Shown piece after piece: positions 1 through 64,000 of a stretch of 64,000 bases of DNA. Location of the stretch: contig PCTW01000054.1 in the NCBI GenBank assembly GCA_002786715.1, forward strand, positions 1 to 64,000, given 5' to 3'. Origin of the DNA: Bdellovibrio sp. CG22_combo_CG10-13_8_21_14_all_39_27 (GTDB lineage: Bacteria; Bdellovibrionota; Bacteriovoracia; Bacteriovoracales; Bacteriovoracaceae). Numbering within the stretch: the stretch's first letter is position 1; each line of letters opens with the position of its first letter. The notes below the pieces were generated by a model that worked only from the letters and a program-made list of their open reading frames with translations, was not told where the DNA came from and ran no database searches. The translations under genes were made by a program, and so were the position numbers.

Positions 1-143
1 CTTGGTGTACGACCAAAGATCCTCAAATGCTTAAGAAGCATCTCGACATCTATATTTCATATCACAATAATTATTTAATCTAATATTTTCTCTTTCATTC
101 TAGAGATTCTTTATAGAAGTAAACACCACGATTGTAGTCCAGT

Positions 144-875
144 TTAGATAATCTGAAACTGGTTAGACATCATTTTGTTCATTCTTAATCGATCCATAAA
201 AGACAGATGTTCAAACTGCAGTCCAATTCCTTTTGGGTAATGTCCTTTTTTTCCTGTCGAATTTCTGACCACCACCGCTTTAACGTTAAAGTCTCCCATG
301 AGACCAGAAGAAAGCGTGAGTTCAACTGATGAGCCAGGAACAAATTTCCAAAGAGGGGATTCAAGTTCTGACAATGGTGTTAAATAAAGTCCTGTTTTAG
401 AAACATCAAAGCTTTTGACCAAAGTTACGCCATGGCGGTTCTTGATCGTAACAGGCAAAGTGAGTTGTTTGCGTTCAGGGATTAGCCACCATCTCAGTTC
501 AGGATGACTTAAAACAATATTAGCTTGGGTAAAGAGCAGTGTCGCATGAACTCCAAAAAAACCTAAAGTTGCAAAAGTGGTCTGAACAGCATTGTAATCA
601 GCACCAAAATCACCAACAATAAAATTGTTGAATGTCACAAGTCCTAAGAGTGTAGGGACTGTTACTTTGAGCCAAGGATCTCCAAGTAGGGCCAAATACC
701 CGTTTGTCACACTAAATGCCATAATAAGGATATTGAGCCAAGTGAGTTTGGCCAAAATAAGTGACCATTCAGTAAAGGTATGACCATACAGAAAAATAAT
801 CTGCAAAGGCATTGATATGGCGACACCAAAAAGTAAAATCGAAAATACCGTTAAGGAAACTGGTCTTTTCTTCAT
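144..875 (-). CDS. membrane protein with C-terminal PilZ domain
   Basis: Four hydrophobic segments (about residues 8-30, 37-60, 68-88 and 97-120) are followed by a cytoplasmic domain (about 137-235) with PilZ features: a basic RKQ stretch just before it, then DVSKTG (D-x-S-x-x-G) and a terminal GIGLQFE strand. PilZ domains usually bind cyclic di-GMP, so a membrane effector of that signal is likely. The first arginine motif is weak (RKQ rather than RxxxR), so binding is not certain. The start has GAGG upstream and overlaps the stop of the upstream transglycosylase gene in an ATGA, which suggests translational coupling. The target is unknown. Confidence 0.75.
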   Translation of the reverse strand: MKKRPVSLTVFSILLFGVAISMPLQIIFLYGHTFTEWSLILAKLTWLNILIMAFSVTNGYLALLGDPWLKVTVPTLLGLVTFNNFIVGDFGADYNAVQTTFATLGFFGVHATLLFTQANIVLSHPELRWWLIPERKQLTLPVTIKNRHGVTLVKSFDVSKTGLYLTPLSELESPLWKFVPGSSVELTLSSGLMGDFNVKAVVVRNSTGKKGHYPKGIGLQFEHLSFMDRLRMNKMMSNQFQII

Positions 876-1957
876 AAATCCTCACTCTTGTTAGAAAAGG
901 TATAGCAAAAACTTTTTACACGATTGACATATTTCTTTGCTTCATTAAGTTCGCTGTCTTCTAAAAAGTGAGATCCATTTTTGAGTAATGCACTTTTCAC
1001 TCGACTTGGCCCAGAATTGTAACTTGCAAGCATTAAGTCTTCCCAGAAGTCTTGATATTGTGGAAGAGATTCTTTAAGTAAAGGGATTTGGGCTGTCCAG
1101 TAGTTATCGACATATTTTAAATAGCTAAGTCCACCTCGTATTGATTGAAGGTGATTAAGTCTCCATTCATTTTTGGAATTAATTTGACCACTTGAAACAT
1201 AGCGCTTTAGTTCGACATAGTTTAAATTCTCAATTCCCTCATAGTGAGGCCAATCTTTATTGACGTCAGAAATTTCTTTTGAAGCGAGAGAAGTAATTTG
1301 TGTAAGTCCTAACGCTTTTGCTGAGCTCACGGCCTTGTCATTAAATGCAGATTCTTGAGCAATGAGTCCCGCAAGAAAATTGGGATTCATATTAAAAGCT
1401 AATGTTTCCTTTTCAATGTAATTGAGTAATTGGGCATCAACGTTAAAGGCAGAAATGTTTCCAATCTTACTCGCTTCTTGGTGTAGGCAATATGGTGGCA
1501 AAAATTTAGACCAAGTCGCTTCGGTAAAGCTATCTCTTTGATATCTTATGGCTATAGAATGATCACGCTGCGCTGGCAATCTGAGAAAATCGAAGACGAT
1601 CTTCATTTTTTGATTATCGTCACTTAACTTTATTGTCGCCCTTTTAAGAAAGCTGTCTGTGACATCTCTATTATTATAGATCACTTTGATTTTTGACATG
1701 GGCAATAACTCATCTGGATCTTCGATAATTACAGTAAATAGTTGTTGATCATGAAGGCGTTGTCTTCCGGGGTAAAAATGAATTTTGGCACGGCTTGACC
1801 GAAAATCATTTGAAAGAAGAAGTGATTCTTCGGAAGCGGGATTTCGCGTTTGTAGCTGTGTCAGTTCTAATGAACCAAAGGGTGTCATTGGACCAGCACA
1901 TGAAACCAGTGCTGATAAAGCAATGAACGTAACTCCCCACTTTGTCGTCATCATCAT
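872..1957 (-). CDS. lytic transglycosylase lipoprotein (SLT family)
   Basis: The N-terminus is a lipoprotein signal ending in LVSC. Around residue 200 lies the SLT (lysozyme-like) core: QESAFN carries the expected catalytic glutamate, KALGLTQI is the usual following motif, and ASYNSGPSRV near the end is the third conserved block. The expected role is non-hydrolytic cleavage of peptidoglycan glycan strands at the outer membrane. The roughly 150 residues between lipobox and catalytic domain match nothing I recognise; they could be a beta-rich adaptor. Three consecutive ATG codons follow an AGAGAG purine stretch, so the exact start is uncertain by two residues. The gene is coupled to the downstream PilZ gene. 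Confidence 0.85.
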   Translation of the reverse strand: MMMTTKWGVTFIALSALVSCAGPMTPFGSLELTQLQTRNPASEESLLLSNDFRSSRAKIHFYPGRQRLHDQQLFTVIIEDPDELLPMSKIKVIYNNRDVTDSFLKRATIKLSDDNQKMKIVFDFLRLPAQRDHSIAIRYQRDSFTEATWSKFLPPYCLHQEASKIGNISAFNVDAQLLNYIEKETLAFNMNPNFLAGLIAQESAFNDKAVSSAKALGLTQITSLASKEISDVNKDWPHYEGIENLNYVELKRYVSSGQINSKNEWRLNHLQSIRGGLSYLKYVDNYWTAQIPLLKESLPQYQDFWEDLMLASYNSGPSRVKSALLKNGSHFLEDSELNEAKKYVNRVKSFCYTFSNKSEDL

Positions 1958-2168
1958 CTCTCTCTTTAATTCGAAGGAGAAGAGTCAAACCACACTTAAT
2001 TGGGAACCTACGTGCAACATAAGATGTGATCCACTATTATAGCAATTTTTGAGATTCCCATGTTATTGAATTCTCAAGTATAGTGACTAATTACTTGAAA
2101 TGAGGGCCTTGTCTAATTGTGAAATTTAATCGAATTCCCTAAAATCAAGAGATTAAAGGTTGCTATAA

Positions 2169-2750
2169 ATGTTAAACAAAAAAGATCTCATTATCTTCGA
2201 TTTAGATGGAACGATTGTCGATTCTCGCCTGGATTTTGATGGTATGAGAAGAGAGATGGGCTTAGAGGAAGGTCTGCCCATTCTTGAAGAATTAGAAAAA
2301 ATGAAAGATCATCCGGAAATTCATAATTATTGGAGTATTGTCGAAAAGCATGAGTTGGAGGGAGCTACAAAAGCCACTTTAATGCCAGGAGTGGAAAATT
2401 TTTTGAAGGAAATTTCATCAAGAAAATTTAAAAGCGCTATTCTCACTCGCAATAGCAAAAAAGCTCTCGAGATGAGTTTACTTAAAATTCCTCATCAATT
2501 TGATGTCGTTATTTCAAGGGATCATAATTTTCGTCCCAAACCATTTCCAGACGGACTGCTCTCTATTTGTAAAATGCTAAACCATGATGTTGCAAGGGCC
2601 GTCTATATCGGAGATTATCTTTTCGACTTAGAAGCGGCTAGGGCTGCCAATGTTATGAGCATCTTATATGCTCCTGTCGCACAAAGCTTCGAGGAGCATG
2701 CAGATTTGCTTATTCGCCATTTTGATGAACTGAAATTAACTCTTTTTTAG
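2169..2750 (+). CDS. HAD-superfamily hydrolase, phosphoglycolate phosphatase-like
   Basis: Haloacid-dehalogenase fold with all four motifs visible: DLDGT near residue 11 (Asp nucleophile and acid/base Asp), LTRNS for the Ser/Thr motif, KPFP for the lysine motif, and GDYLFDLEAA for metal-binding acids. The length of 193 residues and a short helical cap after motif I fit the small phosphoglycolate phosphatase-like subgroup, which hydrolyses small phosphate monoesters. The substrate cannot be read from sequence. AAGG sits ahead of the start. The gene is convergent with the next, their ends overlapping by four bases. Confidence 0.85.
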   Translation: MLNKKDLIIFDLDGTIVDSRLDFDGMRREMGLEEGLPILEELEKMKDHPEIHNYWSIVEKHELEGATKATLMPGVENFLKEISSRKFKSAILTRNSKKALEMSLLKIPHQFDVVISRDHNFRPKPFPDGLLSICKMLNHDVARAVYIGDYLFDLEAARAANVMSILYAPVAQSFEEHADLLIRHFDELKLTLF

Positions 2751-3652
2751 TTGGTTATAATATCTTTTAATGCAGAATCAATATCAGGGAAGTTAAATTT
2801 AAAATGATTCTCTTCAAGTCTTTTCGAAATGACTTTCTGAGAATCGAGAATAATCGAACTCATTTCACCCATCGCCAATTTGAGCATAAAAGGGGGAGCG
2901 GGAAGAAATGCTGGTCTCTGAACTGCTTTTGCGAGGGCCTTTGTAAACTCTAGGTTTGTGACTGGCTTTGGGGTTGTCCCATTATAAACTCCATTAAAAG
3001 ACTCATCATCAATAGCTTTTGAAATAAGCGAGACCAAATCTGAGACATGGATCCAACTCATATATTGCTGTCCATTTCCAATGGGTCCACCTAATCCCAT
3101 TTTAAATAGAGGAATGAGTTTTCCTAGAGCTCCGCCAGATCGAGCAAGAACAACTCCGATTCGAATGGTTATTTTTCTCGTCGATGTTTTCAATTGTGAG
3201 GCAGATGCTTCCCAGTCATGGCATAGGTTCGCTAGAAAGCCTTCTCCATTCTTAGTGAACTCATCAATGGTAACTTCATTGTTCACTGGATAGATACCAA
3301 TAGCAGAAGCTGAGACAAAACATTTGAGTTTGTGATCTGAATTATTTAGGGCCTGAACAATTTTATTTGTTCCAATGATTCGGGAGTTCTTAAGTTTTTC
3401 TTTCTGCTTATCACTCCATCTTTTATCTGCAAGATTTTCACCCATAAGATTAATGATGGACTCGACTCCATCAAGCGCATCTCTAGGAAAGGTATCGTTG
3501 ATGGAATCCCATTTGTAATAGGTTACTTTTTCTTCTTGAGAAAATTGCTGAGGGTTTCTCGTCATAAGAATTAACTCATGACCGCTTTTAAGCAATTCTT
3601 TTTTTAGAGATTTGCCAACGAGGCCAGTGCCCCCAGTAATAAGTATTTTCAT
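2747..3652 (-). CDS. TIGR01777/YfcH-type NAD(P)-dependent epimerase family protein
   Basis: An extended short-chain dehydrogenase of about 300 residues. It opens with MKILITGGTGLVGKSL, the GxxGxxG nucleotide-binding loop. Other family signatures are NLMGENLADKRWS, SASAIGIYP and RIGVVLARSGGALGK, followed by MSWIHVSDLV and a C-terminal DUF1731-like segment (LPAPPFMLKLAMGEMSSIILDSQKV). These are hallmarks of the YfcH/SulA-like epimerase family, whose substrate is unknown. The promoter side faces the divergent MerR-type gene across an interval with phased repeats, so that regulator may control this gene. Confidence 0.88.
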   Translation of the reverse strand: MKILITGGTGLVGKSLKKELLKSGHELILMTRNPQQFSQEEKVTYYKWDSINDTFPRDALDGVESIINLMGENLADKRWSDKQKEKLKNSRIIGTNKIVQALNNSDHKLKCFVSASAIGIYPVNNEVTIDEFTKNGEGFLANLCHDWEASASQLKTSTRKITIRIGVVLARSGGALGKLIPLFKMGLGGPIGNGQQYMSWIHVSDLVSLISKAIDDESFNGVYNGTTPKPVTNLEFTKALAKAVQRPAFLPAPPFMLKLAMGEMSSIILDSQKVISKRLEENHFKFNFPDIDSALKDIITN

Positions 3653-3719
3653 AGAATCCTCCTCAACTAACGATGTCTCATTCTAAGCTTTATTCGGAGT
3701 AGGCTCAAGGAATAGCTTG

Positions 3720-3756
3720 TAGACGGAATCTAGACAGTGCTAGACAAAATCTCGAC
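3720..3756. promoter_or_regulatory. four helically phased TAGAC-type repeats, candidate operator
   Basis: The pentamer TAGAC occurs at 3720, 3731 and 3741, and the variant TCGAC at 3752. The spacings are 11, 10 and 11 bases, about one turn of B-DNA, so all copies face the same side of the helix. An inverted copy, GTCTA, lies at 3794-3798 next to the likely -10 region. The array sits between two divergent genes and directly upstream of the likely -35 of the MerR/B12 regulator. Binding by that regulator is inference. Confidence 0.5.
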
Positions 3757-3761
3757 ATGTC

Positions 3762-3790
3762 TTGATTTGGTTTAAGTAGCCTGATACAAC
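3762..3790 (+). promoter_or_regulatory. probable promoter of the MerR/B12 regulator
   Basis: TTGATT (3762-3767) and TACAAC (3785-3790) are separated by 17 bases and lie 24 bases before the start codon of the regulator. They resemble sigma-70 -35 and -10 boxes, with the -10 weak. The phased repeats end six bases upstream of the -35 box, so bound protein would touch RNA polymerase. Confidence 0.4.
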
Positions 3791-3813
3791 TATGTCTAAC
3801 AAAGGTTGGTTTT

Positions 3814-4755
3814 ATGAGTGGAAGATATAGCATTCAATTAGCTTCAAAGATTTCAGGTGTAGGTGTACACACAATCCGAGCTTGGGAAAAAAGATATAAG
3901 GCTGTAGAGCCCGAAAGAAATGATACTGGTCGAAGGGAGTACACCGATTTTGATATTGAAAGACTTTCTTTACTATCAGAGCTTTGCACTATTGGACACT
4001 CTATTGGCAAAATCGCTGCTTTACCTACCGATGAATTAAAAAAGTTGCTTAAGAAATTGGGTAAGCCGATGCAAGAGCGAAAAAACTCATCATCAAAGAT
4101 GGATATTTCTCTCATTGATATTAGGCAGTCATTGCAAAGTCTTATTTTGGCCTTGAAGTCATACAAGCTGGATATTATTTCTCACGAAATTAACAAACTA
4201 AAAATTTTATTAAGTCCTAGACAGCTTGCTCTTGATATCATTTCACCATTATTAAACGAAGTAGGACGTGAAGTTGAACAACGCGAACTGACGATATCGC
4301 AAGAGCATGCTTTGTCTGCGATTTTAAAATTTCATATTGGGCATTTATTATTTCGCCAAATGAATCAAAAAACAAATAAACCTTTTAAAGTTCTCATTTG
4401 TTCAATGGAAGGTGACTTTCATGAGTTTGGTATTCTTCAAGCAGCTTTGCTGTGTAATCATTATGGAGTTCAATACTATTACTTAGGACCCAATTTACCA
4501 GTCGATTCACTTGTCGATGCATACGAGTCGCTTGAAGCCAATATGATTATTGTAGGAGCGACTGTTATTCCTGAGGGCCGAAAAGAAAATTATGTCGATG
4601 AATATCTGGAAAGAGTTTTAAAATCTCTGGGTAGTGATGGACAAATTGTCTATGGTGGGGCTATCAAAATTCAATCTGAGAAACTATTAAAATCTAAAAA
4701 AGTAAAAGCCTTTAACAAGATGTTAGAGCTAGATGAGTTTTTAAAAAGTGTTTAA
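3814..4755 (+). CDS. MerR-family regulator with cobalamin-binding domain (CarH/LitR-like)
   Basis: Residues 1-70 are a MerR winged-helix DNA-binding domain (YSIQLASKISGVGVHTIRAW). A helical bundle follows and then a B12-binding Rossmann domain with EGDFHEFG, matching ExDxHxxG with the lower-ligand histidine, and later GATVIPEGR. Light-sensing CarH proteins also carry Wx9EH in the helical bundle. Here the EH is present (LTISQEH) but the tryptophan position is valine (REVEQ). The protein should bind a cobalamin and repress or activate nearby promoters, but photoreception is doubtful. The start follows AAAGGTTGG, and the phased repeats upstream suggest autoregulation. Confidence 0.85.
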   Translation: MSGRYSIQLASKISGVGVHTIRAWEKRYKAVEPERNDTGRREYTDFDIERLSLLSELCTIGHSIGKIAALPTDELKKLLKKLGKPMQERKNSSSKMDISLIDIRQSLQSLILALKSYKLDIISHEINKLKILLSPRQLALDIISPLLNEVGREVEQRELTISQEHALSAILKFHIGHLLFRQMNQKTNKPFKVLICSMEGDFHEFGILQAALLCNHYGVQYYYLGPNLPVDSLVDAYESLEANMIIVGATVIPEGRKENYVDEYLERVLKSLGSDGQIVYGGAIKIQSEKLLKSKKVKAFNKMLELDEFLKSV

Positions 4756-5234
4756 TTTAAAAGCTCAATAATATCTTTTTCAATATCTTCGGGTTTTGTT
4801 TGAGGAGCGTAGCGCTTTATCGGTTTACCAGTAGAATCTACTAGGAATTTAGTGAAATTCCATTTAATGGTTTCTGAACCTAGCAATCCTTTTACATTTG
4901 ATTTGAGAAAATTATAGAGAGGAGCTGCTTCATCTCCATTGACATCAATCTTAGCAAAGAGTGGAAAACTGACATCATAGGTTAGAGAACAAAAACTTTG
5001 AATTTCCTTTTCATCACCAGGTTCCTGAGCACCGAATTGGTTGCAAGGGAAAGCGAGAACTTGAAACCCCTTGTCTTGGTACTTTTTAAAAAGATCCTCA
5101 AGACCTTTGTACTGTGAAGTAAATCCACATTTACTGGCCGTATTCACTATTAAAAGAACCTGACCTTTGTATTTTTCTAAAGTGGTTTCACTTCCATCGA
5201 TGGTTTTAACCTTAAAATTATAAATATTAGACAT
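4752..5234 (-). CDS. glutathione peroxidase family (thioredoxin-fold peroxidase)
   Basis: A 160-residue GPx-fold protein reducing hydrogen peroxide or lipid hydroperoxides. Cys36 in TASKCGFT is the peroxidatic residue (cysteine, not selenocysteine). FPCNQFG supplies the glutamine and KWNFTKF the tryptophan and asparagine of the catalytic tetrad. The extra cysteine in FPCNQ and bacterial context suggest a thioredoxin-using enzyme, as in many bacterial GPx proteins; that is inference. No signal peptide, so cytoplasmic. I start at 5234 because AGGAGA lies four bases upstream; the longer reading adds 11 unlikely residues. Its 3' end overlaps that of the MerR gene by four bases. Confidence 0.9.
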   Translation of the reverse strand: MSNIYNFKVKTIDGSETTLEKYKGQVLLIVNTASKCGFTSQYKGLEDLFKKYQDKGFQVLAFPCNQFGAQEPGDEKEIQSFCSLTYDVSFPLFAKIDVNGDEAAPLYNFLKSNVKGLLGSETIKWNFTKFLVDSTGKPIKRYAPQTKPEDIEKDIIELLN

Positions 5235-5328
5235 TGGTTCTCCTATGCATATGGTCATGGCCATCAATTAGCATTTTAGTTATCGTAATTGGTACTCTGT
5301 ATTGAGGCAAGTTGCAAAGTGGGGGCTA

Positions 5329-5943
5329 ATGAATTTGTATAACTTAATCTTTGGTTTTCTGATGAGTTTATTTATCATGAATAGTTATGGAGCTGAGCGA
5401 GTTTTATTGTTTATCGGTGATTCCTTAACTGAAGGATATGGGGTCGAAAAAAGTGAATCCTATCCTCAACTTATTCAAAATAAATTAGATCAGAAGTATG
5501 GGGCAGGAAAGTTTAAAGTATTGAATGGCTCTGTCTCGGGTTCAACGAGCGCTAGTGGATTGTCGCGATTAAATTGGTTCAAGAAGAGTAATCCTGAGTT
5601 TCTGATATTAGGCCTTGGCGCAAATGATGGCTTGAGAGGAGTTACTCCTCAAATGACAAAAGCGAATCTTAAAAAAATTATTAATGCGGCACTTGAATTG
5701 AAAATTAAAGTTCTCCTTTTAGGAATGATGATGCCTCCTAATTATGGCCCCCAATATACGGACGAGTTTAAGTCCATTTATCCAGAGTTATCAAAAGAGT
5801 ATGACATCGGCTTTGTTCCTTTTGTTTTGGCTGGTGTTGCGGGGGAGAAGTCTTTGAATCAAGGAGATGGTATTCATCCTAACTCAAAAGGGCATTTAGT
5901 CATTTCTGAAACAGTTTGGAATAGCTTGGAGAAAATGTTGTGA
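5329..5943 (+). CDS. tesA: periplasmic SGNH esterase, TesA-like arylesterase/lysophospholipase
   Basis: A signal peptide is followed by the four SGNH blocks: GDSLTEGYG (Ser nucleophile), the glycine block NGSVSGSTS, GLGANDGLRG (Asn) and DGIHPNSKGH (Asp and His). The family cleaves thioesters, aryl esters and lysophospholipids in the periplasm. Residue count (204) fits TesA. I chose the ATG at 5329, preceded by GTGGGGG, over a TTG at 5302. The ABC genes ybbA and ybbP follow with start/stop overlaps, the same order as in Escherichia coli, which supports the assignment. Confidence 0.88.
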   Translation: MNLYNLIFGFLMSLFIMNSYGAERVLLFIGDSLTEGYGVEKSESYPQLIQNKLDQKYGAGKFKVLNGSVSGSTSASGLSRLNWFKKSNPEFLILGLGANDGLRGVTPQMTKANLKKIINAALELKIKVLLLGMMMPPNYGPQYTDEFKSIYPELSKEYDIGFVPFVLAGVAGEKSLNQGDGIHPNSKGHLVISETVWNSLEKML

Positions 5944-6602
5944 TTCTAGATGGTGAAAGTATTTTTAAATCTTTTTTTCAAGGGAAAAAAGAAATACCCG
6001 TTCTGAAAGGTGCTTCGTTGCATTTAGCAAGAGGTGAGACTTTGGCCATTATTGGTAAAAGTGGTTCTGGAAAATCCACCTTACTATCACTGCTAAGTGG
6101 CGTTGATCGTCCCAATTCAGGTCAATTGAATTTTTTAGGAAAAAATTTTACAAATTTGTCTGAAAATGAAATTTCTGAATTGCGAGCATCAAAGATGGGA
6201 ATTATTTTTCAACAATTTTTTCTCATTCCTCATCTTACGGCTTTGGAAAACATCCAATTACCATTACAAATAAATGGAAAGGGAAGTCAACTCGAGGAAG
6301 CCCAACAGTGGCTTGAAAAAGTGGGCTTGGCCGATCGAGGGAATCATTTTCCAGATCAACTCAGTGGGGGAGAAAAACAAAGGGTAGCGATTGCTAGAGC
6401 TCTCGTTCATTCTCCCGATTTAGTACTTGCAGATGAACCAAGTGGATCGCTTGATGAAAAGACAGGTAAGGAGATCATGGATCTGATTTTTCAATTAGTT
6501 TCAGAAAAGATGAAAGGAATAATTCTTGTTACACATGATAAGGAATTAGCTGCTCGCTGCGATCGCATTTTGAACCTAGAAAATGGGGTTCTACTTTCGT
6601 GA
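5940..6602 (+). CDS. ABC transporter ATPase, YbbA/LolD type
   Basis: A 220-residue ABC ATPase with Walker A GKSGSGKST, signature LSGGEKQRVAIARAL, Walker B DLVLADEP and the switch histidine in LVTHD. It belongs to the MacB/LolD/YbbA group that energises FtsX-type permeases acting on envelope substrates rather than classic transport across the membrane. GTG is the start codon and overlaps the tesA stop; the downstream permease start overlaps this stop in the same way. The three proteins are likely made in fixed proportion. The substrate is unknown even in E. coli. Confidence 0.92.
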   Translation: MILDGESIFKSFFQGKKEIPVLKGASLHLARGETLAIIGKSGSGKSTLLSLLSGVDRPNSGQLNFLGKNFTNLSENEISELRASKMGIIFQQFFLIPHLTALENIQLPLQINGKGSQLEEAQQWLEKVGLADRGNHFPDQLSGGEKQRVAIARALVHSPDLVLADEPSGSLDEKTGKEIMDLIFQLVSEKMKGIILVTHDKELAARCDRILNLENGVLLS

Positions 6603-9103
6603 ACTTACCTCTCTCTCAATCATTAAAGTTCCTTCGTTATCATAAAAGAGAAAGCCTGCTCTTTCTCATTGGTCTTTTTTTAGGACTCAGTGTCCTCGGC
6701 GTCGTTCATGATCTGAGAGTCTCCTTCCAAGAAGGGCTAAATTCTAAATCGAAAGAGCTCTTAGGATCAGATCTTTCTTTGTCATCACGGGTTGAAATTT
6801 CGCCTGAAAAAATTGCGAAAATTGATACATATCTCAATAAAAATTTGGTCAAGAAAATTCAACTAGATTCATTCTTTAGTATGGCGAAAGGAGAAAAAGC
6901 TCGCCTGGTTTGGGTCAAAGTACTATCGGAAGGGTTTCCCTTTTATGGTAAATACAAACTAGAATCGGATAGTGAGAGCCTCTTGCCCAAGCCAGGAAGC
7001 GTTTGGATTTACCCCGAACTAACGACCCTTTTAGGGGTGGGTGTCGGCGACAATATTAAACTAGGAGGACGAAATTATCTGATAGAAGATATTGTGCTTG
7101 ATGATCCTTCCCAAGGTTTGAGTTGGGGCAGTGTCGCACCAAGAGTCTTTTTTAACAATCAAGACCTGGTGATTTCTGGACTCGTTCAAAAAGGATCAAC
7201 TAAAACAACCACCGTTTATTATAAACTAAGTAAATCGATTAGCGATGATGAAGTCAATTTATTGGAAGAATTGATTGATGACTCAGCAGTGGAGGTTACA
7301 ACTCCTCTTAAAACGAGTCAGCAAATGGCAAGGGCCATGAAGTACCTCTCTGATTTCTTGTCACTCATTTCACTTGTAGCTTTATTTATGGCCGGCAGTG
7401 GTCTGTATTATTTATTTGGACATCTCCTTGAGAAGGCCAAAACAACTTTTTATCTTTTTCGCTTATTGGGTTTAAATAGAAAACAAATTGGACTTATTCT
7501 GATAAATGTCGTTTTGATCCTCTCTTTCTTAGGTAGTCTTCTGGCCTTTGCAGGCACAGCTGTCCTGTTGCCAACCTTAAAAGCCTTTTTAGCAGAGAAG
7601 CTCAAGGCAGACTTTCCAACAGCTATTACCAGCGAAATTTATTTTTTCTTTTTTGGACTTGGACCTTTGTTTGCTCTTTGCATGACCTGGCCAACTATTT
7701 ATAAGTCTCTTTCAGAATCAATTCCCAATCTTTTTGAAGAAGTTTATAAAAGGACTTCTCTATCACTCTCATATGTTCATTTCCTGCCCGGAGTATTACT
7801 TTTTCTCGTTCTTTCATTGCTCAGTTCTAAGAGCTTTAAGATAGGAACTTTCTTTTTTATCTCTATGCTAGTTTCTAGTTCACTTTATTGGTTAGTTTTT
7901 AATTATACTTTCCAGAAGATTGGTCTTTTGAAAGGTGATCGTCTTTGGCTTACCTTGCTTTCAAAATCAATAGGAAGACAATACAAATCTCTTATCACTG
8001 GACCTGTCACACTGGCCATCGCAGCCATGATGCTGAATCTTATTCCACAAATGCAGCTTATGATCGAGCAGGAGCTTTCATTTGATCCTCAGTCAAGTTC
8101 TAGACCCCATCTTTTTATGTTTGATATTCAAGATGAACAAGTTGATCCCTTTAATCAATTCCTCGTTTCAAATGATTTAACTGCAGATAGAACTTCCCCT
8201 ATGATTCGCGGTCGTTTAACTAAAATAAATAATAAACCACTTCTCGTCCGTTCTAAGAATTCATTAACAAGAGAGCAAGAGCGATCAGAGCGAATGAAAA
8301 ATCGGGGAGTCAATATTACATATAAAGACAAGCTTAATTCCGATGAACAACTCGTTGAAGGAGAAGATTTTCGGTCACCTTTCGAAGAAAAGAACGTTCA
8401 AATATCTCTTGAAAAGAATTATGCAGAGAGAATCGGTGCTCAGTTAGATGATATTTTAGAGTTTGATATTTTAGGTGTCCCAATCTCAGGTAAAGTTGTT
8501 AATTTTAGAAAGGTAAAATGGAGCTCGATGAATCCAAATTTTTTCATCACTTTCTCGCCAGGAGTGCTAGAGGATGCACCAAAGACCCATCTTATGACTA
8601 TTAATAAATTAGAGAATGCAAAGAAGTTGGAAATTTTAGAAAAAATGACTGAGTTGTTTCCAAACGTTTCTGCTGTTGATATTAGTAATGTGGTTGAAAA
8701 AGTTCTCAATGTGTTTTCGCAAATGATGAAGGCCCTTCGTTTTCAAACCTTAACAACTCTATTGTGTGGATTATTTGTGGTCTTTTCGATGGGGCTCAAC
8801 CAAGCCGAGCAAAGAAGAACTGAAACATCCTTGTACCTAATGCTTGGAGTTCCTCGTTGTTCATTAATTATGTGGAGCTTGATTGAAGCGTCTGTCATAA
8901 ACAGTATCGCGAGCATAATGGGAGTTATTGTTTCTTTTGGCTTGACCGCGCTAGTAGTCTTTTTCTTTTTTGATTTTGAGGTGCATTTAAATTTTGAATT
9001 AGGTCTTCTTGTCGCTTTAAGTGTGGCGCTATTCTCCTCTTTTATCACATTTATTTCTCAATGGAGAAGGTTATTTGTACCTCCCTTAAAACTTCTTTCT
9101 TAA
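6599..9103 (+). CDS. FtsX-like ABC permease, YbbP type
   Basis: An 834-residue permease with an N-terminal membrane segment (about 17-37), a periplasmic domain, a first FtsX block of several TM helices (about 250-385), a central pair near 395-440, a second periplasmic domain, and a final FtsX triplet near the end (from about 715). The duplicated FtsX arrangement and length match YbbP/DUF-type permeases partnered with YbbA. It starts with GTG overlapping the ATPase stop. The context with a TesA-like esterase suggests handling of lipids or lipid-modified molecules in the envelope, which is inference. Its 3' end overlaps that of the convergent methyltransferase gene by four bases. Confidence 0.88.
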   Translation: MNLPLSQSLKFLRYHKRESLLFLIGLFLGLSVLGVVHDLRVSFQEGLNSKSKELLGSDLSLSSRVEISPEKIAKIDTYLNKNLVKKIQLDSFFSMAKGEKARLVWVKVLSEGFPFYGKYKLESDSESLLPKPGSVWIYPELTTLLGVGVGDNIKLGGRNYLIEDIVLDDPSQGLSWGSVAPRVFFNNQDLVISGLVQKGSTKTTTVYYKLSKSISDDEVNLLEELIDDSAVEVTTPLKTSQQMARAMKYLSDFLSLISLVALFMAGSGLYYLFGHLLEKAKTTFYLFRLLGLNRKQIGLILINVVLILSFLGSLLAFAGTAVLLPTLKAFLAEKLKADFPTAITSEIYFFFFGLGPLFALCMTWPTIYKSLSESIPNLFEEVYKRTSLSLSYVHFLPGVLLFLVLSLLSSKSFKIGTFFFISMLVSSSLYWLVFNYTFQKIGLLKGDRLWLTLLSKSIGRQYKSLITGPVTLAIAAMMLNLIPQMQLMIEQELSFDPQSSSRPHLFMFDIQDEQVDPFNQFLVSNDLTADRTSPMIRGRLTKINNKPLLVRSKNSLTREQERSERMKNRGVNITYKDKLNSDEQLVEGEDFRSPFEEKNVQISLEKNYAERIGAQLDDILEFDILGVPISGKVVNFRKVKWSSMNPNFFITFSPGVLEDAPKTHLMTINKLENAKKLEILEKMTELFPNVSAVDISNVVEKVLNVFSQMMKALRFQTLTTLLCGLFVVFSMGLNQAEQRRTETSLYLMLGVPRCSLIMWSLIEASVINSIASIMGVIVSFGLTALVVFFFFDFEVHLNFELGLLVALSVALFSSFITFISQWRRLFVPPLKLLS

Positions 9104-9765
9104 TCTCTTAAGTGAAAATCTAAAACAAATATTTCCTGAGTTAATCCTTGGACAATATGTGTTGTTCCTTTAAAACCATTAAGCAAAAGTTCGTCATGAA
9201 ATGTTTGAAGATACCCTCGACCTGGATCGGAGAGAAAAAGCCTTCCCCCTTTATTGAGCATACTTTTGAGAGATAAGATGACATCTTTTGGATGTCTCGA
9301 TTCATAGAGAATATCAGAGCCTAAAATGACATCAGCTTTTTTCTCTGACCAAAATTCAGTCCTCCAATTCCAATTTACAAAGGGAAAGGATATTTCATTT
9401 TGTTCTTGGTTTTTTTCAAGAAACCACTGCACATCAGGATGAGAATCGGTGGCAAGAATTTCACCATTTTTTTTGGCAATCCAAAAGGATGGCAAGGCAA
9501 GACCACATCCTATTTCAACGTGCTTTCTGTTGAGCGGATGATAAGAGATTTCGTTTAAATAGGTAATTAATCCAACAGCACTATCCCATACCAATCCGAA
9601 GTAGGGAGAGAGATCTTCACTTAATGGATCATTTGGATCAAGTAATTCGCAAATCTGATCAATGGCGCGATCAAGATTTTCGATAGTTAGGATCTCTAAT
9701 TCCAAGCCGCCAACACTAAAGCTTTTCAATCTGGTTTGGTAAGGAATTATTGTTTTTTTACTCAT
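9100..9765 (-). CDS. class I SAM-dependent methyltransferase, METTL21/MTF16-like
   Basis: The SAM-binding loop reads HVEIGCGLALPSFW, followed by ILATDSHP (acidic ribose contact) and DVILGSDILYESRH. The upstream FGLVWDSAVGLITYL corresponds to the WxSA motif of the lysine-methyltransferase-like family 16. These enzymes methylate protein lysines in eukaryotes and ribosomal or other proteins in bacteria; here the substrate is unknown. It is cytoplasmic, 221 residues, and stands alone, convergent with the ybbP-like gene. Confidence 0.8.
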   Translation of the reverse strand: MSKKTIIPYQTRLKSFSVGGLELEILTIENLDRAIDQICELLDPNDPLSEDLSPYFGLVWDSAVGLITYLNEISYHPLNRKHVEIGCGLALPSFWIAKKNGEILATDSHPDVQWFLEKNQEQNEISFPFVNWNWRTEFWSEKKADVILGSDILYESRHPKDVILSLKSMLNKGGRLFLSDPGRGYLQTFHDELLLNGFKGTTHIVQGLTQEIFVLDFHLRD

Positions 9766-9843
9766 AGAAATACCTGAACTTACTCGAGAAATACCTAACT
9801 ATGACGATAAGTAAGGGATTCTTTTTAATCAAGGTCTATTTTT

Positions 9844-11358
9844 ATGAAAATACATTTGATTCTCATTTTACTTTTTCTACAAATGAATGCCCAAGCAAGT
9901 TGTCTTGACCTAATCAAAGGTCTCTTTCAAAAGAAGAGTATTTATTCTGACACTAAAGAAATGCTTTTACTCAAAGAAGTTGAAAAAATTGAGAGGCAAA
10001 CAAACTTCTTGCGTAAATTAAAAGATAATCCGGAACCTGCACTTCTTCTTTCGATTCAAGCTCGTTTGGCAAAAATGGATTCTTTTTTACTCAATGAACA
10101 GTTTTCAATTCCTCACCGAGAGTGGAGACCACTATTCAGAGAAATGGAATTTTCATTTGTGATTGTTCAAAATAACAAGAAGATTATTAAGATACTAGAA
10201 GAACAGTCAGAAGATCTTGCTTGGTCAAAGTTATCGACTCTATTGAAAAAAAGTGGATTTACAGATGAGCAAGTGGTTCTTTATAAAGAAGTTTTTGAAA
10301 GTCGTGGCAATAGTGTTGCTTTTAAAGCTGCATTGCAGGTTGAAAACAACCAGCGCTTAGTCAAGATGGGATCAATGTATCAAGAATACACAATGGTAAG
10401 AGAGCATCTCGAAGATCTTCTCAAAGGCGACAGTTGTAATGAATCATGTAAAAAAGAAATTTCAACAATGCTAAAAAGATTAGGATTAGGTGAAGAGAGC
10501 GATAAGGTTCGATATCAGAGAATGATTGGAAATTCTCAAAGGCCTACTCTTAATGAATTTTGGACATTTATGCAGTCGAACCCTCTCGTGAGTGTATCTC
10601 GACTCAAAAAAGAACGAGCCCATGAAGTATTTGCAGCGATAAGAGATCTTTTATTACAGCCTCAGATCTTATCTAAAATTAGCAAAATGATTTATAATAT
10701 GCCCGGGATTAATCGATCAAGGTTAGTAAGATTATTCAAAGTTGTTTATGATTATCAAGCTAGAATTCTCTTTTTCCCAGACATAAATCAAATTGCGCGT
10801 TCAACTAAAAAAGTAGCTGAAAAATTTAATTATTTACGTGAATTAAATTCAGCTGTTGATGGAGATGAATTGCTGGTGACCTATGCTCGAAGAGTTGATC
10901 ATCAAGCATCTTCTTCGTGGAAAGATTTAAAAAAATATGCAGAATCAAATGAAGCCGACTTTTTTAAAAGAATGGCGAAGGCTGAAGAAAAGGCGATTGC
11001 TCGAGGTGAAATTTCATTAAATGTTGAGCAAAGTGCTCCTGCAAGGATTGCTTCACTATTGTTTGCGGGTGCAACAATTTCATATTTTTATTTCGATAAA
11101 ACAGATGTTATTGCAACAGCAACTGATATTATAAATGATCCGACTTCGACTGTTCCTCAGGTGTTTACTCCCTCTCATAGTCCAGAGTCTATTGAAAAGC
11201 CCAAGACTGAGTCTTTGGATATTAAAAGTGAAGAAGAGGGAATTATTAATGATGCAGCCGAGTTTCTTGAGCAGAATGGAGAAATCTTACTGAAAGAGAG
11301 AACGAGTTGGATTATAGGTGCAAGTAAAAAGAAGAGAATTCCCGCACAGAAAAGATAA
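9844..11358 (+). CDS. secreted protein of unknown function with C-terminal membrane segment
   Basis: I do not recognise this 504-residue protein. A signal peptide ends near residue 19 (NAQASC). Most of the body is helical and highly charged, with a short two-cysteine element (CNESCKKE) near residue 200. One hydrophobic segment lies at about 403-418 (IASLLFAGATISYFYF), followed by a Ser/Thr/Pro-rich tail and a basic C-terminus. The topology suggests a periplasmic helical domain tethered to a membrane. No partner is evident; the gene has its own intergenic region on each side and is probably monocistronic. Confidence 0.55.
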   Translation: MKIHLILILLFLQMNAQASCLDLIKGLFQKKSIYSDTKEMLLLKEVEKIERQTNFLRKLKDNPEPALLLSIQARLAKMDSFLLNEQFSIPHREWRPLFREMEFSFVIVQNNKKIIKILEEQSEDLAWSKLSTLLKKSGFTDEQVVLYKEVFESRGNSVAFKAALQVENNQRLVKMGSMYQEYTMVREHLEDLLKGDSCNESCKKEISTMLKRLGLGEESDKVRYQRMIGNSQRPTLNEFWTFMQSNPLVSVSRLKKERAHEVFAAIRDLLLQPQILSKISKMIYNMPGINRSRLVRLFKVVYDYQARILFFPDINQIARSTKKVAEKFNYLRELNSAVDGDELLVTYARRVDHQASSSWKDLKKYAESNEADFFKRMAKAEEKAIARGEISLNVEQSAPARIASLLFAGATISYFYFDKTDVIATATDIINDPTSTVPQVFTPSHSPESIEKPKTESLDIKSEEEGIINDAAEFLEQNGEILLKERTSWIIGASKKKRIPAQKR

Positions 11359-11405
11359 AAATGATCAGTTATTCATAGGCTTTAACTTTCATTTTTTTAT
11401 CGCTA

Positions 11406-11446
11406 CTATGAAAAGGAGATTTATGATCTCTCGGTCTTTTTCATAG
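11406..11446 (+). promoter_or_regulatory. hairpin masking a Shine-Dalgarno sequence
   Basis: CTATGAAAA (11406-11414) pairs perfectly with TTTTCATAG (11438-11446). Inside it GAGAT (11416-11420) pairs with ATCTC (11426-11430). The paired part includes the purines of AAAAGGAG, a good ribosome binding site for the ATG at 11423, which sits in the loop. That ATG opens only a seven-codon frame (ending TAG at 11444). No T run follows, so a terminator is less likely than a translational control hairpin. Confidence 0.45.
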
Positions 11447-11456
11447 GAAATGACAT

Positions 11457-12479
11457 CTGAAAGAAGCATTCTTTGATTTTGTAGCGCGATTTAAAGACTC
11501 TGATAACAAAGTTGGAGACGCTCAAGCACAATACACTTATTTTGAACTTGCTCAACAAGTTCTCAGAAAAACAGTTCTTGCCCAAGTATGCGGTATTGGT
11601 CCTGGAGCTATTTGCTCATGGAATTCTTCAAATTCAATAGAGGACTTAACAACTATTTTGGCCCTTTTTAGAGTAGGTGCTGTTTCTTTACCTCTTGACT
11701 GTCATTTAGATCAAGATAAGCAGAATAGTGTATTTCAAGATCTTGGAGTCGGGTATTTTTTTGAAGATAAGAAATGGAATGAAATAAGTAACAATGAAGT
11801 TTATAGCTGGTTTCAGCCTCCCGGTCCAGGGATTATATTGTTCGAATATACAGACCAAGGATGTCGAAATTACTTTTTCCACTCCGAAAAGAATCTCATT
11901 GATAATTCAAAGTTAACTCTCAAATCTCAATCAATAAATAATGATTCTTTCGTCCTCAACTTATTGTCATTGTCATCATTGAACGGACTGGTTCTGAACT
12001 TATTCCCAAGTTTAATCTCTGGAGCCAATTGTTTAATTTTGAGCTCGCAAGAGTTTGAAGCGAAGAATTATCAATTCTCACATCTCTCATTAACACATCT
12101 GCAATTTAAAAGTTTAGTCTCTCGTCTTTCAATTGTTGAAAACGCAAAGTTATTCATCACAGAAGATCAATTTAATTCAGAATTTAAAAACGAATTACCA
12201 CATAAGGATTCTTCTGAATTTACTTTTGTTCTTAGTCATCCCCAAATTAGTCCAATTTTATTAAATCAATTCAAACAAGAAGCTCTCAACTTTCGTGGTG
12301 AGATTTTTGATGGTATTACTTGTAAAATTGAAAATGATGAAATTTTTGCTCAGGCTCCTTATCAAGCTTTACTTATAACGAAAAAAAATGACGTCCTCAG
12401 ATTCCAAAATGAGGATTGGATAAGAATTGGTTTAAAGGGTTATAAGCAAGATCAAAAAATCTTTTCTTTGGCAGACTAG
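11457..12479 (+). CDS. degenerate ANL-superfamily (MenE-like acyl-adenylate synthetase) protein
   Basis: The N-terminal part reads like an acyl-CoA synthetase: YTYFELAQQVLRKT, then GIGPGAICSW and LALFRVGAVSLPLD. Where the ATP loop (TSGTTGxPKG) should be there is GIILFEYTDQGCRNYFF, lacking the Ser/Thr/Gly loop and lysine. The C-terminal IFAQAPYQALL...DWIRIGLKG echoes the region before the hinge, but the catalytic C-domain is absent; about 340 residues against 450-550. Conserved coding extends upstream of TTG 11658 with no ATG, GTG or TTG, so I extend to CTG 11457, preceded by AGGA. A frameshifted start (ATG 11423 or 11450) is equally possible. Probably inactive as a ligase, perhaps a decaying gene. 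Confidence 0.5.
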   Translation: MKEAFFDFVARFKDSDNKVGDAQAQYTYFELAQQVLRKTVLAQVCGIGPGAICSWNSSNSIEDLTTILALFRVGAVSLPLDCHLDQDKQNSVFQDLGVGYFFEDKKWNEISNNEVYSWFQPPGPGIILFEYTDQGCRNYFFHSEKNLIDNSKLTLKSQSINNDSFVLNLLSLSSLNGLVLNLFPSLISGANCLILSSQEFEAKNYQFSHLSLTHLQFKSLVSRLSIVENAKLFITEDQFNSEFKNELPHKDSSEFTFVLSHPQISPILLNQFKQEALNFRGEIFDGITCKIENDEIFAQAPYQALLITKKNDVLRFQNEDWIRIGLKGYKQDQKIFSLAD

Positions 12480-12564
12480 TTAGCTAACTCTTTTTGTCAG
12501 GATTTTTTAAAAGCACATTTGAATATCTTCAAACAACAGGCATAATAGGAGCAAGGAGAATCAC

Positions 12565-13275
12565 ATGGCCATTATTAGTGCAACAGATGTTAGTAAGTCC
12601 TATGGAAGCATTGATGCTCTTCATTCTTTTTCGCTTGAAGTTCCTGAGGGCTCCATCTTCGGATTGCTTGGCCCAAATGGTGCGGGTAAAACAACTTTTG
12701 TAAAAATATTATTAGATCTTGTACATCCGAGTTCAGGGAATGTGAGTCTATGTGGCCTACCAACACTTGACCCTCGGGCGAGAGCGACTGTGGGTTATTT
12801 ACCAGAGAAGTATTCCTTTTACCCTTATTATACTGTTCAAGGGACTGTTGAATTTTATGCGCAAATGCAAGGATTGACCAAAGCCTCTATGAAACCTGCA
12901 GTAGATGTTGCTCTTGAAAAAGCAGGATTGAGTGAATTAAGAAAGAGAAAGCTATCTCAGTTATCTAAAGGTCAGTTGCAAAGAATTGGTATCGCAAATT
13001 TACTCCTTTGTCCTCATCAATTACTCATATTAGATGAGCCATTTTCTGGTCTGGATCCTATCGGAATAAAAGAATTTAAGGATCTTATGTTTGAATTGAG
13101 AAAAGAAGGTCGAACATTATTTATTAATTCTCATGGATTAGCAGAAGTAGAACAGCTATGTGATGAAGTTTGTATTTTGAATAAAGGTCGAAAATTGGCC
13201 CAGGGAAAAGTTAAAGATTTAACAAATGGTCAATCTTTGGAAGATTTCTTTTATAGTAAAGTGAAAGGGGATTAA
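12565..13275 (+). CDS. ABC exporter ATPase, NosF/CcmA type
   Basis: A 236-residue ATPase with Walker A GPNGAGKTT, Q-loop region GYLPEKY, signature LSKGQLQRIGIANLL, Walker B LLILDEPFSGLDP and switch NSHGL (His). The PEKYSFYPYYT sequence is typical of the NosF-like group of two-component ABC-2 exporters. It pairs with the permease that begins directly after its stop codon. AAGGAG precedes the start. There are no nitrous-oxide reductase genes nearby, so the cargo is unknown. Confidence 0.9.
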   Translation: MAIISATDVSKSYGSIDALHSFSLEVPEGSIFGLLGPNGAGKTTFVKILLDLVHPSSGNVSLCGLPTLDPRARATVGYLPEKYSFYPYYTVQGTVEFYAQMQGLTKASMKPAVDVALEKAGLSELRKRKLSQLSKGQLQRIGIANLLLCPHQLLILDEPFSGLDPIGIKEFKDLMFELRKEGRTLFINSHGLAEVEQLCDEVCILNKGRKLAQGKVKDLTNGQSLEDFFYSKVKGD

Positions 13276-14076
13276 GTGAAAGCACTCTATTTTAATACAT
13301 TTCATAAAGAATATAGAAATAGGGCCATTATTTTCTTGGCCGTCATAACCGTTGTGGTTATTTTAACTGCCAATGCCCTCTTATCTTATTTAAGAGAAGA
13401 AGTTTTAGCGCAAATGTCTGTAGAGACTGTTGGTCAAAATAGTTTATTGGCCTTTTATTATGTCATTGGTTCTTGGTCTTCCTTTATTGCCATTTATATT
13501 GGTATTGGTTCAATCAAAAGTGACATTGACTCAGGTGCATTGATACAATTACTCTCTTTTCCCATTTCACGTACTCAGTATTTTCTCACAAGAATTTTAG
13601 GTTCATTTTCGATAGTGATCCTCTATTACCTTTTGTCACTTGTCCTCGCCATGATTCTCTTTTCGCTCGCTACTCATAATGTGGTTTTTAGTTGGGGAGT
13701 TTTAGGAGCTCTTCTCTTTAGCTCTCTGGATATCTTTTTTGTTATTTTATTAAGTGCATTTATTGCGATTCGCTTTGGTACGTTAAAAACGTTCGTCGCT
13801 GTTATTTTTATGTTAATGATCATGTCTTATTCTTCAATGAATTGGGCCAATCAAGAGTGGCAACAACTTTATAAAAACTTTGGAATCATTGATTCGCTTA
13901 CTTTTTTCATATATTGGTTATTGCCGCGATTAAAGAGTATTTCCGATTTCTCAACATCGATGCTGATTGGAAAAGATTTTCCTACAAACTGGTGGGGTGA
14001 TTTGATTCATTATTTCGGAACAACTCTATTGTGGAGTACTATCTTTGTAAAATCTTTCTCTAAAAGTGATTTATAA
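13276..14076 (+). CDS. ABC-2 type permease, NosY-like
   Basis: A 266-residue integral membrane protein with about six hydrophobic segments. The order is that of ABC-2 permeases: a cytoplasmic N-terminus (FHKEYRNRAI), TM1 at about 16-38, a periplasmic loop, TM2 containing GIGSIKSDIDSGALIQLLSFPISR (the coupling region of NosY-like permeases), then TM3-6. It starts with GTG one base after the ATPase stop, so the pair is translated together. Its 3' end overlaps the convergent DUF2914 gene by six bases. Confidence 0.85.
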   Translation: MKALYFNTFHKEYRNRAIIFLAVITVVVILTANALLSYLREEVLAQMSVETVGQNSLLAFYYVIGSWSSFIAIYIGIGSIKSDIDSGALIQLLSFPISRTQYFLTRILGSFSIVILYYLLSLVLAMILFSLATHNVVFSWGVLGALLFSSLDIFFVILLSAFIAIRFGTLKTFVAVIFMLMIMSYSSMNWANQEWQQLYKNFGIIDSLTFFIYWLLPRLKSISDFSTSMLIGKDFPTNWWGDLIHYFGTTLLWSTIFVKSFSKSDL

Positions 14077-15156
14077 AAGATAATCTTCTGTCGTTTCTCT
14101 TTGTTCCTTGTCTTCGAGGATTTCAAATTGAAGTCGACCGATTTCTCTTTTATCTTCAGTCTCAACGAGTATTCTCCAGTCTCCAGGGAGCCATTTTTCC
14201 TTAAAGCTAAAACCTCTGAATCCATCTTCTCTGCCGCCTTTAATGAGTAAGGGGATTCTATCACTGGTTTTCCATTGTCCGTCTTTGTAAATTTGCCAAT
14301 GCATAATGATTCGCCCATCGAAACCTTTTGGAGCAAAAACAGAGATAAAGACATATGGTTTCTCTCCAGCATCTGCTAAAAAGGGAGTATCTCCTTGACG
14401 CCAAAACTGCCATGCTGGATATTGCCCTCGCCCAATGTAGTCACCATCTTTTTTTATAATCTCGTGAAATATGGAAATCTTTTTGATCGCAAGCGGTAGG
14501 GGGGGCAAGAGATTGAGAAGGTAAGAAAAATTAAAGAAAGCAATGATGAATACTCCCGGATATAAAAACTTGTTTAAAATGACTTCTCGAGCAATCCCTA
14601 ATTTTTTATACACAGTTAATACGGATAAATAAACGATAAGTGTGAGTGCAATTCCAAGAGCGAAATCTCCTGATGAAAGAGTTCCCGTTAATAAGGGAAT
14701 GAGAATGAAGAGAAAGGTCACTAAACAAATATGGAAAAGAGAAATTCTTAAATAATAATCAAGAACTTTAATTAGTTTCATTTCATTAATTACCAATAGA
14801 GCAATAATAAAAAGGATAAAGAGCAGTGAGTTTGAAAGAGAGGCGCTTTTAAAGTAAAAGATTGTATAAGCAGAAAGCAAAGCACCTAGGCAGAATTGTG
14901 TTGCTTCAGGATGCCATTTTTTTTTGAGGCTGAATATTTTGAAACGAGAATCCTGAGGGATTAATTCTGCAGTGAGGAAAAAAAGGCATAGAGAGAGATA
15001 GAAGAATTGGCTGAGGATATTTAATGTATCATCAACTCTTCCTAAGGTTAATAAATCAAAGAGAAAGCCTCCTATGAAAAAGAAGACCCCATAATAGTGG
15101 GAATATTTGTGATTGAGGCGCTTGAGATCATTGGTCATTTTCGCGATGGAATTCAT
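14071..15156 (-). CDS. membrane protein with C-terminal DUF2914 domain
   Basis: About seven TM segments occupy residues 20-230, followed by a periplasmic C-terminal domain (about 250-355). That domain carries the DUF2914 pattern: FISVFAPKGFDGRIIMHWQIY, then IKGGREDGFRGFSFK, GDWRILVET and GRLQFEIL. DUF2914 is a beta-sandwich of unknown function often attached to membrane proteins in delta-proteobacteria-like lineages. The first ATG has poor ribosome-binding sequence; the ATG six codons later is a fair alternative. Two tiny membrane ORFs lie just upstream on the same strand. Confidence 0.7.
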   Translation of the reverse strand: MNSIAKMTNDLKRLNHKYSHYYGVFFFIGGFLFDLLTLGRVDDTLNILSQFFYLSLCLFFLTAELIPQDSRFKIFSLKKKWHPEATQFCLGALLSAYTIFYFKSASLSNSLLFILFIIALLVINEMKLIKVLDYYLRISLFHICLVTFLFILIPLLTGTLSSGDFALGIALTLIVYLSVLTVYKKLGIAREVILNKFLYPGVFIIAFFNFSYLLNLLPPLPLAIKKISIFHEIIKKDGDYIGRGQYPAWQFWRQGDTPFLADAGEKPYVFISVFAPKGFDGRIIMHWQIYKDGQWKTSDRIPLLIKGGREDGFRGFSFKEKWLPGDWRILVETEDKREIGRLQFEILEDKEQRETTEDYLL

Positions 15157-15196
15157 GTAGACATTTTGCAGGTGTCGAGAGCTTTTGAAAAGTCTA

Positions 15197-15334
15197 TTAA
15201 AGCTCTAAAGCCTCTAGCACGAAGTGGTCCCTACCAATCTCTTGCAAGTCAAAAAGAGCTGGGGGAAGGGGGAGTATTTTATTAAAATAAAAGTTGATTA
15301 TTTTGATTGTTATCTTAAGAATCAGTTCTTTCAT
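15197..15334 (-). CDS. possible 45-residue small protein
   Basis: This short frame begins with an ATG that overlaps the stop of the 27-residue frame upstream (ATGA), so it could be translated by coupling. The sequence starts MKELILKITIKIINFYFNK and continues proline-rich then acidic. It has no known family. The coupling geometry and position in a 300-base stretch without other genes are the only support. Confidence 0.25.
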   Translation of the reverse strand: MKELILKITIKIINFYFNKILPLPPALFDLQEIGRDHFVLEALEL

Positions 15335-15414
15335 AGTTGTACCAATGTTAAACAATAAAGTAAAAGTACAGTCGCAATCCAGATACTAAACATCGTTGTT
15401 ACAATTCGAGTCAT
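15331..15414 (-). CDS. possible 27-residue single-TM microprotein
   Basis: ATG at 15414 is preceded by GGGGTTAGG. The frame encodes MTRIVTTMFSIWIATVLLLY and ends CLTLVQL: a short positively charged start followed by one continuous hydrophobic helix, the shape of many bacterial membrane microproteins. It precedes the DUF2914 membrane protein gene on the same strand and might belong to the same transcript. Composition bias alone could produce such a frame in AT-rich DNA. Confidence 0.3.
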   Translation of the reverse strand: MTRIVTTMFSIWIATVLLLYCLTLVQL

Positions 15415-15507
15415 CCTAACCCCATTTTTTTCTATATTAGTAGATAATCTCTCAAAGTAACCACAAGATAAGGTTAATCCTTGGTTAAGAAAGTGTTAGA
15501 ATATATC

Positions 15508-15912
15508 ATGGAAAAAAAGATACGAGAAATCATTTTGAACTATATTCCTCAAGCAAAGCTGATGAATATTGATGTCCTTTTTTCGAAAAATGGAGAATCG
15601 AGACTTCTTCTTCCTCATGACTCACAGTGGACTAGAGAGGGAGGATCTCTTTCTGGTCCTAGCCTTTTTGCCTTGGCCGACGCAGCTCTTTATGCTTCAA
15701 TTTTAAGCTTAAAAATTGACCAGATTGGTGCATTAACGACCCAGATGAGCATCCAGTTTTTAAGGCGACCAATTGATCTAGACCTTGTCGGATGCTCAAA
15801 AATTCATACAATAAGTAAAAGAAATGCTTTTGGAGAAGTCCAAATCCGTAGTCTCAAGGATGACGGATTGATTGCAGTTGCCACAGGTAGCTACTCTTTA
15901 AAACCAAGTTAA
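15508..15912 (+). CDS. PaaI-like hotdog-fold thioesterase
   Basis: A 134-residue single hotdog domain. LSGPSLFALADAALYASI is the hotdog helix with the aspartate typical of PaaI/4-hydroxybenzoyl-CoA thioesterase-like proteins, followed by the strands QMSIQFLRRPIDLDLVG and VATGSYSL. The usual role is hydrolysis of acyl-CoA or phenylacyl-CoA thioesters in the cytoplasm. A TTG at 15481 would add nine residues; I prefer the ATG, though neither has a strong ribosome binding site. The YceI gene follows after 12 bases. Confidence 0.8.
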   Translation: MEKKIREIILNYIPQAKLMNIDVLFSKNGESRLLLPHDSQWTREGGSLSGPSLFALADAALYASILSLKIDQIGALTTQMSIQFLRRPIDLDLVGCSKIHTISKRNAFGEVQIRSLKDDGLIAVATGSYSLKPS

Positions 15913-15924
15913 AGGATAATAAAA

Positions 15925-16413
15925 ATGAAACTCATGGCCACCATAATTTCGCTCCTTATTTCATTTAGTCTTTTTGCTCAAAGCAAAGGAATTAAAGTTT
16001 TTGTGGATCTCTCTCCTGCCGGATCATTTGAAATCGTCTCAAGCAACATCAAGGGGAAAGTTAAGAAGTCTGGAGCTGGTTTAATCGCGGACAAGATTAC
16101 GGCATCTGTTAAAGATTTTTCAACAGGGTTAGAGTTACGAGACCATCATACAAAAGAAAAGTTAGAATATAAGACTTATCCAAAAATCACTATTTCAAAT
16201 GCGAAGGGACAAGGTGGCAAAGGACAGGCAATGATTGAAGTCAGATCTGTTAAAAAAGCTATTTCATTCTCTTACAAAGAGTTATCAGCAAAATATGTCC
16301 AAGTGAATTTCAATCTCAATTTGAAGGATTTTCAATTTTCAGGTTTAAGTTATATGGGCGTTGGGGTAAAAGACACAGTAAAAGTAGTGGCCACTCTACC
16401 TCTAGGAAAATAA
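15925..16413 (+). CDS. YceI-family periplasmic lipid-binding-like protein
   Basis: A signal peptide (cleaved after SLFAQS) leads into a 140-residue domain with the YceI pattern: a strand-rich start, LELRDHHTKEKLEYKTYPKI matching the family's LRDxHLxxxYFxxxxYP, and an end MGVGVKDTVKVVATLPL. YceI proteins are lipocalin-like barrels that bind isoprenoid quinones or polyprenyl chains in the periplasm. The neighbours on either side (thioesterase, CxxCH lipoprotein) are consistent with lipid or quinone handling but do not prove it. Confidence 0.85.
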   Translation: MKLMATIISLLISFSLFAQSKGIKVFVDLSPAGSFEIVSSNIKGKVKKSGAGLIADKITASVKDFSTGLELRDHHTKEKLEYKTYPKITISNAKGQGGKGQAMIEVRSVKKAISFSYKELSAKYVQVNFNLNLKDFQFSGLSYMGVGVKDTVKVVATLPLGK

Positions 16414-16416
16414 GAT

Positions 16417-16779
16417 TTGAAAAAATATCTCCTTCTTTTTTTACTCGTTTCTTGTGGTCAGAGCTTTAACTCAAACAGTAAAGACTTTCTCCTTGGAAGT
16501 CAGATCTATTGTTCCAATTCCACCGAAACGAAACTCTGCCAGGCCAATGAAATTATTGCTAAGAATTGTATCAATTGTCATAGTGGATATCACAATAATT
16601 GGGCCAGCTATTTGACTAATTCTGCTTGGCTTAGTTCTGCTTTGATAAGCTCTGGAAATGCAGATAATAGTCTACTGATACTCAAGCTCAAAAATGCTGG
16701 TGGAAACATGCCCGAGGGAGCAGCTCCCATCAATGATACTGATTACCAAGCTTTAAAAAATTGGATAAATACTCTTTAG
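16417..16779 (+). CDS. CxxCH lipoprotein, small c-type cytochrome-like
   Basis: Starts with TTG three bases after the YceI stop. The N-terminus is a lipoprotein signal ending LLVSC. CINCHSG is a heme-c attachment motif, and NMPEGAAP further on supplies a methionine that could be the sixth iron ligand. LKNWINTL closes the domain in the manner of planctomycete-type cytochrome C (PSCyt1) modules. It is about 105 residues when mature, and would sit on a membrane facing the periplasm or surface. Heme loading needs a cytochrome c maturation system, which is not in this window. Confidence 0.7.
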   Translation: MKKYLLLFLLVSCGQSFNSNSKDFLLGSQIYCSNSTETKLCQANEIIAKNCINCHSGYHNNWASYLTNSAWLSSALISSGNADNSLLILKLKNAGGNMPEGAAPINDTDYQALKNWINTL

Positions 16780-17849
16780 AAATGATACCGAAGTCCAAAT
16801 TGCCAATAACTTGATGACATTGAGCTCAAATTGGCCACTCGACTAAAAAACGTCCATTGATTAAGATCCCAATTCATATCAAATCCATAACCAATCGCCA
16901 GAATGGATTTTCCTTCTAAGACGAAGCCAGCAGGTTCGGTGTAATTTCCGTTGCGATAAACGACGGGAATTGAGATACCAAGAGAGGCATCTCCTGAAAA
17001 TGGACGATAATGAACGGCGGGCACTATTCCAAATGACCATACTTTAACATCGGGCTCAAAATAGCTTAATGTCGATGATTCTCTTCCTGCGACAGCGCTA
17101 GCATACGTAAACTGAGATTCTAAGAGTAATCTCCATCTCAACTTTTGAAAGGACCAACCTGCTCCAAGGGATAAACCACGAACTGACGATTTAATCGAAA
17201 TACGATCGCCGCTACCAACGATGAGATCAAGCCTATCTCGCCAAGAGGTCCAAGCAGTGGACATGAAAAACTGAGAAACCCAAGTTTGCTCTTTAATTTT
17301 TTGATCAAAAGCTTCTATGTCTTTCGGAATTTCTTCGTAGCTTTCATCTTCGTAATCATCTTGATTGGCAATAATCTCAACGTACATCAAAGCTTGCCTC
17401 TTATAGTCATCTCTCTTTTCAGGAGCTACTTTGAAATAAAGCTGTTGGTAAATTTTGGAGAGCAGAAAAGCTCGACGATGATAAATTTCAATTAGCTTTG
17501 GAGGTATGCCCTCAATTCCTTCAGCTCCATCACTTTTATATTGCCTCATGACGGAGTTGTGAGACGAAGCAAAGCGAGAACGAATAATTTCTGCAATGAG
17601 GTTTTGTGCTTGAATATACTCTTCAAGCTTTTCCAAATCCCAGGCGGCAAGAATCATGGCTCCTGAGGGAGTTTCTTTGGATTTAAAATTGTAGCGTGCC
17701 TCGAGCATTTGCAAACTTTCTTTATATTTACCTCGAGAATAGAGAAGTTTAGCATCGTTAAATAAGTTTTGGTCACGCTCTTTTTTTGAGAGCTTTGCGA
17801 AGGCAGGAAAAGTGAGGAAGAAGGAAAGGGCGATGATTCTTAAAACCAT
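16776..17849 (-). CDS. secreted protein: helical repeat N-half, beta-barrel-like C-half
   Basis: A signal peptide (residues 1-15, ending FPAFA) precedes a helical half with tetratricopeptide-like spacing (NLFNDAKLLYSRGKYKESLQML). The C-terminal half from about 190 alternates polar and hydrophobic residues, with aromatic strand ends and a final WQFGLRYHF, as in outer-membrane barrels. Not a family I can name. I chose ATG 17849 because the longer form only adds residues before an obvious signal peptide. It overlaps the upstream CxxCH barrel gene by 10 bases and so belongs to the same operon. Confidence 0.55.
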   Translation of the reverse strand: MVLRIIALSFFLTFPAFAKLSKKERDQNLFNDAKLLYSRGKYKESLQMLEARYNFKSKETPSGAMILAAWDLEKLEEYIQAQNLIAEIIRSRFASSHNSVMRQYKSDGAEGIEGIPPKLIEIYHRRAFLLSKIYQQLYFKVAPEKRDDYKRQALMYVEIIANQDDYEDESYEEIPKDIEAFDQKIKEQTWVSQFFMSTAWTSWRDRLDLIVGSGDRISIKSSVRGLSLGAGWSFQKLRWRLLLESQFTYASAVAGRESSTLSYFEPDVKVWSFGIVPAVHYRPFSGDASLGISIPVVYRNGNYTEPAGFVLEGKSILAIGYGFDMNWDLNQWTFFSRVANLSSMSSSYWQFGLRYHF

Positions 17850-18997
17850 AGATGCACCTGACCTGTTAAATCCCATGAATCTTCGCTTACCGATGTTTGA
17901 CTAAAAACGCGAGAATTATAAACATCTACTCTGAACTCAATTCCTTGATTAGGGAAGTATTGAAAGCCTGGCCCAATTCTCATCACTTCATTTTTTAATT
18001 CAGTATTGGGTACATAATATTCTGTTGTTAAAAGTGTAAAGAGACCTCTTTTGGCCATAACGTGACCTTGAAGAAATGCATATCTTCCATTGATAGTAGT
18101 TTGGCTATTCAGAATTGTTTTTTTATTGAGACCAACTTCACCCATGATCGAATTCCCCTTACCAAAACCGAGCCGAGCATGGGTAGAGATATGGGATTGG
18201 TCTAAATAAGTTGATTTGCCAGTCATAAAGCTGCCACCTAAGCGCACTTTATGGTTAAGAGTATATTCACCTGTTAAAGAAGCTCCCTTTACCCGCAAAG
18301 GTGCTTCCTGAGAAAGATTTCCCGCGAAAAAATGAGCAGCCCATTCATATTCTGGTTTCGTAAAATGAATCATTAGACCATGAGTTTGATCATTCATTGT
18401 TGTCTGAGTTGAAATGCGCGAAAAGGCTATATGATCGGGAACTCTTATGCCGAAAGCTTTATCCATTAAACCAGCATAGATACCCCAGCTTTGATTAATG
18501 CGATAACCAATATAATGTTCGCGAGATCGATAGTTCTTTTCTGTACTCGATTTATTAGAGCGAGGAGTTGGTGCATAACCACCTTCTAAAACGATAATAA
18601 ATTTGTCTTTATTATCTTGAGGGCCAAACCTCAAAACAACATTGGCCGATGCTTGCATGGTGATATATTCATTTTCTTGAGATTTTTGGTCATAACTCTT
18701 AATCAGTTCTAAGCCTCGATAATTGAGGGAAGGTCGAATCCAATCAAGTGAAGGTTGGCGATAGAGAAACCCTGATTTTTGCCCAATTTCATCCTCAGTT
18801 GTTTCTTTATCCCAAAAAATTCTATCAGAAACAGTTGTCGCGCCAAGAGCACGTCCGTAATCAGTCAAAGGTCCATTTCCCATAGGGTTATAATGGCAGG
18901 TTAGACAAGATGTGTACCCAAGCCCGATAAAATTGGGATAAGCCCATGCATTTAAGCTGCAGAGCGTTGCCAAGATGATAAAGAAGAATCGATACAT
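17840..18997 (-). CDS. outer-membrane barrel with N-terminal CxxCH heme motif
   Basis: Signal peptide to about residue 19, then SCLTCHYNPMGNGPLTDYGRA, the pattern (CxxCHxNPxGxGxLTxYGR) of a recurring family of barrel proteins with a single heme-c site right after the signal peptide. Residues 60-385 are strand-rich (GGYAPTPRS, HKVRLGGSFMTGK, RFTLLTTEY-like segments) and end in VHLWF with a terminal phenylalanine, typical of outer-membrane barrels. A role in electron transfer at the outer membrane is plausible. It is followed by the helical/barrel protein with overlapping reading frames. Confidence 0.6.
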   Translation of the reverse strand: MYRFFFIILATLCSLNAWAYPNFIGLGYTSCLTCHYNPMGNGPLTDYGRALGATTVSDRIFWDKETTEDEIGQKSGFLYRQPSLDWIRPSLNYRGLELIKSYDQKSQENEYITMQASANVVLRFGPQDNKDKFIIVLEGGYAPTPRSNKSSTEKNYRSREHYIGYRINQSWGIYAGLMDKAFGIRVPDHIAFSRISTQTTMNDQTHGLMIHFTKPEYEWAAHFFAGNLSQEAPLRVKGASLTGEYTLNHKVRLGGSFMTGKSTYLDQSHISTHARLGFGKGNSIMGEVGLNKKTILNSQTTINGRYAFLQGHVMAKRGLFTLLTTEYYVPNTELKNEVMRIGPGFQYFPNQGIEFRVDVYNSRVFSQTSVSEDSWDLTGQVHLWF

Positions 18998-19052
18998 GTG
19001 AGAATTATAAACGGGCGAAGATAAGCCGAACAGTGAAAATGACTATGAATTT

Positions 19053-19889
19053 TTACTTTTTTATAACTTTTCTAAGATCATTGGCGATTTTTTCAAGATG
19101 TTTATAGTGATCACCTTCTCTCAAGACAAAAATGCGATCTTCACCTTTAAGTAGATCTTCTACATAAAGTTCAAAAGCATAGAGTGGACCAACTGTCTTG
19201 TGAGATAAGACCATACCTGTTAGAAAAGCTAAAAGAGTAAAAGTTAATGATAAAGAAATGAAGACGATGATATAACTCATCAGCAATTTGTTTTCTACGA
19301 ATCCAAGACTGTTTAAAGATAATCGCCAATAGGCAAAACTAAAAATTCCTACAACGAGACAACTCGACATCGCCATCATCGACATTTTAAAAGCAAAGCG
19401 TACTTGCTCAAGCGGATTGATGACATATTTTCCTCTTTGATCATCTTGTGGCCAAATCTTTTTACTTTGAAAGATAATGATAAACAATACAATAACAGCA
19501 CCAAGAGATTGATAAAGATCTGCTAAGTTAAACGTTACCCAAGTCATATTGGCAGAGGGAAAGGGAATAAAGTCCAACGTTTTTCCTGCAAAAGTTCTAT
19601 CAAAAACATTGCCTCCAATTCCACCCACTAAAAAAGCTAAGCCCCATTTGAGTTGTTTAAACTTGGGAGAAGGGAAGTAGGTCAGGGCGAAAAAGAGAAA
19701 GAAAATGAATCCATAAAGCGTCGACATGGTTAATATTCGAATCATTACTGGAAGGTCTGCATAGGAACCAAAAATAAAACCCTCATTAAATCGAGCTGTT
19801 TGACTAAAGGTGAATATCTTTTTGGAGACTTGATCAGTTGTTATGCAAGAAAACCAAATGAGAAGAGATAACCAAAAATCTTTTTTCAT
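19053..19889 (-). CDS. lspA: LspA-type lipoprotein signal peptidase fused to two-TM/HAMP tail
   Basis: Residues 1-155 carry the LspA blocks: TDQVSK, FNEGFIFG, GGIGGNVFDR (catalytic Asp), TLDFIPF and FNLADLYQSLGA (second catalytic Asp). All active-site residues are present, so aspartyl cleavage of prolipoproteins is expected. The extra 120 residues (normal LspA is about 160) hold two TM segments (near 178-200 and 210-233) and a HAMP-like end: KTVGPLYAFELYVEDLLKG, then REGDHYKHLEKIANDLRKVI. It overlaps by four bases the end of a gene whose product has an unusual lipobox, suggesting a dedicated maturation enzyme. No effector domain follows the HAMP. Confidence 0.82.
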   Translation of the reverse strand: MKKDFWLSLLIWFSCITTDQVSKKIFTFSQTARFNEGFIFGSYADLPVMIRILTMSTLYGFIFFLFFALTYFPSPKFKQLKWGLAFLVGGIGGNVFDRTFAGKTLDFIPFPSANMTWVTFNLADLYQSLGAVIVLFIIIFQSKKIWPQDDQRGKYVINPLEQVRFAFKMSMMAMSSCLVVGIFSFAYWRLSLNSLGFVENKLLMSYIIVFISLSLTFTLLAFLTGMVLSHKTVGPLYAFELYVEDLLKGEDRIFVLREGDHYKHLEKIANDLRKVIKK

Positions 19890-21223
19890 TTCAACTCTAA
19901 CATCTCAAAGCTGAACGAAAGAGTGTCGTATTCATCGCCCTTATCTTTCAAAGCAACCATGGCCCTATTGCTAAGTTGTGTTGTACCTGCCGGTATTTGC
20001 ATATCGACAAGTGTGTAAGTGGCATGTTGAGGATTAAACTGGCCATTGATTAAAAGTTTTATATTTTTAACGTAGAGACTTCTATTTGTTGTGATTCTTG
20101 GATTGGTTAACTTGTAACTATAATCATCATAGATCTCTACATCACACTTGAACTCAATACCACTCGTTCCAATAAGTTTTCCAATATTATAAGTAAGAGT
20201 CGCTTTTGGATTGAGATTTATCTGAGAAATGTCAAAGTTAAGATCGTCAGTCATAAAAATCTTAGAAATTTTTGTGCCATCTTCTCTTTGGCGAATTTCG
20301 AGCATATGTCCTGCTCCCATGGGGACAAAAAATGCCACTGGATTCATTGCTGAAGTGTTTTTAACTTCTCTCCATTCAAAACCAGTAGTCAAAGGAATAT
20401 GCCACTCTTGAAAACTTCCACTATCAATTTTGATGTGGAAAGAATTGTCGCTATCTGTAGGTGCATTTACGAGAGCATACATGCGGTAATTGGCCGAAAC
20501 GTTTGTAGAGAAATTCAAAGTCGCCGTTCCTGCTGTATTATTACTATTTGCAAGAACGCCGACGTTATTATTGACGACCCAAATATATGAGTATTCGCCT
20601 TCTTGCCCTTTGACCATTGGCGCTTTGAGAGTTGCAGTATCAATTGCTAATTGGACAGTTCCATTTGTATTCTGCGACGACATGTCGATCATTTGCTCTA
20701 CTGTTAGACTCTCATCAGTAGTTAGAGTTGATCCTTGACTCGTGCCCGGATCTTGTTGACTGCTACTTGAGTCGAGTAAGTCTTTCCATGAGGTGATAGC
20801 TGCTAGTATCTCATTTGCGTTCTGGGTACAGTCTGACCAACAATTATGCGCTTCATCTCGTAGCTTTAAGTACATTCTTGAAGAGCTTGGGTTAGTAAAA
20901 TTAACTTTGAATGCATTAATGATAGCATCATGTGCTTGTTGAGGATCACTAACGGCATGAAGGGGTTGCTGAAATGAACCGTGGCAAGCCACGCATCTCT
21001 GTTTCGTTAAAGGATGGAGAGTCTGTGCAAATGCATCAACGGAGGCAACGCTATTTGAAACAACTGGAGTTGAGTTGTTGTTACTTACTGATGACTGTTC
21101 CGTCGTGTTAAATTGCATTTTACTCTTACTACTTGATCCCGATGGACCTAAGCATTGGGTGTAAGAAAACAACGTAATAGCTATCACGCAAGCAGTTGCT
21201 AGAATTTTAAAAAAGTTTGGCAC
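19886..21223 (-). CDS. CxxCH lipoprotein with C-terminal beta domains
   Basis: GTG start preceded by AAGGAG. The signal ends FSYTQC, a lipobox with glutamine before the cysteine instead of the usual Gly/Ala/Ser. After a Ser/Asn-rich linker comes a cytochrome-like module (KQRCVACHGSF, about residues 77-82) with the end of the module at ITSWKDLL. Residues 215-445 are strand-rich, with FHIKIDSGSFQEWHIP suggesting a carbohydrate-binding-like sandwich. The fold guess is weak. The gene sits between the DUF1501 gene and lspA and is probably cotranscribed with both. Confidence 0.6.
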   Translation of the reverse strand: MPNFFKILATACVIAITLFSYTQCLGPSGSSSKSKMQFNTTEQSSVSNNNSTPVVSNSVASVDAFAQTLHPLTKQRCVACHGSFQQPLHAVSDPQQAHDAIINAFKVNFTNPSSSRMYLKLRDEAHNCWSDCTQNANEILAAITSWKDLLDSSSSQQDPGTSQGSTLTTDESLTVEQMIDMSSQNTNGTVQLAIDTATLKAPMVKGQEGEYSYIWVVNNNVGVLANSNNTAGTATLNFSTNVSANYRMYALVNAPTDSDNSFHIKIDSGSFQEWHIPLTTGFEWREVKNTSAMNPVAFFVPMGAGHMLEIRQREDGTKISKIFMTDDLNFDISQINLNPKATLTYNIGKLIGTSGIEFKCDVEIYDDYSYKLTNPRITTNRSLYVKNIKLLINGQFNPQHATYTLVDMQIPAGTTQLSNRAMVALKDKGDEYDTLSFSFEMLELK

Positions 21224-21237
21224 GTCCGGCTCCTTAA

Positions 21238-22707
21238 CTAGGTAATCTTATTAAACACTAAATACTTATCGAGATTGGCCCCAAATGGATTATCTCCAAC
21301 AATTGCAGCTAATTTGTTTTCTTCACCATGGAGAGCAAGATAATTAGCTGTTATAAGTTTGGCCAAATTAACAACTGAGTTGCTCGAAGGTGTCGCTGCA
21401 TTTTCGACCGCTCCGGTATCCTTAAAACTCCCAATTTGCCTGTTTCCATTTCGAAGTGTTGCTCGCCCTAAGTTTCTATAAACAAGCATAAAAGTTGATG
21501 AACGTTGACCTGAGTCTCCAGTCCAACTCAATTTTCCACGGCCGCCAACAGAGTTATCAATTCCTTCTCTGGCAGCAACGCCACCATCAGTAATGACGTA
21601 AACAACTAAGTCTTTCCCTTTGAGCGAAGCAAGTTCGATGCAGCGACCGATGAGGGCTCCTGCTTCAAAGTCCCTAGTTTCTCCAGTTGCTCTGGTATTG
21701 TTATGGTAGTCGTAACCACCTTTTTCAATTGTTGCTACACCAAGATGTCCATCCATGAGAAGCTTCATCATGGTTGCTACTTTTCTTTGATCCCCATTAT
21801 TGAGGTTGTCAAAGACTTGGGTCACCATGGGGTCTTTGCTGGCATCGAGTGCATCAGCTGTATACTTTCCGATTAAGTCTTGCGAGCCAATGTATCCACA
21901 TTTGACGAGATCCTTGATTTGATCAGGGAGTGATTTTTGTCCGTAAGACATTATTTTTTGTTCACTCATTCTTTCAATGGCTTTAAGAATTCTTTGTGCT
22001 TTTTGCGGAGTGAAGAGTTCTCCTAGTTTACCAATATTTACTAAACCTAGAGCATCTTGAGGGCGATTGAGAACCACTGGCTTAACTGTTGGATCAATAC
22101 TTGCATCAGGAACAATTGATTTCCCACCACTGATACTATTTGAAGTTCCTGCCAATTGAGTAAGTCCACCCATTGCACCCGCCTTATTTAACCAGTAGAT
22201 TGGGTTATGAGGATTATTTGCAGTATCATCACCCGAAGAAGTACAGAAAACGGCTCCATCGACTTTTGGTCTCACGTTACCACTGGTTTCCGAAACAATT
22301 CCTCTTAAAATGGCCGAATCGCCGTGAAAGGCCAAGCCTAATTCCGAGCTCAATTGGTTTGCTTTGCTTGGGTGCATATCCATTGGTAAACCTAAAGTTT
22401 CATAGGTTGCCAGAAAATCCATTTGTCCACCTGGTCCACCCACCATGACGTTTGATCCAACTAAATTGGCCCCACCTGAAAGATCGAAGATAATCACAGG
22501 TGTTTTTCCGATGGTGGCTTGAGCGGTATTGCACTCAAGAGCATAGGCTGAATTTGATTTTAGTAATGAGAGAAGGGTTGGAGCTAAAGCAAATGTGCTC
22601 ATTGAAATCATACCTGATGACAAGAAGTCTCTTCTCGTAACGAGTTTATGATCATCATAGAGCAGGATGTCTTTCTTAGCTTCTGTAATATCTTTTTTCT
22701 TGCTCAT
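21238..22707 (-). CDS. Tat-exported DUF1501-family protein
   Basis: TRRDFLSSGMISMS at residues 22-35 is a twin-arginine signal with the DUF1501 spacing. The body shows an alkaline-phosphatase-superfamily-like outline: VIIFDLSGGANLVGSN near the start, FCTSSGDD, then GYDYHNNT and VVYVITDGGVAAREG. DUF1501 proteins are exported folded and recur beside cytochrome-domain proteins such as DUF1800 or DUF1549/1553 partners in planctomycetes and delta-proteobacteria-like lineages. Activity is unproven. Here CxxCH genes lie on both sides, with 7-15 base gaps, which is consistent with one operon. Confidence 0.8.
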   Translation of the reverse strand: MSKKKDITEAKKDILLYDDHKLVTRRDFLSSGMISMSTFALAPTLLSLLKSNSAYALECNTAQATIGKTPVIIFDLSGGANLVGSNVMVGGPGGQMDFLATYETLGLPMDMHPSKANQLSSELGLAFHGDSAILRGIVSETSGNVRPKVDGAVFCTSSGDDTANNPHNPIYWLNKAGAMGGLTQLAGTSNSISGGKSIVPDASIDPTVKPVVLNRPQDALGLVNIGKLGELFTPQKAQRILKAIERMSEQKIMSYGQKSLPDQIKDLVKCGYIGSQDLIGKYTADALDASKDPMVTQVFDNLNNGDQRKVATMMKLLMDGHLGVATIEKGGYDYHNNTRATGETRDFEAGALIGRCIELASLKGKDLVVYVITDGGVAAREGIDNSVGGRGKLSWTGDSGQRSSTFMLVYRNLGRATLRNGNRQIGSFKDTGAVENAATPSSNSVVNLAKLITANYLALHGEENKLAAIVGDNPFGANLDKYLVFNKIT

Positions 22708-22714
22708 GATGGCC

Positions 22715-23431
22715 TCACAACATTATGGTGCTTGCTGATCCAAGGACCGCAGTACAAACACCTTTTGTAATTCTAATTATACTTGATGATCTTGTCGTAT
22801 CTTCGCCGACACTTAAATCGTTTAAAAGAGATTGTAATTCAAAACGACTAGCAGATCTTCCTGCGGCATCTATACCAGCACCCCAGAAGTGATCTAAGCT
22901 TCGGTCGATAATAAAATCTTTATCAGTCGAGTTGAAAGAGTTGAAATTATAATTCGTCCAAATCGAACTTCTTAGAGCAGTACTATCAAGCAGAGAATTG
23001 CAATATTCTGCAGCGAGCTTTGTTACTGCAACTTGATTGGCGGCCAAGAATGATTTGACATCATTATCAGTCGGCAACTGAACTTCTAGAGTTTGAAAAG
23101 TATTTTTAATAGCATTTGATGTAGGATCAACTCCCGTGAGTGACGCCATTGTTTCGTTAATTTGATCAAAATTCTTCACACCAACTTGAACTTGTTCAAG
23201 GACGACAGGATTAGTTGAAGTCGTTGTATCCCCACCTGGATCAGGATTATCTTCTACGACGATAGGGTCGGGAAGATTATTTGTTGTTGTATTCGACTGG
23301 CTTTGTTGCTCAGTAGAAGAGACAGGTTTTTTATTAGGAGCTGGCTTATATTCAAGAACACATTGGGTATAACTTACAAGCATAAGCATGACTGTCAGTG
23401 CGCTTGCAATCATCTTTCCGTTTGATTTCAT
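22715..23431 (-). CDS. lipoprotein of unknown function with YTQC lipobox
   Basis: A basic N-terminus and hydrophobic segment end in VSYTQC, the same odd lipobox as the CxxCH lipoprotein two genes downstream. A low-complexity linker (Pro/Ser/Asn/Asp, about residues 28-75) precedes a 160-residue helical domain with two late cysteines (AEYCNSLL and GVCTAVL). No family recognised. Position between a CxxCH protein and the DUF1501 protein (gaps of 1 and 7 bases) suggests it belongs to the same surface complex. Confidence 0.6.
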   Translation of the reverse strand: MKSNGKMIASALTVMLMLVSYTQCVLEYKPAPNKKPVSSTEQQSQSNTTTNNLPDPIVVEDNPDPGGDTTTSTNPVVLEQVQVGVKNFDQINETMASLTGVDPTSNAIKNTFQTLEVQLPTDNDVKSFLAANQVAVTKLAAEYCNSLLDSTALRSSIWTNYNFNSFNSTDKDFIIDRSLDHFWGAGIDAAGRSASRFELQSLLNDLSVGEDTTRSSSIIRITKGVCTAVLGSASTIML

Positions 23432-23432
23432 C

Positions 23433-24554
23433 TTATTCTCCTAAACACAAAATAGAAGTTTTTGCGACCAACTGTTTCATACTATAGCGTCCATTTTGCT
23501 CGAAGCTCATTGCTAAGGTTTTAACTTGATCTATATCTGTTTGGTTAACGGGCTTCTTTAAGCAAACCAGTTCAAATACTCTCTCCGCCATACATTGAGA
23601 GAAAGCTTGAGAGCTCGCCAGCAGACGACCTAGTGAGCGTGCCCCTCTACCTGTTTGAGCACCTCTCCAACCTAAATAGGAATTTTGTCCATTGGCCCAC
23701 ATATTGACCCAAGAATCATCGGCAACGACGTTACCTTCAGCAAATAGATTGTTCTTATTAATTTTTTCTACCACTTGACCAGGAGAATAGACGAGCTGTG
23801 TTCCATCCCAATCAAAGTAAGACCAAGCTCCGCCAAGAGCATCTTGACCAGAGTGACAACCTACGCATTTATTTCTGAACGTTCTTGAGTCTCCACCTGG
23901 GCGACGATCAACATCGCGTCTGACGTAAACATCAGAAAGAGTAATGTCATGAAGAGCTTCGAAATCTTTACACATGAAGTTCATGAAAGCGAAGCGCGTA
24001 ACTCTTCTATTGGTTCCAGCGCTATAAAAACTTTCCCCAGCAGCACGAGAAGTTAGTACTCCTGCAGTATCTGGAATATTATTTAGCTGGCTTTGAACTT
24101 GGCGGACGAGGTTGGCCTTGAGATCGACTCTCGTGTTTTCAAGATCACGATAATGATCATTACTATCTGGAGCATAAGGTGCGACGTTGGCCAATCCAGA
24201 AGCACCTGTATAAAGAATATCTTCAGTGAGAACACCATTAAAAGGTAGATCATCTTTTATAAATCCTAAAACAGTGGCGACAAAGTCATTTAAGGGAACT
24301 CTGTTTGTTTGCTCTTGGTTGGTCCACTTTTTGACCCAATTTTTTAATGTAACGTTATAAAAACGAAAGTCTTCCATTGCTAGCATTGCTGCACTTTCGG
24401 GCTCACCATTTTGAATATAAAATTGCATTGATTGAAGTACTTGTGGCGATGGAGGAACACTCGTAAGCCTATTATGAAGTTGATAAGCTTGTTCTTTTGG
24501 GCCCGCCCAACAAGTGTTGGCCACTAGGACTAAAAGTGTAAAAATCAGTTTCAT
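23433..24554 (-). CDS. secreted CxxCH protein, DUF1592/1588-like cytochrome module
   Basis: Signal peptide ends at TCWAG. The key motif is NKCVGCHSGQDALGGAWSYFDWDG near residue 228-250 (CxxCH followed by the D.LG...FDWDG pattern seen in the cytochrome modules attached to DUF1588/DUF1592 proteins). The C-terminal part CMAERVFELVCLKKP also resembles the conserved end of those modules, which lie next to DUF1501-type partners. One heme c is expected if it is matured. First gene of the minus-strand run; its start lies at the edge of a 170-base intergenic region that should hold the operon promoter. Confidence 0.65.
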   Translation of the reverse strand: MKLIFTLLVLVANTCWAGPKEQAYQLHNRLTSVPPSPQVLQSMQFYIQNGEPESAAMLAMEDFRFYNVTLKNWVKKWTNQEQTNRVPLNDFVATVLGFIKDDLPFNGVLTEDILYTGASGLANVAPYAPDSNDHYRDLENTRVDLKANLVRQVQSQLNNIPDTAGVLTSRAAGESFYSAGTNRRVTRFAFMNFMCKDFEALHDITLSDVYVRRDVDRRPGGDSRTFRNKCVGCHSGQDALGGAWSYFDWDGTQLVYSPGQVVEKINKNNLFAEGNVVADDSWVNMWANGQNSYLGWRGAQTGRGARSLGRLLASSQAFSQCMAERVFELVCLKKPVNQTDIDQVKTLAMSFEQNGRYSMKQLVAKTSILCLGE

Positions 24555-24738
24555 TATGATCTCCTCAACAAAACAATTCCTATAATTATCGGTGAGAGTA
24601 GATGACTTCTGAATTTTTTTTGCCGGAGTAAAAAGAACAGGAATTTATAGTGTTAGAAAGAGTTTGATGAAAATTCCCAATCAAAAGCGCATCTGATCGA
24701 TAATAAAAATATATTTAGGTTATGACATGGAGGTCGCA

Positions 24739-25596
24739 ATGAAATTAAGATACATTCTTATGAGCTTTGTTCTTGCTCATTCTACTCAGGTATTCTCTTG
24801 CTCGATGGACGGTATGGAAGGTTTTCTACCGGACAACGATATGAAAATTGAAGTTAATGACAAAGTTCGTAATGATATGACTGAGCAAAGATTCAACGAA
24901 ATTATCAATAAAGTAGTAAAGGTTTATAAACCAGTTATTGCCAAAAAATTTGGCATTCTAAAAGTTGCTCGTAAGTGGAATGATCCAACTGTAAATGCTT
25001 CTGCCCAACGTTTAGGCCCCGTGTACTTAGTTAATATGTATGGTGGTTTGGCCCGTCATCAAGCTGTTACAGATGATGCATTTGCTCTCGTTGTTTGTCA
25101 TGAATTAGGACACCATTTAGGTGGAGCTCCAAAAGTTTCGATGATCTTAAATAAATGGGCGTCAAATGAAGGACAAGCTGATTATTTCGGTACTTTAAAG
25201 TGTTTTAGAAAAGTATTTGAAGCAGATGATAATATTGCCGTTGTAACAAGTATGAGTATTGATCCAGTTGTGACTCAAAACTGTCGTCAAGTTTTCGGGA
25301 ACGAAGAAGATGTGGCCATGTGCCAAAGAGCTGCTATGGCCGGTCGCTCTTTAGCTGAGTTGCTCACTTTTGGTAGAAGCCGTGTTGATTTCTCAACTCC
25401 AGATCGTGCCATTGTAGATAGAACAGATGATGCTCACCCAGATGCACAATGCCGACTCGATACTTACTTTCAAGCTTCACTTTGTGAAAGAGATGCAAAT
25501 GAGGCGGTTTCAAATAAGGATCCTCGTAAAGGAACTTGTGCGAGAGCTGATGGTTACAAAGTTGGCATTCGTCCGCTTTGCTGGTACAAACCGTAG
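24739..25596 (+). CDS. secreted zinc metallopeptidase-like protein (HExxH)
   Basis: Signal peptide to about residue 21 (HSTQVFSC). VVCHELGHHLGG near residue 127-138 is an HExxH zinc site, and NEGQADYFGTLKC about 30 residues on provides the glutamate expected as third ligand in M48-like gluzincins (ExxxD). Eight or more cysteines in the second half suggest disulfides in the periplasm or outside the cell. An exported protease would fit a predatory or saprophytic life style, but the substrate is unknown. GGAGG lies five bases before this ATG, which is why I prefer it over the one at 24727. A strong terminator follows. Confidence 0.75.
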   Translation: MKLRYILMSFVLAHSTQVFSCSMDGMEGFLPDNDMKIEVNDKVRNDMTEQRFNEIINKVVKVYKPVIAKKFGILKVARKWNDPTVNASAQRLGPVYLVNMYGGLARHQAVTDDAFALVVCHELGHHLGGAPKVSMILNKWASNEGQADYFGTLKCFRKVFEADDNIAVVTSMSIDPVVTQNCRQVFGNEEDVAMCQRAAMAGRSLAELLTFGRSRVDFSTPDRAIVDRTDDAHPDAQCRLDTYFQASLCERDANEAVSNKDPRKGTCARADGYKVGIRPLCWYKP

Positions 25597-25624
25597 TCTA
25601 TCAAAATTAAAAAAAATACTTTTG

Positions 25625-25650
25625 AAGCCCCTCCTTGTGAGGGGCTTTTT
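25625..25650 (+). terminator. Rho-independent terminator
   Basis: AAGCCCCTC (25625-25633) and GAGGGGCTT (25639-25647) form a nine-base-pair stem with the loop CTTGT, followed by a T run to 25650. It lies 28 bases after the metallopeptidase stop codon and 18 bases before the CBS gene, separating the two transcripts. Confidence 0.9.
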
Positions 25651-25667
25651 CGTATATAATCAGTTAT

Positions 25668-26597
25668 ATGGAAAGTGATCCTCATCTCGTCTTAGATAAA
25701 ACATTAGCTGGTCTTCAATTGCCTGATCTGATCAGTGTCTCAATTGATATTGAGCTGGAAGAAGTTCTCCACCAGCTTCAGAAACTAAAAATCGGTGCGC
25801 TTGGAGTTGTCGAGAATGAAAAGCTCGTTGGAATTTTTTCTGAAAGAGATTTTCTCATTAGAATAGTTGGCAAGGTCGAGGATTGGCGCCATCAGAAGAT
25901 CGGCGATTACATGACTCATCCACCCTTTTTTTTAAACTCTGAGTCGATTTTGAAGGAAGCAATAGCACTCATGATTCGTCGAGACTTCAGACATATTCCA
26001 ATTCAAATTGCGGGAGAGAATAAGTGGAAGATCATTTCGGCCAAAGATATTCTCAAAGTTCTCATTGAGCAATTTCCAGAGAGTTTGAATAAATATGGAA
26101 TTAAAACGAGTTGGAACGTGATGGAACTAGATTCTTTCGGGGAAAATTTTTCGTTCGATGAGCCAGCGTCAGAAAGTCGATTGACTGCTAATTTATTTTT
26201 ACATCCTTTAAGAAGAGCTATTTTCAGAAATCCTATCATTGTGGACGAAAAAGAAGATATTCAAGATGTGTTGCAACAGATGCAAGCCTCTCGGCAAGGA
26301 GCTGCTGTCGTCACTAAATTTAGAACACAAGTGACAGGCATTATTACTGAGAGGGACTTCATTTTTCAGGTTTTTGACAAGATGGACAAGGGTGAGAGTT
26401 TACCAGTCAAAAATTTTATGACACCCAATCCTCATACCTTACTTTCAAGACATTTCATCTGTTATGCCATTAATAATATGTTTAAGTTTAACTATCGGAA
26501 TACCATTATTGTTGATGAAGATAAGCTACCAGTAGCTTGTGTCACACTCATGGATCTCCTGAAAGTCATCACTTGGAACATCATCATGGACGCTTAA
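25668..26597 (+). CDS. protein with two CBS-domain pairs
   Basis: Two Bateman modules of about 125 residues each: residues 20-135 (TLAGLQL...GIFSERDFLIRIVG...MTHPPFFL...FRHIPIQ) and 180-305 (HPLRRAIF...GIITERDFIFQVFD...FMTPNPHTL...YRNTIIVDE). The repeats of SERDF/TERDF and the MT-P motifs are typical of CBS domains that bind adenine nucleotides such as AMP, ATP or SAM. There is no attached enzyme or channel. The following gene encodes a Popeye protein with a cyclic-nucleotide-like domain, so the two may act in one nucleotide-sensing unit. The start codon has no clear ribosome-binding site. Confidence 0.85.
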   Translation: MESDPHLVLDKTLAGLQLPDLISVSIDIELEEVLHQLQKLKIGALGVVENEKLVGIFSERDFLIRIVGKVEDWRHQKIGDYMTHPPFFLNSESILKEAIALMIRRDFRHIPIQIAGENKWKIISAKDILKVLIEQFPESLNKYGIKTSWNVMELDSFGENFSFDEPASESRLTANLFLHPLRRAIFRNPIIVDEKEDIQDVLQQMQASRQGAAVVTKFRTQVTGIITERDFIFQVFDKMDKGESLPVKNFMTPNPHTLLSRHFICYAINNMFKFNYRNTIIVDEDKLPVACVTLMDLLKVITWNIIMDA

Positions 26598-26636
26598 AAA
26601 ATTAAACCTATCATCATTTTGATCCGATAAACTTCC

Positions 26637-27308
26637 ATGTTTGAACATATTGGTCCGGATATTGCGGGTCATATCACATTTACTATCGTTGCTCTTTCCT
26701 TTATGGTTAAGGACATGCTCTGGCTGAGGACGCTCTCCATTACTGCTAGTTGTTTTTCCTTCATTTATAATTATTTTGGACCGGCTCAACCAATGTGGGT
26801 TGCTATTAGTTGGAATTTCTTTTTTGTCTCACTCAATCTTTATCATATTTATAATATTCTAAAAGAGCGCAAATCGATCGAATTGTCTCCAAAAGAGAAA
26901 CAAATTCATGAAAGCGTATTTCGTTCATTATCAAAATCTGATTTTATAAAGATTTTGAAAATGGGAAAATGGATTCAGAAATCAAAAAATGAAATACTTA
27001 TCTCAGAAGGTCAAAAAGTAGAAAGAATGGAACTGATCTATAAGGGGAGAGTCGGAATTGTTGTTAATCAACATAAAATTGCTGAACTTGAGGATCTTAA
27101 GTTCATTGGTGAAATTAGTTTTTTAACTCAGCATCCAGCGAGTGCTACTGTCATCGTAGAGGAAGATTGTGAAATGCTGATGTGGGATCAGGAATCGTTG
27201 AGAGATATGTTGAAGAAAGCACCCCAACTCTTGTCTTGCCTTCAAGCAGCAATCGGATTGCAAATCTCTGATCAAATGAGTAAGCAGAATCAAAAACTTG
27301 CAGCTTAA
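26637..27308 (+). CDS. bacterial Popeye-domain protein (cNMP-binding-like)
   Basis: Three short hydrophobic segments occupy residues 10-82. They are followed by WNFFFVSLNLYHIYNILKERK, corresponding to the Popeye signature before its domain, and then by a cyclic-nucleotide-binding-like beta barrel (about 120-215: KNEILISEGQKV, LIYKGRVGIVV, GEISFLTQHPASATVIVEED). Eukaryotic POPDC proteins have the same plan and bind cAMP. The phosphate-binding cassette here is GEISFLTQHPASATV, close to the CRP-type G-E-hydrophobic...R-A-A/T pattern but with Ser where the Arg is expected, so cyclic nucleotide binding is uncertain. The gap to the CBS gene is 39 bases, so cotranscription is likely. Confidence 0.72.
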   Translation: MFEHIGPDIAGHITFTIVALSFMVKDMLWLRTLSITASCFSFIYNYFGPAQPMWVAISWNFFFVSLNLYHIYNILKERKSIELSPKEKQIHESVFRSLSKSDFIKILKMGKWIQKSKNEILISEGQKVERMELIYKGRVGIVVNQHKIAELEDLKFIGEISFLTQHPASATVIVEEDCEMLMWDQESLRDMLKKAPQLLSCLQAAIGLQISDQMSKQNQKLAA

Positions 27309-27346
27309 GCTTGTGCTTTTGACTGCGAATCGCCTAAACTTTTGCT

Positions 27347-28495
27347 ATGAAAGAATTATCACAAAAAGTAAGCTCCTTTAAGGACAGTATCTTTGCTACG
27401 ATCTCTCGAGAAGCCGTCGAAAATCAGGCCGTCAATTTAGGGCAAGGCTTCCCCGATTTTCCAGGGCCCCAATGGATTATTGATATTTTAAAATCCACAT
27501 ATCATTATGAAGAAAATGCATCACAGCAGTATGCACCATTTGCCGGCGTCTTAGCCTTAAGAGAAAGCGTATCTCGTCAGTATTTGAATAAATATAGCAT
27601 TGGCTATAGTCCAGAAGATGAGATCACGATTGTCAATGGAGCAACAGAAGGTATTTTTTGTACTTGCTTAGCACTGCTTAATCCTCTCGATGAAGTTATA
27701 GTCCTTGAACCATTTTATGACTCGTATAAATCTTCCATCGAATTGGCCGGAGCAAAGGCCATCGCCTCAACGATCAATCTTCCTGATTTGAGTATCGATT
27801 TTGATCATTTAGAAAAATGTGTTTCTTCAAAAACAAAAATGTTGATCTTGAATAACCCCCATAATCCAACCGGAAAAGTCTTTACATTGGAAGAGTTAAG
27901 CAAAATCTCTATCCTTGCTCAAAAGCATGATCTTTATGTACTTTCAGATGAAGTTTACGAGTTTCTCACTTTTGATGAAAGAGCTCATTTGCCACTTGCT
28001 GGCATTAAAGAGATGAAGGAGAGAGTCATTACAATTTCCTCAGTGGGTAAAACTTTCGGAATGACGGGAATGAAAATTGGTTGGGTTTGTGCAAATGAGA
28101 AAATTTCTCATGCTATAAGATTGGTGCATCAGTTTAATACTTTTAGTGTGCATCATCCTAGTCAAGTGGCATTTGCGAAAGTGATTGACCAAAGTGATTA
28201 TTATCTTCAGCAATTTAAAGAGACTTATCAGCAAAAGAGAGACTTCTTCTTTTCAGGTCTCCAAAAAGCAGGTTTTTCTCCACTGAAAAGTGAGGGGACT
28301 TATTTCATGATGTGTTCGATTCCAAATGGACTTGATGATGTTACTTTTTGCAGAGAACTCATTAAATCGAAGAAAGTAGCTTCGATTCCACCGAGTTCCT
28401 TTTATCTCAATTCTGATCAAGGCAAGAAGTATATTCGATTTTGTTTTGCTAAAAAGGATGAAACCTTAAGCCTGGCTTTGAAAAATTTAAGTTAA
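27347..28495 (+). CDS. pyridoxal-phosphate aminotransferase, class I/II
   Basis: A 382-residue fold-type I aminotransferase. NQAVNLGQGFPDFPGPQWI is the N-terminal signature of the methionine/kynurenine aminotransferase group (YbdL, KAT). VNGATEGIF, NNPHNPTGKVFT (aspartate-binding NPHNPTG) and SDEVYEFLTFD form the PLP pocket, and SSVGKTFGMTGMKIGW holds the PLP-linked lysine. RFCFAKKDETL near the end provides the arginine that binds the substrate carboxylate. The YbdL-like group uses methionine, glutamine, kynurenine or cysteine-type substrates; which one is not readable here. Confidence 0.88.
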   Translation: MKELSQKVSSFKDSIFATISREAVENQAVNLGQGFPDFPGPQWIIDILKSTYHYEENASQQYAPFAGVLALRESVSRQYLNKYSIGYSPEDEITIVNGATEGIFCTCLALLNPLDEVIVLEPFYDSYKSSIELAGAKAIASTINLPDLSIDFDHLEKCVSSKTKMLILNNPHNPTGKVFTLEELSKISILAQKHDLYVLSDEVYEFLTFDERAHLPLAGIKEMKERVITISSVGKTFGMTGMKIGWVCANEKISHAIRLVHQFNTFSVHHPSQVAFAKVIDQSDYYLQQFKETYQQKRDFFFSGLQKAGFSPLKSEGTYFMMCSIPNGLDDVTFCRELIKSKKVASIPPSSFYLNSDQGKKYIRFCFAKKDETLSLALKNLS

Positions 28496-28497
28496 AA

Positions 28498-28847
28498 TTT
28501 GTATTCGAATCCAATCCCTAGACATATGAACATTGCTCTCATTCATAGAGTGCCAATTTTCTTGGATCTTTTTGGCAAAGCCACCCCCATACAGAGAATT
28601 ATCATCTGAGCTATTAAGCTCATAATCAAAGCTTAGTATGTCTCCCATTGAAAAGAATTTTTACTTCACAAGTTCAGCGTTGTATTGAGGAGGCTTAAGG
28701 CCAGGCTTTTAATTTTAAAGGCATGTTGAAGTTCTTCGACTCTTTTAAGCATGACGTGGATTTGATTTGATTATTCTGGAAAAGAATTAAATTTTCAGCA
28801 AAAGCAGAATAACAAACGAGGAATAAGAAAAAGATGAGCTTTTTCAT
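28498..28847 (-). pseudogene. remnant of a secreted-protein gene
   Basis: On the minus strand, ATG 28847 opens a 50-codon frame with a clear signal peptide (MKKLIFFLFLVCYSAFA), ending at TAA 28695-28697. Beyond it, a different frame toward 28498 reads like the rest of a protein (SFDYELNSSDDNSLYGGGF, then IQENWHSMNESNVHMSRDW), without its own start. The parts are in different frames, with stops between. This fits a secreted or outer-membrane protein gene decaying by frameshift. It accounts for the 424-base gap between the aminotransferase and recQ genes. Confidence 0.5.
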
Positions 28848-28919
28848 AGAACTTTATCGGAATCTCGATTGACGTCTTTATGCGTAATGTCGTCTAATAT
28901 TGTATAGAGGGAGCTTTAA

Positions 28920-30821
28920 ATGACTGATAGAAACGATCAGCAATTAGTATTGTTTGAAAATGATCAAAAGTTCGATCGTTTTACGACGAAATCCATCCTC
29001 AAGTCCGTTTTTGGTCATCAAGACTTCAGAGGCCCTCAAGAGAGAATTATTGCTCAACTCATGGCCGGAGAAGATGTTCTAGCATTAATGCCAACAGGTG
29101 GAGGAAAGTCTCTCTGCTATCAACTTCCTGCACTTGCTAGGGAAGGCATGGGAGTGGTCGTTTCTCCGCTTATTTCACTTATGCAGGATCAGGTACAAAC
29201 TCTTAACGAACTTGGTGTTGCAGCAAGATTTCTCAACTCGAGTTTAAGTCTGAAAGAACAAAGAAAAGTTGAACAAGAGATTGTGGATGGGAACATTAAA
29301 ATCCTTTATCTCTCACCAGAGAGAATTGTAAAGAGTACAACTCTTTCAATGTTACGAAAGTGTGAAATTTCAGTAATTGCCATAGATGAAGCTCATTGCG
29401 TTTCTCGATGGGGGCATGATTTTCGACCCGAGTACCTACAACTTTCTAAATTGAATAAGACTTTTCCCGATACTCCGCGAATCGCGTTGACTGCAAGTGC
29501 TGATAAGAGAACTCAAGTAGATATCTTAAAGCATCTCAATTTAGTTAAGGCAAAAGTCTTTCGAGCATCATTTGATAGGCCAAATATCACTTACCATATT
29601 GAGAAGAAAAAAACGGATCAACAATCAGAACTTCTCTCCTTTCTTCAAAGTCATCAAGAAGAAACGGGCATCATCTATTGCTTATCGCGCAGAAAGGTCG
29701 AAGAGATTGCTGAATTTTTAAACCAGCAAGGAATCGAAGCTTACCCCTATCATGCGGGACTAAACCGAAAGACTCGTCATGATCATCAGCAAAAATTTAC
29801 CGACAATGAAAATGTCATTATTGTTGCAACGATCGCCTTTGGTATGGGCATTGATCGTCCAGATGTTCGCTTTGTCGTGCATATGGACATGCCTCGAAAT
29901 ATTGAATCCTATTATCAAGAGACAGGAAGGGCCGGAAGAGATGGGCAAGAATCAGTTGCCTACATGATGTATTCTGTTTCAGATTTTGTTGTGATGAAAA
30001 GTATGATCTCCCAGTCTGTAAAATCCACACATCGATTAAATGTTGAATATGGTGGTTTAGAAGAGATGCTTGCTTTGTGTGAGATTAATCATTGCAGAAG
30101 ACAAAGCTTGCTTTTGAATTTCGACGAAATTTACCCCAGGGCTTGTGGGAAATGTGATAATTGCTTAAATCGGATCGATCAAAGCACTCTCTTTAATCTA
30201 GCAAAAGAAACTTTAATTACTTTGAAGATATTACATTTGAAAAAAGAATCTTACGATTTTCAAGATTATATCGATTTCTTTAAGGGACTTATCACGCTCA
30301 AAGTTCGAGAATCTAAAGATTTTGAGCTGGAAGGCTTTGGCCTTTACATGAATGCCACAGAAAAAGGAATTAAGTTCTTTTTACGTCAACTCGGAATTCT
30401 AGGCTTTATAAAATTTAAATATGAAGAAAAAGTGACTCTCAGTTTGGGACCAAAAGCCTTGGAATTTTTAAATGAACCTTTTCCTGTTCTATTAAAATTC
30501 TCTCCACTTGAGTATGGAAAAACTTCAAAAACTAAGATTAAAGCGAAAGCGTCAGCCCCGAATCAGAGAAGAATTGAACTAAAACCATTGTCGAGAAAGG
30601 GGAAGCAAGAGCTATTCTTACGTTTAAAAGAATTGAGAAGAAAATTGTCCAAAGAAAAGAGAATCCCCGCCTACAAAATATTCAACGATAAAACATTGGA
30701 ACAATTGAGTCAGAAACGACCGACGGAGCTGAAGATGATGCTCGAAATTGATGGCGTAGGGGACTATAAACTCAAAAAATGGGGAAAAATCTTTCTCAAC
30801 GAGATTCAATCGCATTCATGA
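28920..30821 (+). CDS. recQ: RecQ family ATP-dependent DNA helicase
   Basis: Full RecQ plan: helicase motif 0 in FRGPQERII, Walker A MPTGGGKS, DEAH box in IDEAHCVSRWG, motif VI QETGRAGRDG. The RecQ-Ct region follows with a zinc cluster (CEINHCRRQ...CGKCDNC), a winged helix, and an HRDC domain at about 560-630 ending GVGDYKLKKWG. The predicted role is 3'-5' unwinding of forks, D-loops and G4 DNA in recombination repair. 633 residues is the usual size. The small membrane protein gene downstream overlaps by four bases. Confidence 0.95.
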   Translation: MTDRNDQQLVLFENDQKFDRFTTKSILKSVFGHQDFRGPQERIIAQLMAGEDVLALMPTGGGKSLCYQLPALAREGMGVVVSPLISLMQDQVQTLNELGVAARFLNSSLSLKEQRKVEQEIVDGNIKILYLSPERIVKSTTLSMLRKCEISVIAIDEAHCVSRWGHDFRPEYLQLSKLNKTFPDTPRIALTASADKRTQVDILKHLNLVKAKVFRASFDRPNITYHIEKKKTDQQSELLSFLQSHQEETGIIYCLSRRKVEEIAEFLNQQGIEAYPYHAGLNRKTRHDHQQKFTDNENVIIVATIAFGMGIDRPDVRFVVHMDMPRNIESYYQETGRAGRDGQESVAYMMYSVSDFVVMKSMISQSVKSTHRLNVEYGGLEEMLALCEINHCRRQSLLLNFDEIYPRACGKCDNCLNRIDQSTLFNLAKETLITLKILHLKKESYDFQDYIDFFKGLITLKVRESKDFELEGFGLYMNATEKGIKFFLRQLGILGFIKFKYEEKVTLSLGPKALEFLNEPFPVLLKFSPLEYGKTSKTKIKAKASAPNQRRIELKPLSRKGKQELFLRLKELRRKLSKEKRIPAYKIFNDKTLEQLSQKRPTELKMMLEIDGVGDYKLKKWGKIFLNEIQSHS

Positions 30822-31096
30822 AATCTCAAGGCAAAAAAAGGATTGGCCTCGGAGAGTTTTTCATTTTTCGGCTAATCTTTATTTCATTTTGCACTTTAGT
30901 AATTATCCTCGCTTTCTCAAATTTTATTAAAAATGTAATCTTTTTGCACATCTTTTCAATAACGGTAGGAGTGTTGCTCGAAAAGGTACTGAGAAGAATG
31001 AGAAAAAATGTAAATATGAGAGGGATTATCTTTTTTACGATTTCAACTATCGTCATGCTTATTTACTGGGTCGTCTTTTTACTTCGCTTAGACTAA
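30818..31096 (+). CDS. small membrane protein, three hydrophobic segments
   Basis: A 92-residue protein translated from ATG 30818, which overlaps the recQ stop codon in an ATGA. A longer frame from 30779 runs into recQ in another frame and is unlikely. A basic start (MKSQGKKRIG) precedes three hydrophobic helices (about 13-34, 38-50 and 66-90), with a basic loop KVLRRMRKNVNM before the last. No family recognised. Coupling to recQ may be accidental packing. Confidence 0.55.
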   Translation: MKSQGKKRIGLGEFFIFRLIFISFCTLVIILAFSNFIKNVIFLHIFSITVGVLLEKVLRRMRKNVNMRGIIFFTISTIVMLIYWVVFLLRLD

Positions 31097-32206
31097 AGAA
31101 ATGTCAAAACAAACGGGATGGGTCTGCTCGATCTTGAACTCTTCAGCTTCTCGTCTCAATACAACTTGATACAAAGACATTGGTGTCGAGTTACTTATAA
31201 AGCCTTTAAGGGCATCAGAGAACGAGTGCTGTTCAAAGTCGGCGAATGCTAAGCAATGATAGTTCTTCATTTTCGAGGATTTCCACGATTGGTGACAAAG
31301 AAGATTAAAGACATAATGTTGATCATCTAGGGATAGTTCTGCTGCAACTGTTATCGCATTGAGGTAGAGAACTTTAAATTCTTCTTTTACTCTAAAACGT
31401 GAGCGAGGAGAGAGAAGAATTTGTCCAATGACCTTGAGGGACAAGGGGATCGCTTCAATGATAATCTTTTTAAAAGGTGAGGGCGACCAAAGTTGAGTAA
31501 AGCCAACTATCTTTGAATTTTTCTTTACGATCACATACTCAGCATTCGTAAACTTACTTCGACGACTCCATTCACCAGCCGTGTATCCCAATTGAAGTTG
31601 AGCGTGTGTGATGTTGAGAAAGTCTATAGTTTCCTTTGAATCCAAAACTTGCGTTCGAGAAACAGAATAGCCTTCATGTAATTTGCACGTTTTATATCTT
31701 CCTAGAAGATTGATCATTTTGTATTTTGAAATTTCATTATATTGAAAACTAAGTCTGCTTTGCCCGACGAGTGCTTTTTTTGCAATAAGATTGCTATCTA
31801 TCATAGCTGTCACAAAATAATGAACTTGAGAGAGTTCATCAATTTGATTTGAGCTTTGCATGAGGTCGTTGTAAAAATCTCTCCAGGCCCTTGTCGAACT
31901 CAATTGTGGACGAACTCGCAAATCTCCGAGGTAGCCTAGAGCTTGTTCTGCTCCATTAATATAGGCAGGACGTAAAGAAAGAGAACCTACTGCTAAAATT
32001 TGATTCTGCTCGCGATAAATAAAAACATAGAATTGATTAGATTGAAGAGAGAGAAATGTGAAGAAGTCTGGTGAACGATGATAGGAGAGCTGAAGACCCT
32101 GTCCTTTCATCGGTAAGTTTTCAAAAAAATTTAAAATGGATTCATTATCTTCTTGAGAAGCAATAGACATTCCGGGATGTTGCGCCACAAACTCTTTTAA
32201 TTTCAT
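31088..32206 (-). CDS. GNAT-like protein of the GH3-Rieske operon
   Basis: A 372-residue protein with the outline of two tandem GNAT (acyl-CoA N-acyltransferase) halves. QNQILAVGSLSLRPAYING, then GYLGDLRVRPQLSSTRAWRDFY, fits the beta4/beta5 acetyl-CoA region of the first half; KNSKIVGFTQLWSPSPFKK and LYLNAITVAAELSLDDQ suit the second. The second half ends in the usual beta7-like strand. The acyl donor and acceptor are unknown. ATG 32206 overlaps the Rieske gene stop (ATGA), so it is the last gene of a coupled operon. Likely partner of the acyl-amido synthetase upstream. Confidence 0.55.
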   Translation of the reverse strand: MKLKEFVAQHPGMSIASQEDNESILNFFENLPMKGQGLQLSYHRSPDFFTFLSLQSNQFYVFIYREQNQILAVGSLSLRPAYINGAEQALGYLGDLRVRPQLSSTRAWRDFYNDLMQSSNQIDELSQVHYFVTAMIDSNLIAKKALVGQSRLSFQYNEISKYKMINLLGRYKTCKLHEGYSVSRTQVLDSKETIDFLNITHAQLQLGYTAGEWSRRSKFTNAEYVIVKKNSKIVGFTQLWSPSPFKKIIIEAIPLSLKVIGQILLSPRSRFRVKEEFKVLYLNAITVAAELSLDDQHYVFNLLCHQSWKSSKMKNYHCLAFADFEQHSFSDALKGFISNSTPMSLYQVVLRREAEEFKIEQTHPVCFDISLV

Positions 32207-33255
32207 ATCCAAAAATCGATCACTTTACTTGATTCAAAGGAATATATTTTCGGATCATTTTTAACTCCCCAATGTCGGAGTCTTTCGATCGCGACATGGA
32301 CCTCATCGGCCGGAGTTGATCTAAAAGTACAAATAGGGTCATGCTTAAGGGAAAGCCCTTGATTGAGCATAATTTCTACATCTTGGTTAATTACTTTACG
32401 AGTATAAAAACGAACAATTGGCTCAATCACTCTTGAACCCCATTCTACTTTGTAAGCGATATAAGTATAGACTCTCGATTTCATCGTTGAAATAGGAGTC
32501 ATTTGAGAATTGATGATAAAACCATTTTGTCCAAACCAATAATCGACCCGAGTGAGATTCGGATAAATAAATTGATCAGTATGTTTCATTGGAGCATTTG
32601 TTGGGTTCAATAATTTTCTGGCCACCCAAGAGAGCTTATCTTCTTTTTGATGATAAGTGACAGTCACTTTTCCCGCTTTTGTTTCAACGGTCATAGGAAC
32701 TTTCTGATTTTTGAGATCACGAAACCAACCAGAGTGAACAAAGACGGTATGGGGGACATCCATAAAGTTTTCGGCCAAGTTGGTGACTTCATTTTCGAAA
32801 TCAGTAATCATGACATAAGATCTCCAGCCCTTTTCTTGATAGAAAGGAAAACGCCATGGAGGGGTAGGGTTTACTGGAGGATTGTCACCCATCCAAACCC
32901 ATATCGCGCCATCTTGCTCGACGCAGGGGAGTGATGTTAAACAATGGCTATAGGTTTTACCAGATTCTGGACCTTCGCTTGGAATGTGAGAGACTTCGCC
33001 ATGCTCGTTGTATTCCCAGCCGTGATAGGGGCAAACTAATTGACCATTTCGAACTTTTCCGCCCATCGAGAATTTAGTATGGCGATGAAGACAGCGATCA
33101 GGAAGACAAGAAATAGCCCCCTTTTTATTTCTAAAGAGAACAAGGGGATTGTCATACAGGACTAGCCCTAAAGGAGAAGCTGTGAGCTCATGCGAGAGAC
33201 AAGCGATATACCAATTATTTCTGATCAAACCATCTCTCTCTTGTAGCGAATTCAT
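32203..33255 (-). CDS. Rieske non-heme iron oxygenase
   Basis: N-terminal Rieske [2Fe-2S] domain at about 12-110: CLHRH and CPYHGW provide the two Cys and two His ligands. The catalytic domain holds NLAENFMDVPHTVFVHSGW, giving the D-x2-H-x4-H iron site and the electron-bridging acidic residue. Architecture and about 350 residues fit aromatic-ring-hydroxylating/pheophorbide-a-oxygenase-like enzymes, which hydroxylate, demethylate or desaturate small substrates with a separate reductase not seen here. ATG 33255 overlaps the GH3 stop in an ATGA and is preceded by GGGAGAG. The coupled GH3 enzyme suggests the substrate is an acyl or amide compound. Confidence 0.88.
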   Translation of the reverse strand: MNSLQERDGLIRNNWYIACLSHELTASPLGLVLYDNPLVLFRNKKGAISCLPDRCLHRHTKFSMGGKVRNGQLVCPYHGWEYNEHGEVSHIPSEGPESGKTYSHCLTSLPCVEQDGAIWVWMGDNPPVNPTPPWRFPFYQEKGWRSYVMITDFENEVTNLAENFMDVPHTVFVHSGWFRDLKNQKVPMTVETKAGKVTVTYHQKEDKLSWVARKLLNPTNAPMKHTDQFIYPNLTRVDYWFGQNGFIINSQMTPISTMKSRVYTYIAYKVEWGSRVIEPIVRFYTRKVINQDVEIMLNQGLSLKHDPICTFRSTPADEVHVAIERLRHWGVKNDPKIYSFESSKVIDFWI

Positions 33256-34760
33256 TTGAGCTCTCCCTGATTCCAAATTTCTTCATTGATTAGGGTTAAC
33301 GATTCTATTTTTATTTCTCCTGAAACCATTCCCTTCTTTTCAAAGAGATCAAAATAAAACTGTCTTGCTTGAGGCAGAATGAGTAATTGAGCTTCCTGTA
33401 ACTGACCTAGGTCTCGCGCAAGTGAATAGTGGTAATGATTCTTTAAGAATAGATCTACCACTTGAGGATCTGATAATTGATCAAAATTTGATTCGACTAA
33501 TAAAACATAATAAGACTTCTGTTTCTTACACTGAATTGCGAGGAGAGAGATCGGTAAGTACTGAGGATTGAGACTTTTGACGTGCTCAAAAAGTTGCTCG
33601 GCAGTTTCGGGAGAAAGTTTTTCTCCGACTAAGTCTATATCACGCATTCTACCAAGGAAGCGCAAGACCGGATTTCCATTATAAAATTCCTCAACTCTTA
33701 AAAGATCGGGAATCTGATAGCGAATAAAACCTGATCCTGTCGTTACGATAGGAGAGACCTTATCATTTACTTTTAATTCCCAGGAAGCTTTTACTGTTTG
33801 ATTCGTGGCATCCAAAAATTCATAGAAATGTGAATTATAAGCGAGCAAGGTCTTATGATGAAAGGGAATAGTAATGACCGCTTCAGTTGTTAGAAGTCCT
33901 TTTCCTTGAAAAGACACATGAGGGAATATTTTTTTTAATTGATCTGCCCAAACTTGGCTACTTCCAGTATCCCAACAAGATATAAGTGCCAGTTGAGGCC
34001 AGAGCTTTTTCAGAAAATCCTTATCCAAAGTTTCGTGAAAGTCTTTAAGAACTTGAGCTTGAGATTTATTTTGAGGACATTTTAGAGGATAAGTCCATTT
34101 TCCTTCTTCTAGAATTGTAATCACTTGCTCTTTCATTACTTTCAATTCTTCTAGTATTGATAAGAGGTACGTCGGAGACCACACTGAAATGAGAGACAGA
34201 TCTTGAGAAGAGCAGAGGTAAACAAGACTCGCTAGAATTGAATCCCTAGAAGTTGGTAAGCTTTGAATTCCTGAAGGGACGGCCATAATATTTTTAATGA
34301 ATATCTTTTTCCACCAAGGCATGACTTCTACGTCATCGCTTGAGCAAAATTCCCGCATGTCATCTGGAATCCAAGATAAGGACCAATAATGCTTCCCCTT
34401 TTTTATCGCCGGATAAGATCGAAAAAGATCTCCCAACCAGGGAGATATGCCGGCATCAAATTCTTTTTTAAGAGACTCTGTGTAGGGAATCCACTTTCTT
34501 TGATGAGTCGAACCACTTGTAGGATGAAAAATGAGATGAGGTTCTTTTTTTTGAATTTCTATTTGCTCAGAATATTGAGAGTAGTCGGTGAGGGGATATT
34601 GTTTTTTAAATTCATCATAAGTCGTGATCTCAGGCATCAATTGCTTGAGTTTCTTTATTTGTTGTTCTTGGAAATGAGGCATTCCTTGAAGAAAGGACAA
34701 GTAGCTTCGTTTGTAAAAAACTGAAGCGAATTCATGAGAGAGTCTTTGCAATAAATTCAT
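33252..34760 (-). CDS. GH3-family acyl-adenylate amido synthetase
   Basis: Family-wide motifs are visible: motif I HPTSGSTHQRKWIPY (ATP loop), motif II LLTTEAVITI, motif III TTGSGFIRYQIPDLL with the GH3 YRxxD-type RYQIPD, and GRMRDIDLVGEKLSPE, the hinge lysine region. GH3 enzymes adenylate a carboxylic acid and join it to an amine such as an amino acid. 502 residues matches bacterial GH3 proteins. The acid and amine are unknown. Positioned between a GNAT-like gene (29-base gap) and the Rieske gene (overlap), it is the chemical core of the operon. Confidence 0.88.
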   Translation of the reverse strand: MNLLQRLSHEFASVFYKRSYLSFLQGMPHFQEQQIKKLKQLMPEITTYDEFKKQYPLTDYSQYSEQIEIQKKEPHLIFHPTSGSTHQRKWIPYTESLKKEFDAGISPWLGDLFRSYPAIKKGKHYWSLSWIPDDMREFCSSDDVEVMPWWKKIFIKNIMAVPSGIQSLPTSRDSILASLVYLCSSQDLSLISVWSPTYLLSILEELKVMKEQVITILEEGKWTYPLKCPQNKSQAQVLKDFHETLDKDFLKKLWPQLALISCWDTGSSQVWADQLKKIFPHVSFQGKGLLTTEAVITIPFHHKTLLAYNSHFYEFLDATNQTVKASWELKVNDKVSPIVTTGSGFIRYQIPDLLRVEEFYNGNPVLRFLGRMRDIDLVGEKLSPETAEQLFEHVKSLNPQYLPISLLAIQCKKQKSYYVLLVESNFDQLSDPQVVDLFLKNHYHYSLARDLGQLQEAQLLILPQARQFYFDLFEKKGMVSGEIKIESLTLINEEIWNQGELK

Positions 34761-34789
34761 TCAGATAAGAGTATCATGAGCGCGATGTA

Positions 34790-35569
34790 TTAGGGAGTTG
34801 TTTTAAAAGGCGCAAGGAGTTTTAAACCAAATTTACGCATTGTTTTATTTAATATTTTGAGAGGATGGACTACGGCCAAAAGAAGACTTACTTCACCTAG
34901 GCAGACTAGTTCATCGCCATTTTCCCAACCTTGATTTTTCTCAGCAAAAAAACGAATTTTGGGATATTTTACTTTCATTTGTTCAGTAATAGGAGCAACA
35001 AAATCTCTCAGCCTTTCATGCCGTCCATCGTCAAAAGACAGAATTCCTTTTTCTTCGATATAGCGTTCTGGGTAAAGTTTTTCCGAAAGTTGTTTCATGA
35101 GCGTTGCTATGGGCTTTGGAGTCTTTTTGTCAAAACGTGGATAATAATTAATAAAATTATTCGCCATCAAAAGGTAAGTTTTATAGCCTTTGGATATGAG
35201 AAACCACCAAACGGGTGAAAGTGGTCTTTTCAATTTTGCGAGCATGATATTTTTTAAGAATTCCATCGTGAGCGCAGCTGTTCCCCAATAACTAGGGTCG
35301 ATGATTGTGTCACCCGAATAAATTATATGATATTGACGGCCATTATTTTCAATATCGTAACTCGTCAACGTGCTAAATCCTTTGAGTTCCTTATTTTTAG
35401 ATTGGAGTAGAATGATTGAAGTTTTCTTCAGCATATCTGTTTCAAACTGATCGAAAGAGACATTGTCATAAAAATTCTTATAGAGATTGAACATTTCAAT
35501 TCTATTTTGAGCTGTGATTTTTTCGATTGCGATGGTTTTGGCGCTTAATTTTTTCCAAGGCATAATCAT
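34790..35569 (-). CDS. GNAT-like acyltransferase, first gene of GH3-Rieske operon
   Basis: A 259-residue protein. KELKGFSTLTSYDIENNGRQ and YSGDTIIDPSYWGTAALTMEF resemble the GNAT core strands and the acyl-CoA loop. The rest (PVWWFLISKGYKTYLL, NYYPRFDKKTPKP) does not match a defined family, and the C-terminal 60 residues are basic with a weak amphipathic helix, perhaps for membrane contact. No signal peptide. First gene of a four-gene run on this strand; a 154-base intergenic region upstream, shared with the divergent membrane gene, should hold its promoter. Function assignment is by fold resemblance only. Confidence 0.5.
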   Translation of the reverse strand: MIMPWKKLSAKTIAIEKITAQNRIEMFNLYKNFYDNVSFDQFETDMLKKTSIILLQSKNKELKGFSTLTSYDIENNGRQYHIIYSGDTIIDPSYWGTAALTMEFLKNIMLAKLKRPLSPVWWFLISKGYKTYLLMANNFINYYPRFDKKTPKPIATLMKQLSEKLYPERYIEEKGILSFDDGRHERLRDFVAPITEQMKVKYPKIRFFAEKNQGWENGDELVCLGEVSLLLAVVHPLKILNKTMRKFGLKLLAPFKTTP

Positions 35570-35723
35570 GATCTACTCTCTTTCTTTCCAAACATTTCCG
35601 AAATCATTTTAGCCCTTCAATGCATATTGAGACAATGACCATGCAAAACTTTCGTTGACGACTCAATTCTCATGTAATTTCAGTAAGTTCTTGCTAGAAT
35701 GAGGGTAACTTGGAGGCCGATTT

Positions 35724-36314
35724 ATGGCAATTCTTCTCTTTTTGGTTACCTTATCTATAGGGCTTTTCTTTTATCGTAAGCAAAACCAACGACCTGAATT
35801 GGGAGGGGCATTGTCTTTGGCAAAGGCTTTTTGGCTGATTTATGCCGTTTATACTTGGTTCCTTTTTATGCCTTACAATATTTATGTTTTAAAACTTCCG
35901 CCATTTGTTAATCAGGTTTGGATGATTTTTTGGTTTTGGATGTTGTTCCGTGGAATCATTGAAATTTTTATGATGTATGTCACAAAGAACTGGTCTCCTG
36001 TCTATGGAATTTCCCATGATTTTTCATGTCTACTTATTTTAATTGGAGGAACTCTTTTATACTGGCACCAATTTTTAATGATTCCAAAAATTGTTCTCAC
36101 TTTTCACTTTTCCTTAATTCTCTCTCTCTTTTTAGAAACCTATTATGCATGGGGTTTTTTCAAAATCGTCAAAGAGAAAACGAAAGGTGAGGAAGCAATT
36201 TGGTTTGCCTCCAAAGAAGATCCCCGTTTCAAAAGGTTGGTTATTTTAACAAATATAATGAATTGGCCACTTTATCTTATCCTTGTCATTTATCTCTATT
36301 TCTTGACCATTTAA
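35724..36314 (+). CDS. multi-spanning membrane protein, unknown
   Basis: A 196-residue hydrophobic protein with about six TM segments (for example 2-14, 28-45, 58-80, 93-112, 118-142 and 170-195). A few charged loops carry RKQNQRPELGG near the N-terminus and KTKGEEAIWFASKEDPRFKR before the last helix. I do not recognise a family. The start has TTGGAGGCC upstream. Next comes a DUF4105 (Lnb-like) gene 45 bases further on; the pair could act together in lipoprotein or lipid modification, which is speculative. Confidence 0.6.
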   Translation: MAILLFLVTLSIGLFFYRKQNQRPELGGALSLAKAFWLIYAVYTWFLFMPYNIYVLKLPPFVNQVWMIFWFWMLFRGIIEIFMMYVTKNWSPVYGISHDFSCLLILIGGTLLYWHQFLMIPKIVLTFHFSLILSLFLETYYAWGFFKIVKEKTKGEEAIWFASKEDPRFKRLVILTNIMNWPLYLILVIYLYFLTI

Positions 36315-36358
36315 AAGCCTTGCCGACATGGCCAAAAGTCTTGTTCATCAGGCATAAT

Positions 36359-37102
36359 ATGGGGAATCAAATCTTGGTTTGGAGCTTGATCAATTTGAAA
36401 AAACGCTATCTCTTCTCATTCATCATTAGTCTAACGTTGGGGTCATTTTTGTTTTGGTTTTTTGCCAATCCAGGTGAAGCCACTTCAAGTGAGGCATTCC
36501 AAAAATGGTCTAATGAAAGACAGCTTAATCTAACAAAGCAAAAGTTGATGGAAGTTGAAATCTTTTCTCCTCAGTTTAAATTTGAATCTTTAGAAGTCGT
36601 TTATGTGGGTCCAGGAAAGCCTTATTTTAGTTGGTGGGGACATCTCTTATTAAGATTTGTTGGCTCAGGAACTCAACCTGAAAAAGACTTCGCTGTTGGC
36701 TTTGTTGCCGACTTTAATGATTTTCCCTTGAATAAGTATAAGGGTTTAATGGGCGGCTATACCGTTATGGCCAAGCTCGATACTCTTGAAAATTATTATC
36801 GTGATTATGTTGTAAATCAAAATCGAGAATTTGTTCGTTATCCGCTTGCGAGTACTCAATTGCAGAGAGATTTGCTTAAAGAGAATTTAAAAGCATGGAT
36901 AAAAGACCCTACCAAACCTGGAAGTTATTCTTTCGCAAAAAATAATTGTGTCGGTTTAATGGGCAACTTACTTGAAGAATCTCAGTTTAGAATCAAAGGT
37001 CATGATAGTTTCTTTCCAAATGATTTTATAAAAAATCTCAGTTCAATGGGTGTTCTCTACCAATCAGGTAAATCAATTGGTTTAGTGGGAGCGTTGAGAT
37101 AG
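36359..37102 (+). CDS. DUF4105/Lnb-like membrane-anchored protein
   Basis: A signal-anchor helix (residues 17-36, RYLFSFIISLTLGSFLFWFF) precedes a periplasmic domain of the DUF4105/Lnb type. YVGPGKPYFSWWGHLLLRF holds the histidine region (GHLLLRF) and SYSFAKNNCVGLMGNLLEE the conserved cysteine of the NNC motif. In Enterococcus Lnb, related residues catalyse lipoprotein N-acyl transfer. Bacterial DUF4105 proteins in Gram-negatives are otherwise unstudied. The longer frame from 36200 overlaps the upstream gene and puts the anchor inside, so I chose ATG 36359; the ribosome binding sequence is weak. Confidence 0.62.
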   Translation: MGNQILVWSLINLKKRYLFSFIISLTLGSFLFWFFANPGEATSSEAFQKWSNERQLNLTKQKLMEVEIFSPQFKFESLEVVYVGPGKPYFSWWGHLLLRFVGSGTQPEKDFAVGFVADFNDFPLNKYKGLMGGYTVMAKLDTLENYYRDYVVNQNREFVRYPLASTQLQRDLLKENLKAWIKDPTKPGSYSFAKNNCVGLMGNLLEESQFRIKGHDSFFPNDFIKNLSSMGVLYQSGKSIGLVGALR

Positions 37103-37109
37103 TAAGAAT

Positions 37110-38102
37110 TTAAGAACTGAAATTTTCTTGATCAATGAGCGCTTCAAATTCAGGATCAATAGGTTTAGGTGCTTGTTGAGAAACCTTTTCTAACCCCTTC
37201 CACATTCGCAAATAAATAGACCAAAATCCAACGCGGCCAGCATTGTCGACAAATTTTGGTAAATGAATCCATGGCACATGGGGATGCTGGTGATGAGCGA
37301 GGTGATCATGATAATTTAAGAAAAAAGCTTTGGTGATCGGATTTACTTTTAAGTTCCAAGCGCCATCTCTTATATCTCTTACTGAATAAGCATGGTCTGC
37401 GTATTGAAGACCTGACCATTGAATCGCAAATCCGGCATAACAAGCAATCCAGCCAAGTAAATTAATATCTAAGAACATAAATAATGATATTTGAATGAGC
37501 AGAGAAAAAAGAATCTCGAGTCTCATCGCTCTCATTTCTTTAGGAGATAAATTGAGAAAATTTCGTAACATCCCAGCTCCGCCCAATCTTCCAACCTCGT
37601 AATGGTCTTTACCAGCGAAAGGAGAGTGGAGGAGGGTTTTTGGTGATAGCAGTAACCATAGAGCTCCAATGGGTGGATTGGTCCAATAGATACCTGTTAA
37701 AATGGAGTAGAGCATTGAGGACTTAAGTAATCGACTGTCTTTTTCATGGTAAGCTTCAAACATTTCAAAATCAGTTCTGTTCTGACGATGGTGATTGAGA
37801 TGGCATCTTTTCTGAAATGAAAAACCTGTCGGAAAAAAGGCTGCGAGAATATTTCCCATGAGATAATTGATGTTTTTATTTTTATGAAAATTTGAATGTA
37901 CGGCTTCATGAAGAAGACTAAAAGTAGTGTTACCGATGAAAGAGAAACAGAGGGCGCAAAAGATGAGCACTCCCCAAGAGTGGTTCATTGAGGCCAAACG
38001 CAGTAAAAAAATCATTAAAAATAATGAGAATAAAGCAATGACAAGATTGAGTTGCGAAGGTATCGAAATGTCAAAGCCCTTATATTTTTTGTCCACTTTC
38101 AT
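37110..38102 (-). CDS. membrane fatty-acid desaturase
   Basis: Three histidine boxes of the integral-membrane di-iron desaturase/hydroxylase superfamily: HEAVHSNFH (about residue 70), HLNHHRQN (about 100-107) and HDHLAHHQHPHVPW (about 275-288). Hydrophobic pairs flank the boxes, giving about four TM helices with histidines on the cytoplasmic side. Introduces a double bond or hydroxyl into an acyl chain or carotenoid-like substrate. ATG 38102 is used because the longer frame overlaps the upstream desaturase gene; overlap is then 23 bases. Confidence 0.82.
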   Translation of the reverse strand: MKVDKKYKGFDISIPSQLNLVIALFSLFLMIFLLRLASMNHSWGVLIFCALCFSFIGNTTFSLLHEAVHSNFHKNKNINYLMGNILAAFFPTGFSFQKRCHLNHHRQNRTDFEMFEAYHEKDSRLLKSSMLYSILTGIYWTNPPIGALWLLLSPKTLLHSPFAGKDHYEVGRLGGAGMLRNFLNLSPKEMRAMRLEILFSLLIQISLFMFLDINLLGWIACYAGFAIQWSGLQYADHAYSVRDIRDGAWNLKVNPITKAFFLNYHDHLAHHQHPHVPWIHLPKFVDNAGRVGFWSIYLRMWKGLEKVSQQAPKPIDPEFEALIDQENFSS

Positions 38103-39033
38103 ATTTTTCTCTATATATTTCACAATTGGTTAGATACCACTTTTTGAGTTGGGGTAATCCATGTAAGCCTACATTTGGATGAATATGATGCATACAATGA
38201 TAACCGATATTTCGAGGAGAGAAAAAGAGCTTTCCCCACAATGAATGGTGATGATCAAAAGTTGATTCAATCAAAGTATAGACATTTTTATCGGGGTATA
38301 TGTCATATTCATGTTCAATGAGTAGTCGATAAATACACATGACCCCGGCAACGGGAATGACCAGATAATAAGTATAAATTAATTGAGGAAAAATAAAGGC
38401 CTGACTTAATAAGATAGTATGAAAAATGGCCAATGGCATTTCTTCTCTCGCACAATCGATCACTTCATTATCACGAGTAAGATCTTTTTTTGAAACATCT
38501 TGAAGAAAAATCCTAGCATAGGAATTTCTCATCTGCGGAACGAAATAGGCAAAACTTCCGTAAAAGCTTCTGAAAATCCAAAAGGGAACAAAAAAGAGTC
38601 CTTTTTTGAATGTTAGAAAAAAGCGTTGAACACCTGTGCACTTTTTATTGATATTGAAATAAGGATCATTAAGCATCAGTGTATTACGATGATGTCTTAT
38701 ATGATGATAGGCCATGGCGTTGGCCGTAGTACCAATTGGATAACCAGACAGCACTTCGAGTAGTCTCATGGACCAAGTTTTATGTTTTAAATTCAAATGT
38801 GAGAGATCGTGAAGAATGACTCCAAAGGCATGCAATCGTCCAGCAATTATCATTGCCCAAACAGGATAGAGATAGAAGGGAGTGTGAAACATCAAGAACG
38901 AAGAAGTGATTAGAACTAGCCAATCAATACCAAGGTCAATGAAGAGCTTCTTTAAATTTGGAGAAACCAAAAGTTCACTTGGTACATCAGAGCGCTTAAA
39001 AGAGTTTACTATTCGATCTTCCAACCTGATCAC
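38080..39033 (-). CDS. membrane fatty-acid desaturase, second paralogue
   Basis: Same superfamily as its downstream neighbour but a divergent sequence: HDLSHLNLKH (about 96-105), HHIRHHRNT (about 137-145) and HCMHHIHPNVGLHGL near the C-terminus. The order HDxSH, HHxRHH, HxxHHxxP fits the sphingolipid/beta-carotene-ketolase-like rather than the stearoyl-CoA type, though this needs a profile search. About 317 residues with four hydrophobic segments. Transcription is probably with the next gene. The two together imply a two-step oxidative modification of one chain. Confidence 0.8.
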   Translation of the reverse strand: MIRLEDRIVNSFKRSDVPSELLVSPNLKKLFIDLGIDWLVLITSSFLMFHTPFYLYPVWAMIIAGRLHAFGVILHDLSHLNLKHKTWSMRLLEVLSGYPIGTTANAMAYHHIRHHRNTLMLNDPYFNINKKCTGVQRFFLTFKKGLFFVPFWIFRSFYGSFAYFVPQMRNSYARIFLQDVSKKDLTRDNEVIDCAREEMPLAIFHTILLSQAFIFPQLIYTYYLVIPVAGVMCIYRLLIEHEYDIYPDKNVYTLIESTFDHHHSLWGKLFFSPRNIGYHCMHHIHPNVGLHGLPQLKKWYLTNCEIYREKYESGQKI

Positions 39034-39105
39034 TCCTTGAGGTTACTATAATAGCTTAAATAATTAATGAAGTGTTCGTCATGTTTTGATGGACGCTTTT
39101 TCCAC

Positions 39106-41250
39106 TTAACCGAGTCTTTTGCTTTGGGTAAGAGATTTAGTAAGCCAAATATCTCCGAAAAGAGAGATTAAAAATCCCAATCCCATCATAGGACCGAATT
39201 CGCGTGGCGGAGCAAAGTAGGAAAAAAGGAAAAAAAGGCAAGAGCAGGCCATGATAAAACCAACTTGTAAGGCACAGGATTGATGATATTCAATACCTCG
39301 TCCTTTGCCCTCTCGCTTTTCTGCAAAAAGAAACTGAATGCCATTGTCTCCAGTCAGTCCCACCATCATACAGATGAAAACACATGATAAGAAATTGATC
39401 TGGATATTCATGATGGCCATCATAATAAGCAGGCATGATGGCCCCCATAGACTGCCTAGGGTAAAGGCCCAAGCTTTTGGGTATCGAAAAATAAGGGCCA
39501 TCCCAAAAATGATCAGCCCAACTAAGGCAAGTGAGATTCCTAAGCTCTTCATTAGGGCGAGAGGTACTTTATCCATGAACTCGTTATAAGAGACAATTTC
39601 ACCAATTAATTGACAATCATTTTTACATATATTCCTTATCTCTTGCAGTGATTTTTTAAGGCTTTGAAATTCCGAGTTCTTAAAGTAAAGAATATGACGA
39701 AAGGATAACAATTCTCCTCTATAGCGTTTCATCAGTGGATGCTGATTGAGGTTACTGAGAATTGCTTTCTTGTAATGAAAAGTATCCTCGCCAAGTAAGA
39801 AAGCTTCAATATCAAAGACACTTTCGATGATAGAGATATTGTCTAATTTCTTTATTTGATCTAATACTCGTAATTGTTCTTCTCTACTTTTTTCAACTTC
39901 AAAAACGAGAGAGGCTTCAGATTCCCAACCGCGAGATTTTGATAAAGTTTTGAAGTCTTGAACGAGAGGATGACTTTGAGGAAATAAAGAAAGGGGAGAG
40001 TCAGATATTTGTAGGTTTTGAAGAACAAAAAAACCACCAATGTAAGTGAAGAGAAGTCCAAAAGCGATAAAGCGAGGAGGTGTTATCTTATCTAGCTTCT
40101 TGGTCCAACCAGAAAAAGTGTGTACTCTTTGGAAGCCTACCTTCACAAGCGACGAAAGATGAAACGTTTTCATGATTGAAGGAAGGAGAAAAAAAGTAGC
40201 AACCCATTCTAAAATCGCACCAACGGAAGCCCATAAACCAAAACGACTAATGATATCGATATCAGTAAAAATGAGACTACCAAAGCCGACAACAGTAGTT
40301 AGAGAGGTTATTAAGCTTGGCCAGAAAAGTCGATCGAGAGATTCCTCTATGGAATAACCTTTCGCTTGCTCATGACAAATAAAGAGAAAATCTTCCAGAC
40401 TTGCAACGACTATCATGGTGAAAAGACCTGAGCTTAAGATCTCCATTGAAAAACCCAATATCGCCATCAGTCCATGAACGAGAACTCCCGACCATAAAAA
40501 GGTTACAATGAGGAGAAGTCCTGACTTAAAAGTCCCAAATAACCATTTCATTAAAAAAAAGAGAACGAAAAGAAAGAAGAGATTTACTTTCATATTGTAA
40601 GCAACGCCCAGTGTTGCGTAATATGTAAACGCAGCAGTTCCAACGATTGAAATTTTTAACTTTTCAAAAGAAAAACTTTGCAACGATTTAATTAAATTTG
40701 ATACGGCCTTGGGATTAAAGCTGCCGTACTTTTGAGGGGGAGGGGATTCTTTAAAGTCGACAATAAGAGAAGCTTCATTGCCCAATTCGTTAGTTAAGAT
40801 ATTCTTCCAAGGACTTTGATTGAGGGCCACGAGAGATCGTGTTTTTTCTATCGTCGGCAAAACTCTTTTGTAACGTAAATAACCCGGCTCCATTTGGGTC
40901 TTCATAATGTCCCAAGGCGTGAGCCATGAAGAAACAAAGTCATCATTAGTACGAAAATGTTTCATCCATTGATCGATTTCCGTCCATTGAGCTTGTTCCT
41001 TTTTGTTAATGGGAGTGGCAACGATCATTAATGAGGGCAGGAGGTGAAAATCTTCTTTGAGTTCCTGATAAGCTTTGGCCGATGGCATATTTTGATCGAC
41101 CAAATCGCTCATCGAAACAAGAACTTTGAGTTGTGATAATTGACTAGATGCGTACATTAATAAAGAGAAGAGCAAAAAGAGGATGATCTTCCTGAATCTT
41201 AAGATCTTTAAATACTTGGAATCAGTTTTAGCGTCGGCAACCTGGTGCAA
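39106..41250 (-). CDS. MMPL/HpnN-type RND transporter
   Basis: A 714-residue protein with internal duplication: TM1 near 17-34, a periplasmic domain, five TMs (about 225-360), then TM at 395-415, a second periplasmic domain and five TMs to the end. PTxAKAYQEL-like segments and RND motifs GDNGIQFLFAEKREGKGR and ASLEDFLFICHEQAKG mark the MMPL/HpnN branch, which moves lipids such as hopanoids or glycolipids from the inner membrane. It starts with TTG, preceded by AGAGGG. The desaturase genes directly downstream on the same strand make a modified lipid the likely cargo. Confidence 0.78.
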   Translation of the reverse strand: MHQVADAKTDSKYLKILRFRKIILFLLFSLLMYASSQLSQLKVLVSMSDLVDQNMPSAKAYQELKEDFHLLPSLMIVATPINKKEQAQWTEIDQWMKHFRTNDDFVSSWLTPWDIMKTQMEPGYLRYKRVLPTIEKTRSLVALNQSPWKNILTNELGNEASLIVDFKESPPPQKYGSFNPKAVSNLIKSLQSFSFEKLKISIVGTAAFTYYATLGVAYNMKVNLFFLFVLFFLMKWLFGTFKSGLLLIVTFLWSGVLVHGLMAILGFSMEILSSGLFTMIVVASLEDFLFICHEQAKGYSIEESLDRLFWPSLITSLTTVVGFGSLIFTDIDIISRFGLWASVGAILEWVATFFLLPSIMKTFHLSSLVKVGFQRVHTFSGWTKKLDKITPPRFIAFGLLFTYIGGFFVLQNLQISDSPLSLFPQSHPLVQDFKTLSKSRGWESEASLVFEVEKSREEQLRVLDQIKKLDNISIIESVFDIEAFLLGEDTFHYKKAILSNLNQHPLMKRYRGELLSFRHILYFKNSEFQSLKKSLQEIRNICKNDCQLIGEIVSYNEFMDKVPLALMKSLGISLALVGLIIFGMALIFRYPKAWAFTLGSLWGPSCLLIMMAIMNIQINFLSCVFICMMVGLTGDNGIQFLFAEKREGKGRGIEYHQSCALQVGFIMACSCLFFLFSYFAPPREFGPMMGLGFLISLFGDIWLTKSLTQSKRLG

Positions 41251-41361
41251 AGTATCCCTCTTTCACAGAAGATTTTATTGAAGGATAATACTTCACGGGT
41301 CATCATAGACCTATAAGTATTTCTTTTAATAAGTTTAACCCTTTCCAAGGATAACTGTCTT

Positions 41362-42852
41362 ATGAAGATCATTTCAACCTTATTATCGATCGCGACGATT
41401 TCTGCAGCGATGGCATCGAGTCCAACTCCTGCTCAAAATTGGGACAAGTACTTTAACTGGACCTCTGGTAAAGATATGCCAAAGTTAGTTAAGGAAGCTC
41501 GCAAGCGTCAACAATACAGAAAGACGGCGACAGGTGGAATCGATACATCTTTAATGAGTCCTGAATATCAAAAATTAAGAGATGCTATTATTAATGTTAA
41601 GACAGGTGAAGAGCTGGCTGGCATGTTGAAAACTCTCGATTCAAAAGTCGATAGCTATCCAGAAGATGCCAAAATGCTTGGCTCACTTCTTCTTTTGTTG
41701 AAGCCAATGAGAGGCGTTGTTTATAGAATGATTCCAATGGTTGAAAAACCAAAGATCACTCACTCGTTTTTACGAAATCAAGTAAAGCAAATTGCTTCAA
41801 ATATGAGACTTTATCTGCCTTTTGAGCATTGGGAAGCTGGTTTTTCTTACTTAACGGAACCTTTCGATGCTGGTAATGGAAAAGCTGTTGCCCAGTTTGA
41901 GAATCCAAAACTTTTTTCTAAAAAGAAGCCTGCTATTCAACAATATCAAGATTTTTTAGAAGCTGAGGTTTATCCAGAATTTGCAAAAGCCGCGAAAAGA
42001 ATAGAAGCCATTACTTTTAAGCACCCAGTGGTTTGGGATAACCGTCTTGTTTTTGGAGCGACATCTTTCCAGGGTGACGATACTGAAAACAGATATCGTT
42101 ATGTTCAAGAAGGTGAGAAGCATTTGGCCCTATCTTCGCTTCACCTCGGTATGCATTACCTCAATTACGTGACCGCTTATGATATTAATGACGTGCTTAA
42201 GCTTTCTTATAAAGTGGGGCGCCTCTACGGTATCGACGGATTTGATGGTGAAGTGGATGGAACTCCCAACTACAAAATCTCAAAAGAGATTAATAAATTC
42301 CCAAATCTTTTTGTCATGAGAAAAGATGGCCAAGATAAAATGGAGCGTTCATTTAAGCACTTGAGAGAAGGTATCCGTCAAGTTCGTCTCGCACGTGAAG
42401 AAGTTAAGGGGGAGTCTCCAAATCGTTTCCTTGTTTTAAATCCTGAAAAGATTGATCCATGGGACGAAAACTTTGAAAAGCAAATGGCCGTTGCTGAGTG
42501 TTTAGTAGGTAAAGACTCTGATGAACCAGGTGTATGCCCAGTTCACTCTGCCATTACGGGTGAAGTCGTCAAGGTTGATCTTTATGCCTTTTATCATCAA
42601 TCACCAAAAGACCTCAAAGCTCTTATGGCAACGGATTGGAACCTTTCTTCAAACGAAATTACTAATAAGAAGCTTAATGTCACTTATCCAAATTACTTTT
42701 GGGGAAGTCCAACGAATTGGGATAAGAAATCATATAGTTCATATTTTCCAGAAATTTCTTCAGGTAAAGAAGTTGCTAAGAATGTCAGAGTATTACGTCA
42801 AGCTTACGGCGGCGAATTCTTTGGTGCTCCTTTTGCTTTCTTTGTTGAATAA
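41362..42852 (+). CDS. secreted protein partner of the FG-GAP/ASPIC fusion
   Basis: I do not recognise this family. Signal peptide to about residue 18 (AAMAS) then a 478-residue protein with mostly helical first half, GGMHYLNY-type segments in the middle and only two cysteines, close together (AECLVGKDSDEPGVCPVH). The stop overlaps the start of the next gene (TAATG), so the two are translated together. A periplasmic or outer-membrane protein serving the FG-GAP fusion is the reasonable inference. AAGGA precedes the ATG. Confidence 0.6.
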   Translation: MKIISTLLSIATISAAMASSPTPAQNWDKYFNWTSGKDMPKLVKEARKRQQYRKTATGGIDTSLMSPEYQKLRDAIINVKTGEELAGMLKTLDSKVDSYPEDAKMLGSLLLLLKPMRGVVYRMIPMVEKPKITHSFLRNQVKQIASNMRLYLPFEHWEAGFSYLTEPFDAGNGKAVAQFENPKLFSKKKPAIQQYQDFLEAEVYPEFAKAAKRIEAITFKHPVVWDNRLVFGATSFQGDDTENRYRYVQEGEKHLALSSLHLGMHYLNYVTAYDINDVLKLSYKVGRLYGIDGFDGEVDGTPNYKISKEINKFPNLFVMRKDGQDKMERSFKHLREGIRQVRLAREEVKGESPNRFLVLNPEKIDPWDENFEKQMAVAECLVGKDSDEPGVCPVHSAITGEVVKVDLYAFYHQSPKDLKALMATDWNLSSNEITNKKLNVTYPNYFWGSPTNWDKKSYSSYFPEISSGKEVAKNVRVLRQAYGGEFFGAPFAFFVE

Positions 42853-45617
42853 TGGCAGAAGCAATTTCCTTAGCGCTTAAGCGGTATAAGGAATTTGATC
42901 CACGGTACGTCGTTCTCATTCTGTTAGTGTCTTATAATGTTTTAGGCATAACAGTTTTAGGGTTTAATCGAAGTTGGGATCAAATTATTGTTACAGCTTT
43001 ATCAGCAGTTTTACTTCAAAGCTTCTATGATATAACTTTCAAGGGTCGCGTAAATGCGGCCCTCTCTGCTTTTATTACCAGCATGGGGCTGTGTATTCTT
43101 TTAAACTATGGGCACAGTCTTTATTACCCTTTAGTTCCAGTTTTCTTTGCCATTTCTAGTAAATACTTCTTTACCTTAAGAGGTCGTCATACCTTTAATC
43201 CTGCTCTGATGGGAGTGGTGTTATCTCTTCTTATCACCCAAGATTTTATTTCACCTGCTCCGGCCTATCAGTGGAACGGAATAGGAGCTTTCGGAATCTT
43301 TATTGCTATGCCAGCGATACTTTTTTTCATGCCCAAAATTAATCGCACACCCTTGGTTCTAAGCTTTTTGGGTGTTTTTACTCTTCAAATTATTTTACGC
43401 TCAATCCTTATTAAACATTATTTACCTTTTAATACTCTTTTCTTTGGAACTTTGACTTCGCCACCCTTTTTCCTTTTTACCTTTTTTATGATTACCGATC
43501 CGGCAACTTCTCCGAATGGAAAAAAAGACCAGATTATTGCTGGAAGTGTAATCGCCTTGTTGGATCTCATGTTCCATCTGGTGCAAAGCTATCATACTTT
43601 TTTCTACGCTGGCGTTAGCTTTGGGATGTGGCGTTTCCTAAGAGGGCATTGGTTAGAGTCAAAAAAATCTGATTCTTTGGGGCAGTATCTTGAGAATTCA
43701 TTCATTGAGACTGGATATTATAGAAAAATGCTGCTGATTTTAGGAATTGGTTTTGGTGGATATTTTGTTCACCATTTCATTCTCGAAGATCATTGGGGCA
43801 AAGTTGAAACTCACTTTCAATTTGAACAATTGAATCCTTCTCAAACTGGTCTTCATTTTGAAAAAGGGGAAATTCTCGATTCAGTAGACCCAAGAGTTCA
43901 GCACATGGGGAAATGGATTTTAGCGATTACCGATGGAATTGCAGTGGGCGATATTAACCAAGACGGACTCCAAGATATATTAATGACCAATGGTCATAAA
44001 AGTGCCAAAGATAGAGCGGCTTTATTTCTCAATAAAGGTGACTTTAAATTTGAACGATATCCATTACCTGAAGTTTCAGAACGAGTATCCGATTTTCACA
44101 AATATGGTGTTGCTTCCAATGCTATGTTTGTCGACTATGACAACGATGGGGATCTCGATCTTTACATGACTTATGCTTTTGGTAAGGAAGGTTCTTCTCG
44201 CTTGTTTAAAAATGGCCTTTCAGAGACCGGTAAAATCGATTTTAAAGATGTTACCGATGAGTTGGGACTCAATATTTTCACCAATGCCGCCGCCGCCAAT
44301 TGGCTCGATTTAAATAGAGACGGCAAGCTTGACTTGATCATCGGAAATACAATTTCTACCTATTTACCTGATTATAAAGTACCTACAAAATTAGATTTCT
44401 TTTCACTCCCCAAAGCCGAATATGAAGGCGACGTTAGAATGTTTAATTTTATGCACGATTCTTGGCATATGGCGAACAACGGAGCGGTCAATCCTTTATT
44501 TGTTCAGCAGGATAGCGGTTTTAAAAAATTAGATGAAGTTGCCTTAAATATGTCTGAAACTCGTTGGACTATGGCGATTGGAACAGCGGACTTTAATCAA
44601 GATGGTTGGACAGATCTTTATATGGCCAATGATTTTGGACCTGATGATTTGTATTTAAGTAAAAAGGGTGAAAGCTTTGAGAATATCAAAGGGGATATGT
44701 TTGGAACAATCGGAAGAGATACCTATAAAGGGATGAATGCAACGATCATTGATTTTGATCAAAATGGATGGATGGATATGTATGTCAGCAATGTCCATCA
44801 TGCACTCCAGGCCGAGGGGTCTTTACTTTGGAGCTTTAGGCCCAATCCTGAAGACAGTTTTCACCCCATTATCGAGGAGAAGGCAACTTACACTGGCGCC
44901 ATTAATGAAGATCGTTTTGGATGGGGGGCCGGTGCTGGTGATTTCAATAATGATGGATTGATAGATTTAGCTCAGGCCAATGGTATGGTTGATGATGCCT
45001 TTGATAAAAAATTCGATAAGTGTCCAGACTATTGGTACATCAATGAAAAAATTGCGAGGTCTCCTCCTCAGATACATCGTTACATCAATAATTGGGGTGA
45101 CATTCGAGGAACCTGTATTCATGGTCATGAAAAAAATAAGCTTTATATGAATCGAGGCACTGATCACCATCCTCAATTTGTCGATGTCGCTGATACTATT
45201 GGCATGGATCAAAAAGGGAATTGGCGAGGAATGGCCGTCGCAGACTTTGATAATGATGGAAGATTAGATCTCATCGCGACAAGTTTGTATCGCGATCCTT
45301 TAGTTTTTCATAATAAGAAAACTGATTTTGAAGGGAACTGGATTGGTTTAGATATTGTATCAACAAAGAGTGAGTGCAATAGGGAAGCTGTTGGTTCTCG
45401 TGTCATTGTCCAGTTTTGGGATTCGACCGGAGTGCTCAAGCGATTAGTTCAAGAGAAAGTGGTGGTTAATGGTTTTTCTGCTCAGTCTGATCGAAGACTC
45501 CATTTTGGACTCGGTCCCAATGTCAAACTAGATAGAATCATCGTTAATTGGTGTGGCAAAGAGTTAAAAGAATACTCAGCTTTCTCAATTAACAAATATC
45601 ATCAAATTGCATACTAA
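42852..45617 (+). CDS. RnfD/NqrB-like membrane domain fused to FG-GAP repeats and ASPIC/UnbV
   Basis: Residues 1-300 are a polytopic domain resembling RnfD/NqrB: HTFNPALMGVV matches the FNPA motif and FMITDPATSPNGKK the TDPxTSP motif next to which NqrB/RnfD carry a flavin-bearing threonine. Residues about 355-800 hold seven FG-GAP/VCBS repeats with DxDxDG calcium loops (DGIAVGDINQDGLQDI, VDYDNDGDLDLYM, NWLDLNRDGKLDLI, ADFNQDGWTDLYM, IDFDQNGWMDMYV, GDFNNDGLIDLAQ, ADFDNDGRLDLIA). The C-terminus (about 820-920) is ASPIC/UnbV (AVGSRVIVQF, RLHFGLG). FG-GAP/ASPIC proteins are usually secreted; here the domain is anchored by an inner-membrane redox-like module, so it should project into the periplasm. 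The start overlaps the previous stop. Confidence 0.8.
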   Translation: MAEAISLALKRYKEFDPRYVVLILLVSYNVLGITVLGFNRSWDQIIVTALSAVLLQSFYDITFKGRVNAALSAFITSMGLCILLNYGHSLYYPLVPVFFAISSKYFFTLRGRHTFNPALMGVVLSLLITQDFISPAPAYQWNGIGAFGIFIAMPAILFFMPKINRTPLVLSFLGVFTLQIILRSILIKHYLPFNTLFFGTLTSPPFFLFTFFMITDPATSPNGKKDQIIAGSVIALLDLMFHLVQSYHTFFYAGVSFGMWRFLRGHWLESKKSDSLGQYLENSFIETGYYRKMLLILGIGFGGYFVHHFILEDHWGKVETHFQFEQLNPSQTGLHFEKGEILDSVDPRVQHMGKWILAITDGIAVGDINQDGLQDILMTNGHKSAKDRAALFLNKGDFKFERYPLPEVSERVSDFHKYGVASNAMFVDYDNDGDLDLYMTYAFGKEGSSRLFKNGLSETGKIDFKDVTDELGLNIFTNAAAANWLDLNRDGKLDLIIGNTISTYLPDYKVPTKLDFFSLPKAEYEGDVRMFNFMHDSWHMANNGAVNPLFVQQDSGFKKLDEVALNMSETRWTMAIGTADFNQDGWTDLYMANDFGPDDLYLSKKGESFENIKGDMFGTIGRDTYKGMNATIIDFDQNGWMDMYVSNVHHALQAEGSLLWSFRPNPEDSFHPIIEEKATYTGAINEDRFGWGAGAGDFNNDGLIDLAQANGMVDDAFDKKFDKCPDYWYINEKIARSPPQIHRYINNWGDIRGTCIHGHEKNKLYMNRGTDHHPQFVDVADTIGMDQKGNWRGMAVADFDNDGRLDLIATSLYRDPLVFHNKKTDFEGNWIGLDIVSTKSECNREAVGSRVIVQFWDSTGVLKRLVQEKVVVNGFSAQSDRRLHFGLGPNVKLDRIIVNWCGKELKEYSAFSINKYHQIAY

Positions 45618-45618
45618 T

Positions 45619-45636
45619 TTAAACAAAGTTGTTTAA
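45619..45636. terminator. possible bidirectional terminator
   Basis: TTAAACAA (45619-45626) and TTGTTTAA (45629-45636) form an eight-base-pair stem around AG, exactly between two convergent genes. Thymine-rich sequence follows on both strands. GC content of the stem is low, so termination would be weak. Confidence 0.35.
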
Positions 45637-45637
45637 C

Positions 45638-47536
45638 TTAAATTTTATTTCTCTCTGAGAAAAAGTTAAGTGGTTGTTTGACGTCGACCACGCCTCCACC
45701 TTTTGGTTTTGGAAATTCAATTAAGCGCAAGACATTGGCCATACAACCGCTACCTGTTGCTGAGAATTGAGCACTTTTTGATTTAATGGCGACCTTGGTT
45801 ACTCCACCATTAGATTCAATTCTAAAGTTCAAATCTACAACACCTTTGAGTTCCTCGTTACGAGTGAGCTCTTGCTGATAACAATGTCTAAATTGCGGTA
45901 AATATTCTCTTAGAATCTTACGTAGAAGTTCTGGATCCATTGAACCTAAAACAACAGTCTTTGGATCAGTGTAAGTTGTATCAATTCCTTGTTTACTGGC
46001 CAAACCTTTTGTCCCTGAAGAACTATCAAAGTTTCCTGTGGCATCTGAACCCATGGTTCCAACATTGCTTGAAACATTGGCCTTAAGAGCACTATCGGAT
46101 TGTGCTTTTACAGCTCCAATCCCATTAGTCGAAGCAATTGATCTTGAATTCTTAACTTGAGTCGGAGCTAAGCTTTTTGAACTTGAAGAGAGAGAGGCTA
46201 AAGTTTTCTTAAGATCAAGCTTATAGCCTTTAATCGTCGGTGCAGATTCAACAGGCTTCGTTTGAGCAGGCGCTGGAGCAGGAGCTGGTTGCTCGGCCAT
46301 CTTCTTATCAACTTTTTTCTGGTCAGGTGATTTTTTTGCCATTTTTACATCAGGCTTTTTCTGATCTTCTGCTTTTACGCCAGTGTCCTTGTCCTGACTA
46401 TCTGCAACTGAACTCGATTTTACTTCAGAAGGTTGCTTTGCCTGAATCGCTCTTCGATAGATTACAGCAATTTTCTTTTCTGGTTCTTGTACACTTGTGT
46501 CAATCAAAAGGAGAAGGAGGAAAATCGCCATTAAACCTGAGAAAAACTTCGCTGATTGCTTTTGAAATTCACGGTCGCGACCAAAGAACGGAGCTGGACG
46601 CAAATGAGGAGGTCCTTCTACTTGCTCAACGACAACTTGTACTGTTTTATAGTTGAAGACCAAACGATCTTCATGAGAAATTGAAATAGAAGCTTTGCCA
46701 TTAAAAGGATCTACTTGTCTTGAAGTCGCATTAATACATTCCATTCCTGGAATTGAGAACACCTCAACATCTGTCCCCATTACTTTAACGAAAGGTAAAT
46801 CTTCATCGCTCTCAAGACTTGGAAGATTGACAACATTTTCTTTATGAGAAAAAGGAGATATGAGATAAGTTTTATTTTTGATAGGTAAAAAATCAATTGA
46901 GATAACTGAGCCCATAGATAACGCTGTTACTTGAACAGCATTTATATTATTGGCCTTGGTAATAGGAATAATATCCTTTTTCTCATCATCAAAATCAACA
47001 AATTGTTGTTGCGCGAGATCAGCAGTGAATGCAGGTACTTCTAAAGTGGGCTCAAAAGATTCTTCGGCAAACATGATATCGCAATATTCACCATCAATAA
47101 CAACTAGCCCTGGGACTGGAGGAAGCTCTGATGGAAGATCATCAATTTTTGATTTTTGAAGAACGACTACTTTGGCATCTGTATCTTCGATTTCAACTTC
47201 GCCTTTTTCGAGCTCAACAAAACTTTCTTCGATTGAAAATTCAATTGGTCCAAATCGTAGACAATCTCCATGTGAAAAATATGTTTGTTTAACGCGCTCA
47301 CCATTTATTGAAATACCATTGTCAGAATCAAGATCGATAATTTTTCCACCATTTTCATCAACAGTTATAAAGGCGTGGTAATGTGAAATATGATCATCGG
47401 CTACACAAATATCTGCTCCCTCGAAACGACCGAGCAACATCTTCTTTTTTGTGAGCTCAAAAGAATATTGGATCTCGCCATTTTTATAGCTTACCAACTT
47501 AAATCTTTTTGCTTCTTTAGGTCTTAAGTTTAGCAC
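45638..47536 (-). CDS. gltG: GltG-like FHA and TonB-tail protein of the Agl-Glt machine
   Basis: FHA domain at about 25-105: LLGRFEGADICVADDHISHYHAFI carries the GR...SH core that binds phosphothreonine. One TM at about 330-346 (FSGLMAIFLLLLLID). A Lys/Pro/Ala-rich linker (about 360-430) could cross the periplasm. The C-terminus (about 540-628) is the AgmX/PglI TonB-like tail: LPQFRHCYQQEL, LNFRIESNGGV and GCMANVLRLIEFPKPKGG with its paired cysteines. In Myxococcus GltG links the inner-membrane AglRQS motor to the outer parts; the same is expected here. Last gene of the cluster. Confidence 0.88.
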   Translation of the reverse strand: MLNLRPKEAKRFKLVSYKNGEIQYSFELTKKKMLLGRFEGADICVADDHISHYHAFITVDENGGKIIDLDSDNGISINGERVKQTYFSHGDCLRFGPIEFSIEESFVELEKGEVEIEDTDAKVVVLQKSKIDDLPSELPPVPGLVVIDGEYCDIMFAEESFEPTLEVPAFTADLAQQQFVDFDDEKKDIIPITKANNINAVQVTALSMGSVISIDFLPIKNKTYLISPFSHKENVVNLPSLESDEDLPFVKVMGTDVEVFSIPGMECINATSRQVDPFNGKASISISHEDRLVFNYKTVQVVVEQVEGPPHLRPAPFFGRDREFQKQSAKFFSGLMAIFLLLLLIDTSVQEPEKKIAVIYRRAIQAKQPSEVKSSSVADSQDKDTGVKAEDQKKPDVKMAKKSPDQKKVDKKMAEQPAPAPAPAQTKPVESAPTIKGYKLDLKKTLASLSSSSKSLAPTQVKNSRSIASTNGIGAVKAQSDSALKANVSSNVGTMGSDATGNFDSSSGTKGLASKQGIDTTYTDPKTVVLGSMDPELLRKILREYLPQFRHCYQQELTRNEELKGVVDLNFRIESNGGVTKVAIKSKSAQFSATGSGCMANVLRLIEFPKPKGGGVVDVKQPLNFFSERNKI

Positions 47537-47546
47537 TGCTTAATCC

Positions 47547-48431
47547 TCATTTCTTGGGCTTCGATTTTTCTTCCGAAGCGACCTTTCTTAATTCTATTTG
47601 TCTAAGCTTTTCTTTTTTTAACTCTTCAGCTTTCTTGGCCGCTTTTCTGAGCTCAAGATTTAGTTCTTTTACCTCTCTCGAGTCGAAAAATGCCACTTGA
47701 TGAAGGACATCAACTGCATCTTGTGGGTTATCGAGAAGGTAAAGGCAAAAGGCTTTGTAGGTTTTAACTTCTTCTCTTTCTGGAAGTTTTGTTAAAATTC
47801 CCAGTGCTTTATCGATTTCGTCATCATAAATGTGCTTGAGTGCTCGAGTAAAGAGTAGGTCAGGATCACTAGGAGATCTTCTCGATAAGTATGAATAATC
47901 TTTTTCAAAGACATCAAACCATTCTTCTTGAAGTGCTAAGTGAAGACGATTATATCTGGCAGATTGATTTCCGAGTTGAATGGCTTCGCCAAAAAGATCA
48001 AATGCTTTTTGTATATGACCCAACTTCATAAAGATGAGGGCCATGTTGTTCTTCATGGTTCCTAAAGTAGCTTGGTCTTTATTTGAAACTAGCGATAATC
48101 CTGTTTCCAAGTAGAATTGGGCTTTTGCGAATTCAGCCTTGCGAATATAGCATACGGACATTGAGTTCCAGTAGCTCGGATCTTTTCTTCTGGTATTAAG
48201 CTGCGATCTTAAGATCTCTAGTCCCTTATCAATTTTGCCCTGATAACACTTTACCACTCCTGAGTATTCAGATTGAGAAGAAAGCTGCTCGAGCGCATTG
48301 GAAGATAATCTTTGAAAGGATTCTACTGCTAGCAAGTCTTTATCTGAGTTGAGCACACGAGCTGAATCTCGGCTTCCTGTTGCACAGGAGTAAATAAATA
48401 AAAGTGGTAGAATTGTTAAGAGCTTCTTCAT
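47547..48431 (-). CDS. gltE: GltE-like TPR lipoprotein
   Basis: Lipobox IYSC after a short signal, then about eight helical pairs with TPR spacing (CYIRKAEFAKAQFYLETGL, NNMALIFMKLGHIQKAFDLFGEAI, LFTRALKHIYDDEIDKALGIL). Ends in a basic Lys/Glu coiled stretch (KAAKKAEELKKEKLRQIEL). Fits GltE/AglT-type TPR lipoproteins that scaffold the periplasmic side of the Glt complex. The start overlaps the GltD-like stop by one base (TAATG). Assignment rests on operon position and TPR plus lipobox; individual identity with GltE is likely, not certain. Confidence 0.72.
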   Translation of the reverse strand: MKKLLTILPLLFIYSCATGSRDSARVLNSDKDLLAVESFQRLSSNALEQLSSQSEYSGVVKCYQGKIDKGLEILRSQLNTRRKDPSYWNSMSVCYIRKAEFAKAQFYLETGLSLVSNKDQATLGTMKNNMALIFMKLGHIQKAFDLFGEAIQLGNQSARYNRLHLALQEEWFDVFEKDYSYLSRRSPSDPDLLFTRALKHIYDDEIDKALGILTKLPEREEVKTYKAFCLYLLDNPQDAVDVLHQVAFFDSREVKELNLELRKAAKKAEELKKEKLRQIELRKVASEEKSKPKK

Positions 48432-51400
48432 TATGGATTACCTCCCATATCGGAAGTTGTCACCATAAGGTTAGCTGGATGACGAATCTGAAAGTTTCGA
48501 ACTTTCTCACCGGAAGGGGTGAAGAACTTATGGAATTCAGACAGTAGTGGAGCTTTCATCACTTTTTGAGCATTTCTAAAGTGCTTATTTTTCTCTTTTA
48601 TAAGACCGTCTGCTAGACCAGCAAGCTGCTCTTTAAATCCAGTCACATATTCATCAGGCATGCCAATGGGAGTAAATTCTTTAATTGAAGTAATGGCTGC
48701 TTCATAAGAATCAATAATATTAATGTAAGTGGCAGGCATGTAATAAGGGTGGCCGGTTTTAATCAATTGCTTTGATTCTTTAATAAGAAGGGTGAGTCTT
48801 TCAATTTTGGCTTGGAGTTCTTGAGTGAAAAGCTCTTCATTAAAAGGCTTACTTGAAGTGAATCTAGCAAAAGATTGAGGATTCCAACTTTTTTGATATG
48901 AATGGTAATCATCTGCCCACACCAGTTCATTATTAATGTCCTGACTTGAAAGAGAAGACTTCGATCTTTCTCTCATCATTTTCCAAGTCATTTTTTCTAA
49001 GTTCGAAAGGTTGTGCTCTTTTGCATCCCAATAGTAAGAAACAAGAGCGGTATTGAAAAGATCCTTAAATTCCTCTTTTGACTGAAACTTATTATAGAAA
49101 GAAAAGAGTCCCTTATAATTTCTGTTTTGAGCAAAGTGAGAGGCAAGTCCCAATTCCGTTTGCGAGATTTTACTTGCGCTAATTCCACATTTGCCTGATT
49201 TTGACATGAATTTTTGGTCAAATGACTCTTCTTTCGAAAGAACATTCGCTTTAACAATGATTTCGTAAAGTTCATTTTTGTTCTTAAACTTTTCAGAGCA
49301 AAACTTATTGAAGTAATATTGTCCATTGTCCACTGCAGTGTCGAGATCTTGGAGTAAAACAAGTTCTTGAACAAAAGCGAAAATCTTTGGAGATAGTTTT
49401 AATGCCTCTTTCTTTTCAAAGTGTTTAAATGATGCCTTAAACCACTCTGAACTAGTTTTCACATCTTGTAACTGAAGTGCGAGTAGGGCCGCATTAAAAG
49501 CAGCATTGGCCTTAATTTTGGAAGGATATCGCTTATCTTCATATAAGGACAAATAACCTTTAATAGCTTCAGACTTGTTTCCTTCTTTCTCCATTTTTTG
49601 AAAATTTTCAAAGAGAATTCCACCAAGAATGACTGTGGCTTTCTCAATCGTCGGTTTATCAAAGCTGAGATAGCCTGTATTCATTTTGTTGATCCAAATC
49701 GCTAGCGAGTTTGAATCCTTTTGCTTAACATAATGATCAATTACTTTAGAGAGCATTGCTCTTTGTGATTCGCCATCTTCTTTAAAAGTAACTCTATAAC
49801 GTTCAATGACATCCAAAGTTTCAGAAATTTCTTTTTTCTCAAATCTCAGGTTATAAAGTTTTTGAAAAATGAGACGGCTTCTCTCTTCTTTTGGCCATAG
49901 ATTGAGATGGTTTTCGTAAGCATAGAGAGTATTTTCTCTAGCTTCAGTGGGCTTAAATTTTGCATTTTCTAAGATAACTAATAAAGCATCCATAGTTTTT
50001 CTTTGAAGCTTATCCATCTTCTCAAGTTCTTCGGCAGTTAAAGTATCTTTGGAAACGAATTTAGGATTCTTCGCGTGCTCTTTTTTACTTGCAATATACT
50101 TTTCATGCTTGGATTTTGAAAACTCAAGCGCTCCTTTGTAGGCATCAAAAGCTTTAACCAGTTCGGCTACTGAAAACAATGTCTCACCTTGAAAATAACG
50201 ATAGCTATCAGATTCTCTTTCATCGAGAGCTTGGAGATAATCAAAATAGTCTATAATGTCATTAAGTTTGCTAGGCTCATAATCAACAGATGTGAATCTT
50301 TTGTTCTTTGAAAGATCCAACTGGAGAACGCCAGTTAAAGATTTGATTTTCTCAACGGCCTCAAGTCTTGGTTCTTCTTCAAGAGGTTGCTTTTTATGAA
50401 GATTTGTAAGAGAAGCGACTGTTTCCTTGTACATGTCAAAACGTTTAAAATTTCGATAAAATTCCAATTCAGAAAGATGAATAGTCACTTGTTCTTTTCG
50501 ATTTTCTTTTGAAATGGCATTGCTTAGAGCACTTTTCATAATGTGCTTCACTTGCTCAAAGCTTCCATTGTCAGCACATTTACGCGCCATTCGAATCAAG
50601 TATTGACCTGGCTCAGGAGTCGCATCTAAATAGAATGAGACGCCTTCTTCAACTCTTTGAGCATAAACATGGAAGACCCCAATGGCTTCCAACACTTGAT
50701 CGCCAACGTTGATATAGGGAGCATTCTTTCCAACATTGAAAGCTTCCTTCATATAGTCGATAGCTTGATTGTAATTATTTAATTTAAAATGGCACCAAGC
50801 CGCATTCAATAAATGCTTGCTGTACCAATCATCTTTTTTGTTTACCAAAACATCATTGTAGTACTTGATGGCCTGAGGATATTTTTTCCCGTTGTAGTAG
50901 TATTCAGCAAGTGATGACTTAATGAGATGAATAAGAGGACTATCTGGACGTGCGAGTTTTAAAGATCGGTGAAGAAAGGGTTCAGTTAACTTATCATCAC
51001 CATAGTCTCTTGAATTCAGTGCAAGAGTATAATAGATCGCTGCATTGTCTCGATACTCTGGATAATTTTTAATCATGGCCATTCCATCTTTCATCACTTT
51101 GATGGCCAAATGCTTTGATTCTTCAAAAAATTTATCTTTGCCGTATTTTTTTCTCTCTTCAAAAGATGAGCTTAAAAAACGAGCATTTTCTCTTTCTTTT
51201 AAAAGCTTTATTCTTTCACTTTCCAACTCGAGTATTCGATACTTGAGACGAGGGGAGAGTCTTCCAAGAGAGACAATGGTTTTTCTCTCTTCTTCAATGA
51301 GATGCATGAGCTGATACCATTTAGGTGGCATCTTTGTATCCTTTGCGAGCGAATCAACATACTTCGTTGTTGATTTTTTAGACGCAGGACTACGCTTCGC

Positions 51401-51463
51401 TTTCTTTGAAGCTGCGTTTGCTGAAGCGAGGAGCGATAATGTGAGGATCAGAATGATCTTCAT
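48431..51463 (-). CDS. gltD: large periplasmic TPR protein, GltD/AgmU-like
   Basis: A 1010-residue secreted protein: signal peptide ends at ANAAS, followed by a strongly basic stretch (KKAKRSPASKKSTTK), then many TPR-like helical repeats (for example SSLAEYYYNGKKYPQAIKYYND, NAAWCHFKLNNYNQAIDYMKEAF, FSVAELVKAFDAYKGALEF). The C-terminus lacks a membrane anchor and ends VTTSDMGGNP. Matches GltD/AgmU in size class and position (between the motor genes and the TPR lipoprotein). Expected to bridge motor and outer-membrane parts in the periplasm. Confidence 0.72.
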   Translation of the reverse strand: MKIILILTLSLLASANAASKKAKRSPASKKSTTKYVDSLAKDTKMPPKWYQLMHLIEEERKTIVSLGRLSPRLKYRILELESERIKLLKERENARFLSSSFEERKKYGKDKFFEESKHLAIKVMKDGMAMIKNYPEYRDNAAIYYTLALNSRDYGDDKLTEPFLHRSLKLARPDSPLIHLIKSSLAEYYYNGKKYPQAIKYYNDVLVNKKDDWYSKHLLNAAWCHFKLNNYNQAIDYMKEAFNVGKNAPYINVGDQVLEAIGVFHVYAQRVEEGVSFYLDATPEPGQYLIRMARKCADNGSFEQVKHIMKSALSNAISKENRKEQVTIHLSELEFYRNFKRFDMYKETVASLTNLHKKQPLEEEPRLEAVEKIKSLTGVLQLDLSKNKRFTSVDYEPSKLNDIIDYFDYLQALDERESDSYRYFQGETLFSVAELVKAFDAYKGALEFSKSKHEKYIASKKEHAKNPKFVSKDTLTAEELEKMDKLQRKTMDALLVILENAKFKPTEARENTLYAYENHLNLWPKEERSRLIFQKLYNLRFEKKEISETLDVIERYRVTFKEDGESQRAMLSKVIDHYVKQKDSNSLAIWINKMNTGYLSFDKPTIEKATVILGGILFENFQKMEKEGNKSEAIKGYLSLYEDKRYPSKIKANAAFNAALLALQLQDVKTSSEWFKASFKHFEKKEALKLSPKIFAFVQELVLLQDLDTAVDNGQYYFNKFCSEKFKNKNELYEIIVKANVLSKEESFDQKFMSKSGKCGISASKISQTELGLASHFAQNRNYKGLFSFYNKFQSKEEFKDLFNTALVSYYWDAKEHNLSNLEKMTWKMMRERSKSSLSSQDINNELVWADDYHSYQKSWNPQSFARFTSSKPFNEELFTQELQAKIERLTLLIKESKQLIKTGHPYYMPATYINIIDSYEAAITSIKEFTPIGMPDEYVTGFKEQLAGLADGLIKEKNKHFRNAQKVMKAPLLSEFHKFFTPSGEKVRNFQIRHPANLMVTTSDMGGNP

Positions 51464-51465
51464 AT

Positions 51466-51969
51466 TTAAAAGTTTCCTTGGACAATGAATTTAAATTCTG
51501 GATAACCTGCTAATGCTGATGTGTGCATAACTTTTTTCATGACTTCATAAGGGATAGACTGGTCTAAAACTAAGTTAATCGTTTTCTTTTCTTCTGGCGC
51601 TTTTCCGTTTGCACTGGCGACAGTTCTCGATTGCTCTAACTCCTTTTTTTCCTTTTCTTTCTCTTTTAATAATTCATCATAAAGGATTTCTATTTTGTCT
51701 CCACTCGCTGATGCTTTGCCAATCTTATGATTGTTAATCCAAAGATCGTAATCCTTGCCTACTTGGACGATCACGGAAGCGTGGCCATAAGCTTCAGATT
51801 TTGATTTTGGGAGTTCAATTTTTTCAGCTACATCAAGAGTAAGATCGGAAGCGTTGTAACTTTGTAAAAGAAAAACGAGAAGAATTGTCAGAATATCGAG
51901 GAGGGAAGTAATGTCAACTTCCATTGGCTCTTTTTCTCTTTTCAATTTTTTAAATCTTTTCATTCTCAT
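51466..51969 (-). CDS. aglS: ExbD/TolR-like proton channel subunit, AglS-like
   Basis: One N-terminal TM (about 20-38) containing EVDITSLLDILTILLVFLL, with the membrane aspartate that carries protons in TolR/ExbD/MotB-like subunits. A periplasmic domain follows (about 50-167). A basic start (MRMKRFKKLKREKEP) faces the cytoplasm. A charged low-complexity insert KEKEKEKKELEQ lies in the middle. With the second ExbD-like gene and the TolQ homologue it forms the three-part motor of the Agl type. Which of the two ExbD genes is AglS and which AglQ is by order only. Confidence 0.8.
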   Translation of the reverse strand: MRMKRFKKLKREKEPMEVDITSLLDILTILLVFLLQSYNASDLTLDVAEKIELPKSKSEAYGHASVIVQVGKDYDLWINNHKIGKASASGDKIEILYDELLKEKEKEKKELEQSRTVASANGKAPEEKKTINLVLDQSIPYEVMKKVMHTSALAGYPEFKFIVQGNF

Positions 51970-51979
51970 AATCTATTTC

Positions 51980-52492
51980 CTACATTGTTTCGAAAATAAT
52001 CTGTTCAAAAAGCTTTCTCGTTTGTACCGTTGCGCCTTTGTCATTTTTTGTCACAATCGTAGGCTGATTCTTTTCTATTTCTCTACAGGCATCCATTACC
52101 CAAACAATTTTCTTGTAGTCTACATTGTTTTGAGGTTTGATGATGACTGATGTTTCATCAACATGATCTTTTTTAATTTCCATTAAAACTTTATTGATTT
52201 CCAGAATATTAGGTTCACCGTCTATAGCAGCGATTTTCCTAAATACGTTTCCATCGAGACCCGTTTTAACCACCACCTCTGTTTTGCTCACTTCAAGAGT
52301 TAAATTAAGAGGCTTTTTCTTGTCTTCTTCTTTTTCAGTAATTGTTTTAACAGCTGGTGCATCTGAGCCAATCTCATAGATTTGGAGGAACTGAGCTGAC
52401 ATCAGAAGAAAGAAAATAAAGATAAAAACCGCATCCATGATTGGAATGATGTTTGGTTTTACGATCTTATGTTTTTTACGTGGTATACGCAT
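51980..52492 (-). CDS. aglQ: ExbD/TolR-like proton channel subunit, AglQ-like
   Basis: Similar size to the downstream paralogue: basic N-terminus (MRIPRKKHKIVK), then PIMDAVFIFIFFLLMSAQF with the membrane aspartate in a single TM, then a periplasmic domain of about 120 residues ending in a globular fold (KDHVDETSVIIKPQNNVDYKKIVWVMDACREI). Aspartate in this position is needed for proton flow and torque in AglQ of Myxococcus. Twenty bases separate this start from the AglR stop, in one transcriptional unit. Confidence 0.8.
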   Translation of the reverse strand: MRIPRKKHKIVKPNIIPIMDAVFIFIFFLLMSAQFLQIYEIGSDAPAVKTITEKEEDKKKPLNLTLEVSKTEVVVKTGLDGNVFRKIAAIDGEPNILEINKVLMEIKKDHVDETSVIIKPQNNVDYKKIVWVMDACREIEKNQPTIVTKNDKGATVQTRKLFEQIIFETM

Positions 52493-52511
52493 CTTATTCC
52501 CCAGCTTTTAA

Positions 52512-53207
52512 TTATGCAGCTTCGCTATCTTCTTGTGGACGAACATGGTTCTTCTTTGTTCCCAAAAGATCGATGAGCTTGATTGAATATTCTTCAATTT
52601 CAGCAACAATTTTTTCTGATTTGTTTGCAAGTACGGCATGAACAACCATTAACGAAATAGCTGCTACTAGTCCGAGAGCTGTCGTGTTCATGGCCTTTGA
52701 AATACCCATGGCCAGAAGTTTGGCTTTTGATGCAGGATCAGCACCGGCAACTGCAGCGAACGACTCAATAAGACCTTGAATGGTTCCTAAAAGTCCTAAT
52801 AGAGTAGAGATGTTGGCGCAAAGACCAATATAGCTCATTCTCTTATCGATTCGTGGAACAACTTCTAGGACTGTTGCTTCAACCGCATCCATAATTTGTT
52901 CTTTGGTTTGATTGGCCCGTTTAAGAGCACTTTTCAAAACCATTGGTAAAAGAGCTTTGGAGTTTGAACAATGTTGAATCCCTTTTTGAACTTCATTACC
53001 AAGAACGTGCTTCTTAATAAGATTCATTAAAGACGATCCATCAATATCGTAAGCGAACATGCTTTTAACACGTTCAATGGCAATCGCTAGACCAAAGCAC
53101 CATACACCGGCGATGATCCACATGAAGATACCACCCTCGCTCATAAACATGGCAACACTCTTAATAAAACTCGGGTCTGTGGCCGCTTGAACCATCTGTT
53201 CTTCCAT
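52512..53207 (-). CDS. aglR: TolQ/ExbB/MotA-like motor subunit AglR
   Basis: A 231-residue inner-membrane protein with three TM helices (about 25-45, 130-155 and 167-192) and a large cytoplasmic loop (about 46-130). Signature MSYIGLCANISTLLGLLGTIQGL is the TolQ/ExbB second TM, and AMNTTALGLVAAI the third with its conserved Thr pair. Together with the ExbD-like subunits it should form the proton-driven stator. The family in gliding bacteria is AglR; nothing in the sequence excludes a Tol/Exb role, but TolA/TolB genes are absent. Confidence 0.85.
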   Translation of the reverse strand: MEEQMVQAATDPSFIKSVAMFMSEGGIFMWIIAGVWCFGLAIAIERVKSMFAYDIDGSSLMNLIKKHVLGNEVQKGIQHCSNSKALLPMVLKSALKRANQTKEQIMDAVEATVLEVVPRIDKRMSYIGLCANISTLLGLLGTIQGLIESFAAVAGADPASKAKLLAMGISKAMNTTALGLVAAISLMVVHAVLANKSEKIVAEIEEYSIKLIDLLGTKKNHVRPQEDSEAA

Positions 53208-53319
53208 ATCTCCTCCAACTAAAGTAGTCTGGTAAACTTATCGGGCATCCCCAGAATAAACTTGATTAAAAAAGTTGGCATGCAACCTTCTGTAATGACA
53301 AGCTTTTTCCTAAGGTTTT

Positions 53320-53583
53320 CTACCTTAAGTTCTTAATGTCCTCACGGATTTCAGGATTGAAATCATCCCGATCAAAAAGGGTCCGGCCAAAGATCTTCCG
53401 CTCACGTTCCTTAACTGATAAATCGCCGGGTGCAATGACTTCACCTTTAATCTCGAGGTCCCCGAGATCAAAGGTTTCGTATTGCTTATATTTTACGATA
53501 ACTTTCTCACCATTTTTATGAATCACTTCATCTTGAGACCAGGCATTGGAAGACAAGAGAAGGACTAAAAGAATTATTCTCAT
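53320..53583 (-). CDS. small secreted protein of the Glt cluster
   Basis: An 87-residue protein with signal peptide (MRIILLVLLLSSNAWS) and a short charged mature part: GEKVIVKYKQYETFDLGDLEIKGE, then RERKIFGRTLFDRDDF and a basic tail. No recognised family; it might correspond to one of the small periplasmic Glt proteins. Its start overlaps the stop of the TPR gene upstream by four bases (ATGA). A 112-base gap then separates it from aglR, the largest gap within the cluster, where an internal promoter could lie. Confidence 0.55.
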   Translation of the reverse strand: MRIILLVLLLSSNAWSQDEVIHKNGEKVIVKYKQYETFDLGDLEIKGEVIAPGDLSVKERERKIFGRTLFDRDDFNPEIREDIKNLR

Positions 53584-55040
53584 CGTCTTGCTCCTTGTAG
53601 AGATTCTTCTTTTGATTCAACTCTTTCGCAATTGCTTTTGAGACCAAAAGAATAATCTCCCAATTCATCTCCCCAAAATTCACCATCAAAGTGATAAAAA
53701 TGCTGATCTATTTTTCGATTAACATTTGAATAATCTCCTCGACTACGATCGGCTACAAGCTTTTCGTTTGAATAAAGGAGATCTCTCTTAAGTGACATCA
53801 CTTCTAGTTTGATATTAAACATTTCATATGAGAAACGGTGAATATCATTCACAAAGTCAAACATCTCTTTTTTAATATAATGATTCAAATGTTTCGTTCT
53901 CCAAGAAACGATTCCTTTCAATTCTTCAGTTAAAAGATTAACAAATGCAGAGCGTTTCTTTCTTTCACTTAATTGCTTAAACTCATTTTGAGCTTTCTTA
54001 TAGTTAATAAGATCGAGAGAAAATTTTACTTTTTTACGAGTTTGAGTAATGAGGTTTCGAATATAGGGATTCAAATGCTCTTGCTCGCGAATTGGAGAGA
54101 GCATCATTTTTAAAAAGAATGTTTGAGAATTCTTTTCCTTAAGAATAAATTTCTTCAAAGCATCTGACTGAGGTTTATAAACTTTGTAGTATTGATCGAC
54201 CATCACCATGGTGTCATCCCAGAGGCAAAGTCTAAAATAAGAGAGAGCAGACAATACTTCAGCCTCAGGAAAAAAATATGAAGTCAGAAGGGGGGACTTG
54301 TATGTGGTTAAAAGACCAAGGGTTCGGTTATAGTCTTTTAAATAATAACTAGTCCAAGCTTTCTCTAAGAGGAGATAAGGCCAGCGATAACTAGTCTTTG
54401 GAATTTCTTCATAAATGGCAAGAGCTTCTTCATATTTTTTGTGTCTAAAGAGTGAACGAGCTTTGTGAATAACACATGATTCTCTAATGATACCAAAGTA
54501 TCTCTCTAAGCGTTCTACTTTTGCTTCTTTCTCAATTTTTGAAGAAAGTTGGATGCAGCTTCCATAGGCTTGAATACTTTCATTATGCTTGCCTAGAATA
54601 TTATAAGCGGTACCTAACATGAGATAAGCTTCTGGTGTAAAACGGTGATCCTTAGGAAAATCTTTAAGGGCAGCAATGGCCTTGTTATATCTTTCGTAAT
54701 GAATGCTTTTTAAGCCCAAGATGAATCTCAAGGAAGGAGAATCTTTTTGATCGAGGATCTCATCACTCAATGTAAAAAAGCTCAATGTCCCAGTTTTTAA
54801 AATCAAAGTCTCCAACATATCTTCGAGCTCTGGAGTCATTACCTTGTCGGTTACTAAGTGTTCTTTGGCAAAGATGGCCGCAGAATAAAAAGCTTTGGAT
54901 TTGTATAACTCTTGCGCAACCAGAATATTGCGAAATTTAGTATTTTTACTAAAGTATATTTTTTCAGCTTTTACGAGATCAGCCTTTGCGACTGGAATCG
55001 CTAAAAAACTTAATAGTAATAGTGCGACTTTCAACTTCAT
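53580..55040 (-). CDS. secreted TPR protein, GltC-like
   Basis: Signal peptide ends AKA. The next 300 residues hold TPR-like repeats (AYLMLGTAYNILGKHNESIQAYG, ARSLFRHKKYEEALAIYEEI, LEKAWTSYYLKDYNRTLGLL), followed by a C-terminal helical part with little repeat character. 486 residues without membrane anchor places it in the periplasm. Order next to the barrel gene matches the Myxococcus G2 group, where GltC follows the barrel-type GltA/GltB; assignment as GltC is by position and fold. Confidence 0.65.
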   Translation of the reverse strand: MKLKVALLLLSFLAIPVAKADLVKAEKIYFSKNTKFRNILVAQELYKSKAFYSAAIFAKEHLVTDKVMTPELEDMLETLILKTGTLSFFTLSDEILDQKDSPSLRFILGLKSIHYERYNKAIAALKDFPKDHRFTPEAYLMLGTAYNILGKHNESIQAYGSCIQLSSKIEKEAKVERLERYFGIIRESCVIHKARSLFRHKKYEEALAIYEEIPKTSYRWPYLLLEKAWTSYYLKDYNRTLGLLTTYKSPLLTSYFFPEAEVLSALSYFRLCLWDDTMVMVDQYYKVYKPQSDALKKFILKEKNSQTFFLKMMLSPIREQEHLNPYIRNLITQTRKKVKFSLDLINYKKAQNEFKQLSERKKRSAFVNLLTEELKGIVSWRTKHLNHYIKKEMFDFVNDIHRFSYEMFNIKLEVMSLKRDLLYSNEKLVADRSRGDYSNVNRKIDQHFYHFDGEFWGDELGDYSFGLKSNCERVESKEESLQGARR

Positions 55041-55049
55041 TAAATCCTC

Positions 55050-55769
55050 TTAAAATGAAAAACCAACAGAAAAGATAACATCACCATTTGCACGCCACTT
55101 GTCTGTCTGCGCGCGATTAGGAAGTAGGGGGCCAGGAGCTTGGTAGGTCGTTCTTAGATAAGAAAGATCAACGTGCCATCTTTTGTTAACGTGAACGCGT
55201 ACACCCGTTTTTCCCAAGATTCCGGTATAGCTTTCTTTTCTATAGTTATCTGCTGTCGTTGTTGAAGCCACAGTGAGAGCATTTGAAGAAGTTTCAACCT
55301 TTCCTAAGCCTAGTCCAAAGTGCCAGTCAAAATAAATAATTTTATTAAAAGTATTTATTTTCCCGTAGAAAGGGGCCCATACTGCAAGTGCGCCATAAGA
55401 TTTCTCAAGCTGTCTTACAAAAGGAACAGACTGATTAATGCTCTGAAGACTTTGATAAGCATCGTTAAATTTATTTGAGTAACTATTGTACATAAGTTCT
55501 AGTGCCCATTCTTCGTTAAAGTAATAACCAGTCGAGAAATGAACGCCACTTGCGTCAGTATAGTCACTAGAGAGTCCGTAGATATAACCTAGTTGGGCGT
55601 AGACAGAGTGAGCTTTCTTATAAATTTTATTCTGAAGAACGTAGACTTTTTTATCTGGATCTAACCAAAGATAGTCGTACAAATCTTTCTCAGCCGCGAG
55701 GAGAGAAGATGGCCCGGCAATTTGCCAGGCCACCATCAGTAATATTGAGAGTTTTGCTAAAGTTCGCAC
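55050..55769 (-). CDS. outer-membrane beta-barrel protein, GltA/GltB/CglE-type
   Basis: The start is the GTG at 55769, preceded by GGAGG and overlapping the stop of the VWA gene (TAGTG); an ATG at 55787 lacks this site. Signal peptide to SSLLA. The mature part alternates strands with aromatic girdles: VYAQLGYIYGLSSDYTD, HFSTGYYFNEEWALELMYNSYS, WHVDLSYLRTTY, ending in VIFSVGFSF with terminal Phe as outer-membrane barrels need. Eight-stranded barrel size (about 210 residues). This type of barrel is shared by myxobacterial gliding proteins. Confidence 0.72.
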   Translation of the reverse strand: MRTLAKLSILLMVAWQIAGPSSLLAAEKDLYDYLWLDPDKKVYVLQNKIYKKAHSVYAQLGYIYGLSSDYTDASGVHFSTGYYFNEEWALELMYNSYSNKFNDAYQSLQSINQSVPFVRQLEKSYGALAVWAPFYGKINTFNKIIYFDWHFGLGLGKVETSSNALTVASTTTADNYRKESYTGILGKTGVRVHVNKRWHVDLSYLRTTYQAPGPLLPNRAQTDKWRANGDVIFSVGFSF

Positions 55770-56947
55770 TAATTGCCTCCAACACATTTTTGATAATATC
55801 CAACCACGATCGAACCTGCATTAGGGATAGCTGTTTGGTCAAACTTAACAACTCTGTTAACAGCATCGTAAGTCCATCCACTAGTTACAGCTTGTCCGTT
55901 TACAGTCACTTGAATTTGACTATTCAATGGAACACCTGAAAGTGGGAAACTATCAAGAAGGTTCAAGATCTGAGCACCAATGTCATTCAGTGTAGTGTAA
56001 AAGTCTTGGTGAATGTCAGAAACAGTACCACCAATAGCATTTGTAAAGTCAGTGTAACGTGTTCCAAGAGTTTCCCATTGTTTGTTAGGAATGATCTCAG
56101 TTGTTACGATTGAGTATGATTTTAAAAAACCGCTGTTACCTTTTAGTGCTTTAATACCATCCACGTAGTTTGATACAGCATTCGGAGATTGATCTTGCTC
56201 ATCAGATAAGTGAACGATAACCAAATAAGCATCTTGTCTCATCCAGCTTGCAGAATATCTATTTAAAAAGTCCTGTGATGTTTTTAAGCCCATCTCTGTA
56301 CCTGATCCGTTTGTTCCTACTTTTACCCAATTCTTAAAGTTGTTAAGAAAGGTCGCTTCATCTTGAGCAGCTGCTTGAGAAGTTAAAGCGTTAAGATCAC
56401 CACGGGCGATACCTGAATAATTACTTCTTCCATCAGTAGTTGTGATTCCCATTTTGAAATCCACGCCACGATTTAAGAAGTTACCAATGAAGGCTTCAAA
56501 GTTATAAGCGAGAGCATCTTGTTCATCACCCATTGAACCTGAGTTATCAATAACCCAAAGGATATCAACTTTAGCTTCTTGTGCTACGTTTTGAACAAAT
56601 GTATCTGATGCGTCTGTAAGTGTTCCGGTTCCACAAACACCTGGTTGTGGATCAGTCGTTCCGCCACCAGTTCCTGGATCAGTAGTTCCGCCACCAGTTC
56701 CTGGATCAGTAGTTCCGCCACCAGTTCCTGGATCAGTAGTTCCGCCACCAGTTCCTGGATCAGTTACTGTTCCACCTGTTGATGGATCGTCTGGAATTGC
56801 TGCTGGATCTTTTAGTTTATGATCATCAGGAACTCCCACGCCTTCGAGGAATTCTTTCTGATAAAATTCTTGCTGATTACAACCGGAAAGTGCGGCAATG
56901 AGCAGGATCAAACTTAAGTGTCTGTTGATCTTCGTTATGAATGTCAT
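55769..56947 (-). CDS. VWA-domain outer-membrane lipoprotein, CglB-like adhesin candidate
   Basis: Lipoprotein signal ends LSGC, then a disordered Gly/Thr/Pro linker and a von Willebrand A domain (about 120-340). VDILWVIDNSGSMGDEQD supplies the MIDAS motif DxSGS, and LVIVHLSDEQD the later acidic MIDAS residue. Late cysteines are few: one at GVCGTG near the domain entrance and KCVGGN at the very C-terminus. In Myxococcus the VWA lipoprotein CglB is the surface adhesin of Agl-Glt focal adhesions. Direct adjacency to the barrel gene argues the same role. I start at 56947, with GAGG upstream. Confidence 0.75.
   Translation of the reverse strand: MTFITKINRHLSLILLIAALSGCNQQEFYQKEFLEGVGVPDDHKLKDPAAIPDDPSTGGTVTDPGTGGGTTDPGTGGGTTDPGTGGGTTDPGTGGGTTDPQPGVCGTGTLTDASDTFVQNVAQEAKVDILWVIDNSGSMGDEQDALAYNFEAFIGNFLNRGVDFKMGITTTDGRSNYSGIARGDLNALTSQAAAQDEATFLNNFKNWVKVGTNGSGTEMGLKTSQDFLNRYSASWMRQDAYLVIVHLSDEQDQSPNAVSNYVDGIKALKGNSGFLKSYSIVTTEIIPNKQWETLGTRYTDFTNAIGGTVSDIHQDFYTTLNDIGAQILNLLDSFPLSGVPLNSQIQVTVNGQAVTSGWTYDAVNRVVKFDQTAIPNAGSIVVGYYQKCVGGN
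56658..56765 (-). repeat. four tandem 27-bp repeats in the VWA-protein linker
   Basis: Four back-to-back 27-base units (56658-56684, 56685-56711, 56712-56738, 56739-56765), nearly identical. They encode TDPGTGGGT repeats, about 36 residues, between the lipobox region and the VWA domain. The copies are so similar that copy number could vary by slippage and change linker length. Confidence 0.9.
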
Positions 56948-57117
56948 GGACAACCTCAATTAAGTGCCGGAACTCGCAATCGATAAGCCCATCAATTACG
57001 TGAGTGAGTAATAACTCTTTTCCGGTCTCGTCTTGGGTTTGCCTCAACTTACATTCAACTGCGTGCGGACGTACAACTCAAACCAAAAAGTCCTTTGACC
57101 TATTTTCTTATGTAGAA

Positions 57118-57145
57118 ATCATAACATCCTGACGTTTGACCTCAA
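57118..57145 (-). promoter_or_regulatory. probable promoter of the Agl-Glt cluster
   Basis: On the minus strand TTGAGG (57145-57140) and TATGAT (57123-57118) are separated by 16 bases, close to sigma-70 boxes. The predicted start of transcription lies about 160 bases ahead of the VWA gene start, leaving a leader. In the stretch 56960-57346 I see no other gene. Confidence 0.45.
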
Positions 57146-57346
57146 GCTGAAAGCCGAACTAGGGCCACAAAGCTTTACATATTAAGAGCTTAAGTCTTTT
57201 TTAGTAGGTGCTGAAGAGCTAACTCAAGAGTTCGAAAATCGCCAACTTTTTGTGTGCTTCAAAGTTATTTATTGAAGTCCTTCACTTGAGAAGTGATGAA
57301 TCATTTTTCCAAGAGAGTTGTTTACATTCCCAATCATGGGAGCATG

Positions 57347-57844
57347 TTATTGCTTATCGATCATGCTCTGAAAATCATCCATATTGTATTTTATTTCATC
57401 AAGCATATCTGGTGAAAGTTGATATCTTTTGGAGTGAATATACATATGGGCCCAAGCTTCATATTCTAATAGGGCCTCCCAATAATAATTACTCAAGAAT
57501 CGGATCTGTACTCCTGCGACTTGCCTGACATACATTGATTGTTCTTGATGAATATTTTCATGCCCAATAATCGCTGCCAACCAACCTTCATGAGGTCTTC
57601 CATTATACTCAAAAGCGCTCTCTGATAGAGAAATGGAATTAGTATAATTAGCGGTTACAGCATAAGCTTCTTCAAGTTCTCCAGGCTTTTTTATTTTCAC
57701 TTTTTTGCAATTGATTGGAAACTTGTGACAAACAATTTTTAAAGCTTCAGCATACTTTTTTTGTTTTACTAAACGATCGAAAGAATCATCTTGAGCATAT
57801 ACAGAAGTGCTGACAAAAAGGAGGGCAAAAATCAATTTTTTCAT
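57347..57844 (-). CDS. small secreted HExxH protein
   Basis: A 165-residue protein with signal peptide (cleaved after SVYAQD). IIGHENIHQEQSM contains HExxH, and EALLEYEAWAH about 25 residues on offers a third zinc ligand (E or H). Two cysteines sit in the first third (VCHKFPINCKK). This is half the usual size for a metallopeptidase, so it may be a minimal zinc peptidase or a binding relic. No family recognised. The gene stands alone between the Glt promoter and a divergent small secreted gene. Confidence 0.6.
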   Translation of the reverse strand: MKKLIFALLFVSTSVYAQDDSFDRLVKQKKYAEALKIVCHKFPINCKKVKIKKPGELEEAYAVTANYTNSISLSESAFEYNGRPHEGWLAAIIGHENIHQEQSMYVRQVAGVQIRFLSNYYWEALLEYEAWAHMYIHSKRYQLSPDMLDEIKYNMDDFQSMIDKQ

Positions 57845-57972
57845 GGAAAAAAGCTATCATTATATAATGATGTTTCGGGCCTATTTGTAATAGTTACATT
57901 TACGGATGACGCTTTGTGGATATTCAAGACACTTCACCGCTGATAGCCTTTTTTATACTAAGAGGGGTTTAT

Positions 57973-58428
57973 ATGAAATTTTTTGTTTTAGCATTAGTAA
58001 GCTTACTATCTCTGTCTTCTCACGCAGATGAAGTCTCAAATGCAGTGAGGTCCTTTCATCAACTTGAGTTTATTAACTTTATCTCTGACTCAGGAATAAA
58101 GCATGACGATTGCTACCCAATGCCAGACAGGCAAACGTGTGTGAAGTATGCATGTTCTCGGTTGTCGACTTTTGAATGCGACGATCAGGACGAACTCGAG
58201 GCGATGTTTAATGTTTGTAAAGGAAACTTTGGTGATCGATGTCTTAAAGCAGCTACTTCTAAGCTCAATTCTTTTGAATATAATGAATTCTCAGAAATCT
58301 CAGAATTGGCCGTCGCCTGTAGTGGTTTCTATGATGTTTCTTGTATTGATTACGTTTGCCAAAGAATTGGTCATTTTAAATGTGACGAGAGAAGTGAGCT
58401 GATTAAGATTATAAATCAGTGTAAATAA
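57973..58428 (+). CDS. secreted protein of three Cys-bearing repeats
   Basis: Signal peptide from ATG 57973, chosen for AGAGGGG just upstream; the frame from 57916 adds an unlikely leader. The mature part is three tandem units of about 35 residues: CVKYACSRLSTFECDD...VCKG, CLKAATSKLNSFEYNE...ACSG and CIDYVCQRIGHFKCDE...QCK. Units 1 and 3 each have four cysteines; unit 2 lacks two of them, at the two central positions. That paired loss suggests a disulfide between those positions in units 1 and 3. Periplasmic or secreted; function unknown. Confidence 0.65.
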   Translation: MKFFVLALVSLLSLSSHADEVSNAVRSFHQLEFINFISDSGIKHDDCYPMPDRQTCVKYACSRLSTFECDDQDELEAMFNVCKGNFGDRCLKAATSKLNSFEYNEFSEISELAVACSGFYDVSCIDYVCQRIGHFKCDERSELIKIINQCK

Positions 58429-58492
58429 AAGAATTTCTAGCTTCTGAAAACACAATCATGGCCAACTCTTTGTTTTTAATCATTCTTTAGTT

Positions 58493-58525
58493 GCGCTGTT
58501 TGCTCAAAAAAACAGCGCTTCTTTT
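58493..58525 (+). terminator. Rho-independent terminator
   Basis: GCGCTGTTT (58493-58501) and AAACAGCGC (58510-58518) form a nine-base-pair stem with an A-rich loop, followed by TTCTTTTC. It ends the transcript of the three-repeat Cys protein gene, 65 bases after the stop. Confidence 0.85.
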
Positions 58526-58599
58526 CATACATGGTCACTTTGCTCGCACTGAATCTCATTTCATGATTAAAGCGTTCACCACCACGTAACTCGATGACA

Positions 58600-58791
58600 T
58601 CTCACGAATGTTGTAGATGTTGCCACAGGAAGAACTGAGAGCCCTTTTTGTGGAATATCGGAGAGAGGGGGGGAAAGCCAATACCCGAACGCTTTGTCTC
58701 TTAGGAAATGTTGGTAGAAAACCCATAGATTTCCCACCCCAAAATCCACCGCCGGAAAGGTTAGAAATGACTCATTTTCGGCGGTTTTTTT
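58600..58791 (+). ncRNA. candidate structured RNA with its own terminator
   Basis: Between a terminator at 58493 and the HTH gene lies a 450-base stretch without a credible gene. It holds four consecutive hairpins: CCACA (58623)/TGTGG (58649); GAGA plus AAAGC (58661, 58674)/GCTTT plus TCTC (58691, 58697); GGAAAT (58704)/ATTTCC (58729); and a terminator stem at 58748-58785. A terminator with no gene before it implies a separate short transcript. I tried SRP RNA, RNase P RNA, tmRNA and 6S RNA signatures and found no match. The start is only a guess. Confidence 0.4.
58748..58791 (+). terminator. Rho-independent terminator of the candidate RNA
   Basis: ACCGCCG (58748-58754) pairs with CGGCGGT (58779-58785), and inside it AAATG (58765-58769) pairs with CATTT (58773-58777). 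A run of seven T follows at 58785-58791. It stands in front of, not behind, the HTH regulator gene. Confidence 0.75.
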
Positions 58792-58820
58792 GACAGCCCT
58801 GTAAAAAGGAATCACCTAGT

Positions 58821-58849
58821 TTTCAATATTTAACGCGCCGTGATATAAA
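58821..58849 (+). promoter_or_regulatory. possible promoter of the HTH regulator gene
   Basis: TTTCAA (58821-58826) and TATAAA (58844-58849) are 17 bases apart, 37 bases before the start codon. The -10 is good and the -35 weak. Another TATAAA lies at 58861-58866. Confidence 0.35.
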
Positions 58850-58885
58850 ATCCTGAATTCTATAAAAGAGCATAAGGAAGAATCT

Positions 58886-60340
58886 ATGATGACCCAAGAA
58901 ATCCACGTCGATACTCTCATCTTTGAATTAAATAAATTCTTAGAGTTAGGATCTATTTCTTTGTCTCAAATGGCGGGGCAACTCGGAGTCTCAAAAGGAC
59001 ATCTTTCAGAAATTAAAAATGGAAAAACTCTTCCTGCATTAAACCTAGGTCTGCGCATTTTGAAGATCTGTGGCCTTGACACTATGACGAGAAGAAAATG
59101 GGCCCATATCTATAACATGAGAGTGTCTGAAGAATATCTCGAAGTTCATGACAAAGTTGAAAATAAAGAAAGTGTCATAAATCTAAATGAAAGAATTTCT
59201 AATCTTTTGGCCAATGATTTAAATTTGATGAATGCCTATGTTGATATCGTCAATCGCGAGCAGTTGGGAATTTCACAAGAAGAACTCATGGTTGAATATG
59301 GCCGAGATGTTGTAAAAAAGCTCAAGACTCTTATTAAAGAGGATGTGATCGTTCAAGAAGATAGAATGTTTAAAGTTGGAAAATGTTCACCTGTTATAAC
59401 TCGCAACGCTTCATATGATCTCATGAAGGAAATTATTGATGATCAAAAGGAAAAATTCCAACATGGAGAACTTAAAGGGAAATTTAGATTTGAAATCAAT
59501 GACCTTGATGAATCTGGATATCAGGAATTATCAGTTGTTTTCGATGAAGCTTTAAAGAAGGCGCAAGAAGTTATTGAAAAACGTAAAAAAGCAAAAGGGC
59601 AGCCTGGAAATCGCTATGTTTTTCAATTACTACTAGGACAACTCAAATCAATCGTCTTAGTTTTTGGTCTTTTGCTTGGCGGATTAAGTATATTTCAATC
59701 ACAAGATGCCTTTGCACAACCAATGAGTAACTACACATCAACTGATACAGATTCAACTTCTGGCGGACTCTCTGGTGGTTCAAGTTCTCGCTTAACTGAA
59801 GAAGAAATTAAAATGTTAGAGTATATCGACCAATACTTTCAACACAAAAGACCTGCATTTGATTGGAGCAGCATTGAAAATGAAACAGGATTCAAATTTG
59901 CTTGGCCTCAAATTGATCTCTCTGGAGTTAGACTTTCGGTAAATCGCGTTTGTCGTGCAGAGAATAATATGATCAGAAGTATCGTTCCGGAAAGAGTTTG
60001 TGTGAAGTGGAAAACGGTCAAAAGAGAATGTTTCAGCTCTGAGCTAGGAATGAGTGACTGTATGATTATTGACTCTAACCAACCGACTTTTGGAAACGTG
60101 GTTGTGGAAAGAAGCTGTGAAGAGTATGCCTTTCAACTTCTCTATAAATCAAATTTGATAACGAAAGAAGAGAATCTTAGAGATCGCTTTGGTAATCTTA
60201 AAAGGAATATCATTTTAGAGCAAGGTGCCACTCAATTTGAAGTAAGTATTTTAGGTAATGATGATGATAATAAGTACGTTAAAAAAGCTCAAAAAAGTTA
60301 TGATCTACCTGAATGTAAAATGTTTGAAATGATTATCTAG
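58886..60340 (+). CDS. membrane-anchored HTH regulator with extracytoplasmic Cys domain
   Basis: N-terminal helix-turn-helix (SLSQMAGQLGVSKGHLSEIKNGKTLP, about 22-50) in the XRE style, then a helical region to about 250, one TM segment (about 256-272, SIVLVFGLLLGGLSIF) with a cleavage-like AFAQP after it, a Ser/Gly linker, and an extracytoplasmic domain of about 190 residues with seven cysteines. This is the ToxR-like plan: DNA binding inside, sensing outside. If the AFA site were cleaved, the protein would be split into two parts, an unusual option. Target unknown. A candidate RNA and promoter lie upstream. Confidence 0.65.
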   Translation: MMTQEIHVDTLIFELNKFLELGSISLSQMAGQLGVSKGHLSEIKNGKTLPALNLGLRILKICGLDTMTRRKWAHIYNMRVSEEYLEVHDKVENKESVINLNERISNLLANDLNLMNAYVDIVNREQLGISQEELMVEYGRDVVKKLKTLIKEDVIVQEDRMFKVGKCSPVITRNASYDLMKEIIDDQKEKFQHGELKGKFRFEINDLDESGYQELSVVFDEALKKAQEVIEKRKKAKGQPGNRYVFQLLLGQLKSIVLVFGLLLGGLSIFQSQDAFAQPMSNYTSTDTDSTSGGLSGGSSSRLTEEEIKMLEYIDQYFQHKRPAFDWSSIENETGFKFAWPQIDLSGVRLSVNRVCRAENNMIRSIVPERVCVKWKTVKRECFSSELGMSDCMIIDSNQPTFGNVVVERSCEEYAFQLLYKSNLITKEENLRDRFGNLKRNIILEQGATQFEVSILGNDDDNKYVKKAQKSYDLPECKMFEMII

Positions 60341-60996
60341 ACTCTAATATACTTACAAGCTTCTTTGATAAGAGAATCAGAGAGCTTGTGAGTTTCTTTT
60401 GCAATTATTCTAAATTCCCCGGTGCAACCATTCTCTAATAGTTTTTCATGACCTAGTTTCGACTTTACAGGATCCACTATAAGATCGTGCTCACCATTGA
60501 GAGAGATCACTTCAGCATTAATTTCTTTCACTAATTTATCCCATCTCCAAGCGCCATTAATGCCAATGATTTTTTGAACTTGGCTCATTCGTTCTGCGCA
60601 GAAAAGAGATAGGTAAGCTCCTTGAGAATAAGATAGAATTGAAGTTGGTTTTTTATCTAGACCGAGTTCAATGAGTAAATTGGCAAGCGCGAGAGAAGGT
60701 GTTTGATAATCAATAGGAAATTGACCCGTCTGAGCATCAAAAAAATACCAAGCAAATCCTGAAAAAAGCTCATCCTCTTCTTTCCTCTTTGCTAGTGGAA
60801 ACTGGTTAACTAAAGGATAAGGACCTTGAGGGGCAATGACGGTTGCATTTTTAGGCATTAAATGAGCAAAGTTTTTAAACATGAAGTTCGCTTTTTGACC
60901 ATAACCATGAAGTAAGATTATGACTTGAGTTTCTTCATCACTTTTGCGTATTTCATACTCGATAGGAATTATGGTTTGAACTAATTTCTTCTCCAT
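60337..60996 (-). CDS. alpha/beta-hydrolase, phospholipase/carboxylesterase-like
   Basis: The 219-residue protein has the carboxylesterase YpfH-type outline: IILLHGYGQKANFM (oxyanion HG), NATVIAPQGPYPL, SILSYSQGAYLSLF with the Ser nucleophile, GEHDLIVDP (Asp) and KETHKLS (His). The nucleophile elbow is SYSQG, with Ser where the first Gly of GxSxG is usual, so activity may be altered. No signal peptide: cytoplasmic. It begins one base before the upstream kinase-like gene ends (TGATG), so they are coupled. Its 3' end overlaps the HTH gene. Confidence 0.75.
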   Translation of the reverse strand: MEKKLVQTIIPIEYEIRKSDEETQVIILLHGYGQKANFMFKNFAHLMPKNATVIAPQGPYPLVNQFPLAKRKEEDELFSGFAWYFFDAQTGQFPIDYQTPSLALANLLIELGLDKKPTSILSYSQGAYLSLFCAERMSQVQKIIGINGAWRWDKLVKEINAEVISLNGEHDLIVDPVKSKLGHEKLLENGCTGEFRIIAKETHKLSDSLIKEACKYIRV

Positions 60997-61649
60997 CAGA
61001 GATTAATACCTAATAGCCAGCAATAAAGACTTAAAAAGGTACCCATCGCCAGAGGAATGGTTAGGTTGTCATCGATTTTAATGGGTAGCATTTCAAAGGC
61101 TGATACTGAAATTGAAGTGAGTACGGCCATAAGCCAAACCCGCCAAGTTGAAAAATCAGAGCCAATAGAAAAGGTTAGGAGAGTGATGATAAAACTCGAA
61201 GAGAGAAAGGCCAAAGAGCCTTCTAAGGACTTTTCTTTGACGATATGTGTTTTTCCGTAGCTAATCCCGATCAATGCAGAGAGTGGATCAGAAATAGCAA
61301 GCGTGAAAACAGCAGTTACTGCGATGAGCTTTGGAAAGGTAAATATGGTCAACAAAAATCCCATGGCCATTGGAACGCCGGCGCTTTCTTTGAGTTGTTC
61401 TTCTGCACGATAGAGATACTTCATGAATGGAGCTAGCTTATTGGCAATGTGAGGATAATTAATTCGAATTTGCTCGAGGAGATAAACCAAACTGGCGGCA
61501 ATTCCTAAAATGGTGATGGCCTTTTCTCTGGATAGAAAGAGAACATAAATAATTGCGACACCAGAACCTGCTGACATATGAAAAAGTCTTCTTGGTATAT
61601 GAAGATTTTTCCTCGTTTTAGTTATTTCATTAGATGTTGTCGTTTCCAT
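60996..61649 (-). CDS. dolichol/phytol/diacylglycerol kinase-like CTP-dependent lipid kinase
   Basis: About six TM segments in 217 residues. RRLFHMSAGSGVAIIY is the family's N-terminal HxxxG motif, ISDPLSALIGISYGK the D-P motif and KSLEGSLAFL the KSxEGS motif; ALPIKIDDNLTIP-type sequence (EMLPIKIDDNL) near the end is the last conserved acidic block. The group (SEC59, VTE5, Dgk1) phosphorylates lipid alcohols with CTP. The substrate in this organism is not known. I start at 61649 (METTTS), since the longer form overlaps the next gene and adds a non-membrane leader. Confidence 0.8.
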   Translation of the reverse strand: METTTSNEITKTRKNLHIPRRLFHMSAGSGVAIIYVLFLSREKAITILGIAASLVYLLEQIRINYPHIANKLAPFMKYLYRAEEQLKESAGVPMAMGFLLTIFTFPKLIAVTAVFTLAISDPLSALIGISYGKTHIVKEKSLEGSLAFLSSSFIITLLTFSIGSDFSTWRVWLMAVLTSISVSAFEMLPIKIDDNLTIPLAMGTFLSLYCWLLGINL

Positions 61650-61662
61650 AATAAACCTATTT

Positions 61663-62151
61663 CTATTTGATCGGGTAAGTAAAATTTTGTTTTGCTTCTT
61701 CTCCACTGCTTTGTTTCGGACCATACGCTTGAATACTAATATGATCTTCAAAAACTTGCCAAGAGATGGGCATCGTACTTGTATAATTTTTAACGAGCTT
61801 TCTTTTTGGCAAAGAATATATCAAAAGATTTTCACCATGAATTCCTCTTTGTGTAACCACAAGTATATAGGGACTAAGTTCATCACCAATATCAACAGAC
61901 CTTAATTCTTGGAAAGAATCAGTAAGTATGGGGTAACTATCAGTTAGAATATCTTCTCCTTTCTTATTGATAACTTTAAGCAAGTGATCAGCCTTTTCTT
62001 CAACGACGATGGCTTCATACTCATCACTTTCATGACCTAACTTCGAATAAGAAACGACTTTTAGACCACGCATCTTTTGAAAAAGATCTTCAGCAAAAAC
62101 GGTGCTGGTCATCATTACAAAAATGAGGATGAGATTATTTAAGTTTTTCAT
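61663..62151 (-). CDS. secreted protein of unknown function
   Basis: Start at ATG 62151 gives a clean signal peptide (NLNNLILIFVMMTSTVFA); the frame from 62169 adds six residues and sits inside the upstream gene. The 145-residue mature part is strand-rich with no cysteines (VVSYSKLGHESDEYEAIVVEE, SYPILTDSFQELRSVDIGDE, ILVVTQRGIHGENLLIY). It overlaps by 17 bases the lysozyme-like gene upstream, so the two may work together at the cell wall or outside. No family recognised. Confidence 0.55.
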   Translation of the reverse strand: MKNLNNLILIFVMMTSTVFAEDLFQKMRGLKVVSYSKLGHESDEYEAIVVEEKADHLLKVINKKGEDILTDSYPILTDSFQELRSVDIGDELSPYILVVTQRGIHGENLLIYSLPKRKLVKNYTSTMPISWQVFEDHISIQAYGPKQSSGEEAKQNFTYPIK

Positions 62152-63553
62152 AACACCCCGGAGCTTCATTTGAACTCTTAATGCTGTTCATACAAGGTAA
62201 GCATCTATCAAGAACATTACTGATATATTGGGATTGAGAGTCCTGATCATAAGCAACAATAGCTTTTTTTAAAAGAGCATTGCCTTTTAATTTACCCTTA
62301 TTCTTCCAATCAATATGCTTGATGTTAAAGTTCATTACTCGAAGCATGATTTCAAGTTGAACTTCTGCGGAGCTACTTGATGCCTCGTGCAGTTCTCTTG
62401 GTGATAGATCTGAAAATGGCGAAGAGTACTTTGAAGTTAATGGAATTTGATCGCCTTCAACATGTGTCTTCAGCCACGTTAATGTTTTTCTGACTACGTG
62501 ATGAAGTCCATGAGCAGTTGAAACCATGCCTTTTGTATTATTACAATAGGTGTAGTTCATATTAATGGGATTCAATAAACCTCTTGTCTCTTGGTAAGAG
62601 ATACAGCTCAATAGGGCAGGAGTGATTAAAGGATGAATCACATTTGGGTTAAAGAGGTCTCGACTGAAATTCCCACTTGCCTTTACTTTGTCTTTCTTGA
62701 TTTCAGTAACGACATCTTTTGAGAGGTTTGATATTTTTGATGCTCTTTGTTCTATGTTGAGTCCAGCCCATTCAGTATTTTGCAGCAGTTCCTCTGATTT
62801 TTTTCTCATTTCATTCTGACAAGATTTTTTCCCTTTAATGGAGTTTCTAATGTCCATTAACTTTTTATAGGGACTTTTACTTGGATCGGTATTTACGACG
62901 CCGGCAGGTTTTCTTCCAGTTCTTGATTTTGGTCTTTCCGAATTGTTGTCAGCTTGAGTTGAAATACACTTACCACTTGGAGGACGATACCAATTAGGAA
63001 AGTCAAACTGAAGGGAGACCAATGTGCCTAGCTTTGATTTCAGAGCTGCTTCCTCATACGTTCCAGCTTCAATTTTATAGATACTGTTGCCATCAATTTG
63101 AGTTAGTGGCTCACCCTTTTTTGAAATGACTTCTCCTTCTGCATTGACCATGACAACAAGGTAGTGTTCTTTTCTCCCTTTTTCTTTTCCTAGAACGACG
63201 TATCGAGTTCCCTCTGGAGACCTGAATTGCAAACCTTTCTTTGTATCGATGAGAGGAAGAGAAGTTTCAATTTCATCTGAAATCGATTTGAATAAGTACT
63301 TTTGACTGACCTTGTATTTTTCATCTGAAACAGCTTGCCCGTCATCATCCACAACTTGAACATTTTGATACCATGTCGAAAGATTTTTGACTGGATCGCC
63401 ATCAAGTCGAATATAGTTGTGACGCTCGAGTTGCATCGATTCGCCATTTGGCGATAATAGACTCAAGCTCGAGTTGATCTGTTGATTAACAGATTCTATT
63501 GCCCAAGAGGGTTGAGATAGAATGATCAGCGAAATCAATATTAAAAATTTCAT
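62135..63553 (-). CDS. secreted protein with lysozyme-like fold signature
   Basis: Signal peptide to SWAIE. A strand-rich N-terminal part (about 20-190) precedes a 250-residue helical domain. In it, CISYQETRGLLNPINMNYTYCNNTKGMVSTAHGLHHVVRK resembles the start of lytic transglycosylase domains, with a glutamate in QETRG at the catalytic position and STAHGLHH at the STAxGLxQ position. This would make it a peptidoglycan lyase or a catalytically altered relative. Several cysteines (Cys in GKCIST, SCQNEM, RCLPCM) suggest oxidising compartment. Confidence in the fold is moderate only. Confidence 0.5.
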   Translation of the reverse strand: MKFLILISLIILSQPSWAIESVNQQINSSLSLLSPNGESMQLERHNYIRLDGDPVKNLSTWYQNVQVVDDDGQAVSDEKYKVSQKYLFKSISDEIETSLPLIDTKKGLQFRSPEGTRYVVLGKEKGRKEHYLVVMVNAEGEVISKKGEPLTQIDGNSIYKIEAGTYEEAALKSKLGTLVSLQFDFPNWYRPPSGKCISTQADNNSERPKSRTGRKPAGVVNTDPSKSPYKKLMDIRNSIKGKKSCQNEMRKKSEELLQNTEWAGLNIEQRASKISNLSKDVVTEIKKDKVKASGNFSRDLFNPNVIHPLITPALLSCISYQETRGLLNPINMNYTYCNNTKGMVSTAHGLHHVVRKTLTWLKTHVEGDQIPLTSKYSSPFSDLSPRELHEASSSSAEVQLEIMLRVMNFNIKHIDWKNKGKLKGNALLKKAIVAYDQDSQSQYISNVLDRCLPCMNSIKSSNEAPGCYEKLK

Positions 63554-63655
63554 AAGTGTCTTTTCGGAATTTCATGAACTTATATAAAGAAGATTAAGAC
63601 CGAGAAAAAGAGTCTGAAAGAGTCAGCGTCATTATTGATTTCAAAGTCTTATAAG

Positions 63656-64000
63656 CTAGAATGCCTTGAAGTTGACATCACTACTTGGTTTATTACCCAT
63701 GACGTTCTCAATTTTTTCTAAAACTGAAGAATCGATAAGAGGAATAATATCGAGGGCATCTAAATTCTCATCAAGCTGCTTCATGTTGCTTGCACCTAAA
63801 ATAACAGAAGAGACATTTTGATTCTTTAAGCACCAAGCTATAGATAATTTTGCTAAACTTGTTCCAAGTTCAGTTGAGATATTTTCAAGTTGATGAGCAA
63901 TTTCTAATTTATTTTTTCTTTCTTGATTAAAAAAGTGATCCTTAAGCCAAGCGAGATGTTCAAGAGATAAACGTGAATTTTCAGGAACGCCATTTTTGTA
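63656..64000 (-). CDS. aldo/keto reductase (3' end, cut by window edge)
   Basis: The stop codon TAG lies at 63656-63658 and the frame is open to the edge, covering 114 residues. The sequence YKNGVPENSRLSLEHLAWL, then SLAKLSIAWCLKNQNVSSVI and LGASNMKQLDENLDAL, is the C-terminal part of the potassium-channel-beta-like/YghZ group of aldo/keto reductases, with the NADPH-binding GASxxxQLxEN motif intact. It probably reduces carbonyl compounds with NADPH. The start and the catalytic tetrad lie outside the window. Confidence 0.85.
   Translation of the reverse strand, partial: YKNGVPENSRLSLEHLAWLKDHFFNQERKNKLEIAHQLENISTELGTSLAKLSIAWCLKNQNVSSVILGASNMKQLDENLDALDIIPLIDSSVLEKIENVMGNKPSSDVNFKAF

Follow-up and report, generated by a model that had tools for sequence, protein, structure and literature searches.

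Does the Agl-Glt locus of this Bacteriovoracaceae genome encode a pared-down gliding machine, the host's canonical one, or something more specialised? An earlier note, made from the letters of the window alone (the window is the whole stretch of 64,000 nucleotides analysed here), had proposed a minimal version of the Myxococcus focal-adhesion machine. The locus is neither a minimal version nor the canonical gliding cluster. The genome is 4.08 Mb in size. The host family, the Bacteriovoracaceae, is rich in predators.

The locus contains the parts of an Agl-Glt machine

We found ten open reading frames between positions 45638 and 56959 of the window, all on the minus strand and close or overlapping, as the earlier note had described. 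Intergenic gaps range from -19 to +19 nt, with the 112 nt between gltF and aglR as the sole larger spacing. The comparison with Myxococcus was made through NCBIfam models together with Bdellovibrio bacteriovorus HD100 and its published placement. From the 5' end, the genes encode:

55769..56947, minus strand: VWA/MIDAS surface lipoprotein (MIDAS adhesin model NF052240, 7.8e-19, below equivalog cut-off; CglD, 1e-7)
55050..55787, minus strand: outer-membrane beta-barrel, OMP_myx_plus family, in a GltA/GltB-like position (TIGR04565, 4.3e-26, above curated cut-off; a match to this model does not discriminate between GltA, GltB and GltH)
53580..55040, minus strand: GltC homologue (NF033756, 1.2e-27, below equivalog cut-off)
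53320..53583, minus strand: GltF/CglF-like protein, 87 aa (NF033764 (CglF), 0.0024 over the full length, below equivalog cut-off)
52512..53207, minus strand: AglR-like MotA/TolQ/ExbB motor subunit (PF01618, 8e-25; LLGTI and NTT motifs conserved)
51980..52492, minus strand: TolR/ExbD-like motor subunit 1, AglQ/AglS (PF02472, 8.5e-14; membrane Asp present)
51466..51969, minus strand: TolR/ExbD-like motor subunit 2, AglQ/AglS (PF02472, 1.2e-14; membrane Asp present)
48431..51463, minus strand: periplasmic TPR protein in the GltD position, 1010 aa (its iterated profile also recruits the Bd0828-type GltD of HD100)
47547..48431, minus strand: TPR lipoprotein in the GltE position, 294 aa (its iterated profile recruits HD100 GltE, 3e-63)
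45638..47536, minus strand: GltG, with FHA domain, one transmembrane helix and TonB-like tail (FHA, 2.7e-12; NF033760, 6e-35, below equivalog cut-off)

These matches bear out the earlier assignment of motor, periplasmic, outer-membrane and surface parts to one locus, including the TolQ-like AglR, two TolR-like subunits with membrane aspartates, the barrel and the VWA lipoprotein. The FHA plus TonB-tail description of GltG also held; its C-terminal tail matched the AgmX/PglI, GltG-type model above cut-off (NF033768, 2.7e-19). Of the TPR proteins placed in GltC, GltD and GltE positions, all are present and GltC was recognised directly. The GltD-position protein had no direct match to the Myxococcus GltD model, and the GltD and GltE assignments run through the HD100 homologues rather than directly to Myxococcus (HD100 GltE matches the GltE model at 2.4e-12). 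Two GltF/CglF paralogues in the same genome matched NF033764 at 2e-7 and 1e-9. Of 115 family genomes, 109 retain GltC, and both membrane aspartates are invariant across the window locus and its closest relatives (types A and B, below). Judged by homology, the Agl-Glt core complex (group B of Luciano 2011: AglR, AglQ, AglS, GltC, GltD, GltE and GltG) appears to be represented by an AglR-clade protein, two Asp-bearing TolR-like subunits and homologues of GltC and GltG.

No model for GltH, GltI, GltJ or GltK, all Myxococcus components, matched within the locus; these are also missing from Bdellovibrio (PMC3169522). An MglA/MglB-like pair is present, which counts in favour of the machine proposed below. 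The gene order recurs in dozens of genomes, so it is not due to chance. The earlier note had contrasted the one-locus organisation with the three loci of Myxococcus. One-locus sets are nothing new: Bdellovibrio has four such sets (Bd0828-0838, Bd0412-0420, Bd1473-1483 and Bd2368-2377; PMC2797640), and in Geobacter and gammaproteobacteria the core genes lie in a single cluster (PMC3169522).

The genome itself has three Agl-Glt loci, which argues against a minimal version. Type A is the window locus. Type B is a canonical, Bd0828-like locus, split over two contigs, and type C is a further locus (C34).

A covarying leader element precedes the lipoprotein gene

What is new here is a leader of about 65 nt with a covarying helix, upstream of the VWA gene. 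That gene most likely starts at the ATG at 56947, which has a GAGG Shine-Dalgarno sequence, and not at the TTG at 56959. Two features lie upstream:

57027..57091, minus strand: predicted structured leader RNA element, ~65 nt, with a covarying outer helix around a duplicated GTTGNACGT core
57118..57145, minus strand: sigma-70-like promoter with extended -10 (TTGAGG-16-TATGAT, TG before the -10; the single-site count is not above chance)

The outer helix has 12 bp, and compensatory changes were found at 12 of 12 pairs (0/500 shuffles). In the covariance model alignment there were 101 compensated cells, compared to 28 in shuffles, and an arm-swap permutation test gave 0/5000. RNAalifold found no pairs on a plain, unstructured MAFFT alignment since the arms are offset by 1-2 nt; the permutation test and the covariance model handle this offset. 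The copy in the window is a weak member of the family. It scored 31 bits (E 0.007) with covariance model R1 and 43 bits with model R2, for which it is one of the 60 training rows; lipoprotein leaders outside the training set scored 40-54 bits. Its minimum-energy fold alone was no better than shuffles, and single-sequence z-scores were modest and uninformative.

The leader was restricted to Bacteriovoracaceae, and a comparison with Rfam 15 (E<=10) matched no described family worth naming. It appears to be an undescribed folded RNA conserved in the family. Among 70 family matches examined, 50 were 5' of the VWA gene and 9 were 5' of aglR; the leader also fronts a few other lipoprotein genes. The single transcript that the earlier note considered is at most a possibility; several relatives have a second promoter and leader 5' of aglR. 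No leader was found at type B loci or at Bd0828-0838.

Alternatively, the element could be a DNA operator with inverted arms for a regulator. The GTTGNACGT core is a direct repeat spaced ~18 bp apart, and both the blank RNAalifold result and the modest folding scores would fit an operator. We consider this unlikely: the sequence of the arms varies freely while their complementarity is retained, and transcription from a promoter-like site directly upstream should run through the arms. Such a site, with its -10 ending 10-29 nt upstream of the element, was present in 40 of 50 homologous leaders, compared to ~32% of shuffles. Promoter and terminator scans of the full operon gave nothing above chance. 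The right edge that the earlier note had given the locus, 57145, falls at the -35 of the promoter-like site. If this site is used, the type A mRNA would start a few tens of nucleotides before the leader RNA, with a predicted start near 57111, 7 nt beyond the -10.

Because the leader stands before the VWA gene, in many relatives also before aglR, and before other lipoprotein genes, adhesin, motor and lipoproteins would form one regulon. It is probable that in Bacteriovoracaceae structured leader RNAs of an undescribed class co-control the adhesin-bearing Agl-Glt machine and other lipoproteins. This placement suggests that a dedicated second-messenger or protein signal may switch a surface-adhesion programme.

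A MIDAS lipoprotein gene is linked to the type A locus

We found that the VWA gene is immediately 5' in all type A loci that could be scored (67/67 named loci with upstream sequence; 17/17 in the first set). In contrast, it was 5' in none of ~20 type B loci. Only two relatives of the VWA protein are encoded in the genome, and both adjoin Agl-Glt loci.

The protein has a lipobox (LSGC) and, in an AlphaFold2 model, a disordered stalk and a small beta domain into which the VWA domain is inserted. The lipobox and the MIDAS residues (DxSxS, SDExDxS) are invariant over 16 homologues, whereas the stalk is hypervariable (88-215 residues between the lipobox Cys and the MIDAS). Foldseek searches with the model matched integrin beta-I and SpaC; a PDB sequence search by VWA profile gave no match. 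With its lipobox, its intact MIDAS and a beta-rich domain that is built from both ends and interrupted by the VWA domain, the modelled protein resembles the MIDAS adhesins Bd0875 and Bd1483 (PMC11003981). It differs from them in its long hypervariable stalk and its fixed linkage to an Agl-Glt operon. The match to the Myxococcus CglD model is weak. In M. xanthus, a VWA adhesin, CglB, is the load of the machine (PMC13104615).

The load might instead be a polysaccharide coat or secreted polymer, since Myxococcus AglRQS also powers the paralogous Nfs complex, which handles spore-coat polymer (PMC3858216) and has the core set in common. We regard this as quite unlikely, as no genes for polysaccharide synthesis or export were found in the flanks and the invariantly linked gene encodes a MIDAS lipoprotein.

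An adhesin load remains our preferred reading. Some relatives retain the VWA gene and leader beside a different, ExbBD-type motor, and therefore the partnership with AglRQS is not obligatory. There is a published parallel in Bdellovibrio: insertions in Bd1481 (aglR) and in Bd1483 (MIDAS), which encodes a VWA protein two genes 5' of aglR, caused the same partial defect in biofilm predation (PMC2277423). A bd1483 deletion had no defect in liquid predation (PMC11003981); a MIDAS protein encoded with such a motor may therefore be dispensable.

Type A is a paralogue of the canonical locus

In the AglR tree, type A forms a clade (100/99) whose sister is type B (95/97), separate from the Tol/Exb/MotA paralogues of the genome. 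A concatenated GltC+GltD+GltG tree also places type A as sister to type B. From these trees, we take type A to be a family-specific duplicate of the canonical Bd0828-like locus, a paralogue and not an orthologue. On the basis of both trees, we rejected the Bd0412-type and Bd2368-type loci of HD100 as type A orthologues.

The loci differ in layout. Type B and its HD100 orthologue Bd0828-0838, a candidate gliding locus, likewise hold the OMP, GltC, GltD, GltE, GltF, FHA-GltG, AglR and two TolR-like proteins in one locus. Unlike type A, they are without the VWA gene, and their order is OMP-C-D-E-F-G and then the motor, which is convergent in Bacteriovoracaceae. Type C and Bd2368-2377, which is upregulated at prey exit (PMC12546842), have an Agl-Glt set with a VWA lipoprotein, as type A does, but the VWA gene is 3' of GltC, GltG is without FHA, and the proteins fall in other clades. 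With Myxococcus, type A shares the AglRQS-type motor, homologues of GltC and GltG, candidate counterparts of GltD, GltE and GltF, an outer-membrane barrel and a VWA protein; in Myxococcus these are spread over three loci and a separate adhesin gene.

Could type A be an orthologue of Bd1473-1483, retained from a common ancestor? Both have a MIDAS lipoprotein gene 5' of aglR in one agl operon, and the VWA tree puts type A on the Bd1483 side (81/89). We find this very doubtful. The motor and GltC+GltD+GltG trees both place type A beside type B within the family, and the motor and Glt proteins of Bd1473-1483 belong to another branch. The gene orders are not alike: Bd1473-1483 has an extra gene between the VWA gene and aglR, and its OMP and GltC genes come last. 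Its TolR-like subunit 1 has also lost the membrane Asp.

An energiser of the TonB/Tol kind, for uptake or envelope stability with the VWA protein and barrel as receptor parts, is highly improbable: the ExbB/TolQ and ExbD/TolR folds, the TonB-like tail and the ExbBD-type motor substituted in some relatives would suit it, but AglR lies among Agl proteins in the tree, GltC, GltG and GltF homologues are present, and no TonB-dependent receptor, tolA, tolB, pal or ftsX partner was found in the locus or scanned flanking genes. The tree and the absence of partners, which the earlier note had also reported for tolA, tolB and ftsX, led us to reject Tol-Pal. That note would have abandoned its reading had AglR/Q/S fallen inside Tol/Exb proteins with no Glt homologues; AglR, the subunit checked, groups with Agl proteins apart from the genome's Tol/Exb/MotA proteins, and Glt homologues are there, so that objection falls away.

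A model for the type A machine

Overall, we lean towards a second, specialised Agl-Glt machine with a MIDAS adhesin as its load, in a regulon under a leader RNA. Its gene content predicts a machine that spans the envelope, is driven by protons and is related to the gliding motors known from Myxococcus and Bdellovibrio. AglR and the two TolR-like subunits would form an inner-membrane proton channel motor that pulls on GltG by way of the membrane helix and the TonB-like tail that GltG extends into the periplasm. GltD, GltE and GltF would pass force across the periplasm, and GltC and the outer-membrane barrel would receive it. The load would be the co-encoded VWA/MIDAS lipoprotein, held on a flexible stalk at the outer surface; it may serve as an integrin-like adhesin that binds surfaces or prey and is moved or presented by the motor. 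We suggest that the canonical Bd0828-like locus was duplicated in the family ancestor, reordered, and joined to a MIDAS adhesin gene.

Here a single motor locus and a single adhesin gene have come to be paired during evolution, and the same genome offers a natural control in the sister locus, which has no such gene. It thus becomes testable which adhesin is driven by which motor, and to what end. The exchange of AglRQS for an ExbBD-type motor in relatives suggests that the Glt-adhesin half of the machine behaves as a portable module. The leader RNA would serve as a marker of the regulon and is possibly a new RNA class, and its additional lipoprotein targets are further candidate surface parts.

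The type A locus is a one-strand Agl-Glt gene cluster that begins with a putative adhesin gene

We found that the Agl-Glt genes of the window form a single compact locus, here called type A. The domain content of its ten ORFs and their close or overlapping spacing confirmed the ten-gene, one-strand arrangement described in the earlier note. Neighboring genes overlap or are separated by at most 19 nt, except for a 112-nt gap 5' of aglR. The features are as follows.

45638-56959, minus strand: filled by ten ORFs, transcribed in the order VWA lipoprotein (putative surface adhesin), outer-membrane barrel (OMP), GltC, GltF/CglF-like protein (87 aa), AglR, two TolR-like proteins, GltD, GltE, GltG
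Within it, minus strand: putative GltD, TPR protein of 1010 aa
Within it, minus strand: putative GltE, TPR lipoprotein
Within it, minus strand: GltG, FHA domain and TonB-like tail, last gene
57027-57091, minus strand: predicted structured RNA element (leader) of ~65 nt
57145-57118, minus strand: predicted sigma-70-like promoter; 57145 is also the right edge drawn in the earlier note

ATG 56947, with GAGG directly upstream, is a more likely start of the VWA gene than TTG 56959. The flanking genes are unrelated (MMPL protein, RnfD-FG-GAP-ASPIC protein, HTH protein and hydrolase). One of them (42852-45617), convergent with gltG, encodes an NQR2/RnfD-like membrane domain fused to FG-GAP repeats and an ASPIC domain. 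The one-locus arrangement of the protein machine is already known from Bdellovibrio.

Type A is a specialised copy of the canonical locus

The window is contig C77 of a host genome of 4.08 Mb, which contains three Agl-Glt loci (types A, B and C). Type B lies partly at an end of contig C11 and partly at an end of C17, and it has no VWA gene. Its order, OMP-GltC-GltD-GltE-GltF-GltG with convergent motor genes, is that of Bd0828-0838 in B. bacteriovorus HD100, the locus rated nearest to Myxococcus aglRQS by Luciano et al. (PMC3169522). Type C (contig C34) has the gene order of HD100 Bd2368-2377, with the VWA gene 3' of GltC. In one type C-like locus (L087, genome G161), GltC is followed on its 3' side by a tandem array of four VWA lipoprotein genes.

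In the AglR tree, type A (100/99) was sister to the type B of the family (95/97). Every Agl protein was separate from the Tol/Exb/MotA paralogues of the host genome, which bears out the Agl placement. A concatenated GltC+GltD+GltG tree (1969 columns) agreed: the A, B and A+B groups all reached full SH-aLRT support. As judged from these two trees, type A is a duplicate of the canonical locus that arose within Bacteriovoracaceae, and it is better called a specialised copy than the "minimal version" suggested earlier.

GltC matches were present in 109 of 115 genomes of the family, usually at least two per genome. In a scan of named genomes with a profile built from 15 type A GltC proteins, the matches listed were from Bacteriovoracaceae, Bacteriovoracales, Halobacteriovorax, Bacteriovorax, or MAGs loosely assigned to Bdellovibrionales or Proteobacteria. 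Seven loci (L056, L061 (Bdellovibrio), L117, L167, L168, L170, L210) were motorless OMP-GltC-GltF sets distant from all AglR genes; in some, another barrel comes next.

The putative adhesin is fixed in type A and probably differs from the motor in origin

The VWA gene was directly 5' of OMP-GltC at 67 of 80 named loci. Of the other 13, eight were truncated by a contig end no more than 2.6 kb away, four were OMP-GltC-GltF sets with no motor and one was a type B locus. A VWA gene was absent from all of the roughly 20 type B loci, and a profile search of the whole host genome found only two VWA relatives, at the window and type C loci.

The VWA protein carries a lipobox and a variable, repetitive stalk of 88 to 215 residues, and its DxSxS and SDExDxS residues are invariant. 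In an AlphaFold2 model the VWA domain (pLDDT mostly >90) is nested in a small beta domain formed from both termini, and the stalk is disordered. Bd0875 and Bd1483 have been reported to share this architecture (PMC11003981). Foldseek matched the model to the pilus adhesin SpaC and to integrin beta-I domains (E about 1e-9); TM-scores were low, and the stalk accounts for this at least in part.

In the VWA tree, type A fell on the Bd1483 side (81/89), distant from the 3'-VWA clade (100/98), while the motor groups with type B. Adhesin and motor therefore probably have different origins. In HD100, Bd1483 is two genes 5' of aglR (Bd1481). Transposon insertions in Bd1481 or Bd1483 lowered biofilm predation equally (36-38% vs about 70% in the parent; PMC2277423), and a bd1483 deletion mutant invaded prey normally in liquid (PMC11003981).

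The motor has been exchanged in some relatives

Type A AglR retains the channel motifs, and both TolR-like subunits retain the membrane Asp. TolR-like subunit 1 in the HD100 Bd1473-1483 motor (Bd1480; L212:1844-2401) has lost this residue (LLAVMVKL), which the compared copies of types A, B and C keep.

In about ten named Bacteriovorax-like relatives (L126, L152, L153, L154, L158, L159, L161 and others), an ExbB-like protein, a single canonical ExbD and a TonB-like protein of ~350 aa without FHA take the place of AglR, both TolR-like proteins and FHA-GltG. One swapped AglR grouped with an ExbB-like paralogue (100/95, AglR tree). These loci retain VWA-OMP-GltC-GltF-GltD-GltE and the RNA leader. 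Such a natural exchange points to a TonB-like contact through which the motor would drive the Glt-adhesin half.

A predicted structured RNA leader precedes the VWA gene

Aligned upstream regions of type A operons contained a conserved block about 90 nt 5' of the VWA gene. The block is bipartite, GTTGNACGT-N11-G[CT]A[CT]GTNNG, and scored >10 bits 5' of 47/54 VWA genes, compared with 5% of shuffles. Its flanking arms vary in sequence and keep complementarity. In an arm-swap test, which is independent of structure fitting, 59 non-redundant sites had a mean binding energy of -12.2 kcal/mol with matched arms and -7.9 with swapped arms (0/5000 permutations as good). In a covariance-model alignment of 60 sites, itself fitted to the structure, both sides varied at 12/12 helix pairs, 101 cells were compensatory, compared with 28 after shuffling (0/500), and pairing held in 88% of cells, compared with 40-55% when slid. 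The predicted structure is well supported. A sigma-70-like promoter ended 10-29 nt 5' of the element in 40/50 leaders, compared with about 32% in shuffles. Two loci (L163:7319-7370 and L191:7418-7469) also have a half-size element, with one GTNGNACGT core within a helix, a few hundred nt 5' of the full copy.

The element matched in 56 of 110 family genomes and was not found in 1.2 Mb covering 63 loci of type B, type C or other families. Outside the family, one genome in the phylum sample matched, partially and near chance. The surroundings of 70 matches were read: 50 were 5' of a VWA gene, nine 5' of aglR (in the gltF-aglR gap) and 11 elsewhere, eight of these 5' of predicted lipoproteins, including a 216-aa family (L267, L271, L289). 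Lipoprotein sites outside the training set scored 40-54 bits with a second covariance model. A pattern search found two copies in the host genome, that of the window and one 5' of a 216-aa-family lipoprotein; the latter was weak by the second model (22 bits). Three leader-linked lipoproteins (L262, L279, L281) have a post-lipobox CNxxxF[FY]xxEE in common with the VWA lipoprotein, possibly a common surface-sorting signal. No Rfam family matched the element, and a non-exhaustive literature search found no published description.

Proposed function

By homology to AglRQS and GltG, AglR and the TolR-like proteins would be the motor and GltG the transducer; AglR-GltG contact was shown by two-hybrid in Myxococcus (PMC3169522). 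The VWA adhesin would be the load of the motor, given its invariant linkage and Myxococcus CglB (PMC13104615). By analogy with Bd1473-1483 mutants, the machine may be used on surfaces or prey, and the leader is a putative control element of the operon. recR, an MglB-like roadblock protein and MglA are in a row (G000:C45, about 229600-231400; L217), as reported for Bacteriovorax marinus (PMC3983030). The presence of MglA says little about gliding here, because MglA has been linked to predation in Bdellovibrio (PMC3983030). Two parts seem to be new: the duplicate specific to this family, with its fixed MIDAS adhesin, and the structured leader that ties the type A locus to other lipoproteins.
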